Source: a virus | Direction: 5' to 3' (one strand) | Virus record (IMG/VR): IMGVR_UViG_3300022868_001144 | Coordinates: 1 to 46,610 of that record | Length of the DNA: 46,610 nucleotides | Part shown: in pieces, positions 1-46,610 of the stretch | Layout: the number at the start of each line of letters is the position of its first letter | How positions within the stretch are numbered: position 1 is the stretch's first letter | The notes under the pieces: model-generated | Databases searched by the model: none | The model's input: the letters and a program-made list of their open reading frames with translations, nothing else | What the model was told of the DNA's origin: nothing | Translations under genes and position numbers: made by a program

Positions 1-385
1 GACAACCACGATTCCTGACCCATCGGCAGCGCCGGCTGGGTATCCGATATTACATTCCGAGGATGGCATTTTTTATATTCGCGGCGAGGCGGCTAATCAT
101 TTCGATTTTGAAACAAATATAGTAGAGTATCAATATGTTTGTTATGATAGTGAATCTGAAGAAACTGATAGTAGGTTAATATCATCTGCGGCTCAATCGT
201 GGTCCACTGATAATAGAACATTCGAAGCACGAATTGGAACGTTCAAAAACATGGAAGTATTAGAAGTTGATTTTACCTTGGCAGATATAAATTACGATCT
301 GCAAACCAGAGACGGAGCCACTACGCCGAATGAGTCGGATACGACAAATGAAAACTTGGTAACGTCTGAGTGGGATGGATATTAA
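1..385 (+). CDS. C-terminal part of a virion/tail protein (5' end outside window)
   Basis: Open from the left edge in the frame starting at base 2 and ending at TAA 383-385, leaving 127 residues. The fragment begins with a Thr/Pro/Ala-rich stretch (TTTIPDPSAAPA), followed by mixed polar sequence with many aromatic and acidic residues (for example YQYVCYDSESEETD) and ends SEWDGY. I do not recognise the family. Position after the tail genes in a circularly permuted gene order, and directly before a lysis-type lipoprotein, suggests a tail or fibre protein. The Pro/Thr-rich start may be a linker like the PT repeats seen in other virion proteins here. It cannot be joined in frame to the gene cut at the right edge. 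Confidence 0.6.
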   Translation, partial: TTTIPDPSAAPAGYPILHSEDGIFYIRGEAANHFDFETNIVEYQYVCYDSESEETDSRLISSAAQSWSTDNRTFEARIGTFKNMEVLEVDFTLADINYDLQTRDGATTPNESDTTNENLVTSEWDGY

Positions 386-393
386 AAGTAAAA

Positions 394-444
394 GCAGCCT
401 GCCGCAACTGGCCAATAAAAACGGAGGTTGCGGGTAAGGGCTGC
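394..444 (+). other. Two-stage stem-loop after the tail gene
   Basis: GCAGCC (394-399) pairs with GGCTGC (439-444), and inside it CCGCAAC (402-408) pairs with GTTGCGG (427-433), both perfectly. There is no clear T tract directly after it, so it looks more like an RNA processing or attenuation structure than a standard terminator. Confidence 0.45.
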
Positions 445-483
445 CAGTAATAATAAAACAGGAAAATATCGTGAGAGGGGTAT

Positions 484-630
484 ATGAAAGCGACTAAACT
501 CCCCACACGTTATGCTGTAAGCATGATAGCCCCAGATTTTCAACCCCTAAAAAAAGGGGTAAGGGAAGAAATTAAACTAATTACCCTTGATGGGTGGAAA
601 GGAGTAAAACGAAATGGATGTATTGCATAG
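484..630 (+). CDS. Small protein of 48 residues, unknown function
   Basis: ATG 484 to TAG 628-630. The start is supported by a purine-rich site GAGAGGGG about 5 bases upstream. The product is basic (MKATKLPTRYAVSM at the start, GWKGVKRNGCIA at the end) and has no membrane segment. It overlaps the start of the downstream lipoprotein gene by 17 bases, as is common for co-translated phage genes. A CCCCT/AGGGG hairpin lies inside it (about 545-560). I do not recognise it; the main support is the ribosome binding site and the overlap. Confidence 0.5.
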   Translation: MKATKLPTRYAVSMIAPDFQPLKKGVREEIKLITLDGWKGVKRNGCIA

Positions 631-1120
631 AGTTTTACAGTGGATTGATCATAATCGATATAAGGTAGCTGGTTTGTTACTAGCCATCATACTGTCGATA
701 GGCATGATTGGTTGTGAACCAACTATGACATCATTGATTAATCCGAAACAAAAGGTGACGGCTGACGTTTTCGAGCGTGAAGTTGTTGCTATGGACGTTG
801 ACATTGGTAAAATGTTGATTGAGTACGAGGCTCAAGGTAAAAAACTCGAATTATTAGTTGAACAAAATAACACTACAATTGAAGCTGGTAGGCAAGGTTT
901 TCTTGAAAAATTGGAGTTCAGACGTAAATTTATTCAACTAGGGGGAGGAGTTGTAACCTCCCTGATTACTGGTAACCCGATTGGTATTGCGGAAACTGTT
1001 GCTTCTATTATGGCACTTACTTTAACAAGTGTTGGTACTGGAGCAATGGTTGATAGTCGTAGAAAAGATCGAGTTATAAAAGCAAAAGACGAACGGATAA
1101 AAAATCCGACTACAACTTAA
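614..1120 (+). CDS. Lipoprotein with C-terminal membrane segment, candidate unimolecular spanin
   Basis: A 168-residue protein with AAAGGAGT upstream of ATG 614. After an 18-residue polar start there is a hydrophobic segment (about 18-33) ending in a lipobox-like IGMIGC, so Cys34 would be lipidated. A charged helical region (about 48-105) follows, then a Gly/Thr-rich hydrophobic segment (about 108-145, GVVTSLITGN onward) and a basic tail. An outer-membrane lipoprotein, periplasmic helix and inner-membrane anchor is the architecture of unimolecular spanins, which fuse the inner and outer membranes at the end of lysis in Gram-negative hosts. Its place beside tail genes fits a lysis block. The signal is long for a lipoprotein, and no endolysin is visible in the window, so the function is inferred from architecture. 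Confidence 0.5.
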   Translation: MDVLHRVLQWIDHNRYKVAGLLLAIILSIGMIGCEPTMTSLINPKQKVTADVFEREVVAMDVDIGKMLIEYEAQGKKLELLVEQNNTTIEAGRQGFLEKLEFRRKFIQLGGGVVTSLITGNPIGIAETVASIMALTLTSVGTGAMVDSRRKDRVIKAKDERIKNPTTT

Positions 1121-1147
1121 GTCTTTTTAAAATATTTTGAACGTCAT

Positions 1148-1181
1148 CGGCTCCCAATGTAGTGTTGGGGGCCGTTGTTTT
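1148..1181 (+). terminator. Rho-independent terminator
   Basis: CGGCTCCCAA (1148-1157) pairs with TTGGGGGCCG (1165-1174), ten pairs with one G-T, followed by TTGTTTT. It ends the transcript of the lipoprotein gene. The next bases start a copy of the repeated promoter-like motif. Confidence 0.8.
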
Positions 1182-1183
1182 AT

Positions 1184-1220
1184 GGAAACGAATTTAAATT
1201 TCACACGTTATATAGGTGGA
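1184..1220 (+). promoter_or_regulatory. Promoter-like repeat, copy A
   Basis: One of five ungapped copies of a ~36-bp motif of the form GAAAACGARTTTAA, six variable bases, then ACACGTTATATARGTGG. This copy lies directly after a terminator and heads the tRNA and glycan block. No gene is evident between this motif and the tRNA (1221-1462). Confidence 0.65.
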
Positions 1221-1462
1221 AAGGGCTTGTGGTGATCGTGATAATACACTCATTATTACAACAACTTGGGGTCCCGACAGAGTGTTTGTTGGCCGAAGTT
1301 GGATCATGCTTTACCCTTTCCGATTTTAAAAATAAAATAGACCCCGGAGTAGTGTAAAGTCAACATAGCAATACGCCAAGATGAATATTAAAACTGCAGA
1401 AATTAATATTTTAAGTATGGTAATTGAAGATTTGGGTGAAAATCCTAATTCCGGGAACTTAC

Positions 1463-1536
1463 AGCGACGTGGAGCAGTGGTTAGCTCGTTTGCCTCATGA
1501 GCAAAAGGTCGTAGGTTCGACTCCTACCGTTCGCTA
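1463..1536 (+). tRNA. tRNA-Met-like gene, anticodon CAU, with a bulged acceptor stem
   Basis: The D stem GAGC/GCTC (1472-1475/1484-1487), anticodon stem TTTGC/GCAAA with loop CTCATGA (1494-1500; CAT at 1496-1498) and T stem GTAGG/CCTAC with loop TTCGACT are all intact. The acceptor AGCGACG (1463-1469) pairs with 1528-1535 only if one T on the 3' side is bulged out. No CCA is encoded. A CAU anticodon could mean elongator or initiator Met, or Ile2 after lysidine modification. Confidence 0.8.
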
Positions 1537-1538
1537 GT

Positions 1539-1637
1539 TGTATCAAGGCAAGTGGCCGATGGTCCCTTGAAGCGAGGACCCTACTGTAAAAGCTATGCAG
1601 TACCCCCGACCTGTAAACCATTTCCATCCTTGATACA
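1539..1637 (+). ncRNA. Structured RNA immediately downstream of the tRNA
   Basis: Ten closing pairs join TGTATCAAGG (1539-1548) to CCTTGATACA (1628-1637). Inside, AAGTGG (1550-1555) pairs with CCATTT (1618-1623), and two hairpins follow: GGTCC/GGACC near 1561-1580 and TACTG/CAGTA near 1582-1602. A T-rich run (1640-1647) follows, so it may end in termination. It begins three bases after the tRNA discriminator. It matches no RNA family I can name. Confidence 0.55.
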
Positions 1638-1664
1638 TTATTTTTTTAAAAGGTAACAAGATTT

Positions 1665-2549
1665 ATGAATAAAAAAATTTGCGTAGTAATACCGAGTAGA
1701 AATGAAACTTTACTCATTCGAACAATAAACCAAGTTTTTGTTTCTGCTGAATTCCCAGATGATATTGAAATACGAGTAGTTTTAGATGGTTGGGATTTGA
1801 CTCCAAATGGTAAAATAACTCAAGAAATGGTGGATTTGTTTATACACCAAGTTAGTCTTCTTCATGAGATGGCATTACGTGATATTAGAATTAAAATCAT
1901 GCAAGTGTCGGGTGAAGCTAAGGGGGTAAGACACGCTCTAAATTGGGCTTTGGCCGAAACGGATGCAACTTATTTTATTAAGTTGGACGCACACTGTGAT
2001 TTCAGTAGAGGTTGGGATTCCGAACTAATTCGATCTTATGAACAAGAGGGACGCGAAACCTTAATTATACCACGTATTCAAAGCATGGACCCAGATACGT
2101 TTAAATATGGTGGTCGATTCTTTGATTATCTGTACATCAACAGCGACATACATCAATGTCATTGGCCTGAATATGCTGACAGACCGGAAGCACGAAAATC
2201 TGTGTGTGAAGTAATGAGTAACATCGGTGCATCATGGTTTAGTTCAGTGTCATACTGGTGGCAATTGGGTGGTCACGACGAATCGCTGTATGGGTGGGGT
2301 GAATCAGCACCAGAGACAAGCCTAAAATGTTGGTTATCTGGTGGTAGGCAGTTACTTAATAAAAATGTTTTCATTGCCCACGTCTTTCGTCGAAGATTTC
2401 CTTATTCAATCAATGCCAACGAAATAACAATGAATAAAATAAAGACGAAAGAGTATTGGTTGAAAAATGTGTATCCCATGCAGATTAGACCGATAGGGTG
2501 GTTAGTCGATAAATTCAGACCTGTACCAACTTGGAATGGTGTGATATGA
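1665..2549 (+). CDS. GT-A glycosyltransferase resembling polypeptide GalNAc-transferases
   Basis: A 294-residue protein. It begins with CVVIPSRNE (the GT2/GT27 nucleotide-sugar fold) and has GWD near residue 43. The metal-binding motif is LDAHCDFSRGWD (about 107-118), followed by GGHDESLYGWGE and a C-terminal block ending ETSLKCWLSGGRQLL with a downstream HVF. The DAHC form of DxD and the GGxDE...WG.E...S...W..GG pattern are typical of GT27-type polypeptide N-acetylgalactosaminyltransferases. It has no lectin domain and no membrane segment. It is a diverged paralogue of the protein at 3402-4301. I infer that it transfers a sugar to a protein or glycan acceptor; the donor and acceptor are not shown by sequence. 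Confidence 0.8.
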   Translation: MNKKICVVIPSRNETLLIRTINQVFVSAEFPDDIEIRVVLDGWDLTPNGKITQEMVDLFIHQVSLLHEMALRDIRIKIMQVSGEAKGVRHALNWALAETDATYFIKLDAHCDFSRGWDSELIRSYEQEGRETLIIPRIQSMDPDTFKYGGRFFDYLYINSDIHQCHWPEYADRPEARKSVCEVMSNIGASWFSSVSYWWQLGGHDESLYGWGESAPETSLKCWLSGGRQLLNKNVFIAHVFRRRFPYSINANEITMNKIKTKEYWLKNVYPMQIRPIGWLVDKFRPVPTWNGVI

Positions 2550-2740
2550 GTCTTATAACTAGTAAAAAAACTTGTCGTTGTCACACATGTGGACGTAATT
2601 TCCACTATCTTGGTATAGCTCGTCACAGAGCCATGCATCGGGATGACAGGGAAGATTGTAAAATAACATATACAGATGGGGGCACTAGTCACCATAATTT
2701 TAGTGATTCGGATGACATGAGGGAGCATTATGAATTATGA
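2546..2740 (+). CDS. Small C2H2 zinc-finger protein
   Basis: A 64-residue protein starting at ATG 2546, which overlaps the stop of the preceding transferase (ATGA). This start is preferred over the in-frame ATG at 2531. The sequence CHTCGRNFHYLGIARHRAMH is a C-x2-C-x11-H-x3-H finger with the expected central aromatic and Leu/Ile. The rest is polar and His/Asp-rich. It overlaps the next gene by four bases. It may bind nucleic acid or a protein partner; its role in the glycan block is unknown. Confidence 0.7.
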   Translation: MSLITSKKTCRCHTCGRNFHYLGIARHRAMHRDDREDCKITYTDGGTSHHNFSDSDDMREHYEL

Positions 2741-3414
2741 AAAAGATAATCCTTTATTACACTGATAACAAACTTGATCCGTTTATTATGGACCACTGTC
2801 AACAGAATCTTAAGAAAATGGCCGGTGATATATCAATTGTTTCGGTTTCTCAACAACCAATAACGTTCGGAAATATTGACATTACGGTTGGTGAGTTAGA
2901 ACGAAGCAGACATTCTATGTACAGACAAATTACAATGGGTTTGCTTGTAGTGAAAAGATTGTTCAACCCCGATGTGGTTTATATGGCAGAACACGATATA
3001 CTTTATTGTCCAAACTATTTTGATTTTGTGCCTACTGATCCAAACACGTTCTATTATTACGTTTATAAATATTGGATGAATGAACGTGGGTTTGTGAATT
3101 GTGAACAAGCTCGACATTTATCTGGTTTAACGTGTAATTTTAATCTGTTGTTATCTCATATGTTGCTTAGGTTGTATCGCATCGAAAAATTAAATATGAA
3201 AAAAGGTGGGTGGGCCAAATCTGAACCGGGCTGTAGTGATGGTGACAATACAGGTTTATGGGAAAGACGCGAACCACTGTCCAATCCTTGTGTTGACATC
3301 AGACATGGACAAAACTTAAGTGGAGTAAAACTTTTTAACGCAACACATGAACAGCAAATTGCCTTTTGGGGTGATCATACCGAATTAATGGAGCAAATGA
3401 ATTGGAAACCGTAA
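2737..3414 (+). CDS. Putative glycosyltransferase or glycan-associated protein
   Basis: A 225-residue protein starting ATG AAA AAG at an ATGA junction. KKIILYYTDNKLD at the start looks like the first Rossmann strand of a transferase, and YMAEHDILYCPNYFDFVP (about 87-104) has the form of an acidic metal-binding motif (EHD) after a hydrophobic strand. The C-terminal part is rich in aromatic and Gly residues. It sits between two GT-A enzymes and overlaps the second, so it is likely part of the same pathway. I cannot assign a GT family by eye. Confidence 0.5.
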   Translation: MKKIILYYTDNKLDPFIMDHCQQNLKKMAGDISIVSVSQQPITFGNIDITVGELERSRHSMYRQITMGLLVVKRLFNPDVVYMAEHDILYCPNYFDFVPTDPNTFYYYVYKYWMNERGFVNCEQARHLSGLTCNFNLLLSHMLLRLYRIEKLNMKKGGWAKSEPGCSDGDNTGLWERREPLSNPCVDIRHGQNLSGVKLFNATHEQQIAFWGDHTELMEQMNWKP

Positions 3415-4301
3415 GTGTAATTATACCAAGTCGTAACGAAAAGCACCTGTATAAAACTGTGTTTAACGTGATAGCCACAGCACATGAAGACATTGAAGTC
3501 ATTGTGATTTTGGATGATTGGGATTTCCTGCCTACATTTAAAACCCCTAAAGACTTGGCTAAGGTTTATTTAGATCAAAAATGTAAATTGCACGAACTTA
3601 GGGCAACGAGTTCAACACAAATTAATATAATTGAAGCTAGGGGTAATGCACTGGGTCAACGTGTAGGTATTAATCAAGCTGTGAAACGGTGTAGTGGTAA
3701 GTATTTCCTTAAGATTGATGCTCACTGTATGATGTCGGATGGTTGGGACGTACGATTTAAAGAAGCTATTGAAGATGACATGTTCATGATACCATCTATG
3801 TTTAAAATGGATGAAGAAAAATGGTGTCCGTCCGATGGTAATAAAAGTTACTACTTAGATAGGGATTTGGCTACGCGTACTGGGGAGGGGTATGGTGGAC
3901 AACATCGAGGTCTAATAAATGAAATTATGGCGTTTGGGGGTGAAGCATGGTTTGTACCAGTTGATTTATGGTGGGAATTGGGCGGCTATGATGAAAGATT
4001 AGGGAATTGGGGTAGTACCGGCACAGAATTTAGTTTGAAAGTTTGGTTGTCCGGATATCGTTTAATCAGACATGATAGTGTTTGGTGCAGTCATCTTTAT
4101 CGTGGTAAATTCCCTTATAAAGACACAGGTATGAGGGCAGCTACCACAGCTAAGATTATTAGACATCGCTATTTAACCAACGAGGGCAAGGGTCAGATTT
4201 ATCCCGTTGAATGGTTGATTAAAAAGTTTTGGCCTGTACCCACGTGGAGAGAAACAGGGGAATTAATAACACCAGAGGAAAGAGTGAGGTTTGGGGCATG
4301 A
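3402..4301 (+). CDS. Second GT-A glycosyltransferase, GT2/GT27-like
   Basis: A 299-residue protein. The start is TTG 3402 with GGAG nine bases upstream; it overlaps the preceding gene by 13 bases. It shares VIIPSRNE, DDWD, KIDAHCMMSDGWD (about 104-116), GGYDERLGNWGSTGTEFSLK and WLSGYR with the enzyme at 1665-2549. The two are clear paralogues with different acceptor-side sequence, which suggests successive transfers or two acceptors. No signal or membrane segment is seen. The donor sugar is unknown; dTDP-rhamnose made by the rml genes of this phage is one candidate. Confidence 0.8.
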   Translation: METVSVIIPSRNEKHLYKTVFNVIATAHEDIEVIVILDDWDFLPTFKTPKDLAKVYLDQKCKLHELRATSSTQINIIEARGNALGQRVGINQAVKRCSGKYFLKIDAHCMMSDGWDVRFKEAIEDDMFMIPSMFKMDEEKWCPSDGNKSYYLDRDLATRTGEGYGGQHRGLINEIMAFGGEAWFVPVDLWWELGGYDERLGNWGSTGTEFSLKVWLSGYRLIRHDSVWCSHLYRGKFPYKDTGMRAATTAKIIRHRYLTNEGKGQIYPVEWLIKKFWPVPTWRETGELITPEERVRFGA

Positions 4302-5452
4302 GTGCACATAAAAGAGCATTAGAAGCAGTACAACGAAATTTACTTCCCGGTGATGTGTTGGAAGTAACACACAAAACACCATGGGGATTTAAAGAATTAC
4401 AGGATCATAATATTCACGTGGATGATTACACCTCGGATAGAAGAGGAAAAGGAAAAGCTTGGGGACACCATACTGTTAGTAATACAATTCTACACATATT
4501 GGCGGGGAATGATGTTGCAACATCAATGATTAATAGAGCAATTTCCAAAGCTTGTCAAACCAGTGATCGGGTGATTATCTTAGAACATGATCCAGATAGT
4601 CCGGATTTTCGTCTTAATGGTAGTGTTAATTTTTGTAACATAGGTGGTTTGACTCATCACTTAGTGGGGTTGGGGTGTGATTTTACTAGAGTTAACATCG
4701 ATGGTAGAAATCTCTTGTTTATGGTCACTTTTCTTGGCAACTGTGACAATTCTTTCAATCAAATTAACATACAAAATGTTGAAGAATTACTTAAAATAAA
4801 ATGGCGTTTTTATCCGGAAAAGAATTTCGACGTTTACCGGTTAACTAGTGAAAAGCAAGTGGGATCCGAACGGCTATTATCTAATAAAGATGTACAGAAG
4901 ATAAATGAAATAGGAACTGATAAAAAACTATACAGCATAATCGGCGGTTTTATGTTTTTAGAAATGATGTCTGAACTTAAATGTCGTCCTATGTGTTTAT
5001 TGGACATTTCACTAAAACAGAATTTATATGCGATGACGATTGTGGACCTTATAAAAGTGTGTCCAACTCGTAATATTTTTATTAATTGTATTCTCAATCA
5101 CGATGTAGGGTTGATGAATTTACCTATTGTGAAGAAGATTTCTAAAATATGGAGCTTACAAGAGTTATCCGCTATTTTGTTTTACGGTAGGGACGAATGT
5201 CAGGCGTACTGGAGGAACTTAATTTACTATGGTGATTGGATAAAAAACTATACAAAGGTTAGACAGTGGTTGATCGATGAACCACCGCAATTTCATTTTG
5301 GTGGATTTCCAAATTGTGAAGTACCGGATGGGTCGATTATTTACACAAGTACAATTTTTCCTGAACACTATGAACGGTATACGAATCATCATATTATTGA
5401 AGCGTACACGGAAAGAAACATACCTCATTTACGGATGAACCCACATGCATAA
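4298..5452 (+). CDS. Unknown 384-residue protein in the glycan block
   Basis: Starts at ATG 4298, overlapping the previous stop (ATGA). A longer frame from 4229 has no convincing ribosome site. The N-terminal third (LLPGDVLEVTHKTPWGFKEL, then AWGHHTVSNTILHILAGN and RVIILEHDPDS) has the alternating hydrophobic pattern of an alpha/beta nucleotide or SAM-binding fold, but no diagnostic motif is complete. The middle is hydrophobic and Cys-containing, and the end is aromatic-rich. It overlaps the following methyltransferase gene by eight bases, so co-translation is likely. I cannot assign a function. Confidence 0.55.
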   Translation: MSAHKRALEAVQRNLLPGDVLEVTHKTPWGFKELQDHNIHVDDYTSDRRGKGKAWGHHTVSNTILHILAGNDVATSMINRAISKACQTSDRVIILEHDPDSPDFRLNGSVNFCNIGGLTHHLVGLGCDFTRVNIDGRNLLFMVTFLGNCDNSFNQINIQNVEELLKIKWRFYPEKNFDVYRLTSEKQVGSERLLSNKDVQKINEIGTDKKLYSIIGGFMFLEMMSELKCRPMCLLDISLKQNLYAMTIVDLIKVCPTRNIFINCILNHDVGLMNLPIVKKISKIWSLQELSAILFYGRDECQAYWRNLIYYGDWIKNYTKVRQWLIDEPPQFHFGGFPNCEVPDGSIIYTSTIFPEHYERYTNHHIIEAYTERNIPHLRMNPHA

Positions 5453-5936
5453 AAGTAGTTACGATTTAATGAGAGACGGTTTTGTTAATAAATACTTGGA
5501 TCGTGCTTTTCCTTTAAGAGTTTTAGATGTAGGATCGTACGATGTAAATGGAACATATCGAGACTTATTTAAACCTCCTTATATTTATACAGGTACGGAC
5601 ATTGAAGCTGGTCCGAATGTTGACATTGTGGGATGGGAAAACGTGCCTGATCGAAGTTTTGATTTAGTTATCAGTGGCCAAGTAATGGAACACGTTGAAA
5701 GACCGTGGGAGTGGATTAAACAAGTTAGAGAAACTGTTATTCATGGCGGGCTTATTTGTATTATCGTACCTCACGTTCAAAAAGAACATAAATATCCGCT
5801 TGATTGTTATCGTTTTTTCCCAGATGGTATGAAAGCTTTATTTAATTATGCAGATATCGAAATAATGGAATGTTATAAAAACCCGATACAAAATACAAGA
5901 GATACAATCGGGATAGGTCAAGTTTGGCACTACTGA
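5445..5936 (+). CDS. Class I SAM-dependent methyltransferase
   Basis: A 163-residue protein. VLDVGSYDVNGTYRDLF (about 26-42) is the glycine-rich SAM loop, YTGTDIEAGPNVDIV contains the acidic residue that holds the ribose, and FDLVISGQVMEHVERP (about 71-86) matches the post-strand-4 motif of small-molecule methyltransferases (Methyltransf_11 type). It ends the glycosyltransferase run, so a sugar or glycolipid-like substrate is more likely than DNA. Its stop overlaps the first bases of promoter-like repeat B, which makes it the last gene of that unit. Confidence 0.8.
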   Translation: MHKSSYDLMRDGFVNKYLDRAFPLRVLDVGSYDVNGTYRDLFKPPYIYTGTDIEAGPNVDIVGWENVPDRSFDLVISGQVMEHVERPWEWIKQVRETVIHGGLICIIVPHVQKEHKYPLDCYRFFPDGMKALFNYADIEIMECYKNPIQNTRDTIGIGQVWHY

Positions 5937-5971
5937 AAACGAATTTAACATCGACTCGTTATATAAGTGGC
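5935..5971 (+). promoter_or_regulatory. Promoter-like repeat, copy B
   Basis: GAAAACGAATTTAA, six bases, then ACTCGTTATATAAGTGG. It starts at the end of the methyltransferase gene and lies 37 bases ahead of the MazG-like gene. It heads the long run of replication genes that extends to the polymerase. Confidence 0.65.
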
Positions 5972-6007
5972 CTAATTTAAAATAAACGATATAATGAGGA
6001 TTGAACG

Positions 6008-6349
6008 ATGGAAGCTACAGAAAATGAAAAAAACCAATTGTGTGTTACTGCTCAAGAGTTTGCCGAATTAATGCGTATTGAACGTGTTAAGCAAAAAGAA
6101 ATTTACGGTGTTAATATTCAGTTTGACCTACCAAGATGGTTAAGCATCGTAGGGGAAGAATTTGGTAAGGCTATCAAACTTAGCAATGAATTGACCTTGA
6201 TGGCCGAGGGTCGGTACACCAACTACACTAAAGAAGCTCCGATCCAAATCCGAGAAACCAAATTAAAATTGCGGGATGAATTACTGCAAATTTCTACGTG
6301 TTGTTTGGCGGTCCTACAGGAATCGCCTGTTTTATATTTATTCAAGTAA
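6008..6349 (+). CDS. MazG-like nucleotide pyrophosphohydrolase, MazZ candidate
   Basis: A 113-residue protein, the usual length for single-domain all-alpha NTP pyrophosphatases. WLSIVGEEFGKAIKLSNE (44-61) fits the first metal-binding helix (EExxE/K form), and KLRDELLQISTCCLAVLQ (about 86-103) fits the second helix (ExxQ/D form) often seen in phage MazG-like proteins. The second glutamate of the EExGE motif is Lys, so activity should be tested. In phages with 2-aminoadenine DNA a MazG-family enzyme (MazZ) makes dGMP for PurZ from dGTP. With a PurZ-like gene in the same genome this is the natural candidate. AATGAGGA lies just upstream. Confidence 0.6.
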   Translation: MEATENEKNQLCVTAQEFAELMRIERVKQKEIYGVNIQFDLPRWLSIVGEEFGKAIKLSNELTLMAEGRYTNYTKEAPIQIRETKLKLRDELLQISTCCLAVLQESPVLYLFK

Positions 6350-6361
6350 GGAGAACGAATC

Positions 6362-6865
6362 ATGGTAGTTAGTAAAAAATCTACTAAGAAAGAAGTCATT
6401 AAAAAGGCTGTGAAGAAAACAGTAAAGAAAACTACTAAAAAGAAACTGGTTGAGTCCGAACCAACTGCAGAGAAAACTGCTAAAAAGAAAACCAACGGTA
6501 AAGCTGATTTCAGTTATTTGGATGGCATGGTTAAATTGAAACCAAGTGAAAAAAAGTCGGGTAAACCTACAGGTACGATGGATGGTGTCGGCAAGGAAAT
6601 GGCCAAACAAACCAAGACTTCTGATATTGCTAAGTTGGCACATTCTTTTGGTATCACGGCGGACGAAATCAAAACTCGTGCTCATAAATCATCTGGGCAA
6701 GGTCAATTTCGTATGGTACTGCTTAATCGGATGAGGTCAATTGCCGGTCGTTTACAAAAAGCGAAGAAAATTGGTCTTAAGGTTACACCGGCTGAAGTAG
6801 CTTACCTCACTTCGAAATTAAAATCCGCACTGAAACGAGGAGTTGTTGTCGGTGAACCAGCTTGA
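6362..6865 (+). CDS. Lys-rich protein of unknown function
   Basis: A 167-residue protein with AAGGAGAA before ATG 6362. Residues 1-60 are a Lys/Thr/Glu-rich, probably disordered tail with repeated KK and TKK units. The C-terminal 85 residues form a helical domain (SDIAKLAHSFGITADEIK, then QFRMVLLNRMRSIAGRLQ). The layout of a basic tail plus a helical domain suggests nucleic-acid binding, but no family is evident. It lies between the MazG-like and recombination genes and overlaps the next gene by 14 bases. Confidence 0.6.
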   Translation: MVVSKKSTKKEVIKKAVKKTVKKTTKKKLVESEPTAEKTAKKKTNGKADFSYLDGMVKLKPSEKKSGKPTGTMDGVGKEMAKQTKTSDIAKLAHSFGITADEIKTRAHKSSGQGQFRMVLLNRMRSIAGRLQKAKKIGLKVTPAEVAYLTSKLKSALKRGVVVGEPA

Positions 6866-7181
6866 ACGAAAAATATGCAGACTTGTATTATTCCAGTCGT
6901 ATTTTCGTCAAGTAGAAGATAGGGGGACGCGTAAGATAAGCAGAAAAAGCTTATCTAATAAGTACGTTGATCCTGTTGTTGACTCGATTTACGAAAAAGC
7001 TGGTATGGAACGATTCAAACAAGTTGCTATGTTGTTTGTGAAAGCTCAATTCGAAACGATGCCGAAAGCGTGGTGTGTTGAACAGTTTAAAAGAGGTTAC
7101 CCACCGTACAATGTTGTCTTAGGTGATGGTAGTTGGCAACGGTATCAAGATTATTTGGAAAAGGGAAGACGCGATGGGTGA
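6852..7181 (+). CDS. Hypothetical basic protein upstream of RecA
   Basis: GTG 6852 is chosen because GAGGAG (6837-6842) lies nine bases upstream; the TTG codons at 6843 and 6846 are too close to that site. The product is 109 residues, starts NQLERKICRLVLFQSYFR and is rich in Arg, Lys and aromatics. The segment FKQVAMLFVKAQFETMPKAW may form a helix. It overlaps the recA-like gene by eight bases. No family is recognised. Confidence 0.55.
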   Translation: MNQLERKICRLVLFQSYFRQVEDRGTRKISRKSLSNKYVDPVVDSIYEKAGMERFKQVAMLFVKAQFETMPKAWCVEQFKRGYPPYNVVLGDGSWQRYQDYLEKGRRDG

Positions 7182-8151
7182 AATTACCGCTAAAAGCTTG
7201 GCAAAAATTCTGGGTGCGGAGATACTCGACGATCTAGAAGACGAATCAACACTGGCTAGTACCGGGTGTGTTCCACTTGACTACTTGCTAGAGGGCGGTA
7301 TTCCTGCTGGATTAATTACTGAAATCGTGGGTGATTTTTCAACTGGGAAATCCCTTATTGGGTTACAGCTTTGTAGAGAAGTTATTAGGGCTGGTGGTAT
7401 TGGTGTTTATCTCGACTCGGAAAACGCTTTAAATAAAAATTGGGCGGTTGATAGTTTGGATATTAACCCGGAAGAGTTGATTTATCTGACTGCATTTTCT
7501 CTAGAAAAGACATATGAGAAAATCAAGGAAGTGTGCAAGGAAGCGAAAACTGATAGACCTGTAATGATTGTATGGGACACCATTGCCGCTAGTCAACCTG
7601 ATGCGATTGCTATTAGTAAATCCAGCGATAGTAAAATCAAAAAAGATTATTCACCGATTGGACTGGCTGCAAGGAAGAACAGCGAAAACATGCCCGAAAT
7701 AGTAAAGTGTTTACGTGAAAGCGGGGCAAGTTTAGTAATTCTGAATCAGTTGAGGTCGAAAATTGGTGTGTTGTTCGGTCAAAAATGGGAATCATGTGGA
7801 GGTAGAGCTATAAGGTTTTACTCTTCTCTTAGATTGCATATGACCAAAAGAGGAAAAATTAAGCAGGGCGGTATCTGCACCGGTATAACAGGGTGTATGG
7901 AAGTCATCAAATCAAGACGCAGTAAACCGTTTACAAAAGTTGAATTTGATGTTGACTTTAATTCTGGAATTGATCCGTGGTCCGGTATGACCAAATTACT
8001 CACTAAAGCTGGAATAGTGGCGGCTATTGGTGGAGTGTATAAATTCAAAGGTAGTAAAAAAAGTTTTAAAAGTGCGGATTTACCGCAAATCTATAAAGAA
8101 ATATGGGACTTGGCTCTTGAATACGAGTCATTATCGAAAGGGTTGGTATGA
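7174..8151 (+). CDS. RecA/UvsX-type recombinase
   Basis: A 325-residue protein from ATG 7174, with GGGAAG upstream; the in-frame ATG at 7123 lacks such a site. It has a Walker A loop GDFSTGKS (about residues 52-59), the strand-2 segment GVYLDSENALN, a Walker B-like strand VMIVWDTIAAS (about 127-137) and an ATP-sensing stretch LVILNQLRSKIG. Domain order and length fit RecA-family strand-exchange proteins of phages. It would coat ssDNA during recombination-dependent replication and repair with the adjacent nucleases. It overlaps the following PD-(D/E)XK gene by four bases. Confidence 0.9.
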   Translation: MGEITAKSLAKILGAEILDDLEDESTLASTGCVPLDYLLEGGIPAGLITEIVGDFSTGKSLIGLQLCREVIRAGGIGVYLDSENALNKNWAVDSLDINPEELIYLTAFSLEKTYEKIKEVCKEAKTDRPVMIVWDTIAASQPDAIAISKSSDSKIKKDYSPIGLAARKNSENMPEIVKCLRESGASLVILNQLRSKIGVLFGQKWESCGGRAIRFYSSLRLHMTKRGKIKQGGICTGITGCMEVIKSRRSKPFTKVEFDVDFNSGIDPWSGMTKLLTKAGIVAAIGGVYKFKGSKKSFKSADLPQIYKEIWDLALEYESLSKGLV

Positions 8152-9077
8152 GAAAAACACCGAAAAAATCAGAAAAATCCGCCAAAGAAGCCAAAAGAGA
8201 TGCAGCTAGAAAAAGACGTTCGTGGGAGGACGATTACCCCACCATTATGCAAAAATTGACACCGGCGGAAAAGAAAATGATCACTGCCAGTAAGATCATT
8301 CTGCCGAGAGAGTACTTAAGTCCATCCGCCATCGGTACGTATATACGGTGTGGGTTACAGTTTTGGAATAGGTACATACTCGGAATCGTGAGTCCACCAT
8401 CTGTTCCACTTATTGAGGGTGGTGTGCATCACAGCGTACTTGAAACAAATAATCGACACAAGAAGAAAACGCAAGATGATTTACCTGCTAGTGAATTAAC
8501 CACTATGTTTAAAGATTTATTCAGTGACAGGAAGAAACCGATTGAAGATTGGGGTGAAGAAAATGAAAGTGGTGTTAATAATAGAGCGGTTTCTTTGCTG
8601 TCTGATTATCATGACACCTTTGCACCACGGTTGACACCCCAACTGATCGAGGCCAAAATCCAAATGGAAGTTGGACCTGTGAAAATGCTGGGTTTGCTCG
8701 ATGTGCAGGGTCAATTAACCAACTCTTTAGGTAAATCATCTAAAAATACGGTTATTGATTACAAGACCGGTAAAAAAGCGAAATCACGTGCTGAACTTGA
8801 CAGCGAAATCGGCATTGGCTTTTATGGGTGGGGAGCCACGGCCATGTTCAAGAAAAAAGTCGATGTCGGAATCTGCATGCTGAAGAAAACGAAAGTGCCG
8901 GTAGTTGATTGGATGATTGCTGATTTTGACGACCAACGTATAAAATGGTTGAGAGAAATCATCGTTCGGATTGCTAACTCTATTTCACTTGGTTCGTTTC
9001 CGCCTTGTGACCCGACATCGTGGGCCTGTTCAGAACGCTTCTGCGGGTATTTTCATTTTTGCCGGGGTAAAAAATGA
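8148..9077 (+). CDS. PD-(D/E)XK nuclease of the Cas4/RecB type
   Basis: A 309-residue protein. A basic tail is followed by LSPSAIGTYIRCGLQFWNRY (about 56-75), the usual start of this family with its first Cys. The catalytic IDYKTGKK motif is near residues 203-210, and a C-terminal Cys cluster (CDPTSWACSERFCGYFHFC) suits a 4Fe-4S site. Enzymes of this kind resect DNA ends with 5'-3' polarity and support recombination, which agrees with the recA gene just upstream. ATGA overlaps occur on both sides, so the three genes are co-translated. Confidence 0.85.
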   Translation: MRKTPKKSEKSAKEAKRDAARKRRSWEDDYPTIMQKLTPAEKKMITASKIILPREYLSPSAIGTYIRCGLQFWNRYILGIVSPPSVPLIEGGVHHSVLETNNRHKKKTQDDLPASELTTMFKDLFSDRKKPIEDWGEENESGVNNRAVSLLSDYHDTFAPRLTPQLIEAKIQMEVGPVKMLGLLDVQGQLTNSLGKSSKNTVIDYKTGKKAKSRAELDSEIGIGFYGWGATAMFKKKVDVGICMLKKTKVPVVDWMIADFDDQRIKWLREIIVRIANSISLGSFPPCDPTSWACSERFCGYFHFCRGKK

Positions 9078-9826
9078 AATCTAAAACGCGACTAATACTT
9101 GGTGACTGCTTGGAAGTTATACCTAAACTGAAAACTGGCAGTGTGGATTTGGTTCTTGTTGATTTACCATATGGTACTGCTTCTAAGGCATGTAAATGGG
9201 ATACCATTATTCCTCTTGTTCCAATGTGGGAACAGTTAAAGCAAATAATCAAACCTAATGCTGTTATTGTTATGACTGCTTCACAACCGTTTACGACTAC
9301 ACTCATATCATCTAATATGAAAATGTTTAAATATTGTTGGGTGTGGGTGAAGCCAAGGGGGACCGGGCATTTAAATGCTAAAAAAATGCCAATGAAGAAC
9401 TATGAAGATGTTGTGGTGTTTTATAGAAAAGGGTGTACATACAATCCGCAGATGATAAAGGGCAAGCCTTATAAGAATAAGGGTGGTAAGGCAGTGAAGA
9501 TCAACGAATCTGGTGTTACAATATATGGGAAGTTTAGTGCGGGTGGTGAATACAATACTGTCAACGATGGGTTGCGGTATCCTAAGAGGGTTATTTCGAT
9601 TCCAGTTATTGAAAGAGGTTCTATCCACCCAACACAAAAACCAGTTGCTTTAATGGAATACATGATTAAAACTTATACGGATGAGGGTGACACAGTGTTG
9701 GACTTCACGATGGGTTCGGGTACTACCGGAGTGGCGTGTAAAAATTTGAATCGTAATTTTATAGGTATTGAAAAAGACCCAGAGTTTTTCAAAATCGCAC
9801 AAAAGCGGGTGAGCGAAATAAAATGA
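9074..9826 (+). CDS. DNA methyltransferase, beta-class motif order
   Basis: A 250-residue protein. LGDCLEVIPKLKTGSVDLVLVDLPYGT (about 8-34) places the catalytic D-L-P-Y motif IV at the N-terminus. HPTQKPVALMEYMIK and DFTMGSGTTGVACKNLNR (about 213-230, SAM-binding motif I) are at the C-terminus. Motif IV before motif I is the beta-class order. A DPPY-like tetrad points to adenine N6 rather than cytosine N4 methylation, but N4 cannot be excluded. If the genome carries 2-aminoadenine, the natural substrate would be the N6-amino group of that base. There is no restriction partner nearby, so it acts as an orphan methylase. Confidence 0.88.
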   Translation: MKSKTRLILGDCLEVIPKLKTGSVDLVLVDLPYGTASKACKWDTIIPLVPMWEQLKQIIKPNAVIVMTASQPFTTTLISSNMKMFKYCWVWVKPRGTGHLNAKKMPMKNYEDVVVFYRKGCTYNPQMIKGKPYKNKGGKAVKINESGVTIYGKFSAGGEYNTVNDGLRYPKRVISIPVIERGSIHPTQKPVALMEYMIKTYTDEGDTVLDFTMGSGTTGVACKNLNRNFIGIEKDPEFFKIAQKRVSEIK

Positions 9827-10329
9827 AAACGGACTGGTCAAAAGTTGGCAAGAAGTCCAGACGCAAGGGTAAAGCGTTCGAGTGTGAATTAGCTCGGTTG
9901 TTTCGCAAGATTAGTGGTGACAACTGGCAAACGTCCAGAAACAGTGGACGTACTGATATTAGAGGTGACATTTACTGTGCTGATTACCCAAATGTGATGG
10001 TTGAATGCAAACACAGAAAAAGTCTTACACTAAAATCGATGCTAAATGGCACTAAAATTTACACTGATACAATTGATTATATTACAAAAGACTTTTTGAA
10101 GTATGAACATTTGGATACATTGTTGATTGTTATGAAGACTGAACACGGTATCTGGGTTGGTTCTGCGGTACGGTGCGGGAAGTCGAAAAATGTGTTATTA
10201 TGGATGAATGATTGCAATCCAAGCCCTGATGAAAATTATTTATCTATCAAGGGTGTGCCGTGGTTGTGGTTGGATAAAGAAGAAGATGCTATCAAAGGAT
10301 TTATGAAATGGCTACAAACGAGAATTTAG
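9823..10329 (+). CDS. Resolvase-like PD-(D/E)XK endonuclease
   Basis: A 168-residue protein. GKAFECELARLFRKI (about 15-29), R-x-S-GRTDIRGDI (about 41-51) and VMVECKHRKS (about 59-68) give the E...D...ExK catalytic set of the Hjc/VRR-type nucleases. Size and position in a recombination operon fit a Holliday-junction or branched-DNA endonuclease. It overlaps the upstream methylase by four bases and the downstream sigma/DUF4406 gene by 22 bases. Confidence 0.75.
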   Translation: MKTDWSKVGKKSRRKGKAFECELARLFRKISGDNWQTSRNSGRTDIRGDIYCADYPNVMVECKHRKSLTLKSMLNGTKIYTDTIDYITKDFLKYEHLDTLLIVMKTEHGIWVGSAVRCGKSKNVLLWMNDCNPSPDENYLSIKGVPWLWLDKEEDAIKGFMKWLQTRI

Positions 10330-11189
10330 AATGGAAGAATTTAGTAATAAAAGCAATAAACGGTTCTCAAGCGGGATTATTCCGAAAACTTCAACCACAA
10401 CTACACAAAATTGCTGTTGCTATTATACCTAATAAAGACATTGATGATGCAATTCAGGCGGCATACATACGGATCTGGCAACGTTTGAACGAAGTTGATC
10501 TTGGGAATCCGGCAACCATTTCTTCTTTTCTGTACAGGTTAGGCACCAATGCTATGAGGGTTGAACGAATCCGAATCATAAAGGAAGACCCAACAAAACC
10601 AGAAGCAAAACAAATAAGGAAGAAAACAAGGAATTACTACCAACTCAATAAAGACAAACTCAAAGCTCAAAGGAATGATAGATATAAGAGAAATTCTAAA
10701 GTTGAAGTAGCTCGACAACAGAGATACAATCAAAAGCGAAGAGAAAAAATCAACAGATTAAAAAACTTTTCAAATCTATGTAGGGTGTATGTGGCCGGAC
10801 CTATAAGCGGGGAACACATGAAGCAGAAAGTTGAGTGGGCCATACAAACTGCGGCTAAAATCCGAGAATACGGATATACTCCTTTTGTTCCTCACCTTTT
10901 TTATTACTGGGATGAATATTTACCTCAAACGTATGAGTATTGGATAAAGTTGGATATAGAATGGTTGGCCATTTGTGATGTTATACTACGGTTGCATGGC
11001 GAAAGTAAAGGAGCAAAAGGTGAAGTGTTGTTCGCTGAAAATATCATCAAACTACCTATTGTACACTCGATTTCCGAATTAAGGGATCGATTCCCTATGA
11101 AAGATGGTAGTGGTAACATACTTAATGTTGTGAAACCGGACGCACCTGATACCTATGAATTTCTTAAAAAGGAGTTTAACGTCAAATGA
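10308..11189 (+). CDS. Fusion of a sigma-70-like region 2 and a DUF4406-type domain
   Basis: A 293-residue protein with AAAGGA six bases before ATG 10308. Residues 1-90 (DIDDAIQAAYIRIWQRLNEV, then ISSFLYRLGTNAMRVERIR) look like sigma-70 region 2. Residues 95-155 are a very basic Arg/Lys/Asn/Gln linker. Residues 158-265 start VYVAGPISGEHM and continue through YGYTPFVPHLFYYW, WIKLDIEWLAICDVILRL and GESKGAKGEV, a DUF4406/nucleoside 2-deoxyribosyltransferase-like fold with the Y-x-x-GP phosphate site and the acidic residue of the last motif. Related enzymes (Rcl/DNPH1) hydrolyse deoxynucleoside monophosphates. I have not seen this fusion described. It overlaps the polymerase gene by four bases. 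Confidence 0.7.
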   Translation: MATNENLEWKNLVIKAINGSQAGLFRKLQPQLHKIAVAIIPNKDIDDAIQAAYIRIWQRLNEVDLGNPATISSFLYRLGTNAMRVERIRIIKEDPTKPEAKQIRKKTRNYYQLNKDKLKAQRNDRYKRNSKVEVARQQRYNQKRREKINRLKNFSNLCRVYVAGPISGEHMKQKVEWAIQTAAKIREYGYTPFVPHLFYYWDEYLPQTYEYWIKLDIEWLAICDVILRLHGESKGAKGEVLFAENIIKLPIVHSISELRDRFPMKDGSGNILNVVKPDAPDTYEFLKKEFNVK

Positions 11190-13606
11190 TAAAAACACCT
11201 TGTGAGAAATGTAAAAGATGCTTGGCTGGTGACGATGGTTACAAAATACCAGCCTTTATTAATTCTAAAAATCCGGATATTTTGGTTTTGAGTGGTCAAC
11301 CCGGATTGAGTGAATTAAAAGCTAATGAATCTCATGTTAGTGTATCAGGTCAACAAGTGCGGGCGATACTCAAAGATATAACAGATAATTACGTCCTTGA
11401 AACTGTGGTGAAATGTGTTAGTGATAAAAAACCCACTAAACGAGAAATTAAGTTGTGTCGTGAAAACTGGATGGGGTTGGTTAGAAAATACAAACCTAAA
11501 GTTATTGTTACATTGGGGGCTTATGCCGCACAAGCAATTTCCGTTGAAAAAATAATAAAAACATCGAGAGCGGGAAAAGTGGGGAAGATGGACGTGGGTG
11601 GTGAACGTGTTTTAATTGTTCACAACTATGATCCTGCTTATGTGATGCATGCCAGTTCTAGACCAGATTTTAACGCGATACAAAGTAAATGGTTTGATGT
11701 GTGGGACCGAGTATCTGAACTGATTAAAGATGGTGGGATGAAATTACCAGAGGTTGAACAATTAACAGACTATTCTTTAATTAAAGCTCACCTTGAGGAA
11801 CTACTCAAGTACGATGGTAAAATAGCGTATGATTACGAAACATGGGGGAACGTGGATGCAAGAAGACCAGAACTGAACAAAGAATTTAAAATTTTATGTA
11901 TTGGTGTTGCTACTAAGTGGAGTGAAGTTTCTTTTCTGCTGGATGACAGTAGGATGAAGTGGAAGCGTGGTGAAAAACGAGAAATTACAAGGTTGTGGAA
12001 GAAGATAATAAAAAGTAAAGATCGTATAGCACAAAATGCGAAGTATGAACATAAATGTAATTTCCTTAGGTTTGGTCATTCCACGGTTTTAAAAGACACG
12101 ATGTTGCAAATGAGTAGGATTGATGAAACGGCAGAATGTAATCTTGAAGCAATAGCGACGTGGGCCAAAATTCCGTGGTCGTTTTACAAATCTTACTATG
12201 AAGACGTATCACAACGGCCAGAAGAAACGTCAATTAAACAACTGTTACATTATAATGGTCTAGATGCTCTTGCTACATTATTGGCTAGTGAAGAATTGGA
12301 AAAAGAGCTTAAAAAAAGAAAACTTATGAACGTTGTTTCCATGCAAGAAACGTATGCTTATCACTTAGCACAAATGGAAATAACCGGTATGCATGTTGAT
12401 GCTAAAAAGATTGTTAGTTTACGAAAAGAAATAAATAAAAAACTGGTGGAAATGAATAATTGGTTTTATTCTAGACCAGAAGTGTTGAATGTTCGTATGT
12501 GGGCTGAAAATAACATCAAATCTTTCAAAAAGGGAAATCCTTTCAATCCAAAAAGTCCTGTACAGATAAAGCAGTTATGCTTGAATGAGTTGAAATTGAA
12601 AATTGCTCCGGATAAAAATGGTAAATATTCTTTCGATAAAGATCATTTAGCACCTTTTATTGAAAAAAACCAAATTGTTAAGAACATGAATGAGGTTAGG
12701 TCTTTGTCATCTATGTTAACTGGGTTTTTAAATAAATGGGATAGCTATGTTGGTCCTAGTGGTTGTGTTCACACGCAGTTTAATCAAACTACAGTTGTTA
12801 CAGGTCGATTATCATCATCAAGTCCGAACTTGCAAAATATACCAAGAGATTCGGTTATTAAAAAAGCGTTTACTTCTAGATTTGATGGTGGATTTTTAAT
12901 AAATTCTGATTTCAGACAGTTGGAGCCTAATATTTTGGCTGGGTGGTCAAAAGATAAATTGATGTGTGAAGCTTTGAATGATGGACTTGATATTCATAAA
13001 TGGGTATCAGCACAGATTTATGATATAGACTATAATGATGTAACAGACGAACAAAGAAATCATGGCAAACGGATGAATTTGGGTCAGATGTATGGTCAAA
13101 CGGAGCATGGTCTGTCTAAACAGACTAATCTTACATTAAGTCAAGCTAAAGATCTAATGGATGCATACAATAAGAAATTTCCCGGAATATTAAAGTTTAG
13201 ACACGAACTCCATAAACACGCGATTCATAATGGTTATGTAGAAGACCTGTTTGGTTCACGTAGATACCTGCCGGGTGCACAAAGTTCGGATAGGTGGATT
13301 ATGGAGGGGGCATTACGTCAAGCCGGTAACGCCCCTATTCAATCAACTGGTAACCAGTTTTGTTTGATTAGTATGTGTCATTGTAGGGAAAGTTTACAAC
13401 GTAAAAAACTTAAAGCGGTGGTTATTTGCACGGTGCATGACAGTCTTATAATAGATTGTGCACCAGAATGCGTGGAAGAAACTAGTAAAATTGTGGAATA
13501 TTCTATGTTGGTTCACAACAAAGCACCTTATTGGGCTGATTCACCAGTCAAAATGAAAGTGGATATGAAGATGGGACCGGATTTGTACGAAATGAAAGCG
13601 AGTTAA
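11186..13606 (+). CDS. Family A DNA polymerase with N-terminal uracil-DNA-glycosylase-like domain (DpoZ candidate)
   Basis: An 806-residue protein. Residues 1-175 resemble family 4 UDG: Cys6/9/12 and Cys77/91 for an Fe-S cluster, LSGQPGLSE (35-43) as the first active-site motif and NYDPAYVM (147-154) as the second. The 3'-5' exonuclease follows, with DYE (216-218), N284/E288 and Y356/D360. The polymerase has TGRLSSSSPNLQNIP (539-553), motif A SDFRQLEP (574-581), motif B RNHGKRMNLGQMYG (624-637) and motif C VHDS (750-753). Motif C has Ser in place of the usual Glu, and motif B has Leu at the position normally Phe/Tyr. There is no 5' nuclease domain. A co-occurring PurZ suggests it is DpoZ-like. 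Confidence 0.9.
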   Translation: MIKTPCEKCKRCLAGDDGYKIPAFINSKNPDILVLSGQPGLSELKANESHVSVSGQQVRAILKDITDNYVLETVVKCVSDKKPTKREIKLCRENWMGLVRKYKPKVIVTLGAYAAQAISVEKIIKTSRAGKVGKMDVGGERVLIVHNYDPAYVMHASSRPDFNAIQSKWFDVWDRVSELIKDGGMKLPEVEQLTDYSLIKAHLEELLKYDGKIAYDYETWGNVDARRPELNKEFKILCIGVATKWSEVSFLLDDSRMKWKRGEKREITRLWKKIIKSKDRIAQNAKYEHKCNFLRFGHSTVLKDTMLQMSRIDETAECNLEAIATWAKIPWSFYKSYYEDVSQRPEETSIKQLLHYNGLDALATLLASEELEKELKKRKLMNVVSMQETYAYHLAQMEITGMHVDAKKIVSLRKEINKKLVEMNNWFYSRPEVLNVRMWAENNIKSFKKGNPFNPKSPVQIKQLCLNELKLKIAPDKNGKYSFDKDHLAPFIEKNQIVKNMNEVRSLSSMLTGFLNKWDSYVGPSGCVHTQFNQTTVVTGRLSSSSPNLQNIPRDSVIKKAFTSRFDGGFLINSDFRQLEPNILAGWSKDKLMCEALNDGLDIHKWVSAQIYDIDYNDVTDEQRNHGKRMNLGQMYGQTEHGLSKQTNLTLSQAKDLMDAYNKKFPGILKFRHELHKHAIHNGYVEDLFGSRRYLPGAQSSDRWIMEGALRQAGNAPIQSTGNQFCLISMCHCRESLQRKKLKAVVICTVHDSLIIDCAPECVEETSKIVEYSMLVHNKAPYWADSPVKMKVDMKMGPDLYEMKAS

Positions 13607-13632
13607 AGTAAGGCTCGTTATATAAACGTAGG
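13594..13632 (+). promoter_or_regulatory. Promoter-like repeat, copy C
   Basis: GAAAGCGAGTTAAA, six bases, then GCTCGTTATATAAACGTAGG. It aligns without gaps with the other four copies through CGTTATATAA. It overlaps the last codons of the polymerase gene and heads the SSB-PurZ-dUTPase unit. Confidence 0.6.
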
Positions 13633-13726
13633 CGGCGGTTGCTGGCATCTAAATAGCTAGCTGGGCAACGTGAGGCAAGGTTGATGCGAACGAACCTCAC
13701 CCAGCAATTGTCGTCCAACTTTTTTA
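13631..13726 (+). ncRNA. Leader RNA with a 15-bp closing stem and possible pseudoknot
   Basis: GGCGGCGGTTGCTGG (13631-13645) pairs with 13701-13715 over 15 bp, counting G-T pairs. Inside, GTGAGG (13670-13675) pairs with CCTCAC (13695-13700), stacked on the outer stem. CATC (13646-13649) can pair with GATG (13683-13686) in that hairpin's loop, giving a pseudoknot. CTTTTTT follows (13719-13725), so it may be a terminator or attenuator at the start of this transcript. Confidence 0.6.
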
Positions 13727-13744
13727 ATAAGTAGGAGATTTATT

Positions 13745-14020
13745 ATGGCGAAAAAAGTGAAGAAAAAAGAAGCAAGTAAAGAAGAAATTATGATGTGTCA
13801 GGGGTTGACATCGGACGGTCAAAACGCTAACAGGGTGTTTGTTTCTATTGGTAAAACCATCAACATCGGTAATTACGAGTCTTTCCGAGTTGACATAGGC
13901 ATGGGCAGGGAAGTAAGAAAAGGTGAGAACTTCAATGATGTGAAGTATTTGATAAAACAACAAGTGTTGAAAGATGCATTAACTTTTATTGGCACAGTGG
14001 AAAAAAGCTTAAAATCGTGA
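13745..14020 (+). CDS. Small conserved-looking phage protein
   Basis: A 91-residue protein with GTAGGAG upstream of ATG 13745. A Lys-rich start is followed by a compact predicted beta segment, FVSIGKTINIGNYESFRVDIG (about 38-58), and then an amphipathic helix. Proteins with the TINIGNYES-type segment are frequent in phage replication regions, but I know no assigned function. It overlaps the next gene by four bases and sits ahead of SSB. Confidence 0.6.
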   Translation: MAKKVKKKEASKEEIMMCQGLTSDGQNANRVFVSIGKTINIGNYESFRVDIGMGREVRKGENFNDVKYLIKQQVLKDALTFIGTVEKSLKS

Positions 14021-14436
14021 AAACATCACAATATCTAAAATTGGCGAATAGAGCTAGTAACGAATTAAGGTTCAGCAGAGAAACCGTTAATGAGGACATG
14101 AGTCATCAACCGGGTTATTACTTCTTTTATGCTAAGCTTTATGTTGAACTAATCAGATTGGTGAAAATCACCAAAATGAAGTTGGAAGCAGAAGAGGCTA
14201 CCATTCACCATAGCTTGAATCAGGTCCACAATAAAGTCACTGAAAGAATGCATGATTCACAGTGTCGCAGAGAAAAAAAGTGGTTAACAGTAAGAAAAGA
14301 ATTGACGGAATTGGAAGCTCAAGCGGACGGAATGAATCAAATATGTCGTTCGTTCGAGCATAGGCGTGATATGTTAGTAAATTTATCGGCAACAGTAAGG
14401 GCCGAAATGAGTTCAGATATACACATACGAAAATAG
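14017..14436 (+). CDS. Helical protein upstream of SSB, possible recombination mediator
   Basis: A 139-residue protein from GTG 14017 with overlapping stop/start. It is almost entirely helical, with heptad-like spacing in residues 45-120 (YVELIRLVKITKMKLEAEE, then KVTERMHDSQ). The ending HRRDMLVNLSATVRAEM resembles a widespread family of small helical phage proteins encoded between recombinase and SSB genes. Position and fold recall UvsY-like mediators that load recombinase on SSB-coated DNA, but this is inferred from context only. Confidence 0.5.
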   Translation: MKTSQYLKLANRASNELRFSRETVNEDMSHQPGYYFFYAKLYVELIRLVKITKMKLEAEEATIHHSLNQVHNKVTERMHDSQCRREKKWLTVRKELTELEAQADGMNQICRSFEHRRDMLVNLSATVRAEMSSDIHIRK

Positions 14437-14451
14437 GAAAGGCAGAAAATC

Positions 14452-15321
14452 ATGGTAGTTAATAGAAAAGCATTGAAGAAGCAAATGGATGAAGCGGCTG
14501 AAAGAGTCGGAGGATTACGGTTCTTGAAAAAGGGGACCACCAGACTTCGAATATTGGAATTCGAAGATGAAGATGGCGATACCATCTTTTCACGACTACT
14601 AGTTGATCATGCTAAAGTACCTGATTTCAAAAGTATTGGTGTGTGCAAACACGGCACGTTTGGCGAAGCTTGTGTTCATTGTCGTATCAACGAAATGGCA
14701 TCGTTGGGTGGCAGGGACCGGGTGTATAGTTCTAGATCGAAGTATCTTATTAAGGCGATTGCTATTGATTCTGATGCTAAACGTGTTGTCACATTTAGTG
14801 TACCAACATCGGTATGGAAAGCTATCACAGAATACGTCCTATCTGAAGATTGGGCTGATGTATTGGAAGCTGAAACTGGTCATTGTTTTGAAATTGAAGC
14901 AACCGGCGATAAGCTTGAGCGTGAATATCATGTAACTGTCATGCGTAAAGCGTACCCGGTTGCTGAAAGTATTGCCGAATCGGTGGTTGATCCTTTGACA
15001 GAATTGAAAAATCCGAGTTTAGAAGACCAAGCCGAAAAAATAGGCATCAGTCTTTCTGATATTTGGGATGAAAACCAACTTGAGGAAGTGAATGCTGACG
15101 TGGAAGAACCTGAAACTACTCCTTTTGAGGGGGACGATAAGCGGATTGCGGCGGAAGAAGAGAAAAAAGCTGCAAAGGATAAGGCGAAGAAGAAAAAGGC
15201 AACTAAGAAAAAAACAACGTCGAAGAAAGATGAAAAACTTGCGGTAAGGGAAGAGGAACCGGAAACTCCGGCTGAAGATGATGACCGTAGTTTTATTGAT
15301 CAACTTATCAATGGCGGCTAA
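14452..15321 (+). CDS. Single-stranded DNA-binding protein, gp32-like
   Basis: A 289-residue protein with AGGAAAGG upstream of ATG 14452. GLRFLKKGTTRLRILEF begins an OB-type core. CKHGTFGEACVHCR (about 64-77) is a Cys/His zinc-binding loop, as in T4 gp32-type proteins. The C-terminal 90 residues are a low-complexity acidic tail with an interposed Lys-rich patch (about 233-265), ending DDDRSFIDQLINGG; acidic tails recruit replication partners. It would protect ssDNA for the polymerase, helicase and recombinase encoded around it. Confidence 0.8.
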   Translation: MVVNRKALKKQMDEAAERVGGLRFLKKGTTRLRILEFEDEDGDTIFSRLLVDHAKVPDFKSIGVCKHGTFGEACVHCRINEMASLGGRDRVYSSRSKYLIKAIAIDSDAKRVVTFSVPTSVWKAITEYVLSEDWADVLEAETGHCFEIEATGDKLEREYHVTVMRKAYPVAESIAESVVDPLTELKNPSLEDQAEKIGISLSDIWDENQLEEVNADVEEPETTPFEGDDKRIAAEEEKKAAKDKAKKKKATKKKTTSKKDEKLAVREEEPETPAEDDDRSFIDQLINGG

Positions 15322-15361
15322 AATAATTAACCCTTAATATTCCCCGTGGAGATTTTTTCAA

Positions 15362-16585
15362 ATGATGATTAAACAGAATCGTGTAAATGTGGTGATTGAT
15401 GGTCAGTGGGGTAGCACTGGTAAGGGTAAACTTGCTGGGTACTTATACAACCGTCACCCCGAAATCGATGTGTCCATAAGTGATTTTATGCCAAACTCTG
15501 GTCACACATACGTTGATGATTATGGCGAGGCTCTTGTGACTAAGATGCTTCCTACCGGTGCGTTGATTAAAACCGTGAAACATGTAGTTATCGGACCTTA
15601 TGCGGTGATCGACATACCCCGGTTGATGCAAGAAATCGAAATGGCCGAGGATTACCGGGATGAAAAATGTGGACGAGACTGGTTACTTCACATTCACCCT
15701 AATGCTGGTGTTTTGCGTCCTGCTGACGTGAAAGCTGAAACCAAGCTAAATCCGATTGCGTCAACGATGACCGGTGGTATGGAAGCTACTATGAGAAAAA
15801 TGCAACGTAATCCACGACATAAAGTTGCTATAGCTGAACAAGCACCAGAATTGAAGAATTTTATCATGTATGATTCTTTAGGTGTAATGAAACTGATGGA
15901 TTTTGACAGTGGTGCTCACACAGCACTGTTGGAAATGGCACAGGGTTTTGATTTAAGTCTTAATTACGGTACTAAATGGCCGTATGTTACCAGTCGTGAT
16001 TGTCTGATTGGTAGAGGTTTGGACAATGCTGGTGTTCCTGTTAAGTTCATAGGTTCCATTATTGCTTCACTACGTACCTTACCAATTCGAGTTGGTAGTA
16101 CGGTAGGTGGTTACAGTGGGCCTTGTTACCCGGATCAAACCGAGTTGACTTGGGACGAAGTAAGTGTAACTGCTGGTAAACCAACGATGGAATTAACCAC
16201 AGTCACCAAACGTGTAAGACGTATATTCACTTTCAGTTATTTACAACTGGAAAGATTTTTATGTATAGTACGTCCGGATTATGCGTTTCTCAATTTTTGT
16301 AATTACTTGGCTGACGAAGAATGTGATGATTTCATTAATAACGTAGCTATAGGGTGTGATCAAAAGGATTGTACTTTATCGTTGTTGGGGTATGGAGCTA
16401 AAAATGACGAAATGATCAATATTCTTGATGGTGAAAGATACACGGGTCAACAACCTGAAGAATGTTATCCTCCAGATGATGAAGCACCGGAACCCACTCC
16501 AACTCCGACACCTACACCTACTCTAACACCCGAACCTACTAAAACGGATGATGGTAAAGGAGGTGATTCTGTTGAAAGTGATTAG
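15362..16585 (+). CDS. purZ: PurZ: 2-amino-dAMP (N6-succinyl) synthase of the adenylosuccinate synthetase family, with a C-terminal Pro-Thr tail
   Basis: A 407-residue protein with GTGGAG upstream. NVVIDGQWGSTGKGKLAGYL (9-28) aligns with the PurA start GQWGDEGKGK but has Ser18-Thr19 in place of the catalytic Asp-Glu. Loss of that Asp is the known mark of PurZ, which condenses dGMP with aspartate to give the precursor of 2-aminoadenine deoxynucleotide. The body retains NSGHTYV (45-51), SASTMTGG-like STMTGGM and GYSGPCYPDQTE. Its length without the tail (~365) fits phage PurZ. Residues after ~365 are a Pro-Thr repeat with an acidic end, not part of the enzyme fold. The stop overlaps the NMP kinase gene by 14 bases. 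Confidence 0.88.
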   Translation: MMIKQNRVNVVIDGQWGSTGKGKLAGYLYNRHPEIDVSISDFMPNSGHTYVDDYGEALVTKMLPTGALIKTVKHVVIGPYAVIDIPRLMQEIEMAEDYRDEKCGRDWLLHIHPNAGVLRPADVKAETKLNPIASTMTGGMEATMRKMQRNPRHKVAIAEQAPELKNFIMYDSLGVMKLMDFDSGAHTALLEMAQGFDLSLNYGTKWPYVTSRDCLIGRGLDNAGVPVKFIGSIIASLRTLPIRVGSTVGGYSGPCYPDQTELTWDEVSVTAGKPTMELTTVTKRVRRIFTFSYLQLERFLCIVRPDYAFLNFCNYLADEECDDFINNVAIGCDQKDCTLSLLGYGAKNDEMINILDGERYTGQQPEECYPPDDEAPEPTPTPTPTPTLTPEPTKTDDGKGGDSVESD

Positions 16586-17138
16586 TGTTATCGGCACTAC
16601 TGGTTGTGGTAAAACTCATCAATGTGCTGAATTAGTAGAAGAACTAACATCTGTAGCGGAAAATAAACCTCCATCGGAGGGAAATTTACCCATGGTGCTT
16701 AGTTTGGGTAAGATTTTTCGTGGTATGTTTGGTGATGACTTTTTTACTACACAATCTAATCCATCCACATCGGAAGCGACTGAACTTTTAGCACGTGCGT
16801 TAATTCATTATTCAGTTCAAATCAGTTCTCGATATAATAAGGACTTGATTATCGATGGTTTCCCACGTAGTGTCAGTCAACTTGAATACCTGATGGACAC
16901 GGTTAAAAATCTTTCTAGAAGTGGGCTTGAAATCAGGCTAATATGTTCTAATGAAGAAGAACAGTGGAAAAGATTAAAAAACCGAGAAGAGCATCTGGGT
17001 TGTGAATTAGACAGAGAATTTTATCTACGAAAGATGATAACTGACGCAACACAAATTGCGGCTTTGATTTCAGTGTATAAACAACGAATAGGTACGGATA
17101 GATTTTTTACTTACACGGAGGTTGACAATCTTGGATGA
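16572..17138 (+). CDS. Nucleoside-monophosphate kinase, adenylate-kinase-like
   Basis: A 188-residue protein. TTG 16572 is chosen because a near-perfect site AAAGGAGGTGAT ends about five bases upstream; an ATG at 16548 precedes that site. VISVIGTTGCGKTHQ (3-17) is the P-loop, and DLIIDGFPRSVSQLEYL (about 95-111) is the adenylate-kinase NMP-binding signature. RLKNREEHLGCELDREFY fits a short lid. It overlaps purZ upstream and the dUTPase gene downstream. I infer that it phosphorylates a purine monophosphate needed for DNA synthesis, possibly 2-amino-dAMP, which known Z phages leave to host kinases. Confidence 0.78.
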   Translation: MKVISVIGTTGCGKTHQCAELVEELTSVAENKPPSEGNLPMVLSLGKIFRGMFGDDFFTTQSNPSTSEATELLARALIHYSVQISSRYNKDLIIDGFPRSVSQLEYLMDTVKNLSRSGLEIRLICSNEEEQWKRLKNREEHLGCELDREFYLRKMITDATQIAALISVYKQRIGTDRFFTYTEVDNLG

Positions 17139-17598
17139 TCTGCAAATAATTTATGATAGTGATATAGTGGCGAGAAAAGCCGAAATTAAACACGCTAAAG
17201 ATGGAGATTGTGGTTTTGATTTGTATAATGCATCGGATTCGACAGTAATTGTTGGTCCTTACTGCAGTAAAAGAATCAATACTGGTATAAGGATGAAGAT
17301 ACCGGATGGTTACTGTGGTATTTTAAGATCTCGATCCTCAACATTCACGCGTAAAGGTTTGTTTGTTGTTACTGGGGTCATTGACAGTGGTTATACTGGT
17401 CCCTTGTACATCATAGTGTGGAACCCAGTGTTACAAGGTTCTAATGAAACGATGCCCATAACACCGATTTTGATTAAACCGTGGGAAAGAGTTTCACAGT
17501 TATTGATTTTACCTGTACCGAAAGTAAAAGTAGTTCGTGTGTTTCAATTACCGGAAACAGAACGAGGTCAAAGCGGTTTTGGCTCTACAGGTGTTTAA
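17131..17598 (+). CDS. dut: dUTPase
   Basis: A 155-residue protein from TTG 17131, nine bases after GGAGG; the TTG at 17122 abuts that site. All five trimeric dUTPase motifs are visible: CGFDLYN (motif 1), LRSRSST (2), GVIDSGYTGPLYIIVWN (3), WERVSQLLILP (4) and ERGQSGFGSTGV (5). It converts dUTP to dUMP, keeping uracil out of DNA and feeding dTMP synthesis. It complements the UDG-like domain on the phage polymerase. A terminator follows. Confidence 0.93.
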   Translation: MDDLQIIYDSDIVARKAEIKHAKDGDCGFDLYNASDSTVIVGPYCSKRINTGIRMKIPDGYCGILRSRSSTFTRKGLFVVTGVIDSGYTGPLYIIVWNPVLQGSNETMPITPILIKPWERVSQLLILPVPKVKVVRVFQLPETERGQSGFGSTGV

Positions 17599-17626
17599 AA
17601 GTTAAGATATATCATTCTTTAGTCGT

Positions 17627-17671
17627 GGGGGTTTCGATGAAGTGAAGAGCATTGGAACCCCCTTGATTTTT
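17627..17671 (+). terminator. Terminator or attenuator ahead of the helicase gene
   Basis: GGGGGTTTC (17627-17635) pairs with GGAACCCCC (17654-17662), eight of nine positions, and TTGATTTTT follows. Because it spans the upstream candidate GTG at 17642, it argues for the helicase start at 17690. Confidence 0.65.
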
Positions 17672-17689
17672 AACAGAGGTGCAACACGA

Positions 17690-18952
17690 ATGGATTTACG
17701 TACTGCATATGATATTGACCCAGAATTTGAACACATGGTATTGGCGGCAGTGTGTCAGGATTTTGATTTTCTAGAACGATTCAAATCGATTATAAGTAAA
17801 GACATGTTCAGTCACCGGACCAACGGTTTTTTGGTTGAGCAATTGTTGTTATATCATGATAAATACGAGTGTGTACCAGTTGTTGATGTGCTGGTTGATC
17901 AAATCAAAGCTACTTCCTATCGAGATAAAGGGGGTGCAATCACCACTTTACAAAATCTACCAGTCTGTAGTGATTTGGATTACGTACGTGACAAACTCTT
18001 GATGTGGGTAAAGTGGACTTCAATCGACAAGGTACTTCAAAATTTCGACATGACGAATGGCGTAGGCATTGAGCCAAAAATTCTTGCTGAAGAAATAGAC
18101 GAAGCTTCTCGTATTGGTGATGATCTATTAAGAGAACACACATTACTACATGAAGACAGTAAAAGTGAGGAAAACGATCTGCAGGGTAGGATTATTAAAA
18201 CTCCATGGGCAAAGTTAAATCATCGGCTTAATGGGGGTTGTGAAGTTGGAGATTTGGCGGTAGTGTTGACGGTGGTTAATGGTGGTAAAACTACAGTATT
18301 AGTCAATGTTGCTGTAAATGCTGTGTGTCGGGGGTTGTCGGTTATATACTTTACATTTGAAGATGGTGAGACTAAGATAAAACGTAGGATTCTTCAGGCC
18401 ATTTCTGGTAAGACTATATCGGAAATGATTGGTAGCATAAAAGAAGTGCGGGCTGTTCGTGATAAGCTGTTGGAAAAAACAGGTGGAAGATGTGAGATTA
18501 AACAACTGCAAACAAGGATGCATTCGGTTGCTGACTTAATTTCATTTGTTAGAACAGCAGAACAAGCTCAAGACAGGAAAGTAGATGTAGTTATTACCGA
18601 TTATGCCGACAGATTCCGTCCACCACAACGAAGAGAAGAACCACGGCATGAGTATAGGGAAATTTTCGAAGCTTGTAAAGCGGCGGCGGTTAATTTGGGT
18701 TGTGTGCATTGGACTGCAAGCCAAGTGAATAAAAGTAGGGCTGGTAAGGAAATAATTTCGTCCGAAGACGTAACAGAAGCGTATGGTAAGATTGAATCGG
18801 CTGATTTGGTGTTGGGGTTTGGTCAGACGTTGGAAGACGAAGAATTAAATCGAATGACGATGTATTCTGCTAAGGTTAGGGATGCTAAAAAACATGAAAA
18901 GTTTGCGATGGAAGCTGATTTTGAAAAACAAATGATAAGGGAAATTGGGTGA
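17690..18952 (+). CDS. Replicative DNA helicase, DnaB-like
   Basis: A 420-residue protein from ATG 17690, eight bases after AGAGGT. Residues 1-150 are a helical N-terminal domain. The RecA-like motor has VVLTVVNGGKTTVLVNVA (Walker A as NGGKTT, about 191-208; the usual GxxxxGK(T/S) is altered at its first residues), YFTFEDGETKIKRR (motif 1a), VVITDYADRF (Walker B, about 284-293), WTASQVNKSR and an Arg-finger-like end. It would unwind DNA ahead of the UDG-fused polymerase with the primase encoded next. Confidence 0.82.
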   Translation: MDLRTAYDIDPEFEHMVLAAVCQDFDFLERFKSIISKDMFSHRTNGFLVEQLLLYHDKYECVPVVDVLVDQIKATSYRDKGGAITTLQNLPVCSDLDYVRDKLLMWVKWTSIDKVLQNFDMTNGVGIEPKILAEEIDEASRIGDDLLREHTLLHEDSKSEENDLQGRIIKTPWAKLNHRLNGGCEVGDLAVVLTVVNGGKTTVLVNVAVNAVCRGLSVIYFTFEDGETKIKRRILQAISGKTISEMIGSIKEVRAVRDKLLEKTGGRCEIKQLQTRMHSVADLISFVRTAEQAQDRKVDVVITDYADRFRPPQRREEPRHEYREIFEACKAAAVNLGCVHWTASQVNKSRAGKEIISSEDVTEAYGKIESADLVLGFGQTLEDEELNRMTMYSAKVRDAKKHEKFAMEADFEKQMIREIG

Positions 18953-18956
18953 TATT

Positions 18957-19889
18957 ATGACAGAAATTGTTGATCATGTATTAGAATGTGTTGCTTCAAA
19001 TGATTATGTGTTTACGGAAGACACCGGCCAGTTGGCCATAAGTTGTCCGTCTTGTGAAGACAGAGGTCACCATTTTTACGTTAACATAGATAAATACCTG
19101 TATCATTGTTTTAAGTGCGATAAGGGTGGTTCAATTCGGTCAACTATTGGGAATTCGAAAATCTTGAGATCACGTTGGGCGGGTTTAAGAGCGGAATTGG
19201 TTTCGGTTACCGCACCCATTAGGTGTTATGGTGAAGAGTCTTTAGTTTCAATTATACAGGTGTTGGAACACAATCCAGCTAATCTCCGGGAAGGATATCA
19301 ACAGTGTCCGCTTTTGTTGTCTTTAGCTAGTAAGGCTCACGAGTATTGTGTGAAACGAGGGTTGTCTAGAGGTCAAATTGCTCAATATGCAGTGTCAGTC
19401 AAATCCTTTGAAAACCGTGTATTCTTCCCATGTTGGAATGAAAAGGACGAACTTGTTTATTACACAGGTCGAAAACTTGATGATAATAATGATGACCCTA
19501 AAACTTTAGAAATGGTAAGCTCAAGTAAACCTCTGTTTGGTCGGCACGTGCATAAGTGGCATGATTTTGCTGTTTTGGTGGAGGGGGTGTTTGATCATTT
19601 TGCTACCCCTCACTCTTATGCAGTTATGGGTAGTACAGTAACAGAATTACAGATGGACCAGTTGAGGAGTGATCATGTAAATCGGGTTTTTGTTTTGTTT
19701 GATCCCGATGCTACTCGTTCTTCAGAAACTGCAGTGAAAAAGTTGGTGAGGCGTAGATTCAAGGCTTACCCGGTGGTAATGGGTGGTGGTAAAGACCCGG
19801 CTGATTTAGGCTGGTCCGAAATGGCTAAGATAGTAGAGCAACTGGAAACCGTCCAATACCGTAGGACACAGACCATAAGGGTAGGGTAA
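18957..19889 (+). CDS. DNA primase with zinc ribbon and TOPRIM domain
   Basis: A 310-residue protein from ATG 18957, five bases after the helicase stop; an in-frame TTG at 18945 is less likely. CPSCEDRGHHFYVN with YHCFKCDKGG (about 25-55) is the CHC2-type zinc ribbon. FAVLVEGVFDHFATP (about 198-212) holds the TOPRIM glutamate, and VFVLFDPDATRS (about 239-250) holds the DxD pair. No helicase domain is fused; that function is in the gene upstream. Confidence 0.85.
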   Translation: MTEIVDHVLECVASNDYVFTEDTGQLAISCPSCEDRGHHFYVNIDKYLYHCFKCDKGGSIRSTIGNSKILRSRWAGLRAELVSVTAPIRCYGEESLVSIIQVLEHNPANLREGYQQCPLLLSLASKAHEYCVKRGLSRGQIAQYAVSVKSFENRVFFPCWNEKDELVYYTGRKLDDNNDDPKTLEMVSSSKPLFGRHVHKWHDFAVLVEGVFDHFATPHSYAVMGSTVTELQMDQLRSDHVNRVFVLFDPDATRSSETAVKKLVRRRFKAYPVVMGGGKDPADLGWSEMAKIVEQLETVQYRRTQTIRVG

Positions 19890-19931
19890 AGCAGGTCTTT
19901 CCGTTGTCGAGAAGTGTGTCTCCCTTAGCTC

Positions 19932-19991
19932 CCCTTGGCTTTAAGGTTCTGGAGAGGGTAGTCAGGGGTGTGTGACCCCCAAAGCCAAGGG
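19932..19991 (+). other. Strong compound stem-loop after the primase gene
   Basis: CCCTTGGCTTT (19932-19942) pairs perfectly with AAAGCCAAGGG (19981-19991). The enclosed region contains a second hairpin, GGGGT/ACCCC (19965-19979). A short GTTTTAG lies ten bases beyond, so weak termination is possible. It could also form a cruciform beside the inverted repeat that follows. Confidence 0.5.
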
Positions 19992-20007
19992 ACGTGGGAC
20001 GTTTTAG

Positions 20008-20247
20008 ATGTTAATTTAGGTAAGTTTGAAAGGCGATTAATATTGTGTTAAAACAACATTTGTTGTGTTTACGCATCATGAGATACCCGGATGAAACAAT
20101 GCAAAATTCATGCCACGGAAAATATACCACCGGTTGTGATTTGAGGCAATATGCAGACACAATTTTATGTTGTGTTGACGCAATATGGGGTATCGGAAAC
20201 GCCATTTTTGTTAAGTGAGGAATTAACAAATTTACCTAAATTAACAT
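20008..20247. repeat. 21-bp inverted repeat around a ~200-bp non-coding core (origin candidate)
   Basis: Bases 20008-20028 and 20227-20247 are inverted copies matching at 20 of 21 positions. The AT-rich core holds a further inverted pair, GATACCC and GGGTATC, and a direct near-repeat GTTGTGTT.ACGCA. No gene on either strand is convincing in 19890-20382. The site follows helicase and primase genes, so a replication origin, a recombination target or a small TIR element are all possible. The remaining bases up to 20382 are AT-rich with no feature that I recognise. Confidence 0.45.
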
Positions 20248-20382
20248 GTATGGTGGTTTAGTTTGGTAATTTAAGTAAACTAAGTAAATTTTGTAACGTA
20301 GTCTTTTCTGGCACGTTCTTTGCTATCTGTTTTATGTAGTTTTTAGTTTGAACAATCACAAAATTTTGAAAGGAAACATGAA

Positions 20383-20619
20383 ATGGTTACGAAAGCACAA
20401 CAAAATGCGGCAAATGAAACAAAAACAATAAAAGGATTAGTGGTAGATGGTGATAGTTGGATTGAAGTTTACCAATCAGGGTTAGAATGTGCAGTTAGAT
20501 TGGTTGAGAGCGGTCGGCCAGAAACATCCGCAATTAAGCTTGTATTTGCTGATTTAGTGTCCGCTACCCAAGCTGCTAAGCGTATAAGTAAAGCTCTTGG
20601 TGTGAGAATCAACTATTAA
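20383..20619 (+). CDS. Small hypothetical protein
   Basis: A 78-residue protein with GAAAGGAAAC upstream of ATG 20383. The sequence alternates hydrophobic and polar residues (IKGLVVDGDSWIEVYQ) and ends in a helix (SATQAAKRISKALGVRINY). It looks like a compact alpha/beta domain, but I recognise no family. It is the first gene after the inverted-repeat region and lies 45 bases ahead of the DUF932-like gene. Confidence 0.6.
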   Translation: MVTKAQQNAANETKTIKGLVVDGDSWIEVYQSGLECAVRLVESGRPETSAIKLVFADLVSATQAAKRISKALGVRINY

Positions 20620-20664
20620 ACGAAATAATTTCTAAACAATCATATATTTTTAAGGATTACAGAA

Positions 20665-21723
20665 ATGAAAAAAGCAACAAAAAAATCGAAGAAAACAGAG
20701 TCCAAAACTAAAACCCGAAAAACCGTAAAAAAGAGCCTAAAATTTGGGACCAAAGCGGAAGCTGATGCCAAGATCAAACCTGAAACCAAAGCCATCATCG
20801 ATGCCAAGGTTGAAGTTGGAGCGACCCTGAAAAGTCAAAGACCTGCACCAAAATCAGAGTTGAAAATTGTTGGTGCGTCCAGCGGAAGAATTTTGAACTC
20901 GGATGGTGGGTCGAACAGTAATGTTGTCTGGGAAATTGATGATAGGTTTGGTACGGCCAAAGCGGAGCGGATTTTGACACCAGAGGGAAACCCTACAGAA
21001 TTTGCTATGGTTTACGGCAAAGATGCTGATGATGCGTGGCAACCGGTCAGACCTGTTTCCGATAGATACACTCCAATTAAAACTGGTATGATAGTAGATG
21101 CGATTTTGGAACGTGTGGACCTTGATGTTGGAAAAGAAAATGTTACGATAAATCGGTTTGGTACTCATCAACGAATTGATATTGCCATGAAAGGTGCTGA
21201 TGTGGTGATGGGCAGTAATGGTGCGTTTGATGTTGGAACTCTTTTTACTGAAAATGGCACAGGCAAAAAAGATATTATTACTCCGATGATTCAGGTTGTC
21301 AACAGTTATGCTGCAACATCCGGAGTTCACATCAAGGTTGGTTGGTTTAGAGTGGTTTGTTCGAATGGATTGGTTATTCAACTTGAGGGTAGCACAAACC
21401 TCGTGAGTCATAATATTCATACGATTTATGAGGTTGATAGACTGGTGAATGAATTGGGTTCGTTCGAATGTCAATACAAACAGTCGGAAAAAGTTTTGAT
21501 GAATTTAACAAAGAAAAAACTCACGCCCAAAGATTTGGAAAAATTGAAAGACCGGTTACCCAAGAATTATCACGAAAGTTTTGTTGAACATGTGGAAATG
21601 GGTGGCAGGTCGGCATGGGCGGCAATAAATGGGTTAACTTACATCCAATCGCATGAGTTGTCAATTGCTCGTGGTAAAATCGTGCAACCTTTAATCGACA
21701 GTCTGATTAAAGCTGTTGCGTAA
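20665..21723 (+). CDS. DUF932-like phage protein
   Basis: A 352-residue protein. Residues 1-70 are Lys-rich and probably disordered. The rest matches the layout of DUF932/TIGR03299-type phage and plasmid proteins: PVSDRYTPIKTG (about 129-140), ITPMIQVVNSYAATSG, GWFRVVCSNGLVIQ (about 226-239) and a helical C-terminus. The molecular role of this family is not established. A clear terminator follows the stop, so it ends a transcript. Confidence 0.7.
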   Translation: MKKATKKSKKTESKTKTRKTVKKSLKFGTKAEADAKIKPETKAIIDAKVEVGATLKSQRPAPKSELKIVGASSGRILNSDGGSNSNVVWEIDDRFGTAKAERILTPEGNPTEFAMVYGKDADDAWQPVRPVSDRYTPIKTGMIVDAILERVDLDVGKENVTINRFGTHQRIDIAMKGADVVMGSNGAFDVGTLFTENGTGKKDIITPMIQVVNSYAATSGVHIKVGWFRVVCSNGLVIQLEGSTNLVSHNIHTIYEVDRLVNELGSFECQYKQSEKVLMNLTKKKLTPKDLEKLKDRLPKNYHESFVEHVEMGGRSAWAAINGLTYIQSHELSIARGKIVQPLIDSLIKAVA

Positions 21724-21734
21724 TAAGGTAGTGT

Positions 21735-21768
21735 GGCTCGTCCCTTTAATTAGGGATGAGTCATTTTT
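21735..21768 (+). terminator. Rho-independent terminator
   Basis: GGCTCGTCCCT (21735-21745) pairs with AGGGATGAGTC (about 21752-21762) with G-T pairs, and ATTTTT follows. It is the best terminator of this region. Confidence 0.85.
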
Positions 21769-21796
21769 AAATCCAAAATGTGGAGTTAGTGGTACA

Positions 21797-21883
21797 ATGG
21801 AAGAGGATTTGCTTGAAATTATGGTGAAAACGAGTCGTGTTGTACGATCCCACCAAGGTTATAGTATAAAAAACAGAAAATGA
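21797..21883 (+). pseudogene. Truncated duplicate of the downstream gene's 3' end (28-codon mini-ORF)
   Basis: ATG 21797 to TGA 21881-21883 encodes MEEDLLEIMVKTSRVVRS and ten more residues. After the first three codons this is identical to the last 25 residues of the protein at 21897-22241. The coding frame is preserved and a start codon is present, so it could make a peptide, but a partial tandem duplication that lost its 5' part is the simpler reading. Confidence 0.6.
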
Positions 21884-21897
21884 AAGGCTAAAGACCA
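21805..21897. repeat. 93-bp direct repeat, copy 1
   Basis: Identical to 22163-22255 at an offset of 358 bases. It covers the C-terminal coding part of a small gene plus its 3' flank up to the next start codon. Confidence 0.95.
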
Positions 21898-22241
21898 TGA
21901 GTACAATCACAGAAATTAAAGAGACGAAAATAAAACTTCTATACCAAAGATTAGACGAATTGAATATCAAGCGTAAAGAGCATCGGACTAAAATGCTAAA
22001 TTACGAACAAAGAATGGAAATAGTGAGGGGTAACATCGCTGAATTGAAATCGAAAGAGGATATACTTAAAATCTTAGAGTTTTTGAAGTCGAAAAAAGAT
22101 TGGACTACTGCAGTGGAGATTGCTAATAAGGTCAATTTCGAATCCGGTGGTAAGTATTTCGGGGATTTGCTTGAAATTATGGTGAAAACGAGTCGTGTTG
22201 TACGATCCCACCAAGGTTATAGTATAAAAAACAGAAAATGA
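21897..22241 (+). CDS. Small helical protein, possible DNA-binding
   Basis: A 114-residue protein starting at ATG 21897, preceded by GAAAGGCTAAAGACC. Residues 1-60 form a charged coiled-coil (LYQRLDELNIKRKEHRTKM). Residues 60-114 (FLKSKKDWTTAVEIANKVNF, then GDLLEIMVKTSRVVRSHQGY) have the pattern of a winged helix-turn-helix. It may be a regulator. Its 3' end is duplicated upstream. Confidence 0.55.
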   Translation: MSTITEIKETKIKLLYQRLDELNIKRKEHRTKMLNYEQRMEIVRGNIAELKSKEDILKILEFLKSKKDWTTAVEIANKVNFESGGKYFGDLLEIMVKTSRVVRSHQGYSIKNRK

Positions 22242-22255
22242 AAGGCTAAAGACCA
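22163..22255. repeat. 93-bp direct repeat, copy 2
   Basis: The complete-gene copy of the 93-bp repeat. Identity stops at 22256, where the flank changes to the leader of the sigma-like gene. Confidence 0.95.
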
Positions 22256-22310
22256 CTTGTCCATAGTGTAATGGAGAATAAAACTATATTAAAATCGAAA
22301 GGATAGAACA

Positions 22311-22895
22311 ATGGATTTATTGTCTATCAATAAGCAGTATGGGGGTATTCTGTGGAGTTGTGCTAAACGGTATCATGCTGGGATTTGGGGAATTGAGGAC
22401 GTTTATCAGCAGGTACTCATTACAGTGTATACGGCCATGCAAGATGGAAAGCTTCCAACTGACATATCAAGCAAATCTCAAAAGAGGGTAAAAAACTTTG
22501 TGATTTGTAGGTCGATTGATTTGGTTCGTAAAGAAAATCGCAGAAGAACCGAAGTAGTGGACCCGACTGACGTTCATTCTAAAGTATCACAGGACCAAAT
22601 TGAGTCCCAGACTGAAGAATTAATGAGTTTTTTATCAAAGCACTTGACACCACCACAACTAGAAATCATCATGGAATTTGTGCAACCGTCCCCTGATGTA
22701 CAAGGGTACGCGTGGAATCGGATGATCGAGGCTCAGCGAGAACGAAAAAAAGGGAAGTTGAAAATGGGAGTGAAAGAGGCGGTAGTTCGTAAGGTGGATA
22801 TAGCCAAACATCATGGAGTGTCACCGGCCACTGTTACTAGAATTGTGGCGATAACCAAGAAAATTTTCACAACAGAGAAAGGAAGTTTAGTGTGA
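22311..22895 (+). CDS. Sigma-70-like RNA polymerase factor
   Basis: A 194-residue protein with GAAAGGAT upstream of ATG 22311. ILWSCAKRYHAGIWGIEDVYQQVLITVY (about 13-40) followed by NFVICRSIDLVRKENRRR (about 62-79) fits sigma region 2. The C-terminus KVDIAKHHGVSPATVTRIV (about 162-180) is a helix-turn-helix of region 4 type. It could direct host RNA polymerase to phage promoters, and the five-copy motif in this genome is an obvious candidate target. Confidence 0.7.
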   Translation: MDLLSINKQYGGILWSCAKRYHAGIWGIEDVYQQVLITVYTAMQDGKLPTDISSKSQKRVKNFVICRSIDLVRKENRRRTEVVDPTDVHSKVSQDQIESQTEELMSFLSKHLTPPQLEIIMEFVQPSPDVQGYAWNRMIEAQRERKKGKLKMGVKEAVVRKVDIAKHHGVSPATVTRIVAITKKIFTTEKGSLV

Positions 22896-22960
22896 ATAAA
22901 CCAAGAAGAAAACGATTACAGGAAGCGTTTAATATAATTGAAGAAGTTGCATGGCAATGA
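22892..22960 (+). CDS. 22-residue basic peptide
   Basis: GTG 22892 overlaps the sigma gene's stop and has AAAGGAAG six bases upstream. It encodes MNKPRRKRLQEAFNIIEEVA plus two residues and ends at TGA 22958-22960. Its 3' end is part of the 58-bp direct repeat found again after rmlB, so it may be the remnant of a longer gene that was interrupted by the cassette. Confidence 0.4.
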   Translation: MNKPRRKRLQEAFNIIEEVAWQ

Positions 22961-22996
22961 AAACGAGTTTAATTTTGACACGTTATGTAGGTGGAG
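22939..22996. repeat. Direct repeat R1, left copy
   Basis: 58 bp matching 26169-26226 at 54 positions. It contains promoter-like copy D. The adjoining R2 repeat (22997-23036) matches 26287-26326, with the first 20 bases identical. Together they bracket the rml cassette. Confidence 0.9.
22959..22994 (+). promoter_or_regulatory. Promoter-like repeat, copy D
   Basis: GAAAACGAGTTTAA, six bases, then ACACGTTATGTAGGTGG. It lies about 90 bases ahead of rmlA. Confidence 0.6.
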
Positions 22997-23085
22997 ACTT
23001 GTTCGAGGCTTTGTCGATTTTGTGATTGTTTGATGAAATTTCGGATAAGTTTATTTTTTTTTATCAAGCTGGGAAAGGGTAAGTT

Positions 23086-23811
23086 GTGGATTTGAAAGGG
23101 GTTATACTAGCTGGCGGCACGGGTTCTCGGCTGGAGTCGCTTACGAAAGTCACTAATAAGCATCTTCTTCCGGTGGGTCGTAAGCCGATGATTTATTATG
23201 CTGTTGAGAAGTTCGTCTCGGCTGGGATCGATGAAATATTGATTGTTACCGGTGTTGAGCACATGGGCGACGTAGTGAATTTGCTAGGTTCTGGCAAAGA
23301 TTTCGGGTGTCGATTCACCTATAAAGTGCAGGATGAGGCTGGCGGGATTGCCCAAGCGTTGGGGTTAGCCAAGGATTTCTCCAACTGCAATCCGATAGTG
23401 GTGATTCTTGGCGATAATATATTCAAGGCAGGACTAAGGGAGTATGTGGACAAGTTCAAGTCGCAGAAGAGCGGTGCCAGACTGTTGCTTATTCAGCATG
23501 ATAATCCGCAACGGTTTGGTGTCGCAGAAGTTTGTGACGGCAGGGTTGTCGGTATCGAGGAGAAGCCACAAAAGCCTAAGTCTAATTATGTTGTGACCGG
23601 TATATATTTTTATGATACAAATGTTTTTGACATTATCGCTACACTTAAGCCGTCAGGCAGAGGTGAGTTGGAAATTACTGATGTCAATAATGCTTATATA
23701 ATGAAGAACCAGTTGTGTTATGATATTCTCGACGGCTGGTGGACCGATGCTGGCACATTCGAATCTCTATACAAAGCTAATGCGATGGTATTAAATAACC
23801 CCCCACAATGA
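23086..23811 (+). CDS. rmlA: Glucose-1-phosphate thymidylyltransferase
   Basis: A 241-residue protein from GTG 23086 with GGGAAAGGG upstream. GVILAGGTGSRLESLTKVTN (4-23) is the nucleotidyltransferase signature with the triphosphate-binding Arg, followed by KHLLPVGRKPMIYYAV. VVILGDNIFK holds the metal-binding Asp. Length fits the short, non-allosteric form rather than the ~290-residue enzyme. It makes dTDP-glucose from glucose-1-phosphate and dTTP. The four rml genes use GAG, CTG and CGG more than their neighbours and are visibly richer in G+C, so they look transferred from a bacterium. Confidence 0.93.
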   Translation: MDLKGVILAGGTGSRLESLTKVTNKHLLPVGRKPMIYYAVEKFVSAGIDEILIVTGVEHMGDVVNLLGSGKDFGCRFTYKVQDEAGGIAQALGLAKDFSNCNPIVVILGDNIFKAGLREYVDKFKSQKSGARLLLIQHDNPQRFGVAEVCDGRVVGIEEKPQKPKSNYVVTGIYFYDTNVFDIIATLKPSGRGELEITDVNNAYIMKNQLCYDILDGWWTDAGTFESLYKANAMVLNNPPQ

Positions 23812-23819
23812 GGATGAAA

Positions 23820-24347
23820 ATGGGAAAGATATTGCCTCTAAAGAGTGTTTTAATAGATGATGGATTAGTTGTTCGTAGTTCGTGTGAGCTTCTTATAGAA
23901 GGGGTGGGTGTGCGTCGTTGTAAGGTTATCCCTGATGAGCGGGGCAGGCTTGGCGAGATACTTCGTGGGGACGATGATTTTTTTAAGAAGTTCGGCCAAG
24001 TTTATTTTACCACTACATATCCGGGTGTTGTCAAGGCGTGGCATTATCACAAGAAACAAACAGACAATTTTTATGTTGTCAAGGGCACAATAAAGGTTGC
24101 ACTTTATGACGATAGGGAAAACTCATTGACGCAAGGCGTGGTAAATGAGTTTTATCTTGGCGAACATTGTCCGGGATTGGTTCATATACCGCCCGGTGTC
24201 CAGCACGGCTGGGTGTGCGTCAGTCAAGTCGAGGCGTACATTGTAAATGTGGTTTCGGAAATGTATAATTATGTTGAGCCGGACGAGTTTCGCAGCGATC
24301 CGCATGATAATCATATTCCGTATAAATGGATACGTAATGATGGGTGA
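23820..24347 (+). CDS. rmlC: dTDP-4-dehydrorhamnose 3,5-epimerase
   Basis: A 175-residue protein. ATG 23820 is preferred because GAGG lies six bases upstream; an earlier ATG at 23808 overlaps the rmlA stop without a site. The cupin core shows PDERGRLGEILRGDD, VYFTTTYPGVVKAWHYHKKQ (catalytic His) and HCPGLVHIPPGVQHGWVCVS. It epimerises dTDP-4-keto-6-deoxyglucose at C3 and C5. Gene order A-C-D-B keeps all enzymes of the pathway together. Confidence 0.9.
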   Translation: MGKILPLKSVLIDDGLVVRSSCELLIEGVGVRRCKVIPDERGRLGEILRGDDDFFKKFGQVYFTTTYPGVVKAWHYHKKQTDNFYVVKGTIKVALYDDRENSLTQGVVNEFYLGEHCPGLVHIPPGVQHGWVCVSQVEAYIVNVVSEMYNYVEPDEFRSDPHDNHIPYKWIRNDG

Positions 24348-24360
24348 GGGAGGTAGGTAG

Positions 24361-25197
24361 ATGGAACGGGTAGCGATATTAGGTGGTGGGGGGATGCTTG
24401 GCACGGATTTGGTTGGTGTTTGTGGTCGGCGTGGGCTTGAATTTGTTGTTTATGATTTACCGGAGTTTGATATTACCAAGCCTGAACATGTTCATCAAGT
24501 TGTTAAGGATTCTGATGTTGTTGTGAATTGTGCGGCATATACTAATGTTGATCAGGCTGAACTTGAGTTTGATCTTGCTTATCAGGTTAATGCCGAGGCG
24601 GTTGGGGTATTGGGAGAAACCGCTAAAGAAGCTGGCAAATGGGTGTTACATATCAGCACTGATTTTGTGTTTGACGGCAAAAGCGACAAGCCCTATCGTG
24701 AGACAGACAAAGCTAATCCGATAAACACATACGGTAAAAGCAAACTGGCGGGTGAGAAGCTTTTGGCTAAAAGCGGGTGCCGACATTGTATAGTCCGGGT
24801 TGAGTGGACATACGGGTTGGCTGGTCGGAATTTTGTGACTAAGCTTTTAGGTTATGGTGAGACGAACAAGGATATTCGAGTTGTCGATGACCAGTCAGGG
24901 TCGCCGACGGCAACGGTTGAGGTTGCTGATGCTGTTTGTGAACTTTTGCGGATTAGACCTGAAGGAGTATATCATTTTGCCTCGGCTGGATATACCAGTC
25001 GATTTGAAGTGGCGAAATTTATATTTGAGAAAGTTGGTATGGCGGTGAATTTATCAAAGTGCAAAAGTAGTGATTATGAAAGTCTGGCGGCACGGCCATT
25101 GAATAGTCGATTTGATTGTGGTAAAATTCAGGGGCTGCTTAATAAACCGATCGAGCGTTGGGAGTTGCCGTTGGGACGTTTTTTGGAGTTGTTATGA
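24361..25197 (+). CDS. rmlD: dTDP-4-dehydrorhamnose reductase
   Basis: A 278-residue short-chain dehydrogenase with GGGAGG upstream. VAILGGGGMLGTDLVGVC (4-21) binds NADPH, VVVNCAAYTNVDQAE (about 53-67) matches the RmlD family exactly in spacing, and ISTDFVFDG with Y-G-K-S-K-L-A-G-E gives the catalytic Thr/Tyr/Lys. SGCRHCIVRVEWTYG fits the substrate lobe. It carries out the last step to dTDP-L-rhamnose. Confidence 0.93.
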   Translation: MERVAILGGGGMLGTDLVGVCGRRGLEFVVYDLPEFDITKPEHVHQVVKDSDVVVNCAAYTNVDQAELEFDLAYQVNAEAVGVLGETAKEAGKWVLHISTDFVFDGKSDKPYRETDKANPINTYGKSKLAGEKLLAKSGCRHCIVRVEWTYGLAGRNFVTKLLGYGETNKDIRVVDDQSGSPTATVEVADAVCELLRIRPEGVYHFASAGYTSRFEVAKFIFEKVGMAVNLSKCKSSDYESLAARPLNSRFDCGKIQGLLNKPIERWELPLGRFLELL

Positions 25198-26171
25198 AAA
25201 GTATATTAGTGACAGGTGGTGCAGGTTTTATTGGTAGTAATTTTGTTCGGATGGTGCTGGCCGAGCATAGCGATTGTTTTGTGGTGAATCTGGACAAGCT
25301 GACATATGCCGGTAATCTTAATAATCTGGCTGGTTTTCTTGAGCATCCCAGCCATAAATTTATTAAAGGTGATATATGCGATTATGATTTGGTGTCACAA
25401 ATTATAGAAAGTCACGATATAGGTGCTATTGTCAATTTTGCTGCTGAGAGCCATGTTGATCGCTCGATCACGGGTCCTAAGATTTTTATTGAGACGAATG
25501 TTACCGGCACATTGATGCTGCTCGAGGCGGCACGTGAAAAAGGTATAGAGCGGTTCGTCCAAATATCGACCGATGAGGTTTATGGTGAGCTTGGCCCGAC
25601 AGGTAGATTCAGCGAGCAGACGGCATTGAGTCCGAATTCGCCGTACTCGGCAAGTAAAACGGCAGCGGATCATCTTGTGGGTGCTTACGGACACACCTGG
25701 GGACTTAATTATAATATTACACGTTGCTCGAATAATTATGGGCCATATCAGTTTCCGGAAAAGATGATACCGCTGATGATAAATAACGCGTTGCACGATA
25801 AAGAATTGCCAGTTTATGGTGACGGGCTGCATGTTCGAGACTGGATATATGTGTATGATCATTGCACAGCGGTGTGGAAAGTTTTAACCGAAGCGACTCC
25901 CGGTGAGATATATAATATCGGTGGTTGTAACGAGAAGGCCAATCTTGAGGTTGTTGAGTTGATACTGGATCGGCTCGATAAGCCGAAATCGCTTATCAGA
26001 CATGTAACCGACAGGCCCGGGCACGATAGAAGGTATGCTATGAACGCCGGTAAGATAATGGAAGAGTTGGGCTGGCGGCCTTTAGTTAGTTTCGAAGAAG
26101 GGATCAACAAGACGATAGCGTGGTATCTGGGAAATCGAGATTGGTTGGCGGATGTCGTCCGTGGAGGGTGA
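25194..26171 (+). CDS. rmlB: dTDP-glucose 4,6-dehydratase
   Basis: A 325-residue protein from ATG 25194, overlapping the rmlD stop (ATGA); an upstream in-frame start lacks a site. ILVTGGAGFIGSNFVRMVL (4-22) binds NAD, NFAAESHVDRSI is the family motif, and ISTDEVYGELG plus YSASKTAADHLV carry the catalytic Thr-Asp-Glu and Tyr-x3-Lys. RCSNNYGPYQFPEKMIPL is also diagnostic. The C-terminus ends VVRGG, and the stop codon is the first triplet of direct repeat R1, so the cassette's edge may coincide with it. Confidence 0.94.
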   Translation: MKSILVTGGAGFIGSNFVRMVLAEHSDCFVVNLDKLTYAGNLNNLAGFLEHPSHKFIKGDICDYDLVSQIIESHDIGAIVNFAAESHVDRSITGPKIFIETNVTGTLMLLEAAREKGIERFVQISTDEVYGELGPTGRFSEQTALSPNSPYSASKTAADHLVGAYGHTWGLNYNITRCSNNYGPYQFPEKMIPLMINNALHDKELPVYGDGLHVRDWIYVYDHCTAVWKVLTEATPGEIYNIGGCNEKANLEVVELILDRLDKPKSLIRHVTDRPGHDRRYAMNAGKIMEELGWRPLVSFEEGINKTIAWYLGNRDWLADVVRGG

Positions 26172-26226
26172 AGAAGTTGCAGGGTAATGAAAACGAGTTT
26201 AATTTTGACACGTTATATAAGTGGAG
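26169..26226. repeat. Direct repeat R1, right copy
   Basis: 54 of 58 bases match the left copy. It starts at the rmlB stop codon. R2 follows here only after about 60 extra bases (26227-26286), whereas R1 and R2 are contiguous on the left. Confidence 0.9.
26189..26225 (+). promoter_or_regulatory. Promoter-like repeat, copy E
   Basis: GAAAACGAGTTTAA, six bases, then ACACGTTATATAAGTGG, the copy nearest the consensus. It precedes the small-gene block at 26364. Confidence 0.65.
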
Positions 26227-26363
26227 TTTGATTTGTGCTGATTATTTTTGCTTCGGGGTGTAGTGATAGGCAAGGATGGTTGGCTTACTTGTTCGAGGCT
26301 TTGTCGGTTTAGTGGTTGTTCGGTGGAGTCTTGAGCAGGTTTTAAATGAAAGGATTATAAGTT

Positions 26364-26663
26364 ATGGATAATGAAATAATAGGAGCTTTGGATAGGTACG
26401 TTAAGGAACGGATTCCGACAGGTGGATTTTTAATGGCCGTGTTGGAAAATGATCTGTTTAAGGCGTTCAATAAAGCGGACACGGACAACACACGTAACAT
26501 GTTGATTATCGTTAAGTACATCTACAATAATGTACCTAGTGGGTGTTATGGTTCGCCTGAAGAAGTGAAGAAGTGGTTGGACGGAAAACCGCCAGTTGTA
26601 AAGCTCGGTCCGGGTGGTGATTTCACAAAAGATTTATTAACTAAAGAGGATTTGACATTATGA
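26364..26663 (+). CDS. Conserved-type small phage protein
   Basis: A 99-residue protein with GAAAGGATT upstream of ATG 26364. RYVKERIPTGGFLMAVLENDLFKAF (about 11-35) and IIVKYIYNNVPSGCYGSPEEV (about 48-68) resemble a family of ~90-residue proteins found in many phages and mobile regions, which has no known function. It overlaps the next gene by four bases. Confidence 0.65.
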   Translation: MDNEIIGALDRYVKERIPTGGFLMAVLENDLFKAFNKADTDNTRNMLIIVKYIYNNVPSGCYGSPEEVKKWLDGKPPVVKLGPGGDFTKDLLTKEDLTL

Positions 26664-26872
26664 GTAAGAAAAAATTCTACTTGGCAACAAAAATACACTG
26701 CAAACCTAAAGTAAATTTACCTATGTTTCCAGAAGTGGGTTTACCTGATGGGTGCGAGGGTATTATGTTTGTGTTTAAAACTAAAAAAGCTGGACGCGAA
26801 TTTTCAGGTAAAAACACAAAATTCGATGAAATAAATATCGTCAAGGGAAATTTAAAGGAAAAAGTAAAATAA
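26660..26872 (+). CDS. Hypothetical protein, 70 residues
   Basis: Starts at an ATGA overlap and is basic, with a central CEGIMFVFKTKKAGREF segment suggesting one beta-hairpin and a helix. It is not recognised. It ends exactly where the structured non-coding region begins. Confidence 0.6.
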   Translation: MSKKKFYLATKIHCKPKVNLPMFPEVGLPDGCEGIMFVFKTKKAGREFSGKNTKFDEINIVKGNLKEKVK

Positions 26873-27235
26873 CAGCGGTATAAGGCCGTAGAAGTACCCT
26901 TGGACTGAAACGTGAATTAACTACTCACAGTAAGTCATGGAGTGTAGAACTCCCGATTCAAGTATCACACAACCAAGTAACGGTAGTTCGTAAAAAGTTG
27001 TGCGGGAAAGATGGTAAAAACTAAAGGGTGTAAAGCGTCGTCCGTGGAGGGCGAAGTAGCTGACGTTGGACACATAATTCAACCTGTTGTTTAATATTAA
27101 AAAAGAAGACCTGTCACGTGGTTAACGGAAACCGCATAGTCAGATACGATTACCGTTAAGCGAAAAATCCGTCCTGTAGTGGATTACTACTCTACAGCGA
27201 AGTAACTTAATGATCTGGCTGTGGCGGGCATTTTA
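26873..27235 (+). ncRNA. ~360-nt structured non-coding RNA, family unknown
   Basis: There is no credible ORF, but pairings extend across the region. Domain 1: CCGT (26886-26889)/ACGG (26980-26983) and CTTGG (26899-26903)/CCAAG (26973-26977), enclosing the hairpin GGAGT/ACTCC (26939-26953). Domain 2: GTGT/ACAC (27028-27031/27070-27073) and CGTC/GACG (27036-27039/27062-27065). Domain 3: TTAACGG/CCGTTAA (27122-27128/27153-27159), whose loop pairs with 27213-27227 (14 pairs, one bulge), so it is a pseudoknot. The hairpin CTGTAG/CTACAG (27174-27197) lies between. It is not a tmRNA or rRNA that I recognise. Confidence 0.65.
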
Positions 27236-27248
27236 AAAAGGTGAAATT

Positions 27249-27533
27249 ATGATTAGATCGAAAGAAACTGGTAGAAGATGGAGGATAATTGGGGTGACAG
27301 AACAAGGTGTGTCTGTGATGTGTGTGCCGTTTGATACTCCACATGGTCATACAAGTTTTCTGATTTCGGGGTTAGAAGCGGATGGTGGTGAAAAGGAAAT
27401 AACGGACACCATCAAGGCAACGAATGAAGAAAGATACAGAGATTTGGTTAATAAAAAATCAGAACTCACAGCGTCATTAAGCACCGTAACCAGAATGATC
27501 GGCGAACTAGCTGTAATATTGAAAGTTGAATAA
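27249..27533 (+). CDS. Hypothetical protein downstream of the structured RNA
   Basis: A 94-residue protein with AAAAAGGTG upstream of ATG 27249. RRWRIIGVTEQGVSVMCVPF forms predicted beta strands, and the C-terminal 45 residues (YRDLVNKKSELTASLSTVTR) are a coiled coil. No family is recognised. It abuts the next gene. Confidence 0.6.
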   Translation: MIRSKETGRRWRIIGVTEQGVSVMCVPFDTPHGHTSFLISGLEADGGEKEITDTIKATNEERYRDLVNKKSELTASLSTVTRMIGELAVILKVE

Positions 27534-27534
27534 A

Positions 27535-27915
27535 ATGGGAAAGATTGAATTATTATCAGATAAATATGTAAGAGCAGAAGCGAAAAAAGGTATTTATGAA
27601 GCGGCCCTATGTAGTATTAGGGTATGGGAGTTGAAACGAAAACTCACACCAAAACAATGTTTAGAATATGATAGTATGGGATGTGCACTATGTATATATA
27701 ACGAGGATGGTTGTTCAGAATGTCTTGCTTGGGAGGAAGACTGTATTGGTGATGATGATGATGGTTGTTGTAAAGAATACCACATGGCTCACTGTTTGAT
27801 GAGTCAAGAAATGCGGGGTGTGGGTTTACCTAAGTGGAGTGATGAAACGTTGATGGCCATTGATGCCTTGATTAACAGAATAAAAAAGTTTGCTGAAAAG
27901 CATAAAGGAAAGTAA
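27535..27915 (+). CDS. Cys-rich hypothetical protein
   Basis: A 126-residue protein; ATG 27535 directly follows the previous stop, and the TTG at 27526 is unlikely. Ten or so Cys residues lie in the middle (CALCIYNEDGCSECLAWEED, then DGCCKEYHMAHC), suggesting one or two metal sites. Asp-rich and helical segments surround them. The function is unknown. It is the last gene before the terminator that separates the early and virion regions. Confidence 0.6.
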   Translation: MGKIELLSDKYVRAEAKKGIYEAALCSIRVWELKRKLTPKQCLEYDSMGCALCIYNEDGCSECLAWEEDCIGDDDDGCCKEYHMAHCLMSQEMRGVGLPKWSDETLMAIDALINRIKKFAEKHKGK

Positions 27916-27995
27916 AGATGTTAGGTAACTTACCTCTGGCCTGCCGTGGGTAGTATTATTAGAAAGGGTAATAAAATAACTTTATTTCCTCCTAG

Positions 27996-28033
27996 TTAGG
28001 TCGTTTAAAACTCACAAACTTTTTACGATCTAA
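27996..28033 (+). other. Stem-loop between early and virion regions
   Basis: TTAGGTCGT (27996-28004) pairs with ACGATCTAA (28025-28033) with one wobble. The 359-base gap 27916-28274 also holds the terminator at 28044 and a CCCCTT/AAGGGG hairpin (28132-28155). I see no clear promoter for the virion genes in it. Confidence 0.4.
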
Positions 28034-28043
28034 CCTCCTCCAG

Positions 28044-28078
28044 AACCACAGGACTAATCCACCTGTGGTTTTGTTTTA
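28044..28078 (+). terminator. Rho-independent terminator
   Basis: AACCACAGG (28044-28052) pairs perfectly with CCTGTGGTT (28062-28070), followed by TTGTTTTA. It separates early from virion genes. Confidence 0.9.
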
Positions 28079-28274
28079 TGTATTTTGTTTGTTTTCAATT
28101 TGTCGATTTCATTAAAAGTGAAGACTGTATGCCCCTTACGGTATCATGAAAGGGGGTAAGAGACAAAACAAACTAAAAATGACGATTTGTTCAGTAAAGG
28201 AGAATAACGTAAAGAAACATTATAAAGTTGAAGAATTGGAAGAGCAAATTGCACCGTAGATAAAGGCGTTAACA

Positions 28275-28673
28275 GTGGTGAAAAAAACTAAAAAGGTCGT
28301 TAAGGCCGTCAAAGCTAAGAAAAAGACCAAAACTAAAAAGAGTCCGGCAAAGAAAAAGACGTTACCACTAGCACAACCGGAGGGACCGAAACTACCAAGT
28401 ATACCGGGCATGCCGAACTTAACTGAAATTTTACTTGTTTTTCCTGACGCATTAAAGCTAACTAAACTAACGTCAAAAGAAATAATTAAAATCTTACAAA
28501 GTAAAAAGACATCGATTGGTCAAAAATTAGAAGTGATAAATAAAGTAATAAAAGTGCAAGAATACCATTTAAAATTAGCAACTACGATGTTTCGTTTGGA
28601 CGAGGCTGGTATAACAGATGGGGAAACAATAAGGCGAATTAGTTTACCACTACAGGGACCGGGACTTAAATGA
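28275..28673 (+). CDS. Probable terminase small subunit
   Basis: A 132-residue protein from GTG 28275, overlapping terL by four bases. A Lys-rich tail (1-30) precedes a Pro-rich linker and a helical region (LTSKEIIKILQSKKTSIGQK, then VIKVQEYHLKLATTMFR). Size, basic tail and location just before the large terminase fit TerS, which recognises the packaging site. No sequence signature confirms it. Confidence 0.5.
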   Translation: MVKKTKKVVKAVKAKKKTKTKKSPAKKKTLPLAQPEGPKLPSIPGMPNLTEILLVFPDALKLTKLTSKEIIKILQSKKTSIGQKLEVINKVIKVQEYHLKLATTMFRLDEAGITDGETIRRISLPLQGPGLK

Positions 28674-30079
28674 GTCAAATATTGATAAATGAAGCTGGCA
28701 TCGTTATACCAAATCCGGGTGGACAAGCGGGTTTTGCTAATGATTGGACACATACAATCGTTGGTCTTGAGGGTGGTTGGATGTCGGGCAAGACGTTTAT
28801 TGGTAGTAGAAAACTCGTTACACTTCACATACACAATGCGTTTGACTTAGAGACAGGACAACCCACTTACATCCCATCTGCGGCAGTATCACCAACATAC
28901 TCAAATGCGATGGATTTCCAAGTACCGGCGTTAACTGATGCGTTCAAGGAAGCCGGGTTAAGTTATAAGTGGAAGTCAACCGGTTCAGTCTCACAGGGTA
29001 AATTTTCCGGTCCTGCTCTTATCCTACCTGATCTTGGTACAAATAAAAATCCAAGTGTGATCCTAATCCGTACGGCTGAAAGACCTGAAACGATAACAGG
29101 TTGGCAGGTTGGTGCTGGATGGGGTGATGAACCTGCACGTTGGAAAGAAGACATGTTTGACCCTAAGAATGATGCTTATACTCAATTTATTGGTAGAGTA
29201 CGACATCCGGATGCCAATTTCGTACAAAAGATGTTTACTTACACTAATGAGGGTGATGCAACTAAAATTTATAAGGAAATGCATTCGGATAATGCGTCAT
29301 TGTACAGAGCACCTACTAATGAAAATCCACGTGCGGCAGTGTTCTATGATGAAATGAAAAAGAATCTAACTGCAGATTTAGCTGAACAGTACCTTGAGGG
29401 TGGTGCAGCTTCGTTACGTGGTGGTAGGGTTTATCCGTCATTTGCTAAGAAACATCACGTGTCCAACAGACTGAAACTAAATAAGAATTTACCATTGCAC
29501 CTGTCTATTGATTTCAACATAGCACCGGGCATGCATTTTGAAATAGGGCAATTACATAACGAGTATGAGGATAATTGGCTCTTCACTACTGTACACGAGA
29601 TTTTCACACCAAGATTGAGTGTAAAAGATGCAGTGATAATGTTTGGTAGGTTGATAGAAGAACTGGGTGGATGGCAATGGCCGATGCTTTATGTGTTTGG
29701 TGACGCGTCCGGTAATGCACAATGGTCCGGCACTGGTGAAAGTAACATTGCGATCCTTGAAGATGGGCTGCTTAAGTTAGGCATACCGTACGAGTTACGG
29801 ATACCAAGAAGTAATCCGATGGTAGTGGATAGAATAAATGCAGTAGAGTTGACACTCAAGGATTGTGATTCAAAGGTACACTGGAAATGTCATGGTAGAT
29901 GCCAACGTTTAATTGAAGATAGAATGTACCTGAAGAGGGACTCATTTGGTGGAATCGATAAGAGCCAGAAAAAATTGAGCCATGCGTCAGATGCTGATGA
30001 TTATAGAATAGAGTTTTTAAGACCAGTACGCGTAACACGTAGGGAGGACTTGGTGGGACAATTCTCGGTGGTGGCTTAA
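28670..30079 (+). CDS. terL: Terminase large subunit
   Basis: A 469-residue protein. GLEGGWMSGKTFIG (about 29-42) is the Walker A region, and GAGWGDEPARWKED (about 149-162) holds the Walker B acidic pair. The nuclease half begins LSIDFNIAPGMHFE (about 277-290), with VFGDASGNAQWS (about 341-352) carrying the other catalytic Asp. It cuts concatemers and pumps DNA into the prohead through the portal encoded downstream. The first repeated hairpin follows its stop. Confidence 0.9.
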   Translation: MSQILINEAGIVIPNPGGQAGFANDWTHTIVGLEGGWMSGKTFIGSRKLVTLHIHNAFDLETGQPTYIPSAAVSPTYSNAMDFQVPALTDAFKEAGLSYKWKSTGSVSQGKFSGPALILPDLGTNKNPSVILIRTAERPETITGWQVGAGWGDEPARWKEDMFDPKNDAYTQFIGRVRHPDANFVQKMFTYTNEGDATKIYKEMHSDNASLYRAPTNENPRAAVFYDEMKKNLTADLAEQYLEGGAASLRGGRVYPSFAKKHHVSNRLKLNKNLPLHLSIDFNIAPGMHFEIGQLHNEYEDNWLFTTVHEIFTPRLSVKDAVIMFGRLIEELGGWQWPMLYVFGDASGNAQWSGTGESNIAILEDGLLKLGIPYELRIPRSNPMVVDRINAVELTLKDCDSKVHWKCHGRCQRLIEDRMYLKRDSFGGIDKSQKKLSHASDADDYRIEFLRPVRVTRREDLVGQFSVVA

Positions 30080-30108
30080 GGTAGTAACCCCCATGAGAAT
30101 ATTCAGAA

Positions 30109-30160
30109 AACCCTTGGATGCAAGGGGAGCTAAAGGAGATAGTCTCCTTGGCAAGCGAAA
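30109..30160 (+). repeat. Repeated hairpin element, copy 1
   Basis: Shares with copies at 35655-35700 and 42207-42250 the pattern CAAGGRRAGCYAARGGA, a short variable part, then YTCCTTGGCAAG. The arms CAAGGGGA (30121-30128) and TCTCCTTG (30143-30150) pair. It lies between terL and the portal segment. Confidence 0.75.
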
Positions 30161-30171
30161 GGTGTGGTACA

Positions 30172-30384
30172 ATGCAAGCTAGTGAAATGGTGGAAGTTAG
30201 CGGACAATTATCGAGGTTAGGAATTATGCAAGTTAGTCAAAATGAACAATTAGCAAGTGATGAACTGGGAAAATCAAGAAGAAGAGCTAGACAGTTAAGA
30301 CTGAGTACGCGTCATATAATTAAAAGAAATGATCCTTGTGGTTGTGGTTCGGGACGTAAATCCAAGAAATGTTGCTTGAGGTAA
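30172..30384 (+). CDS. Small SEC-C zinc-motif protein
   Basis: A 70-residue protein. ATG 30172 is chosen because the upstream in-frame ATG 30118 lies in the repeated hairpin. The C-terminus RNDPCGCGSGRKSKKCC is a textbook SEC-C zinc-binding motif. The rest is helical. Free SEC-C proteins are common beside head genes of phages, but their role is not established. Confidence 0.65.
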   Translation: MQASEMVEVSGQLSRLGIMQVSQNEQLASDELGKSRRRARQLRLSTRHIIKRNDPCGCGSGRKSKKCCLR

Positions 30385-30388
30385 AATA

Positions 30389-30493
30389 ATGGAACAGTCA
30401 ACTGGTAAAATACTTACGGTAGTCTTTGTTGGACTAGTGTTTTGGGCTTGTCTTGAAGTGATAATAAAAACAATTAGCTGGTTGTATAATTAA
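30389..30493 (+). CDS. 34-residue single-span membrane protein
   Basis: ATG 30389 to TAA 30491-30493 with TTGAGGT just upstream. The sequence ILTVVFVGLVFWACLEVIII-like segment (residues 8-26) would span a membrane once, flanked by polar ends. The function is unknown; a membrane or lysis role or an ejection role is possible. Confidence 0.5.
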   Translation: MEQSTGKILTVVFVGLVFWACLEVIIKTISWLYN

Positions 30494-30506
30494 AGGAAAA
30501 AGAGTA

Positions 30507-31910
30507 GTGGCAGAAAAAGAAGCAAATGTAAATGCTCCTCCTTTAGGTGAAAAAACCCTACGTCAAGTGGCGGGTATTTTCTCTTCTATATGGGACGCAG
30601 TGGACGTACCAAGAGGAAGATTCAACACTTACCGTAGAATGAGAGCCAATCCAACTGTAGCCTTGGCCAGAACTGTTGCTACTGCTCCTGTTAAGATGGC
30701 GGCTTATTCTGTGGAAAAGGATGATGAAACAAGTGAAGAGATACAAATCTTCATTAAAAATCAAATTGACAGATTATGGCCACAACTAATTGAAGACTTG
30801 ATGTGGTCTTTAGATTACGGATTTCAAAGTTTTGAAAAGGTGTGGGAAGTAAAACCAGTTGACAGTGTATTAAGGCTGGTGTTGGGTAGGTTGAAAGCAT
30901 TAGCACCGGACCAAGTGGAGGTTCGGGCTGATAACAAGTTTGGTAACTTTGTCGGTATAACACAAGACGGTGTTGAACTAAACGTGGATAAATGCTTTCA
31001 TTATGTGTACGATGGTGAACCGGGTAATTATTATGGCAGAAGCAGACATGAGAATATCAGGGAATTTGCGTGGTTTCCGTGGACCCAAGTTGCACTTAAA
31101 CAGTTGAAATATATGGCGAAGATCGCTGGTGTAATACCAATGATAAAGTACCCAATAGGTAAAAGCAGAGATGCCACGGGTGCGGAAACCACAAATTTTG
31201 AAATAGCAGAAGCAATCCTTAAATCTCTTGGTTCCGGTAAAGGTGTTGCAATGCCGCAAGAATTAGCGGCGTGGGCAAGAGATATGTCAAGACAAGGAAT
31301 CGATCCTGAAGCATATGCGGCATGGCATATTAGTTTCTTGGAAACAAAAGGTCAACATGGCAAGGGTTTTGTTGATTCATTGCGTCATTACGAATCGTTG
31401 ATACTACGTGGATGGTTAGTGCCGGAAAGGGCTGCAACAGAGGGTCAATTTGGCACAAAAGCAGAAGCTAGTACCCATGGTAGTGTAGCATTAGTCACAT
31501 CGGACGAATTGCACAAAAATATTCTACGTGCCGTCAATCAAGATATCATCAATCCATTGTTAAGGTTCAACTTTGGTGAAGATACACAAGATACGGTTTA
31601 TTTGAAACAAGGTGGGCTTGATCCTGTCACCAAGGCTTACTACCGTGGGATAGTAGAAAAAGTCCTTACAGCACCGTCTAATGTGGATATGTTCCAGACG
31701 TGGTTGGACGTGGACAACATGCTTGAATTAGCTGAACTACCAAAGGCACAAGAAAACGTGAATTTGGTTATAAAAGAAGATGAAGATGATGAAGATGATG
31801 ACAACCCAAATCCGGGTGATGAAGATAAAGACAAAGATGAAGATAATAAACCGTTGAGCAAAAAACAAATACAAACGGTAAAGGAAATTTATGCCGCGTT
31901 TGGCTCGTAA
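30507..31910 (+). CDS. Portal protein, DUF935/Mu gp29-like
   Basis: A 467-residue protein from GTG 30507 with AAAGGAAAAAGAG upstream. YRRMRANPTVALARTVATAP (about 43-62), WSLDYGFQSFEKVWEVKPVD (about 104-123) and a helical stem region match the DUF935 portal family of Mu-like phages. The C-terminus is an Asp/Glu-rich stretch (about 423-450) followed by a basic end. It forms the dodecameric DNA channel and connects TerL to the head. It overlaps the gpF-like gene by 20 bases. Confidence 0.85.
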   Translation: MAEKEANVNAPPLGEKTLRQVAGIFSSIWDAVDVPRGRFNTYRRMRANPTVALARTVATAPVKMAAYSVEKDDETSEEIQIFIKNQIDRLWPQLIEDLMWSLDYGFQSFEKVWEVKPVDSVLRLVLGRLKALAPDQVEVRADNKFGNFVGITQDGVELNVDKCFHYVYDGEPGNYYGRSRHENIREFAWFPWTQVALKQLKYMAKIAGVIPMIKYPIGKSRDATGAETTNFEIAEAILKSLGSGKGVAMPQELAAWARDMSRQGIDPEAYAAWHISFLETKGQHGKGFVDSLRHYESLILRGWLVPERAATEGQFGTKAEASTHGSVALVTSDELHKNILRAVNQDIINPLLRFNFGEDTQDTVYLKQGGLDPVTKAYYRGIVEKVLTAPSNVDMFQTWLDVDNMLELAELPKAQENVNLVIKEDEDDEDDDNPNPGDEDKDKDEDNKPLSKKQIQTVKEIYAAFGS

Positions 31911-33477
31911 ACAATTAGAAAATCGTGCATTAACTGTTGTACGAGAAACCAAAAAACTCGAAAATATCGGAGTTGGACTCATAGCTCCTGTATCGAGAAT
32001 GCTGGTAAGTAATGTAGTTCGTTCTACCAGAAGTGGTGTAATGAACATCAAACCAGCGATGGATAAATTTCAAGCGATCTTACTTGCGGCGATGGTTAGT
32101 TCTCATCTTACCGGACGTGAAAGGGTAATTAGGTGGGCAAGGGCTGAACATAAAGGATTTGCCACGGCTTATGATGATGCTACTAATTTTCTGCAGTGGA
32201 GACAGGATTTATCTGAAGAGGACATCAAAGAGTTAACAGATGCCTATGGTGATCAAGCTTTAAAGGTTACACGTGGTTTGTCAAATCAACTGGAAACTGC
32301 AGCACAAAAATCAATACAAAAAACCGTTCAAGAGGGCAAGCACATTAAAGAGGGTGTAGCGGATTTGAGGAAAGCATTTGAAACAAGTGGTGTTTCATCT
32401 ACCAATCCTTTCCTGTTAGAAACTCTTGTAAGGACGCAGGTTAGTTTGGCTTATAATGCTGGACGATGGAAAGCAAGTCAATCACCGGCTATACAGGAAA
32501 TACTCTGGGGTTATGGTTACTACACGGTTGGTGATGCCAGAGTTAGAGATACTCATGCCGCAATGGATAATACGGTTTTACCCAAGGATGATTTCTTCTG
32601 GACCGAAAATTGGCCGCCAAACGGTTATAATTGCCGGTGTACTACGGTTATGATCTTTGATGAAGAAGAGGAAAAACAACCTGATCAAAATATGGTAGTT
32701 GATGGTAAAAAGGTTGTACCCGGTGCAGATAAAGGGTGGAAGTTCAACCCCGGTAAACTGGTTAAAGAAACACTACCGGTTAAAGTGCCAATTCCGATTT
32801 CAAAAATACCGAAAAAGGTAGTTGCAAAAGTAGCACCTAAACCGAAAGCAGTAAAACCTGTTAAAGTAACACCTAAAAAGGTTGAACCAGTATTAACACA
32901 AGAACAATGGATAAAACGGTTACCATCCGATGAAGTGATGGAAATGAAACGGTACTCCTCCCATTTGGGTCCAGTCATTGTTAAAACTCAACGTGAATTT
33001 TTAAAAGGACTTAAATTTGCGGATGAACTAAGTGATGTGGAAAAAGGTTATTTAAGAATAGCACAATCCGTTGAAAAAACAATAGCCAGTTCACCTCCTA
33101 TACAAGAAACCATGTACAGAGGAATGAAGTTTAGTTCAACTATAAAAGGGGATAAACTCAATTACGCTACATTTGATAAAAGTGTGAAACAGGGAACTTT
33201 GAAATTTAATAATTTGACTAGTTTTACAACCGATGAAATTAGGGCATTGGAGTTTACTACTCCCAAGGGTTCACCCGATTTTAATAGAGTTTTAATAAAA
33301 GTAAAGGGCGGTACTAAACATGGTGTAAAAATATCGTCCATTTCGGAATATCCGACAGAACAAGAGGTTATATTAAGTTCAAAAGTTAAGTACAGGGTTA
33401 TAAATGATAAAATAGAACCAGCTACCAAATTGACAGCTAAAACACGAATTATTGATTTAGAAGAAGTGATAAAATGA
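31891..33477 (+). CDS. Mu gpF/SPP1 gp7-like head protein fused to an ADP-ribosyltransferase domain
   Basis: A 528-residue protein. Residues 50-250 include TLVRTQVSLAYNAGRWKASQ and DARVRDTHAAMDNTVLPKDD, ending in WPPNGYNCRCTTVM, the signature of Mu gpF-like minor head proteins. A Lys/Pro-rich linker (about 300-330) leads to a second domain. That has YRG (about 409-411, the NAD-binding Arg), LTSFTTDE (about 440-447, STS-like) and EYPTEQEVILSSKVKYRV (about 485-502, with the catalytic E-Q-E). R, STS and ExE define arginine-type ADP-ribosyltransferases. As a virion component it could enter the cell with the DNA. Confidence 0.8.
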   Translation: MPRLARKQLENRALTVVRETKKLENIGVGLIAPVSRMLVSNVVRSTRSGVMNIKPAMDKFQAILLAAMVSSHLTGRERVIRWARAEHKGFATAYDDATNFLQWRQDLSEEDIKELTDAYGDQALKVTRGLSNQLETAAQKSIQKTVQEGKHIKEGVADLRKAFETSGVSSTNPFLLETLVRTQVSLAYNAGRWKASQSPAIQEILWGYGYYTVGDARVRDTHAAMDNTVLPKDDFFWTENWPPNGYNCRCTTVMIFDEEEEKQPDQNMVVDGKKVVPGADKGWKFNPGKLVKETLPVKVPIPISKIPKKVVAKVAPKPKAVKPVKVTPKKVEPVLTQEQWIKRLPSDEVMEMKRYSSHLGPVIVKTQREFLKGLKFADELSDVEKGYLRIAQSVEKTIASSPPIQETMYRGMKFSSTIKGDKLNYATFDKSVKQGTLKFNNLTSFTTDEIRALEFTTPKGSPDFNRVLIKVKGGTKHGVKISSISEYPTEQEVILSSKVKYRVINDKIEPATKLTAKTRIIDLEEVIK

Positions 33478-33659
33478 GTAGAGAAAATTTTCAAAGTACG
33501 CCGGTCATAACCAGTGATCCAAAGGAAATGGATAAACAGGATGAAAATCTGAAAAAACTGTTAGAACTCAATTTGGATACAAATGATGTCAAAAAAGAAA
33601 AGAAAACTAAAAGATTGTCGTGGATTATACAAGGAAACATAACTGATGGCGAAAACTAA
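33474..33659 (+). CDS. Small charged protein
   Basis: A 61-residue protein in an ATGA overlap with the previous gene. It is Lys/Asp/Glu-rich with no hydrophobic core (NFQSTPVITSDPKEMDKQ). It overlaps the protease-scaffold gene by 14 bases. Probably a small head-assembly or regulatory protein; unknown. Confidence 0.55.
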   Translation: MSRENFQSTPVITSDPKEMDKQDENLKKLLELNLDTNDVKKEKKTKRLSWIIQGNITDGEN

Positions 33660-34761
33660 AAAAACTAAAAAAATACCGAGTATTGCTGGACTGTACCTTG
33701 AAAATGATGGTTTCGAAATGGCATCACAACTGGAAATGAGTGATAGCGAAACACCGGTGCAGATGTTCAAAAAGGACATCATCAATGTAGGTAAGTACAC
33801 ACACCCCAAGCATAAGTGGGAATTGGATGTTACACCCGAACGGATGGACGGATGGATTAAGACATTCAACAAAATGAAAGACAATGGTGTTGATGTTGAA
33901 GTAGTTGTTGATCACAGAGGTGATGCAGAAGCGGTACGAGGTTATGTAACCGACATGTATCGTAACGGAAATGCTTTGTTTGCTAACACTGAAATCCGAG
34001 GGCAAGACTCAATTGATTTGGTGCAAAAAGTGCGTAATGTCTCGATTTTAGTGGATCGTGACTACAAGGATGGAAAAGGTAATGATTATGGTGAGGCAAT
34101 TTCTCACGTCAGTATTGTTCAACAACCAGTAGCACCCGGACAATCAGAGTTTGAAGTAGTACGTAAAGCAGCTAGTAAAGCTGATTCAAATAGTAGTGTA
34201 ATAAACCTATTCCATTTTAACTTAGGAGATCAAAATATGGATGAGAAACTACTCAAGGCTCTTAAAGAGCTAATTGGTGCTGGTGATGATTTCACAGCAG
34301 AAACTGCATTAAGTCAATTGTCGGCAGGATTTAAGAAATTAACCGATGAAAACAAGACTTTTTCTACTAAGGTAACAGAACATGAAACTACGATTGCTGG
34401 TTTGAAGAAAACGACTCCGACCAAAATCGATCCCAATCTTGCGGAACAGATGGGTAAAACTGGTGAAGACAGACTTAACAATCTGGTTGCTGCTGGTAAA
34501 CTCACTCCTGCGGCGGCAAAATTGGCATGTTCTAAATTCATCGGTGCATCAGGTACTCGTAATCTGATGTCGTTGAGTTATTCCGAGGGTGGTTCTTCTC
34601 TCGATCATCTGTGCGAAGTTCTTCAGGCCAATGATCTGGTTGAACTTGGTGAAAAAGTCAAAACGATGAGTTTGAGTCGTGAAACTCCCGGTGGTGACGA
34701 AGAAAAAAGTTACGACGATGCTGTTGAAAAGGAAATGATCGAAGAAGCATCCACAGCGTAA
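33646..34761 (+). CDS. Head maturation protease with C-terminal scaffold, Mu I-like
   Basis: A 371-residue protein. DGVDVEVVVDHRGDAEAVRG-like sequence (about 83-103; VVVDHRGD carries the catalytic-type His/Asp) and ISHVSIVQQPVAPGQ (about 149-163) match the Mu gpI family of serine-type prohead proteases. Residues from about 198 are a helical, charged scaffold (LLKALKELIGAGDDF; LSAGFKKLTDENKTF). It would cleave scaffold and itself during capsid maturation. An internal start makes the scaffold alone. Confidence 0.8.
   Translation: MAKTKKTKKIPSIAGLYLENDGFEMASQLEMSDSETPVQMFKKDIINVGKYTHPKHKWELDVTPERMDGWIKTFNKMKDNGVDVEVVVDHRGDAEAVRGYVTDMYRNGNALFANTEIRGQDSIDLVQKVRNVSILVDRDYKDGKGNDYGEAISHVSIVQQPVAPGQSEFEVVRKAASKADSNSSVINLFHFNLGDQNMDEKLLKALKELIGAGDDFTAETALSQLSAGFKKLTDENKTFSTKVTEHETTIAGLKKTTPTKIDPNLAEQMGKTGEDRLNNLVAAGKLTPAAAKLACSKFIGASGTRNLMSLSYSEGGSSLDHLCEVLQANDLVELGEKVKTMSLSRETPGGDEEKSYDDAVEKEMIEEASTA
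34237..34761 (+). CDS. Nested in-frame scaffold protein, Mu Z-like
   Basis: ATG 34237 is in the protease frame and is preceded by TTAGGAG at seven to eight bases. Translation from it gives a 174-residue product beginning MDEKLLKALKELIGAGDDF, equal to the scaffold half of the protease. Mu and relatives make the scaffold (Z) this way from the I gene. Confidence 0.7.
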   Translation: MDEKLLKALKELIGAGDDFTAETALSQLSAGFKKLTDENKTFSTKVTEHETTIAGLKKTTPTKIDPNLAEQMGKTGEDRLNNLVAAGKLTPAAAKLACSKFIGASGTRNLMSLSYSEGGSSLDHLCEVLQANDLVELGEKVKTMSLSRETPGGDEEKSYDDAVEKEMIEEASTA

Positions 34762-34823
34762 CAACGAAACTGAAAACATTGTGTACAAAACTAAAATAAT
34801 AGAATTGTTTAGGAGATAGTAAT

Positions 34824-35609
34824 ATGGTTCAGCAAGGTTCATATGGTCTGCCGGGTATAAAAACCGAAAGAACGGCGACCCCAAGACGAGTTTTAAAAAC
34901 ATTAGATCATTCCGTCCTATACCCCGGTGGTGTAGTAATCAATGGTTCTTTGTCACGTGACGCAGGTAATACCGGTGATCTCGATGTGCTAAGAGCAGGA
35001 ACGATCATGGGTAAAATTACCGCAACCGGTCTTTTTGCTCCATCTATTCTGGGATTAACAACCGCAGAAGCAGCAGCTAGTGCTACCACTTTGTATGTAT
35101 CAGCCGCAACAGCAGTTGAAATCGTAAGGCGTGTTGGTGCAACTGGTTCATTAACCATAATTAACGGCAAGGACACTGGTGCTAATCCATCGCCTGAAGT
35201 TTTGGCTTACTCTGCCGTTAATGTCACGACTGGTGCTATCACAATCGGGGCAATTACCGGCATAACCTTAGTTGGTTCAATAGTTGCTCCGATTGACGGT
35301 TCCCAAATCCCACTGTGTATAATTGGTGATGGTTACGGGATTAAGGTTACCGATGCTGACGACACCAGCATCAATGTGCCATTCTCCAACATGCTGATTG
35401 GCGGTATTGTGGACGAAAGTCAGATCGTTAATTGGCCGACTCCACCTGAAGTCAAGGAATACTACCGTAATAACTTGGCGAAAGCTGGTGTTGGGTTGTG
35501 GATATTCGACGAAATATTCACGGGTACTACGGTTCCTGAAGCACCTACGCCTACTCCGACACCTACGCCTACTCCGACACCTACGCCTACTCCGACACCT
35601 ACTGCGTAA
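34824..35609 (+). CDS. Head decoration protein with mucin-like Pro-Thr tail
   Basis: A 261-residue protein with TTTAGGAGAT upstream of ATG 34824. TLDHSVLYPGGVVINGSLSR (about 27-46) and GDLDVLRAGTIMGKITATG resemble lambda gpD/Mu-type decoration proteins, placed as expected before the capsid gene. After a beta-rich body the last 25 residues are (PT)n, starting EAPTPTP. Such Pro-Thr tails are typical O-glycosylation substrates in other organisms. The repeat DNA is a run of ACTCCGACACCTACGCC-like units. A copy of the repeated hairpin follows. Confidence 0.7.
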   Translation: MVQQGSYGLPGIKTERTATPRRVLKTLDHSVLYPGGVVINGSLSRDAGNTGDLDVLRAGTIMGKITATGLFAPSILGLTTAEAAASATTLYVSAATAVEIVRRVGATGSLTIINGKDTGANPSPEVLAYSAVNVTTGAITIGAITGITLVGSIVAPIDGSQIPLCIIGDGYGIKVTDADDTSINVPFSNMLIGGIVDESQIVNWPTPPEVKEYYRNNLAKAGVGLWIFDEIFTGTTVPEAPTPTPTPTPTPTPTPTPTPTA

Positions 35610-35647
35610 GGTAGCATAGTTTGAGACAGGTATTCGACATTATTAGT

Positions 35648-35702
35648 ACTGTTCGAGTCCAAGGAAAGCTAAGGGAAACCTGCTCCTTGGCAAGGGAACA
35701 GT
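35648..35702 (+). repeat. Repeated hairpin element, copy 2
   Basis: CCAAGGA (35659-35665) pairs with TCCTTGG (35684-35690), enclosing AGG-GAAA-CCT. An outer ACTGTTC (35648-35654) pairs with GAACAGT (35696-35702). It lies about 70 bases ahead of the capsid gene. Confidence 0.8.
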
Positions 35703-35768
35703 GGTATGAGGTGGCACGATGTAAAGGTGCTGCACTAAACAAAATTTTATCTTAAGGAGATAAAAATC

Positions 35769-36878
35769 ATGGCCAAGACATTAAGACAGATTCTGGGAGG
35801 CAAAAACCTTTCCGGAGTGATACAAGGTATTAAATCAGGAATACCAACGGACGGTATTCCTCAATCATTTTTTCGTCCGACAAGAACTGTAGAGGGTGAT
35901 CATTGTACTTACCGCAAGGTTGAGGGTACAAGAAAAACTGCACGTTTGGTGCACTACGGGTCACCATCCAAACTACGTAACGTTTCTGGTGTAAGTGAAA
36001 TTCCGGTGAAATTGCTTCACTCGTTTGAACACATGCACCATGATCCGTCCGTTTTGATGAATTTGACCAATCTGGCAAATGATTCAAGACAAGCACTGGG
36101 TCAGGCTGAAATTTCCCGACAGACAAGGGAATTTAAAGATCTTTTCCAAAATTTGCGTAAAGCATCAATCATGTCGGCATTGCTGACCGGCCTTGTTTAC
36201 TTTGATGGCGAGGGTAATCTTTTACCGTCTTCATCCGGTTCTGTGGTTACGGTTGATTACGGCATTCCAGATGGTAACAAGGATCAATGTGATATGCTTG
36301 GTGATGGTGATATCATCGATGCTGTTTGGTCTGCTGCTGGTACGGATATTCATACTCACATCAAGGGTTTGAAAGATGCGGCAGTCAGATTAACTGGTTA
36401 CCCGATAACCCAAGCATTTTACGGTAAGAACATTCTTGATTACATGTGGAAAAACACAGTACTGAAAGAAATGATCAACCGTAAAAACACACTTCAAGAT
36501 TCGTTCACAGTGGGCGAAATCTCTGATGGTTTCTTGGGAATTAAGAAATGGATGCCAATTAGCGAGACATTCTACGTTGACGATGATGGTGATTTCCAAG
36601 ATTTTATCGGTGATGATGATATTGTCTTTACACCTGATCCGTCCCCGGAATGGTGGGAAGTGATTGAGGGTACTTACCCTGTGCCCACAGACATTGGTCA
36701 AATTTCTGCTGATGCAATGGCATCAATATCGTCAAATGTAATTGCTAAAAAGGGCATGTTCTCCTATGCTCAAGTATTATCCGATCCCGTGACTGTTAAA
36801 CAGCTTGCTGGTGATACGTTCTTACCGGTAGTCAAAGTTCCAAACGCAGTTGTTATTGCAACTGTAGCCGGTTTTTAG
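35769..36878 (+). CDS. Major capsid protein
   Basis: A 369-residue protein with TTAAGGAGATAAAAATC before ATG 35769, the strongest-looking ribosome site in the virion region. MAKTLRQILGGKNLSGVIQG starts a helical N-arm. The body (LLHSFEHMHHDPSVLMNLTN, then DAAVRLTGYPITQAFYGKN) and the C-terminal QLAGDTFLPVVKVPNAVVIA fit lambda gpE/Mu gpT-type HK97-fold capsids. Position after the decoration gene and before a terminator agrees. Confidence 0.85.
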   Translation: MAKTLRQILGGKNLSGVIQGIKSGIPTDGIPQSFFRPTRTVEGDHCTYRKVEGTRKTARLVHYGSPSKLRNVSGVSEIPVKLLHSFEHMHHDPSVLMNLTNLANDSRQALGQAEISRQTREFKDLFQNLRKASIMSALLTGLVYFDGEGNLLPSSSGSVVTVDYGIPDGNKDQCDMLGDGDIIDAVWSAAGTDIHTHIKGLKDAAVRLTGYPITQAFYGKNILDYMWKNTVLKEMINRKNTLQDSFTVGEISDGFLGIKKWMPISETFYVDDDGDFQDFIGDDDIVFTPDPSPEWWEVIEGTYPVPTDIGQISADAMASISSNVIAKKGMFSYAQVLSDPVTVKQLAGDTFLPVVKVPNAVVIATVAGF

Positions 36879-36901
36879 TATCGGTTTTTGAAAATGATGA
36901 G

Positions 36902-36942
36902 GTGTGACTGATCTGTAATGGGTCAGTCATACTCCCTTTTGT
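36902..36942 (+). terminator. Rho-independent terminator after the capsid gene
   Basis: GTGTGACTGATC (36902-36913) pairs over twelve positions with 36921-36932 (two wobbles), followed by TCCCTTTTGTT. Confidence 0.8.
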
Positions 36943-36969
36943 TAATTATCAACTATAGAGGTAACAAAC

Positions 36970-37191
36970 ATGGCGATGACTGAAGCTGATGAAAAACTAA
37001 TTAGATTGATAGTAAAAGATGTTGCAACAGAAGCCGCTGAAAAAGCATTAAAACTTCATATTCAACTGTGTCCATACGGGAAAACAATCGGACGCAGCAA
37101 GGCATTTATACTCGGCGGGGCGTTTGCCCTCACGCTGATTGGTATGGGGCTGGGTGCGGCGGCTACGAAATTTGTCGAGATTCTAAAATGA
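36970..37191 (+). CDS. Single-span membrane protein, holin/XhlA-like in form
   Basis: A 73-residue protein with AGAGGTAAC upstream. The N-terminal 40 residues are a charged helix, then KAFILGGAFALTLIGMGLGA (about 44-63) crosses the membrane and a short helix ends in Lys. This resembles haemolysin-XhlA-type or small phage membrane proteins that sit beside head genes. A holin role is possible but not shown. Confidence 0.5.
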   Translation: MAMTEADEKLIRLIVKDVATEAAEKALKLHIQLCPYGKTIGRSKAFILGGAFALTLIGMGLGAAATKFVEILK

Positions 37192-37210
37192 GTGGAAACA
37201 AAAACCCGAA

Positions 37211-37303
37211 ATGGCAAAACAAACAGAACAAGATATTATTGATAAGTATGCATTAACCGATAAGACTGAGAAAATCATTAGAGCCAGAGATAACTTTGGT
37301 TGA
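37211..37303 (+). CDS. 30-residue ORF, possible gene fragment
   Basis: ATG 37211 to TGA 37301-37303 encodes MAKQTEQDIIDKYALTDKTE plus ten residues ending ARDNFG. The sequence looks protein-like (an N-terminal helix often seen at the start of larger phage proteins), but no good ribosome site is present, and it stops early. It could be a truncated remnant. About 65 bases after it hold nothing I recognise. Confidence 0.35.
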   Translation: MAKQTEQDIIDKYALTDKTEKIIRARDNFG

Positions 37304-37367
37304 CCCGAACGTAATTTCTCTTTTAGAAAACTGTTTATAATTCTCAAGTAAGAATAGAGGCTATGGT

Positions 37368-37730
37368 ATGAATCATCCACTTAAAATTAGACTAAAAGAA
37401 GCTGCTATCTCAGCCGGGTTGTCTTTGGATCAAGTGAGAGAACTTACTAAAGCTCAGATAGCAGAGTTGATTGATAAAGCCATAGACGATGTTGATTGGT
37501 CTGGAGGTAATGCTGGACTAGTAACTGCAATACAACGTCATACGGTATTAGAGCTAGAGAGCGAAGAAAGAGAGCTAAATAAATTATTCATATGGAATGA
37601 GTTGATAGGTGGAGTAAGAACTAAAGTTATTAAAAAGTTTACCGATATTGACATGACTACGAGTACTATAAACGGAAAACTATGTGTTATTATTTGGCCT
37701 GAAGGACAACCAGAAGGTGAGGATGACTAA
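37368..37730 (+). CDS. Helical protein of unknown function
   Basis: A 120-residue protein from ATG 37368. It is helical and acidic (LKEAAISAGLSLDQVRELTK; ELIDKAIDDVDWSGGNAGLV), ending in beta strands (STINGKLCVIIWPEG). It is probably virion-associated because it overlaps by one base the beta-helix gene that follows. No family is recognised. Confidence 0.55.
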   Translation: MNHPLKIRLKEAAISAGLSLDQVRELTKAQIAELIDKAIDDVDWSGGNAGLVTAIQRHTVLELESEERELNKLFIWNELIGGVRTKVIKKFTDIDMTTSTINGKLCVIIWPEGQPEGEDD

Positions 37731-38905
37731 TGGCTTTTGTACATAGATATGCCAGAGCCTCAGGTGGTGTTGGATTTGAAGATGGACTCAGTGACGCAAC
37801 TGCTTGGTCAATTCCTGATGCTATCGCTAATGCACCAGATGACTGCTGTGTTTGGGTGAAAGCGGATGCAGCATGGATTCCAGTAGCAAAGGCTACTGTT
37901 GGTAATAGCGGAACAGTCACTAGTAATACTAAGATAAGATTCAAAGCATATTACCAAACAGTAGTTGATTTAGCTACTTTTGTAAGTGACATGGATCGTG
38001 GTCAAACTTACTACAGTGGAGCTTTAGAAGATGGGGCTACAGCAGCAGCAGCACATCGTATTTTGGAAGTTGATGGGAATAACGGTAGCTTTGACTCAAA
38101 AGTATTAGAGTTAGATAGTGCTCACAATACTATCTGGGAAAACTTTTATTTCCATAATTTCAAGTCAGATGGTTTCCCTCCTGTTTACCCGAATATATTT
38201 GGTATAGTAAATACGGGGAGTGTCAATCTAGTAATTATCAACTGTAAATTTGATAGCTTATATTCTGCATTGTACTCAGGAACAGGTATTACAGGAGGTT
38301 TCATATACGATTGTTACTTTGGGAGTGGTATGGTGGGCTCTCCAATCCAGGGGGGAGGTATAACTGGAATGGACTTTGCTTGCAATTTGTTTGATACAGG
38401 TGGTGGACAAGCATTGTTTAATCTAGGTTTTGGTTGTAGTGTACATGATAATATTTTTATAGCTGGCACTGGCCTTTATCTAGCTTTACCTTGTCGAGTG
38501 CATTGTTTCAACAATGTATTTTATTTTCAACCTGAGCAGTCTATACTTATGAATCATGCAAATTGTGTGCTATATGAGTGGAATAATATTTATGTCCCGA
38601 GAGCAGGAGCTTCTGATTTTGCCGTAAGGCGAATCACAGGTACATTGGCATATAGTAACTACAATTGTGTATGGGCTGATGATGGAGAATTGACTTTAGC
38701 TAATGCGTATAATGGTTGTGTGACAGGTGTGAATTCTATCAGTGCTGACCCACGATTCAAAGATAAAGCAAATAATGATTTTAGATTGAAACCAGAATCA
38801 GGACTATGGAATAAAGGGATGCCAACTTTAGATGGTGGTTATTCTACGATGGGTACATGGGAACGCATGCAGACTCCGCATAAACTAGACTTGGCAGGGT
38901 TATAA
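37730..38905 (+). CDS. Right-handed parallel beta-helix protein
   Basis: A 391-residue protein. From about residue 90 it shows irregular ~20-residue rungs with the N-x-F/I pattern of pectate-lyase-type beta-helices (NTIWENFYFHNFKSDGF; LVIINCKFDSLYSAL; CSVHDNIFIAGTGLYL; CRVHCFNNVFYF). It ends with SADPRFKDKANNDFRLKPES, the form commonly closing such domains in polysaccharide-acting proteins. Lying between capsid and head-completion genes, it may be a head fibre or surface-binding protein, possibly with glycan-lyase activity. Catalytic residues cannot be assigned. Confidence 0.65.
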   Translation: MAFVHRYARASGGVGFEDGLSDATAWSIPDAIANAPDDCCVWVKADAAWIPVAKATVGNSGTVTSNTKIRFKAYYQTVVDLATFVSDMDRGQTYYSGALEDGATAAAAHRILEVDGNNGSFDSKVLELDSAHNTIWENFYFHNFKSDGFPPVYPNIFGIVNTGSVNLVIINCKFDSLYSALYSGTGITGGFIYDCYFGSGMVGSPIQGGGITGMDFACNLFDTGGGQALFNLGFGCSVHDNIFIAGTGLYLALPCRVHCFNNVFYFQPEQSILMNHANCVLYEWNNIYVPRAGASDFAVRRITGTLAYSNYNCVWADDGELTLANAYNGCVTGVNSISADPRFKDKANNDFRLKPESGLWNKGMPTLDGGYSTMGTWERMQTPHKLDLAGL

Positions 38906-38909
38906 TAAT

Positions 38910-40052
38910 ATGGAATATATACTAAACGATAGTGTTGATAGACTTGTATTTTTTATTGCAAGAGATGTGACAAATCTATTCACAAGAGAAACCGGCTTGT
39001 CAAGTTTTACAGTCAATTATGTTTTGGATAATGGTGCAAGGGGGGTAATGACTACACCTACGACCGCTGAGATTGACGCCACTAACCTTCCGGGATTGTA
39101 TAGTTTAGCTATTGACGAAGCTGCGATGACTAACATGGATGCAGCCAATGACTTTGAAACTTTGACTCTACATATCACACATGCCTCGATTGATCCAGTG
39201 ACTATGAAAGTCGGTGTGTATCGGGCCAAGATTACAACAGCAAGAACGTTAGGCATAGACGCGGGCGGTGCTTTATCTGTTTGCACATTGAACACAGATA
39301 TGGTGGGCACGGATAATGCGGCGTTGGCTTCTGTATTAGGAGCAGCAGTTGGAGCAAGTGTTTCAGCGGATATTGCTGCCGTTAAAGCAGAGACTGTTCT
39401 TATTGTAGGGGATACCGGCGAGCTACAAACTAATCAAGGAGCTTGGGCAACGGCTACAGGATTTGCAACACCAACGAATATTACAGCAGGCACAATTACA
39501 ACTGTTACGACTGTTACCAATGTAACTAATATAGCAGGTGTGGCAGCTAGTACTCAAATACAATCTGACGTTGTTGCTGGATTAGAGACTTATGGTGCTA
39601 ATACGGTAACACCAGAGGCTGTAGGTGTAGTTACTACGGCTATTACTGCTGCTCATTTAGCAACGGATACAGATATAGGTAACTTAAATGACTTTGATCC
39701 TGATAATGATGATATAGCTGTGGTAATATCTTCACACTCAACTACCGATGCATTGATTTCATCCAGTGGAATTGGTGATGGATCAATTACAGTTAATCAT
39801 GATACAGGTGGTACGGACAATTTAACCTATAAGGTAAGTGGTGCGGGTGTTGATAATGCTACGGTTAGAGCGTATTTAAAAACGGATTATGATGCCGGAA
39901 ATTTGTCTTCTTTATTTATAAAAGGTACAACCAGAACGGACACATTTGGAAGATGGGAAAATGACTTGATGTTAGACCCGGCAGTTTATACTATATATTT
40001 CTTCAAACAGGGGATTTACGGACCCGATACCAAGGAGATAACAATATCATGA
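38910..40052 (+). CDS. Virion protein with regulatory-like beta-sandwich at the C-terminus
   Basis: A 380-residue protein. Residues 1-110 are a beta domain (SVDRLVFFIARDVTNLFTRE; ETGLSSFTVNYVLDNGARG) of a kind found in tail or neck-associated proteins. The middle is Ala/Thr/Val-rich low complexity (TAGTITTVTTVTNVTNIAGV). The last ~85 residues, DNLTYKVSGAGVDNATVRAY to YGPDTKEITIS, look like a carboxypeptidase-regulatory-like beta-sandwich. This suggests an exposed decorative or adhesion protein. It overlaps the gp36-like gene by four bases. Confidence 0.55.
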   Translation: MEYILNDSVDRLVFFIARDVTNLFTRETGLSSFTVNYVLDNGARGVMTTPTTAEIDATNLPGLYSLAIDEAAMTNMDAANDFETLTLHITHASIDPVTMKVGVYRAKITTARTLGIDAGGALSVCTLNTDMVGTDNAALASVLGAAVGASVSADIAAVKAETVLIVGDTGELQTNQGAWATATGFATPTNITAGTITTVTTVTNVTNIAGVAASTQIQSDVVAGLETYGANTVTPEAVGVVTTAITAAHLATDTDIGNLNDFDPDNDDIAVVISSHSTTDALISSSGIGDGSITVNHDTGGTDNLTYKVSGAGVDNATVRAYLKTDYDAGNLSSLFIKGTTRTDTFGRWENDLMLDPAVYTIYFFKQGIYGPDTKEITIS

Positions 40053-40489
40053 GTGTTGATGCAACCCCAATAACCCCAGTTTTAACTGATTTTTATAGTT
40101 CCCAAACCAGTATAGAAAATGTGTTTGGTGTTAACAACATCATACGGTGGTCCAATTTAGATAATGATAATGCGGCGGCTGATACTGATAGAATAACTTC
40201 ATCGATTTTGTTTGCACAAGATTACATTAATGATCGTTTTCGTTTTAGTAGGTATTTGCTTCCATTTTCATCGCCTCCAAAACGAATAACTGACTGGGCA
40301 TCGAAGTGGGCCGGTATTTGGTTATACGAATCGCGTGGGTTGAGTGATGATAATGAAGAGGGTAATAAACTACAAGTTATAAAAGAGTCCGTGGAGACTG
40401 AAATTTCTGATTGCATCGCTGGTATAACCAAATTAGATGCAACTGCACATGATACAACTGCTCCAACTTCCCCAACTGTAATACGATGA
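40049..40489 (+). CDS. Head-tail connector, DUF1320/Mu gp36-like
   Basis: A 146-residue protein starting in an ATGA overlap. VFGVNNIIRWSNLDNDNAAA (about 24-43), then DRITSSILFAQDYINDRFRF and a helical middle (WASKWAGIWLYESRGL) match DUF1320 proteins such as Mu gp36, placed between capsid and gpG-like genes. It likely joins the portal ring to the tail. Confidence 0.75.
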   Translation: MSVDATPITPVLTDFYSSQTSIENVFGVNNIIRWSNLDNDNAAADTDRITSSILFAQDYINDRFRFSRYLLPFSSPPKRITDWASKWAGIWLYESRGLSDDNEEGNKLQVIKESVETEISDCIAGITKLDATAHDTTAPTSPTVIR

Positions 40490-41064
40490 GTACAAGAAAA
40501 ACAACAATTAACTTTGAAGCATTAAGGCGATTTGAACGCAAATGGCTTGAACAACATGCCTTGGGTACGTTCAGTGGACACATAGGACACATGTGGCAAC
40601 AAATAGGTGTTGTTTATTTAGCTTTTGTGCGAAGAAGATTTATTATACACTCTAGAGGTGGTGGTGATTGGAAACCATTGAAACGTATCAGAACCAGAGA
40701 TCGTGCAGCTTTAAAAAGGACTTACCGTAGAGGGGGTCAAGGAGCTTATTATAAAAAATTACAAAAAGGAAGTGCTATTTTAAGAGACACTGGTACGCTA
40801 CTAAATGCTTTGACAGTGGATCAACCGGGTAATAAATTTGAGCGTATTCCTTATGGGTTAAGAGTTGGATTTGGTGGACCTGAAAGACATGGTAAGGGTA
40901 AAGCAACCATTAGAGATATTGCAGTTTACCATGATCAAGGAAAGGGAAATTTACCGAAACGACAAATTATAGTTGCACCAACACCAACAGTTGGAAGACG
41001 AATAATAAATATCATTAAAACATCCGTGGCTAAATTGGAAAGGGAAAGCGAATATGGCAGTTGA
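40486..41064 (+). CDS. Tail completion protein, Mu gpG/HK97 gp10-like
   Basis: A 192-residue protein. RKWLEQHALGTFSGHIGHMW begins a helical part. RRFIIHSRGGGDWKPLKRIRTRDRAALKRT (about 46-75) and ILRDTGTLLNAL (about 102-113) are the phage virion morphogenesis signature. It overlaps the previous gene by four bases and the next by eleven. Confidence 0.75.
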   Translation: MSTRKTTINFEALRRFERKWLEQHALGTFSGHIGHMWQQIGVVYLAFVRRRFIIHSRGGGDWKPLKRIRTRDRAALKRTYRRGGQGAYYKKLQKGSAILRDTGTLLNALTVDQPGNKFERIPYGLRVGFGGPERHGKGKATIRDIAVYHDQGKGNLPKRQIIVAPTPTVGRRIINIIKTSVAKLERESEYGS

Positions 41065-41578
41065 TTTCACAATTGATCCATTTAGACAAGCCTATAATGC
41101 AATATGGACAGTGCTGGAAGCAAATTCTGATTTTACTGATCTTGTAAAAAAGGGTAATCGTATTAAATTGGTGACTGATGATGAAACACCAATCAAGAAA
41201 AATTTGATGGTTGCTGATTTTCCAGAAGTTATGTTGTTTCCAACGGGTGGAACGAATGACATGGATTGGACTTCATCCAATATAAAATTGGTAAGATCGT
41301 ACCAATTAGTAATTTTATCGGGAACGATGCGGGCTAATAAATATGTGTTTCCCATTGAATGGCTTTGTTTAAAAATTCTATATACCGCTATAGAATCGGA
41401 ATCTTCACCAATGTTTGGACTTGGTGATTTCGTGGATAGAATTTTTATAACTCCGTCAACTTACGAATACAATAGCACTGACGAGAATGAAAACCGTACA
41501 AATAAAGATGGTTGGGTCGGTGGTTTTAACATAAATATAGAAATGGCAATAGCAATATCGGATATTACAATAACTTAA
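41054..41578 (+). CDS. Probable tail terminator protein
   Basis: A 174-residue protein. Size, gene order after the gpG-like protein and the alternating alpha/beta pattern (RQAYNAIWTVLEANSDFTDL; RSYQLVILSGTMRANKYVF; FNINIEMAIAISDITIT) fit tail terminators, which end tube growth. No signature confirms it. Confidence 0.55.
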   Translation: MAVDFTIDPFRQAYNAIWTVLEANSDFTDLVKKGNRIKLVTDDETPIKKNLMVADFPEVMLFPTGGTNDMDWTSSNIKLVRSYQLVILSGTMRANKYVFPIEWLCLKILYTAIESESSPMFGLGDFVDRIFITPSTYEYNSTDENENRTNKDGWVGGFNINIEMAIAISDITIT

Positions 41579-41591
41579 GGAGTAATATAAA

Positions 41592-42173
41592 ATGGAAGTA
41601 GCAGGTAGCGTTAGATCAATTTTATCGTTAACATTAACTAAAGCTCTAGATTTAGCAACAAATCAGTGTCCGGTGTCAATTAATGATCAAAATACAATAT
41701 CCAGCGTGTTGAGTAGTGTTCACGAAGCTGACATTGTTTTTCATGACACAAGAACATTAGCGGGCGGGGCAAATGAAACTTTAGATTTAACCGCTTCATT
41801 GTCAGATGCGTTTGGTGATAGTGTTACAATTTATGATTGTAAATTCTTGTATATAAAAAACAATTCAACCACTGACAACTTGTTAGTAGGTGCGGCGGCG
41901 ACTAATCCATTTCCTTTGTTTGGTGACGCAGCTAGCGACATACTTAAGATTCCGCCAGATTCATCAATTTTGTTAAATGTTGGCAACATCAATGGGTTGG
42001 TTGTTGATACGAATGATCAGTTGAAGATTGAAAATGATGATGCAGGTGTTACAATCACCTATGACATCGTGATTGGCGGTAAATCAACGGCTCCAACTCC
42101 TACGCCAACACCGACCCCGACCCCGACCCCGACCCCGACACCTACTCCGACACCGACCCCGACACCCACGTAG
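41592..42173 (+). CDS. Virion protein with Pro-Thr tail
   Basis: A 193-residue protein with TAAGGAG upstream. The body is beta-rich (VRSILSLTLTKALDLATNQC; DSVTIYDCKFLYIKNNSTTD; SILLNVGNINGLVVDTND) and resembles a tail-associated jelly-roll, not a known family. The last ~28 residues are a pure (PT)n tail after KSTA. This is the same type of tail as in the decoration protein and PurZ. It is followed by the third repeated hairpin and the tail-tube gene. Confidence 0.65.
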   Translation: MEVAGSVRSILSLTLTKALDLATNQCPVSINDQNTISSVLSSVHEADIVFHDTRTLAGGANETLDLTASLSDAFGDSVTIYDCKFLYIKNNSTTDNLLVGAAATNPFPLFGDAASDILKIPPDSSILLNVGNINGLVVDTNDQLKIENDDAGVTITYDIVIGGKSTAPTPTPTPTPTPTPTPTPTPTPTPTPT

Positions 42174-42206
42174 GACGGATGAGGTTTGATACCCTTTGGG
42201 CCGATT

Positions 42207-42252
42207 GAGTCCAAGGGAAGCCAAAGGAAGCATATTCCTTAGCAAGAGAAGA
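42207..42252 (+). repeat. Repeated hairpin element, copy 3
   Basis: GAGTCCAAGGGAAGCCAAAG, eleven bases, then TTCCTTAGCAAGAGAA, aligned with copies 1 and 2. Its arms pair less well than in copy 2. It lies about 50 bases ahead of the tail-tube gene. Confidence 0.7.
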
Positions 42253-42300
42253 ACTTGACATAATTGTATAGTAAAAATAATCTTTATTAGGAGAATAACA

Positions 42301-42660
42301 ATGCCAGTACCGAGAACAGGAAAAAGCGGGTCAATAACCGTTGATGCCGCAACAGTAGAAAACACCCAAAATTGGGAATACAACGAGTCAAACGATGCTC
42401 AAGAGTACGTTGATGCAGGTATGATTAAAACCACTGATGGCAATGATAGTGCTAATTTAACTTTTGAGTTGCTCGGAATTAAGTCAACTTCACTGGTTAC
42501 AAATGGTGACACTTTCGCTTTTGTTGGTATTGATAATACTGGATCGGCGATTACTGTTTCAGAGGCACGAGTTACCAGTATTAGAGTTGGTACGGATATT
42601 CGGGGTGCGGCTCACACCGGGTGTACAGTAACAGCAACTTGTCACAGTTTAGCGACATAA
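42301..42660 (+). CDS. Probable tail tube protein
   Basis: A 119-residue protein with TAGGAGAATAAC before ATG 42301. It is small, beta-rich and Thr/Ser-rich (GKSGSITVDAATVENTQNWE; TVSEARVTSIRVGTDIRGAA). Position directly before the assembly chaperone and tape measure is that of the major tail protein in siphoviruses. Its strong ribosome site fits high expression. Confidence 0.6.
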   Translation: MPVPRTGKSGSITVDAATVENTQNWEYNESNDAQEYVDAGMIKTTDGNDSANLTFELLGIKSTSLVTNGDTFAFVGIDNTGSAITVSEARVTSIRVGTDIRGAAHTGCTVTATCHSLAT

Positions 42661-42664
42661 CAAC

Positions 42665-43210
42665 ATGAATGATTATCGAAAAGCATTCGGTTCCCCTACT
42701 TGTGTAAAGTGGCGTGGAGGATATCTCGTCCTCCACCCACTTACTTTAAAAGAATGGCTGTTCATGGAAAGTCTCTTGAACAGCGATGATGACGTATGTG
42801 TTGTAGAAGCCATGGTTCACTGTTTATATTTATCGATCCGTAAAGCAGAACCGTTGACAAAGAAAAAAGTGTTAGCCAAATTTTTTAGAAAAAAATACAA
42901 TCGTAAAGCTATCCCGATGTTAGTTAAGTCCATAGCTAAGATCAGCCTATCCAAACCTAAATCAGATAAAGACAAGAGTAAGGATAAAGGTGAAAACGAA
43001 GAAAAGCTAACAGTATCAGATATTCTTCGTGCATTTAAAGACCATTTTAATATGGATGCTAACCAAGTTGGTGATTTAACACCATTTCAAGTAGATAAAT
43101 ACATTGAAATCATGAGAGATAAACTGATTGAACCACTACAGGGAATGGAAGTTAATTCAACGGCTGAAGCTCAACACGTTCTTGAACAGATTGAAAAATT
43201 GAGAGGATAA
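42665..43210 (+). CDS. Probable tail assembly chaperone
   Basis: A 181-residue protein between tail tube and tape measure. WRGGYLVLHPLTLKEWLFME starts a domain often seen in chaperones of the lambda G type. A Lys-rich hinge (about 100-120) leads to a second helical part (LTVSDILRAFKDHFNMDANQ). Slippery-looking runs occur (TTTTTTAG and AAAAAAAT near 42880-42897), but no out-of-frame product is evident, so both halves may be made as one chain. Confidence 0.55.
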   Translation: MNDYRKAFGSPTCVKWRGGYLVLHPLTLKEWLFMESLLNSDDDVCVVEAMVHCLYLSIRKAEPLTKKKVLAKFFRKKYNRKAIPMLVKSIAKISLSKPKSDKDKSKDKGENEEKLTVSDILRAFKDHFNMDANQVGDLTPFQVDKYIEIMRDKLIEPLQGMEVNSTAEAQHVLEQIEKLRG

Positions 43211-43214
43211 AAAT

Positions 43215-45266
43215 ATGTTTAGATTTGGAGAGGGATTTTTTGAGTTTAATGCTAACGATAAGAATTTCCGTACCGCTCTGTCTAGAATTAAATCATCTTT
43301 ATCTTCTTTAAGGAACGGTTTTAGAATCACGGGACGTGCCGCCAGAAACATGTTAGCAATCGGAACAGCCGCATTAGCGAAAACCCTGAAAGATGCAGCA
43401 GACACACAGGACATTGAAGCAAAATTCAAGGCTGTATTTGATGGGATAGTAGAAGAATCGGACAAGTTTGCTGCAAATTTGGCTAAATCATATGGTAAAT
43501 CGAAAGCTGAAATCAAAGGGTTTATGGCAAATCTACAGGATACACTTGTTCCGATGGGTTTAGCTCGTGATGATGCGGCCAAATTATCTGGTACATTGAC
43601 TCAATTAGCTTTTGATTTGGGTAAATGGGAAAGAGCTAACCCTGTAGATGTTTTGGAAGATTTAAAATCTGGGGTAATAGGTTTAACTCGTGGTTTACTT
43701 AAGTATGGTATTAGGATTGATGAGGCTACACTTAAAGCAAAATTATTGAGTTCAGGTATGGTTGAAAATGCCAAAGATGCAACCGAAACACAAAAAATCA
43801 TGGCCAGATTTGCTCTCATCATGGAGAGAAGCAGAGATGCCCAAGGTGCGGTAATTAAAAGTTCTAACGATTTAACTGTCAGACTTTCGCGTCTTAAAGC
43901 CAAAGCCAGTGATATAAGTAGAAGTATAGGGAAAACATTCATTCCCGTGTTTGAAAAATGGGGCGACAGACTTGAAATATTATCAGATAAATTGGTTAAA
44001 TTTGTTGAACAGGATATGGATTCCTTAGAAAAGGGGATTATAAAAACGGGTAAGACTTTGTTATTAGTATGGTTAGCTCCGGCGTTAATAACTGGTATTG
44101 TGGGGTTGATTAAATTGTTAAGTACGGTTAAAGTTATCATGACAGGTCTATTAGGGGTTTCAACAGTATTAGCATCTACAATCACCGGTGTATTGGGAAT
44201 TGCAATATTAGGATCAATTATTCTATGGGGAAAACTCGAAGCAAGAATTTTTAAAACTAAAATGGCAGCTTTGGAGGCTGAAGCTGCATTTAAAAAATTG
44301 AAAAGTACAATTACAGATTTACATAAAGCACAAAAAGCTTATAATGATGCTGTAACTCTTGAGGAAAAAATAACAGCTAAAAGAGATGAAATCGGGTATC
44401 AAAAAGAACTTATTAAGCAACTCAAGAAAAAGCTGGAAATCGCAAAAGATGAAATATGGGCAAAACAAAAAGGGCATATAAATTTTCTTGGTGGTGTAAG
44501 TCATGGTGTACCTAAGTCCGAGCTTACGGAGGAGCAGACTGCACTTAATGCAAAAGCTAGAAGTCTTGAAAGACAAAATAAGCTACTTGAGGAGCAAGAA
44601 AGAATATTAAAGCAACTTGAAGAGGGACAAAAAAATGCCGATGCCAGAAGCCAACATACAGAGGGAAAAAAACTTGAACAAATAAGAGTCAAGGAGTTAA
44701 ATGATGAATTGGATGCGTGGGTTGCCACGGAAGAAGAAAGGGAAAGATTACAGATAAAAAAAGATGCCGATAAACTTAAGAAATTAGCCAGAACAAAAGA
44801 TGAAAAAGCCAAAATTACAGAGGCTTACTTAAATAAAATAAGCATTCTAGAAGCTAAATCCCAGAGCGAGGATGATAAAAAACAAGCGGAAAAACTTCGA
44901 AAGTACCAAGATTTTCTTAGGGATATGGAATTATACACCGCCACTTCTGAAAAGGAAAAACAAAAAATAACGTTAAGACACGAAAAGGAAAGTTTACTAG
45001 CAAGAGCTAAAACCGCAGAACAGAGACAAATGATTGAAGAATCGTTTTTAGAAAAACTGGCTAGAATTAACAGAAACGAAATAAGACCGTCATTCATTGG
45101 ATTACAAGAGGGGTGGAAAGCTCTTTCCAGAGGCGGACAGGATAAAACTAAAAGATTAACCGATTTATCTGAAAAACAACTTGACGTACAAAAACAGATA
45201 TTAAAGCACACTAAAGACAACAGTAAAAAAACGAAACAGTCAGAATTTGTATTATCTCATCCATAA
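43215..45266 (+). CDS. Tape measure protein
   Basis: A 683-residue protein with GAGGATAAAAAT before ATG 43215. The N-terminal third (KFKAVFDGIVEESDKFAANL; LTQLAFDLGKWERANPVDVL; GVIGLTRGLLKYGIRIDEA) matches the conserved head of phage tape measures. Hydrophobic stretches (about 288-345, WLAPALITGIVGLIKLLSTV) could insert in the membrane. Residues 355-640 are long charged coiled coil. At about 0.15 nm per residue it would set a tail near 100 nm. No peptidase motif is seen. Confidence 0.85.
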   Translation: MFRFGEGFFEFNANDKNFRTALSRIKSSLSSLRNGFRITGRAARNMLAIGTAALAKTLKDAADTQDIEAKFKAVFDGIVEESDKFAANLAKSYGKSKAEIKGFMANLQDTLVPMGLARDDAAKLSGTLTQLAFDLGKWERANPVDVLEDLKSGVIGLTRGLLKYGIRIDEATLKAKLLSSGMVENAKDATETQKIMARFALIMERSRDAQGAVIKSSNDLTVRLSRLKAKASDISRSIGKTFIPVFEKWGDRLEILSDKLVKFVEQDMDSLEKGIIKTGKTLLLVWLAPALITGIVGLIKLLSTVKVIMTGLLGVSTVLASTITGVLGIAILGSIILWGKLEARIFKTKMAALEAEAAFKKLKSTITDLHKAQKAYNDAVTLEEKITAKRDEIGYQKELIKQLKKKLEIAKDEIWAKQKGHINFLGGVSHGVPKSELTEEQTALNAKARSLERQNKLLEEQERILKQLEEGQKNADARSQHTEGKKLEQIRVKELNDELDAWVATEEERERLQIKKDADKLKKLARTKDEKAKITEAYLNKISILEAKSQSEDDKKQAEKLRKYQDFLRDMELYTATSEKEKQKITLRHEKESLLARAKTAEQRQMIEESFLEKLARINRNEIRPSFIGLQEGWKALSRGGQDKTKRLTDLSEKQLDVQKQILKHTKDNSKKTKQSEFVLSHP

Positions 45267-45280
45267 TAAAGGATCGTAAC

Positions 45281-46120
45281 ATGGGTATAAAAGTAACCAG
45301 ATTTCCATACGTTAATTCTGTTCCTCACTGGGAAATGGATAATTCACCAGTAGAGGTGATAGATGAAAACGGATTTAGAGCAACCAGATTTTTGAAGTGT
45401 GCTTGGAGTGATCGTTTAACATTGGTGTTACAGATGTTGGGTTACACTGTTGGTTCTAATTCTGTGAATGTACATATGCCTGCTCCATATCCGGATCATT
45501 TTGCCGCTGTTGCTGTATCCGCTGAACCAACTCCTTTTGGTAGATTAACCGATAATTCAAATCAAAAACTTGCTGTTTACAATCATGCTATCGTTAAGGT
45601 TAATTACAAAGTGCCAAATTATGAATTGGGTTATGATAACCCGAATGCCACACTTACCTCGGAAACCTTTGAACCGTCAACCGAATTTATCACTCTACCC
45701 AATAGAAAACTGTACTGGGATAATGCTCAAGTTGAAGGATTGGATATTGATGAGGCTCCGGGTGCTTTGGTTCATATGATGGATTGGGTTTATACAATTC
45801 ATTCGATACCTTATATTCCTGCGGCAATACTTGATTATGTGGGTATGGTCAACACATTTGCCTGTTATTCATCGACGTTAGAGTTTACATTTGCCCCATA
45901 CACTCTACTGTATAATCCACCTGTTATGTCCACAAGTGTAACAACACAGGGGTATCAAGCGTGGGAGTTGACTTTAAGATTTACCTATAGACCGCAAGGG
46001 TGGGATAAATTTGCCAGAGCAGGACAAGGTATCACATTTTCGAATATCTATGATGAAAATGGCGATATCGTTGACATTTACCAAACTGCTGATTTAAACG
46101 ACATACTGTTGAGTATATAA
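45281..46120 (+). CDS. Tail-tip region protein, distal-tail-like by position
   Basis: A 279-residue protein immediately after the tape measure. It starts VTRFPYVNSVPHWEMDNSPV and is beta-rich with many aromatic residues (HMMDWVYTIHSIPYIPAAIL; WELTLRFTYRPQGWDKFARA). Siphovirus distal tail proteins follow the tape measure and have similar length and composition. I recognise no signature, so the call rests on gene order. Confidence 0.5.
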   Translation: MGIKVTRFPYVNSVPHWEMDNSPVEVIDENGFRATRFLKCAWSDRLTLVLQMLGYTVGSNSVNVHMPAPYPDHFAAVAVSAEPTPFGRLTDNSNQKLAVYNHAIVKVNYKVPNYELGYDNPNATLTSETFEPSTEFITLPNRKLYWDNAQVEGLDIDEAPGALVHMMDWVYTIHSIPYIPAAILDYVGMVNTFACYSSTLEFTFAPYTLLYNPPVMSTSVTTQGYQAWELTLRFTYRPQGWDKFARAGQGITFSNIYDENGDIVDIYQTADLNDILLSI

Positions 46121-46121
46121 A

Positions 46122-46577
46122 ATGAAAATACCGAACATTAGAAGTAAAAAACCCGGTGATCCTGTCAGTGCCAGAGAATTTAATTCACTAGTAAACACTG
46201 TTAAAACATTAACTAAATCTCTTCTGTCTAATGGTTACAGTGGTAGTAGTGGTTCATTAACTAGACAACCAAAAAATACCGCAAAAACACAAGTGTATAC
46301 TGTTGTTACTTGCATCAATTATGCTTCTCAAAATACCTATACACTCGAAATCGCCGGTAGCAAAGAAATTGAAGTAAGTGCCCCATTTATAACATATGAT
46401 GGAGATGGTGATTTACGACACTATATACCATGGTTTCCTGTTGGCTCAGGTGTGGAGGTAATAAAAGAAGACGGCATCTGGTATATAAAAGAAACGCTGA
46501 TATATGTTGGCGACGATGAGGATAGCTCACTGCGTTGGAACGAAACAGATGAAAGGGCAATGGCGGTTTGGAAATGA
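46122..46577 (+). CDS. Tail-associated protein, unknown
   Basis: A 151-residue protein starting one base after the previous stop. PNIRSKKPGDPVSAREFNSL and a helix to about residue 40 precede a Ser/Gly linker (SNGYSGSSGSLTRQ) and a beta domain (YTLEIAGSKEIEVSAPFITY; WYIKETLIYVGDDEDS). The form of a short helix plus an OB- or SH3-like domain is often seen in tail-tip or baseplate proteins. It overlaps the next gene by four bases. Confidence 0.5.
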   Translation: MKIPNIRSKKPGDPVSAREFNSLVNTVKTLTKSLLSNGYSGSSGSLTRQPKNTAKTQVYTVVTCINYASQNTYTLEIAGSKEIEVSAPFITYDGDGDLRHYIPWFPVGSGVEVIKEDGIWYIKETLIYVGDDEDSSLRWNETDERAMAVWK

Positions 46578-46610
46578 GTACATGGGAAAATGGCAATTGG
46601 AGCAGTTTAG
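46574..46610 (+). CDS. 5' end of a gene cut by the window
   Basis: ATG 46574 overlaps the previous stop (ATGA). Only MSTWENGNWSSL can be read before the right edge. It is presumably the next tail gene. Confidence 0.5.
   Translation, partial: MSTWENGNWSSL

Follow-up and report, generated by a model that had tools for sequence, protein, structure and literature searches.

A sigma region 2-DUF4406 fusion protein in a probable PurZ phage genome with no detectable DatZ

The window analysed here, an entire IMG/VR record of 46,610 bases (one contig, which may be incomplete), encodes a protein in which a sigma region 2 is joined through a basic linker to a DUF4406 domain of the nucleoside deoxyribosyltransferase (NDT) fold (Table 1). 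Judging by the clade of its PurZ sequence and by the Ser found in place of Asp13, the genome is probably that of a PurZ phage, one of a group in which the adenine of the DNA is probably replaced. The reading favoured, tentatively and at somewhat less than an even chance, is that the fusion belongs to the DNPH1/DUF4406 type of NDT-superfamily (deoxy)nucleoside 5'-monophosphate N-glycosidases, has a sigma region 2 as its carrier, and acts in a chain of dATP removal. In the literature, judged by titles and the start of abstracts, no fusion of a sigma domain with a nucleotide-hydrolysing enzyme was found, and if the reading is right this would be, as far as found, the first.

Table 1. Features of the window that bear on the fusion protein
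Feature	Position	Strand	Evidence and remarks
PDDEXK_15 nuclease, upstream neighbour	9823..10329	+	PF24608 1.9e-10; order kept in L015, L228, L018, L023
Sigma region 2 - basic linker - DUF4406/NDT fusion, 293 aa	10308..11189	+	single open frame
ECF-type sigma region 2, residues 1-92	10308..10583	+	PF04542 4.1e-8; VIA-align Z 12.7 to sigmaE
Basic linker, residues 93-153	10584..10766	+	two predicted long helices, 98-128 and 130-153
DUF4406/NDT-fold domain, residues 154-261	10767..11090	+	predicted Tyr161, Asp216, Glu239; Ser233, Pro195
DNA polymerase A with N-terminal family-4-like UDG domain	11186..13606	+	PF00476 6.6e-84, PF03167 1.1e-13
PurZ (2-aminoadenylosuccinate synthetase)	15362..16585	+	phrog_1211 6.2e-59; Ser at PurA Asp13 position
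Adenylate-kinase-like NMP kinase	16548..17138	+	in 27/31 clade loci, 0/62 other loci
dUTPase, PF00692 family, candidate dATP/dGTP pyrophosphatase in DatZ's place	17122..17598	+	PF00692 4.5e-20
Second sigma-like protein, C-terminal HTH	22311..22895	+	NCBIfam sigma70-ECF residues 9-180, E 6.5e-4, below cut-off

Architecture, predicted structure and origin of the fusion

Profile searches bear out the order of parts that the first-pass annotation had described, namely a sigma region 2, a basic linker and a DUF4406 domain: Pfam Sigma70_r2 matches residues 24-84 (E 4.1e-8, 33.3 bits, above its cut-off of 24), DUF4406 matches residues 159-247 (E 2.5e-7, 31.4 bits, above its cut-off of 22), the quoted motifs VYVAGPISG and GESKGAKGEV are both present, and phrog_355 ('nucleoside 2-deoxyribosyltransferase') matches residues 125-245 (E 1.3e-17). 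The frame overlaps the PDDEXK_15 gene upstream by 22 bases and the polA gene downstream by 4 bases. Region 2 is like that of ECF sigma factors (E. coli sigmaE) in fold and profile, but Pfam gave no Sigma70_r4 match in the fusion, whose C-terminal half is DUF4406, and full membership among the sigma factors was rejected because region 4 is missing.

An AlphaFold model of the fusion was obtained from an 18-row alignment, A8 (the window protein, its L015 and L228 relatives, two sigma region 2 pieces and 13 phage DUF4406 proteins), which replaced an alignment, A7, that had put the HTH part of two sigma rows onto the NDT domain; a model from two rows (mean pLDDT 44) was set aside. With a mean pLDDT of 87.4 and a pTM of 0.58, both domains are well predicted, but their relative placement is not certain. 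The model shows the two domains in the predicted folds: residues 1-93 align with E. coli sigmaE (1or7; VIA-align Z 12.7, 91 residues, 2.6 Å), and the NDT part (about residues 150-264) with 1t1j (Z 14.2), an Enterococcus NDT (Z 12.2), MilB (4jel, Z 11.0) and DNPH1 (4kxl, Z 10.9, 97 residues, 2.3 Å). Foldseek agrees with VIA-align on the model, with weak E-values (best 9.9e-4). Comparison with DNPH1 had been suggested in the first-pass annotation, whose view that DUF4406 resembles NDT enzymes and Rcl/DNPH1 is upheld by this fold, by the phrog_355 match and by the alignment of Tyr161, Asp216 and Glu239. The model is also matched over about 150 columns by two BFVD entries named 'dATP/dGTP diphosphohydrolase N-terminal domain-containing' (A0A6J5LQ71 and A0A6J5S4N9), hinting at NDT-pyrophosphatase fusions elsewhere among phage proteins.

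The same fusion occurs in two further contigs, L015 (1333-2223, 49% identical to the window protein; record G002, 46,797 bases) and L228 (2045-2944, 46% identical; record G078, 44,572 bases). Both have the order PDDEXK_15-like gene, fusion, then polA-UDG, SSB-like gene, PurZ, NMP kinase, dUTPase, DnaB and primase, the neighbours being named by similarity to the window's genes. The fusion is therefore real, and the explanation that two genes were wrongly joined in assembly, refuted by the presence of the fusion beside the same neighbours in three separate contigs, retains a negligible probability. In searches of viral_contigs, an NDT-only alignment of 3 rows led to one contig and a wider alignment to at least 19 contigs; the whole fusion protein as a single query had no match in viral_contigs, and the sigma half alone had none, at E up to 1, among 50,697 records of phages. 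In the record of L228, a 208-residue frame without a Pfam match (L247:3375-4001) lies between the fusion gene and polA.

In L018, L023 and L040, the interval between the PDDEXK gene and polA holds a sigma-like gene with a C-terminal HTH-like stretch and without an NDT domain. The L018 and L023 proteins align with the window's region 2, their C-terminal halves not being matched as region 4 by Pfam, and the sigma70-ECF model spans residues 35-182 of the L040 protein, below its cut-off. Since relatives have a two-region sigma-like gene at the same place, the NDT domain appears, from these sequences, to stand where a small sigma-like factor, encoded between the PDDEXK nuclease and polA, formerly had its region 4, which would be how the fusion gene arose.

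A Nei-Gojobori comparison of L015 with L228 (own script) puts dN/dS at 0.16 in the sigma part, 0.35 in the linker, 0.19 in the NDT part and 0.13 in the tail, showing that the sigma and NDT domains are both under purifying selection and that the linker is least constrained. It is quite improbable that the sigma part is a leftover from the domain replacement, aiding only folding, solubility or dimer formation and idle at RNA polymerase: the region 4 of ordinary sigma factors is indeed missing and the linker varies, but the sigma part changes no faster than the enzyme part and its Sigma70_r2-type profile match is kept in all three fusion genomes. Improbable too is that the fusion works as a sigma-like factor with the NDT domain as a nucleotide sensor, region 2 and the linker opening promoters on a change in the dNMP pool. 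The origin of the gene as a sigma factor, the retention of the fusion in three genomes and the selection on a conserved region 2 would suit such a role. Against it stand the loss of region 4, the catalytic residues, which show no decay, and the presence in the genome of a second sigma-like gene (Table 1). The latter, with similar genes in G078 and G005, is perhaps the ordinary two-region sigma of the phage.

Predicted active site of the NDT domain and comparison with characterised enzymes

Tyr161, Asp216 and Glu239 align in sequence with the DNPH1 triad (Y24, D80, E104), and Ser233, six residues before Glu239, falls at the phosphate-pocket Ser position of NMP N-glycosidases, represented by S98 of DNPH1, which lies six before E104 and holds the 5'-phosphate (PMC10603095), S87 of rat Rcl, six before E93 (PMC3834327), and S97 of MilB, six before E103 (PMC10603095). 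The Tyr, Ser and Glu are invariant across the 19 DUF4406-type rows of alignment A9, and the top solved structures matched by the A9 profile are a CMP N-glycosidase (6.7e-8), the Trypanosoma brucei NDT (9.5e-6) and BlsM (2.3e-5), so that the CMP N-glycosidase outranks the nucleoside transferases among the PDB matches. The triad, Ser233 and these profile matches give the domain the appearance of a working NMP glycosidase, its probable enzyme class.

DNPH1/Rcl (2'-deoxynucleoside 5'-phosphate N-hydrolase) has the same fold, the Tyr/Asp/Glu triad and the Ser at Glu minus 6, but is about 15-21% identical in structural alignments, has a second phosphate Ser (S128') that is not traceable in the window domain, and differs from a phage protein with an extra sigma half. 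The CMP N-glycosidases MilB and BlsM, among the best profile matches (6.7e-8 and 2.3e-5), share the S-x-G-x3-E motif but have CMP/hmCMP as substrates. Stand-alone phage DUF4406 proteins (phrog_355) belong to the same domain family and are 26-39% identical to the window domain, but are without the sigma half, and 17/17 of their tested records are without PurZ.

DmtZ, a member of the NDT family that both hydrolyses dAMP and moves deoxyribose 5-phosphate onto Z (PMC12884076), is the nearest precedent in context: the window domain likewise occurs in a DatZ-less PurZ-family phage with a dUTPase homologue, and DmtZ too is found fused, in Wayne to DutZ, whereas the NDT domain of the window is fused to sigma region 2. 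Tyr6, Glu103 and Pro57 of DmtZ correspond to Tyr161, Glu239 and Pro195, a Pro equivalent to the last being common to most DUF4406 proteins. The differences are several. Asn77, invariant in 5/5 DmtZ-like rows, is Asp216 in the window, and N77D cuts kcat/Km about 100-fold in Ghobes DmtZ (PMC12884076); Asp12, needed for Ghobes DmtZ activity and proposed as the source of its dAMP preference (PMC12884076), is Ser167 in an ungapped match of the Tyr loop, L034 and L069 also being without the Asp. No match to Trp124 was seen by eye in the window, an HMM of DmtZ-like proteins fails to find the window domain, and the phage is of PurZ type, not PurZ0 type. Orthology with DmtZ was rejected because Asn77 and Asp12 are not kept, and since their positions hold Asp216 and Ser167, dAMP specificity is not readable from the sequence; a MAFFT alignment of the whole fusion with DmtZ, in which unrelated parts were paired, was discarded. 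The window domain may act as the hydrolase function of DmtZ does, as a DNPH1-like enzyme rather than a DmtZ.

The DmtZ-like rows that share Tyr6, Pro57 and Asn77 are those of Ghobes, Wayne, L034, L069 and Bacillus phage vB_BpsS-140. The L034 (12099-12542) and L069 (4244-4738) proteins, with the triad Asn, are encoded shortly after PurZ and a dUTPase_2-like gene, the phages being of PurZ and not PurZ0 type. In Bacillus phage vB_BpsS-140, which carries PurZ and, over the part read, lacks DatZ, a 'hypothetical protein' (AZS49232.1; L011:534-1010, minus strand) matches the DmtZ HMM.

DatZ, dUTPases and NDT genes among PurZ relatives

PurZ phages mostly carry DatZ together with MazZ-type enzymes, and PurZ0 phages carry DutZ, a dUTPase homologue hydrolysing dATP and dGTP, mostly along with DmtZ (PMC12884076). 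The first-pass annotation had found no HD-type protein and proposed a genome-wide HMM search for DatZ, which agrees with it: PF12917, on which PMC12884076 relies for DatZ, has 0 matches in the 46,610-base record (the phiVC8 positive control was found), and Pfam scans of 50 window ORFs gave none of the HD/DatZ families. DatZ is absent from both fusion records searched (G000, that of the window, and G002), the read of L228 covering its first 15 kb.

The PurZ of the window matches the NCBIfam PurZ model at 2e-66 (224 bits, under its cut-off of 300). In a tree of 93 rows (80 viral loci, 12 others and the window), the loci being the best 80 of 567 relatives in viral_contigs, hence not a random sample, with the 79 loci matched in genome_contigs left out, it sits within a 31-row clade (100/97) that lies with PurZ and apart from the PurZ0 sequences of Wayne and Ghobes. 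Counted in the fetched loci of this clade, which reach up to 10 kb to each side of PurZ and are not whole genomes, DatZ and MazZ are each found in 0/31, a dUTPase in 13/31 and a second, unrelated pyrophosphatase in 9/31; the one of these nine that was tested, from L034, is a dUTPase_2 (PF08761, 1.1e-13, Pfam). PurZ is followed by the adenylate-kinase-like NMP kinase and the dUTPase in the window (16548-17598) and in L015, L228, L003, L017-L020 and L023, and nine relatives have a dUTPase_2-like protein in the place of the dUTPase, in some of them continuous with the kinase in a single long frame. That two unrelated dUTPase families fill one slot suggests a common dNTP target. A strict alternation of DatZ with dUTPase (21 and 16 of 51 records, overlap 0) was given up: in L071 and L074 DatZ and a dUTPase occur together downstream of PurZ, so that the two are not strict alternatives. 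The UDG domain of the polA product matches NCBIfam UDG family 4 at 2.5e-11, below cut-off, and polymerases of clade relatives resemble this family-4-like UDG polymerase at their N-termini.

The records of 82 of the 93 rows (all but L004, L006-L008, L010, L012, L014, L065, L081, L085 and L094) were searched whole for PF14359 and PF05014 at E limits of 0.01 and 0.05, several matches lying below the curated cut-off. An NDT-family match was found in 12/38 records without DatZ versus 0/44 with it (Fisher 3.3e-5, uncorrected for relatedness), L015 and L013 being scored negative in these counts as both families miss them. The contrast is 11/34 versus 0/44 when rows with identical PurZ are removed, and 10/25 versus 0/24 in records of at least 30 kb (p 6e-4, uncorrected for relatedness); 26 of the 38 DatZ-less records have no detectable NDT gene. 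On the tree, NDT changes at least 10 times (L015 and L013 counted positive) and DatZ 5 times, too few independent changes to give a paired tree-aware test power, and the contrast is confounded by the relatedness of the rows.

The NDT genes are of several kinds: fused to sigma region 2 in the kin of the window, next to dUTPase_2 (L034) or a relative of it (L069) on the downstream side of PurZ, and far from PurZ in L021, L024 and L026, a DUF4406 gene standing far from purZ in records other than those of the window's close kin. The match in L219 (the record of L023) is without the S-x-G-x3-E motif and may be of another nature.

These surveys bear on an alternative that is unlikely but carries real weight, in which the NDT domain, as an NMP/dNMP glycosidase or as a nucleotide-binding domain, has a job apart from Z, such as the cleavage of pyrimidine or damaged nucleotides or the clearing of nucleotides that the host uses in signalling or defence. 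The 18 records tested from the DUF4406 search include only one with PurZ, that of L228, so DUF4406 is generally no Z marker; the top profile match is a CMP glycosidase, and the specificity residues of DmtZ are not kept. On the other side, the sigma fusion is so far confined to PurZ genomes (3/3), both of those searched for DatZ are without it, and several kinds of NDT genes recur in DatZ-less PurZ records.

Proposed place in dATP removal

Under the favoured reading of a dNMP glycosidase in a dATP-removal chain, the dUTPase beside purZ would, like DutZ, convert dATP (and dGTP) to dAMP (and dGMP). The NDT domain would then cleave dAMP or a similar purine dNMP to the free base and deoxyribose 5-phosphate through a covalent intermediate at Glu239, so that kinases could not rebuild dATP, and dGMP would pass through PurZ and the kinase to dZTP. 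The domain is placed after the dUTPase because the NDT-superfamily hydrolases characterised so far act on monophosphates (PMC12884076).

The first-pass annotation had proposed the fusion as a possible replacement for DatZ. The common purpose of keeping dATP out of the pool is possible, DatZ is missing, NDT genes are confined to DatZ-less PurZ records of the sample, and DmtZ provides a precedent (PMC12884076), but DatZ is an HD-family dATP triphosphohydrolase working on the triphosphate, with no profile match in the window. The removal of dATP itself is better assigned to the dUTPase, since DutZ does this and a dUTPase or dUTPase_2-like protein fills the slot across the clade; on this analysis the dUTPase is a better candidate than the NDT domain for that step, and the replacement idea is partly supported.

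For the sigma half we infer that region 2 and the basic linker most likely hold the protein on RNA polymerase or DNA, the least certain step of the proposal. A bolder version, speculative and rather unlikely, is that a phage sigma factor traded region 4, which reads the promoter, for a nucleotide glycosidase, and that the resulting protein either ties the breakdown of dAMP to RNA polymerase or to promoter DNA, or makes transcription respond to the dAMP/dZMP pool; if true, it would link the A-to-Z switch of the nucleotide pool with the transcription programme. If the favoured chain is true, PurZ-type phages without DatZ and MazZ would have a further solution to dATP in a dUTPase plus a dNMP glycosidase, a logic described so far, as far as found, only for PurZ0 phages.

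Other genes of the window include an N6_N4_Mtase-type DNA methylase (9074-9826), in what is presumed to be a Z phage, two family-2 glycosyltransferases (1665-4301), and a nucleotidyl transferase, an epimerase, an RmlD-like protein and a dehydratase in a row (23086-26171), resembling a dTDP-rhamnose set. A MuF-like head protein (31891-33477) has a C-terminal ADP-ribosyltransferase-like match (PF03496 6.3e-4, below cut-off).

What the first reader, a model, noticed from the sequence alone, without database searches (positions are those of the whole stretch)
15362..16585. PurZ with Asp-to-Ser substitution: the genome probably contains 2-aminoadenine
Seen: the P-loop-like motif reads GQWGSTGKGK where bacterial PurA has GQWGDEGKGK. 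Known: PurZ enzymes of Z-DNA phages lack that catalytic Asp and use dGMP. Inferred: together with a MazG-like protein (6008), a family A polymerase (11186) and no thymidylate or hypermodification genes, this phage likely makes Z-containing DNA.
Basis: partly seen in the sequence, partly recalled or inferred. Interest (0 to 1): 0.85.

Follow-up and report, generated by a model that had tools for sequence, protein, structure and literature searches.

The report
PurZ phage with its own kinase
This phage genome carries a true PurZ gene, the enzyme that starts synthesis of 2-aminoadenine (Z), and it belongs to a lineage not described in the papers I could read, in which purZ is followed directly by a nucleotide kinase gene that probably finishes the Z building block while the usual helper genes of Z phages are missing.

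Summary
In detail: 15362-16585 encodes a PurZ. The Asp-to-Ser change is real (Ser18), the ATP-site residues match phiVC8 PurZ, and a 103-sequence tree places it inside phage PurZ, away from E. coli PurA and PurZ0. The genome around it is not the textbook Z cluster. There is no DatZ and no recognisable MazZ, and the family A polymerase keeps the helix-O Tyr that both described DpoZ clades change to Phe. Instead purZ overlaps an adenylate-kinase-fold NMP kinase gene, which overlaps a dUTPase gene of the DutZ branch. This layout defines a lineage: of 28 dereplicated kinase-linked PurZ genes, 27 have the kinase as the next gene; none of 18 whole records has DatZ; 20 of 21 polymerases keep Tyr. In a sub-clade the kinase is fused to an unrelated all-alpha dUTPase. 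Three large members also encode adenylosuccinate lyase. Best reading: PurZ makes dSMP from dGMP, a lyase (usually the host's) makes dZMP, the phage kinase makes dZDP, and the DutZ-like enzyme removes dATP and dGTP. PurZ membership is well supported; kinase specificity and the extent of A-to-Z replacement are inferred. New variant of a known kind.

The parts
15362..16585 (+). purZ, 407 aa
15413..15415 (+). codon AGC of Ser18, the position of catalytic Asp13 in PurA
16557..16566 (+). AAGGAGGTGA, likely ribosome-binding site of the kinase gene, inside the 3' end of purZ
   Evidence: sequence read directly; role inferred
16572..17138 (+). NMP kinase gene, likely start TTG 16572 (longer ORF from ATG 16548), overlapping purZ; proposed dZMP kinase
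17131..17598 (+). dUTPase-family gene of the DutZ branch, likely start TTG 17131 (longer ORF from 17122), overlapping the kinase gene; GGAGG at 17117-17121
11186..13606 (+). UDG-like domain + 3'-5' exonuclease + family A DNA polymerase with canonical helix-O Tyr
14452..15321 (+). [quoted passage not shown]
   Evidence: no PHROG, Pfam or NCBIfam match; relatives next to purZ in L015, L017, L018, L020, L021, L024, L039
10308..11189 (+). ECF sigma region 2 fused to an NDT/DUF4406 domain; not DmtZ by its residues; possible but unproven part of the nucleotide module

Best explanation
The window is a phage that makes 2-aminoadenine DNA with a kinase-type Z cassette, purZ-kinase-dut, written as overlapping genes. 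PurZ condenses dGMP with aspartate using ATP to give dSMP. A lyase, the host's in this phage and phage-encoded in three large relatives, gives dZMP. The phage NMP kinase turns dZMP into dZDP, a step that described Z phages leave to the host; host NDK makes dZTP. The DutZ-like enzyme hydrolyses dATP and dGTP (and dUTP), lowering the competitor and supplying dGMP. A family A polymerase without the DpoZ mark copies from the biased pool. Shown here: homology, residues, gene order, lineage-wide linkage. Inferred: every substrate, and the degree of A-to-Z replacement.
For: PurZ by family, structure match, tree and residues. Kinase is the next gene in 27 of 28 dereplicated kinase-linked PurZ. A scan with kinases alone (five PurZ-linked seeds) gave 8 loci, all on PurZ-bearing records. 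Kinase has the adenylate kinase fold with an invariant base-reading Gln. Kinase is coupled to a trimeric dUTPase or fused to an unrelated all-alpha dUTPase_2. dUTPase lies in the branch of characterised DutZ; 25 of 27 members of that branch are on PurZ-bearing records, against 0 of 12 sampled records outside it. Three large members add adenylosuccinate lyase.
Against: No activity data. No DatZ and no DpoZ-type polymerase, so dATP exclusion rests on a dUTPase assigned by descent. The published DutZ prefers dATP but also takes dUTP, and is not the only control of the pool. Kinase sequences are diverged and the base pocket was not modelled with a ligand. The window is one metagenomic record with no end repeats. 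L107 carries a DatZ-like gene together with a kinase-family gene.
Confidence: 0.6

Rival explanations
1. PurZ works, but Z replaces A only partly: with an unselective polymerase and no DatZ, dZTP and dATP compete and the DNA is mixed.
For: Polymerase keeps the canonical Tyr; DatZ absent.
Against: A DutZ-like enzyme, published as a dATP/dGTP diphosphatase in PurZ0 phages (PMC12884076), is present; a dedicated kinase would raise dZTP. S-2L reaches full replacement with an unselective polymerase, though with DatZ (PMC8065100).
Confidence: 0.25
2. The kinase is not specific for dZMP: it is a general dNMP kinase (dAMP, dTMP, dCMP or others) that supports replication and sits next to purZ by chance of lineage.
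For: Fold is that of ordinary adenylate and UMP/CMP kinases; sequences are diverged (15-50% to the window).
Against: Next gene to purZ in 27 of 28 dereplicated rows; fused to or followed by a dNTP diphosphatase of two unrelated folds. Phosphorylating dAMP would undo the work of that diphosphatase.
Confidence: 0.3
3. It is the known phiVC8-type system (purZ, mazZ, DpoZ).
For: PurZ plus a family A polymerase in the same genome.
Against: No DatZ, no recognisable MazZ, polymerase without the DpoZ motif; kinase and DutZ-like genes instead.
Confidence: 0.04
4. It is an ordinary IMP-using adenylosuccinate synthetase (PurA) that boosts host purine synthesis.
For: Pfam Adenylsucc_synt match.
Against: Ser for Asp, ATP-type site residues in place of the PurA ones, PurZ placement in the tree.
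Confidence: 0.03

Closest known systems
phiVC8 / S-2L / SH-Ab 15497 type Z cluster (purZ, datZ, mazZ or DUF550; DpoZ-2 or, in S-2L, PrimPol)
   Same: PurZ of the same group (38-42% identity to the nearest named phages), STGKG motif, ATP-site residues N/F/N
   Different: No DatZ, no recognisable MazZ, polymerase with Tyr in place of the DpoZ Phe; a kinase directly after purZ and a DutZ-like gene
PurZ0 cassette of actinophages (Ghobes, Wayne: purZ0, dutZ, dmtZ, DUF5664, DpoZ-1)
   Same: dUTPase of the same branch as DutZ
   Different: PurZ is not PurZ0 (tree, STGKG and not SEAKG, N/F/N ATP site); no DmtZ by residues; polymerase lacks the Phe; the kinase is extra
Bacillus phage vB_BpsS-140
   Same: Named phage with a PurZ of this wider group plus adk, dut and sigma genes
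   Different: adk-dut lie 8.9 kb from purZ; no family A or B polymerase and no DatZ found on its record
dUMP kinase of PBS1/PBS2 dU-DNA phages (cited in PMC12697855)
   Same: Precedent for a phage-induced kinase that feeds a replacement base
   Different: Other base and other pathway; no homology was tested

Membership tests
PurZ (succino-amino-deoxyadenylate synthase) | Ser in place of the catalytic Asp13 of PurA | tested here: met
   Ser18
PurZ (succino-amino-deoxyadenylate synthase) | Groups with phage PurZ and not with PurA in a tree | tested here: met
   only E. coli PurA as outgroup, no archaeal PurA
PurZ (succino-amino-deoxyadenylate synthase) | ATP-type site residues (phiVC8 N, F, N) and T-T-V-T loop | tested here: met
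   N311, F312, N314, T279-T282
PurZ (succino-amino-deoxyadenylate synthase) | NCBIfam NF038379 naming cut-off of 300 bits | tested here: inconclusive
   224 bits, E 2e-66, best of all models but below the cut-off; a naming threshold, not a biological feature
PurZ (succino-amino-deoxyadenylate synthase) | Uses dGMP, Asp and ATP | not testable with these tools
   needs an enzyme assay
phiVC8/S-2L type Z cluster | datZ | tested here: not met
   no match in the window or in 17 other kinase-type records; 4 of 4 controls found
phiVC8/S-2L type Z cluster | mazZ / DUF550 | tested here: not met
   phiVC8 gp26 and SH-Ab DUF550/DUF5664 queries found nothing in the window; 6008 has no MazG family match
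phiVC8/S-2L type Z cluster | DpoZ with Phe in helix O (S-2L itself has PrimPol) | tested here: not met
   Tyr
PurZ0 cassette | PurZ0-type synthetase | tested here: not met
PurZ0 cassette | DutZ-type dUTPase | tested here: met
   same branch as Ghobes and Wayne-type DutZ, 85/97; activity not tested
DmtZ | Asp12 and Asn77 besides the Tyr and Glu of NDT enzymes | tested here: not met
   Asp12 position is Ser, Asn77 position is Asp; hhalign probability 1.2%
Adenylate kinase / NMP kinase family | Fold, P-loop, phosphate-binding arginines and base-reading Gln | tested here: met
   AF2 pLDDT 90; Z 17.0 to adenylate kinase; invariant G21, K22, R58, D103, P106, R107, Q111
Adenylate kinase / NMP kinase family | Substrate: dZMP | not testable with these tools
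   needs kinetics

The most novel reading that the evidence does not exclude
A third architecture of Z-genome phages exists, in which PurZ is coupled to a dedicated phage dZMP kinase, itself coupled or fused to a dNTP diphosphatase of either of two unrelated folds, and in which Z DNA is made without DatZ, MazZ or a DpoZ-type polymerase.
Probability: 0.5. Interest if true: 0.7.

Novelty: new variant of a known kind. Interest (0 to 1): 0.55.

Why it matters
The published accounts I could read leave the steps after PurZ to the host and tie Z genomes to DatZ/MazZ/DpoZ or to DutZ/DmtZ/DpoZ-1. A lineage with its own kinase, and in some members its own lyase, would be a more host-independent route to dZTP. 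It would give enzymes for making dZTP in the laboratory and would test whether a selective polymerase or DatZ is needed for full replacement of A.

Tried and rejected
PurA / ordinary AdSS: rejected by tree and residues. 6008 as MazZ: no family support and no relatives. 10308 NDT domain as DmtZ: lacks Asp12 and Asn77, hhalign probability 1.2%; the sigma + NDT fusion was seen only in the window and L015. A first dUTPase scan with a single protein found nothing and a first kinase alignment was too diverged to scan. No terminal repeats in the window, so completeness is unknown. A kinase directly after PurZ0 was looked for and not found; the gene there looks MazG-like in the sequences read. Adenylosuccinate lyase at first looked special to the large kinase-type records, but Ghobes gp36 is already annotated as one, so that is not claimed as new. 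No literature on a kinase in Z phages was found, but the library lacks most subscription papers, among them (from my own knowledge) the 2021 Science papers on Z genomes. V244, named in PMC8342488 as sensing the 2' position, is also Val in E. coli PurA in my alignment, so I did not use it as evidence.

Full report
Check of the observation. The ORF at 15362-16585 is real and reads GQWGSTGKGK at residues 14-23. Its best families are PurZ (NF038379 2e-66; phrog_1211 6e-59) and its best solved structures are phiVC8 PurZ (2e-65) and S-2L PurZ (4e-39), ahead of Pyrococcus PurA (3e-17). The nearest PurZ in named phages are 38-42% identical. A 103-row maximum-likelihood tree puts it inside phage PurZ, in an 18-row clade (99/85), with E. 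coli PurA far away and PurZ0 in its own clade. Key residues agree: Ser18, the T279-V-T loop, and N311/F312/N314 as in phiVC8, where E. coli PurA has T/K/D and the PurZ0 group mostly T/M/D (residue roles from PMC8342488).

The neighbourhood. purZ (stop at 16585) overlaps a kinase gene whose likely start is TTG 16572, preceded by AAGGAGGTGA at 16557-16566 inside purZ. The kinase gene (stop at 17138) overlaps a dUTPase gene whose likely start is TTG 17131, preceded by GGAGG at 17117-17121. Upstream lie a UDG-like/exonuclease/family A polymerase (11186-13606), an ECF sigma region 2 fused to an NDT/DUF4406 domain (10308-11189), a DNA methylase (9074-9826), and RecA-like and Cas4-like genes; downstream are a DnaB-like helicase and a DnaG-like primase.

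A lineage, not a single case. A profile scan of IMG/VR returned 80 PurZ loci, and further scans added L109 and others. In the dereplicated tree set, 28 PurZ rows have a kinase of this family in their locus. In 27 it is the next gene after purZ, within 281 bases and usually overlapping (L032, at 281 bases, was not checked for a small gene between). The exception is Bacillus phage vB_BpsS-140, where kinase and dut are adjacent but 8.9 kb away. Among the PurZ loci of the first scan, 32 have the kinase and no DatZ, 44 have DatZ and no kinase, 14 have neither and none has both. These are related sequences, so this is a lineage pattern and not that many independent events; the tree needs 4 changes for the kinase label against 24.7 for shuffled labels. 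Whole-record searches found DatZ in 0 of 18 kinase-type records and 4 of 4 controls; many of these records are partial. One record, L107, breaks strict exclusivity: it has PurZ, a kinase-family gene, a DutZ-like gene and a DatZ-like gene. One kinase-type locus, L017, also has a DUF550 gene, and L043, inside the kinase part of the tree, has what reads like a DUF5664 gene in the kinase's place.

The polymerase. Phe at one helix-O position is the only change shared by both described DpoZ clades (PMC8599892). In an alignment of the polymerases fetched, kinase-type rows have Tyr 20 times of 21, DatZ-type rows have Phe 33 times of 39, and all six PurZ0-type rows have Phe. Two larger kinase-type members, L025 and L028, show no family A polymerase but a family B one. 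So this lineage seems to combine PurZ with polymerases that are not DpoZ. Whether they select Z is unknown.

The dUTPase. Among named phages, the three best bit scores in the list are actinophage dUTPases; the two that were opened, Theresita and Olihed, carry a PurZ0 gene next door. A scan with a dUTPase alignment brought 78 loci, of which 55 have a PurZ-family gene within 6 kb; the search motif came mostly from PurZ-linked dUTPases, so this count is biased. In the dUTPase tree the window falls in a 27-row branch (85/97) with the characterised DutZ of Ghobes and a Wayne-type DmtZ-DutZ. Of the 27, 22 have PurZ in the locus and 3 of the other 5 have it elsewhere on the record, while 0 of 12 sampled records outside the branch have it. 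DutZ is a published dATP/dGTP/dUTP diphosphatase (PMC12884076). By descent this is the best candidate for the missing dATPase and dGTPase.

The kinase. The AlphaFold2 model has pLDDT 90 and matches adenylate and UMP/CMP kinases (Z 17.0, 2.6 A over 161 residues). Twenty diverged members keep the P-loop, R58, D103, P106, R107 and Q111 (numbered from ATG 16548). The last corresponds to the Gln of adenylate kinase that reads the 6-amino group and N1 of adenine (own knowledge; mapped by sequence motif). That favours A or Z over G. In a sub-clade (L032, L033, L035, L047, L049, L061) the kinase is fused to an all-alpha dUTPase_2 domain, unrelated in fold to the trimeric dUTPase of the window. Pairing of the kinase with a dNTP diphosphatase in two different ways argues for one pathway: remove dATP and dGTP, make dZMP, phosphorylate it. 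In three large members (L023, L025, L028) a purB-like adenylosuccinate lyase is also encoded (one above the curated purB cut-off, two below it), so there PurZ, lyase and kinase are all on one record. The Ghobes record already annotates a lyase.

What is shown and what is inferred. Shown: PurZ identity, gene overlaps, linkage, no DatZ on the records searched, the polymerase motif, the dUTPase branch, the kinase fold. Inferred: that PurZ uses dGMP here, that the kinase prefers dZMP, that the DutZ-like enzyme clears dATP, that the DNA contains Z, and how completely. The partial-replacement rival is serious because neither DatZ nor a DpoZ-type polymerase is present.

Comparison with what is known. 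The described systems are purZ with datZ, mazZ/DUF550 and DpoZ-2 (PrimPol in S-2L), and purZ0 with dutZ, dmtZ, DUF5664 and DpoZ-1 (PMC12884076, PMC8342488, PMC8065100). PMC8342488 says that the enzymes after PurZ had not been found on phage genomes, and the main text of PMC12884076 does not contain the word kinase. The window is PurZ by descent, shares a DutZ-type gene with PurZ0 phages, and adds a kinase. I file the protein as PurZ and the cassette as a new variant. Novelty is judged against an open-access library only.

Noticed in passing
L192-L195, L197, L199 (Rhizobiales and relatives); L188, L191, L198 (Gemmatimonadetes, Streptosporangiaceae, Acidobacteriaceae): Bacterial contigs encode PurZ-like proteins of about 535-550 aa with Ser in the motif; in the Rhizobiales ones an ORF weakly matching the DatZ profile (about 1e-7) sits just upstream on the other strand. 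They form their own clade outside phage PurZ.
   Followed up: partly
L187, L189, L190 (Mediterraneibacter, Prevotella, Lachnospiraceae contigs): PurZ-like gene followed by a gene that reads like a dCTP deaminase/dUTPase-family protein with a C-terminal membrane stretch; possibly a bacterial or prophage two-gene system.
   Followed up: no
L084 (370.8-kb contig), L023 (262.7 kb), L025 (126 kb), L028 (136 kb): PurZ genes on very large viral contigs; L025 and L028 carry a family B DNA polymerase and no family A one.
   Followed up: partly
L215, L216, L217; Ghobes NC_031028 32089-33222: purB-like adenylosuccinate lyases on three kinase-type PurZ records, and one annotated in the PurZ0 phage Ghobes; 26 of 27 other PurZ-record searches were negative (the hit being Ghobes among 28).
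   Followed up: partly
L012 5214-5750, L098 4980-5603, L119 about 5077-5559: A conserved gene directly after purZ0 that reads MazG-like (ELG..FY..GK..R...A...G...SDDT..DI.IY) but has no Pfam match in the two tested.
   Followed up: no
window 10308-11189 and L015 1315-2220: ECF sigma-70 region 2 fused to an NDT/DUF4406 domain, directly upstream of the polymerase gene.
   Followed up: partly
window 23086-26171: Four consecutive genes resembling RmlA, RmlC, RmlD and RmlB, that is a full dTDP-rhamnose set, with two GT2 glycosyltransferases at 1665 and 3402.
   Followed up: no
window 9074-9826: N6/N4-type DNA methylase with a DLPY motif in a genome whose adenine may be replaced by Z.
   Followed up: no
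window 16480-16585: PurZ ends in a Pro/Thr-rich tail (about residues 375-407) that the other nine PurZ of alignment A1 lack.
   Followed up: no
L107 (IMGVR 3300012931_000209): PurZ, kinase-family, DutZ-like and DatZ-like genes on one record, the only co-occurrence of kinase and DatZ seen.
   Followed up: partly
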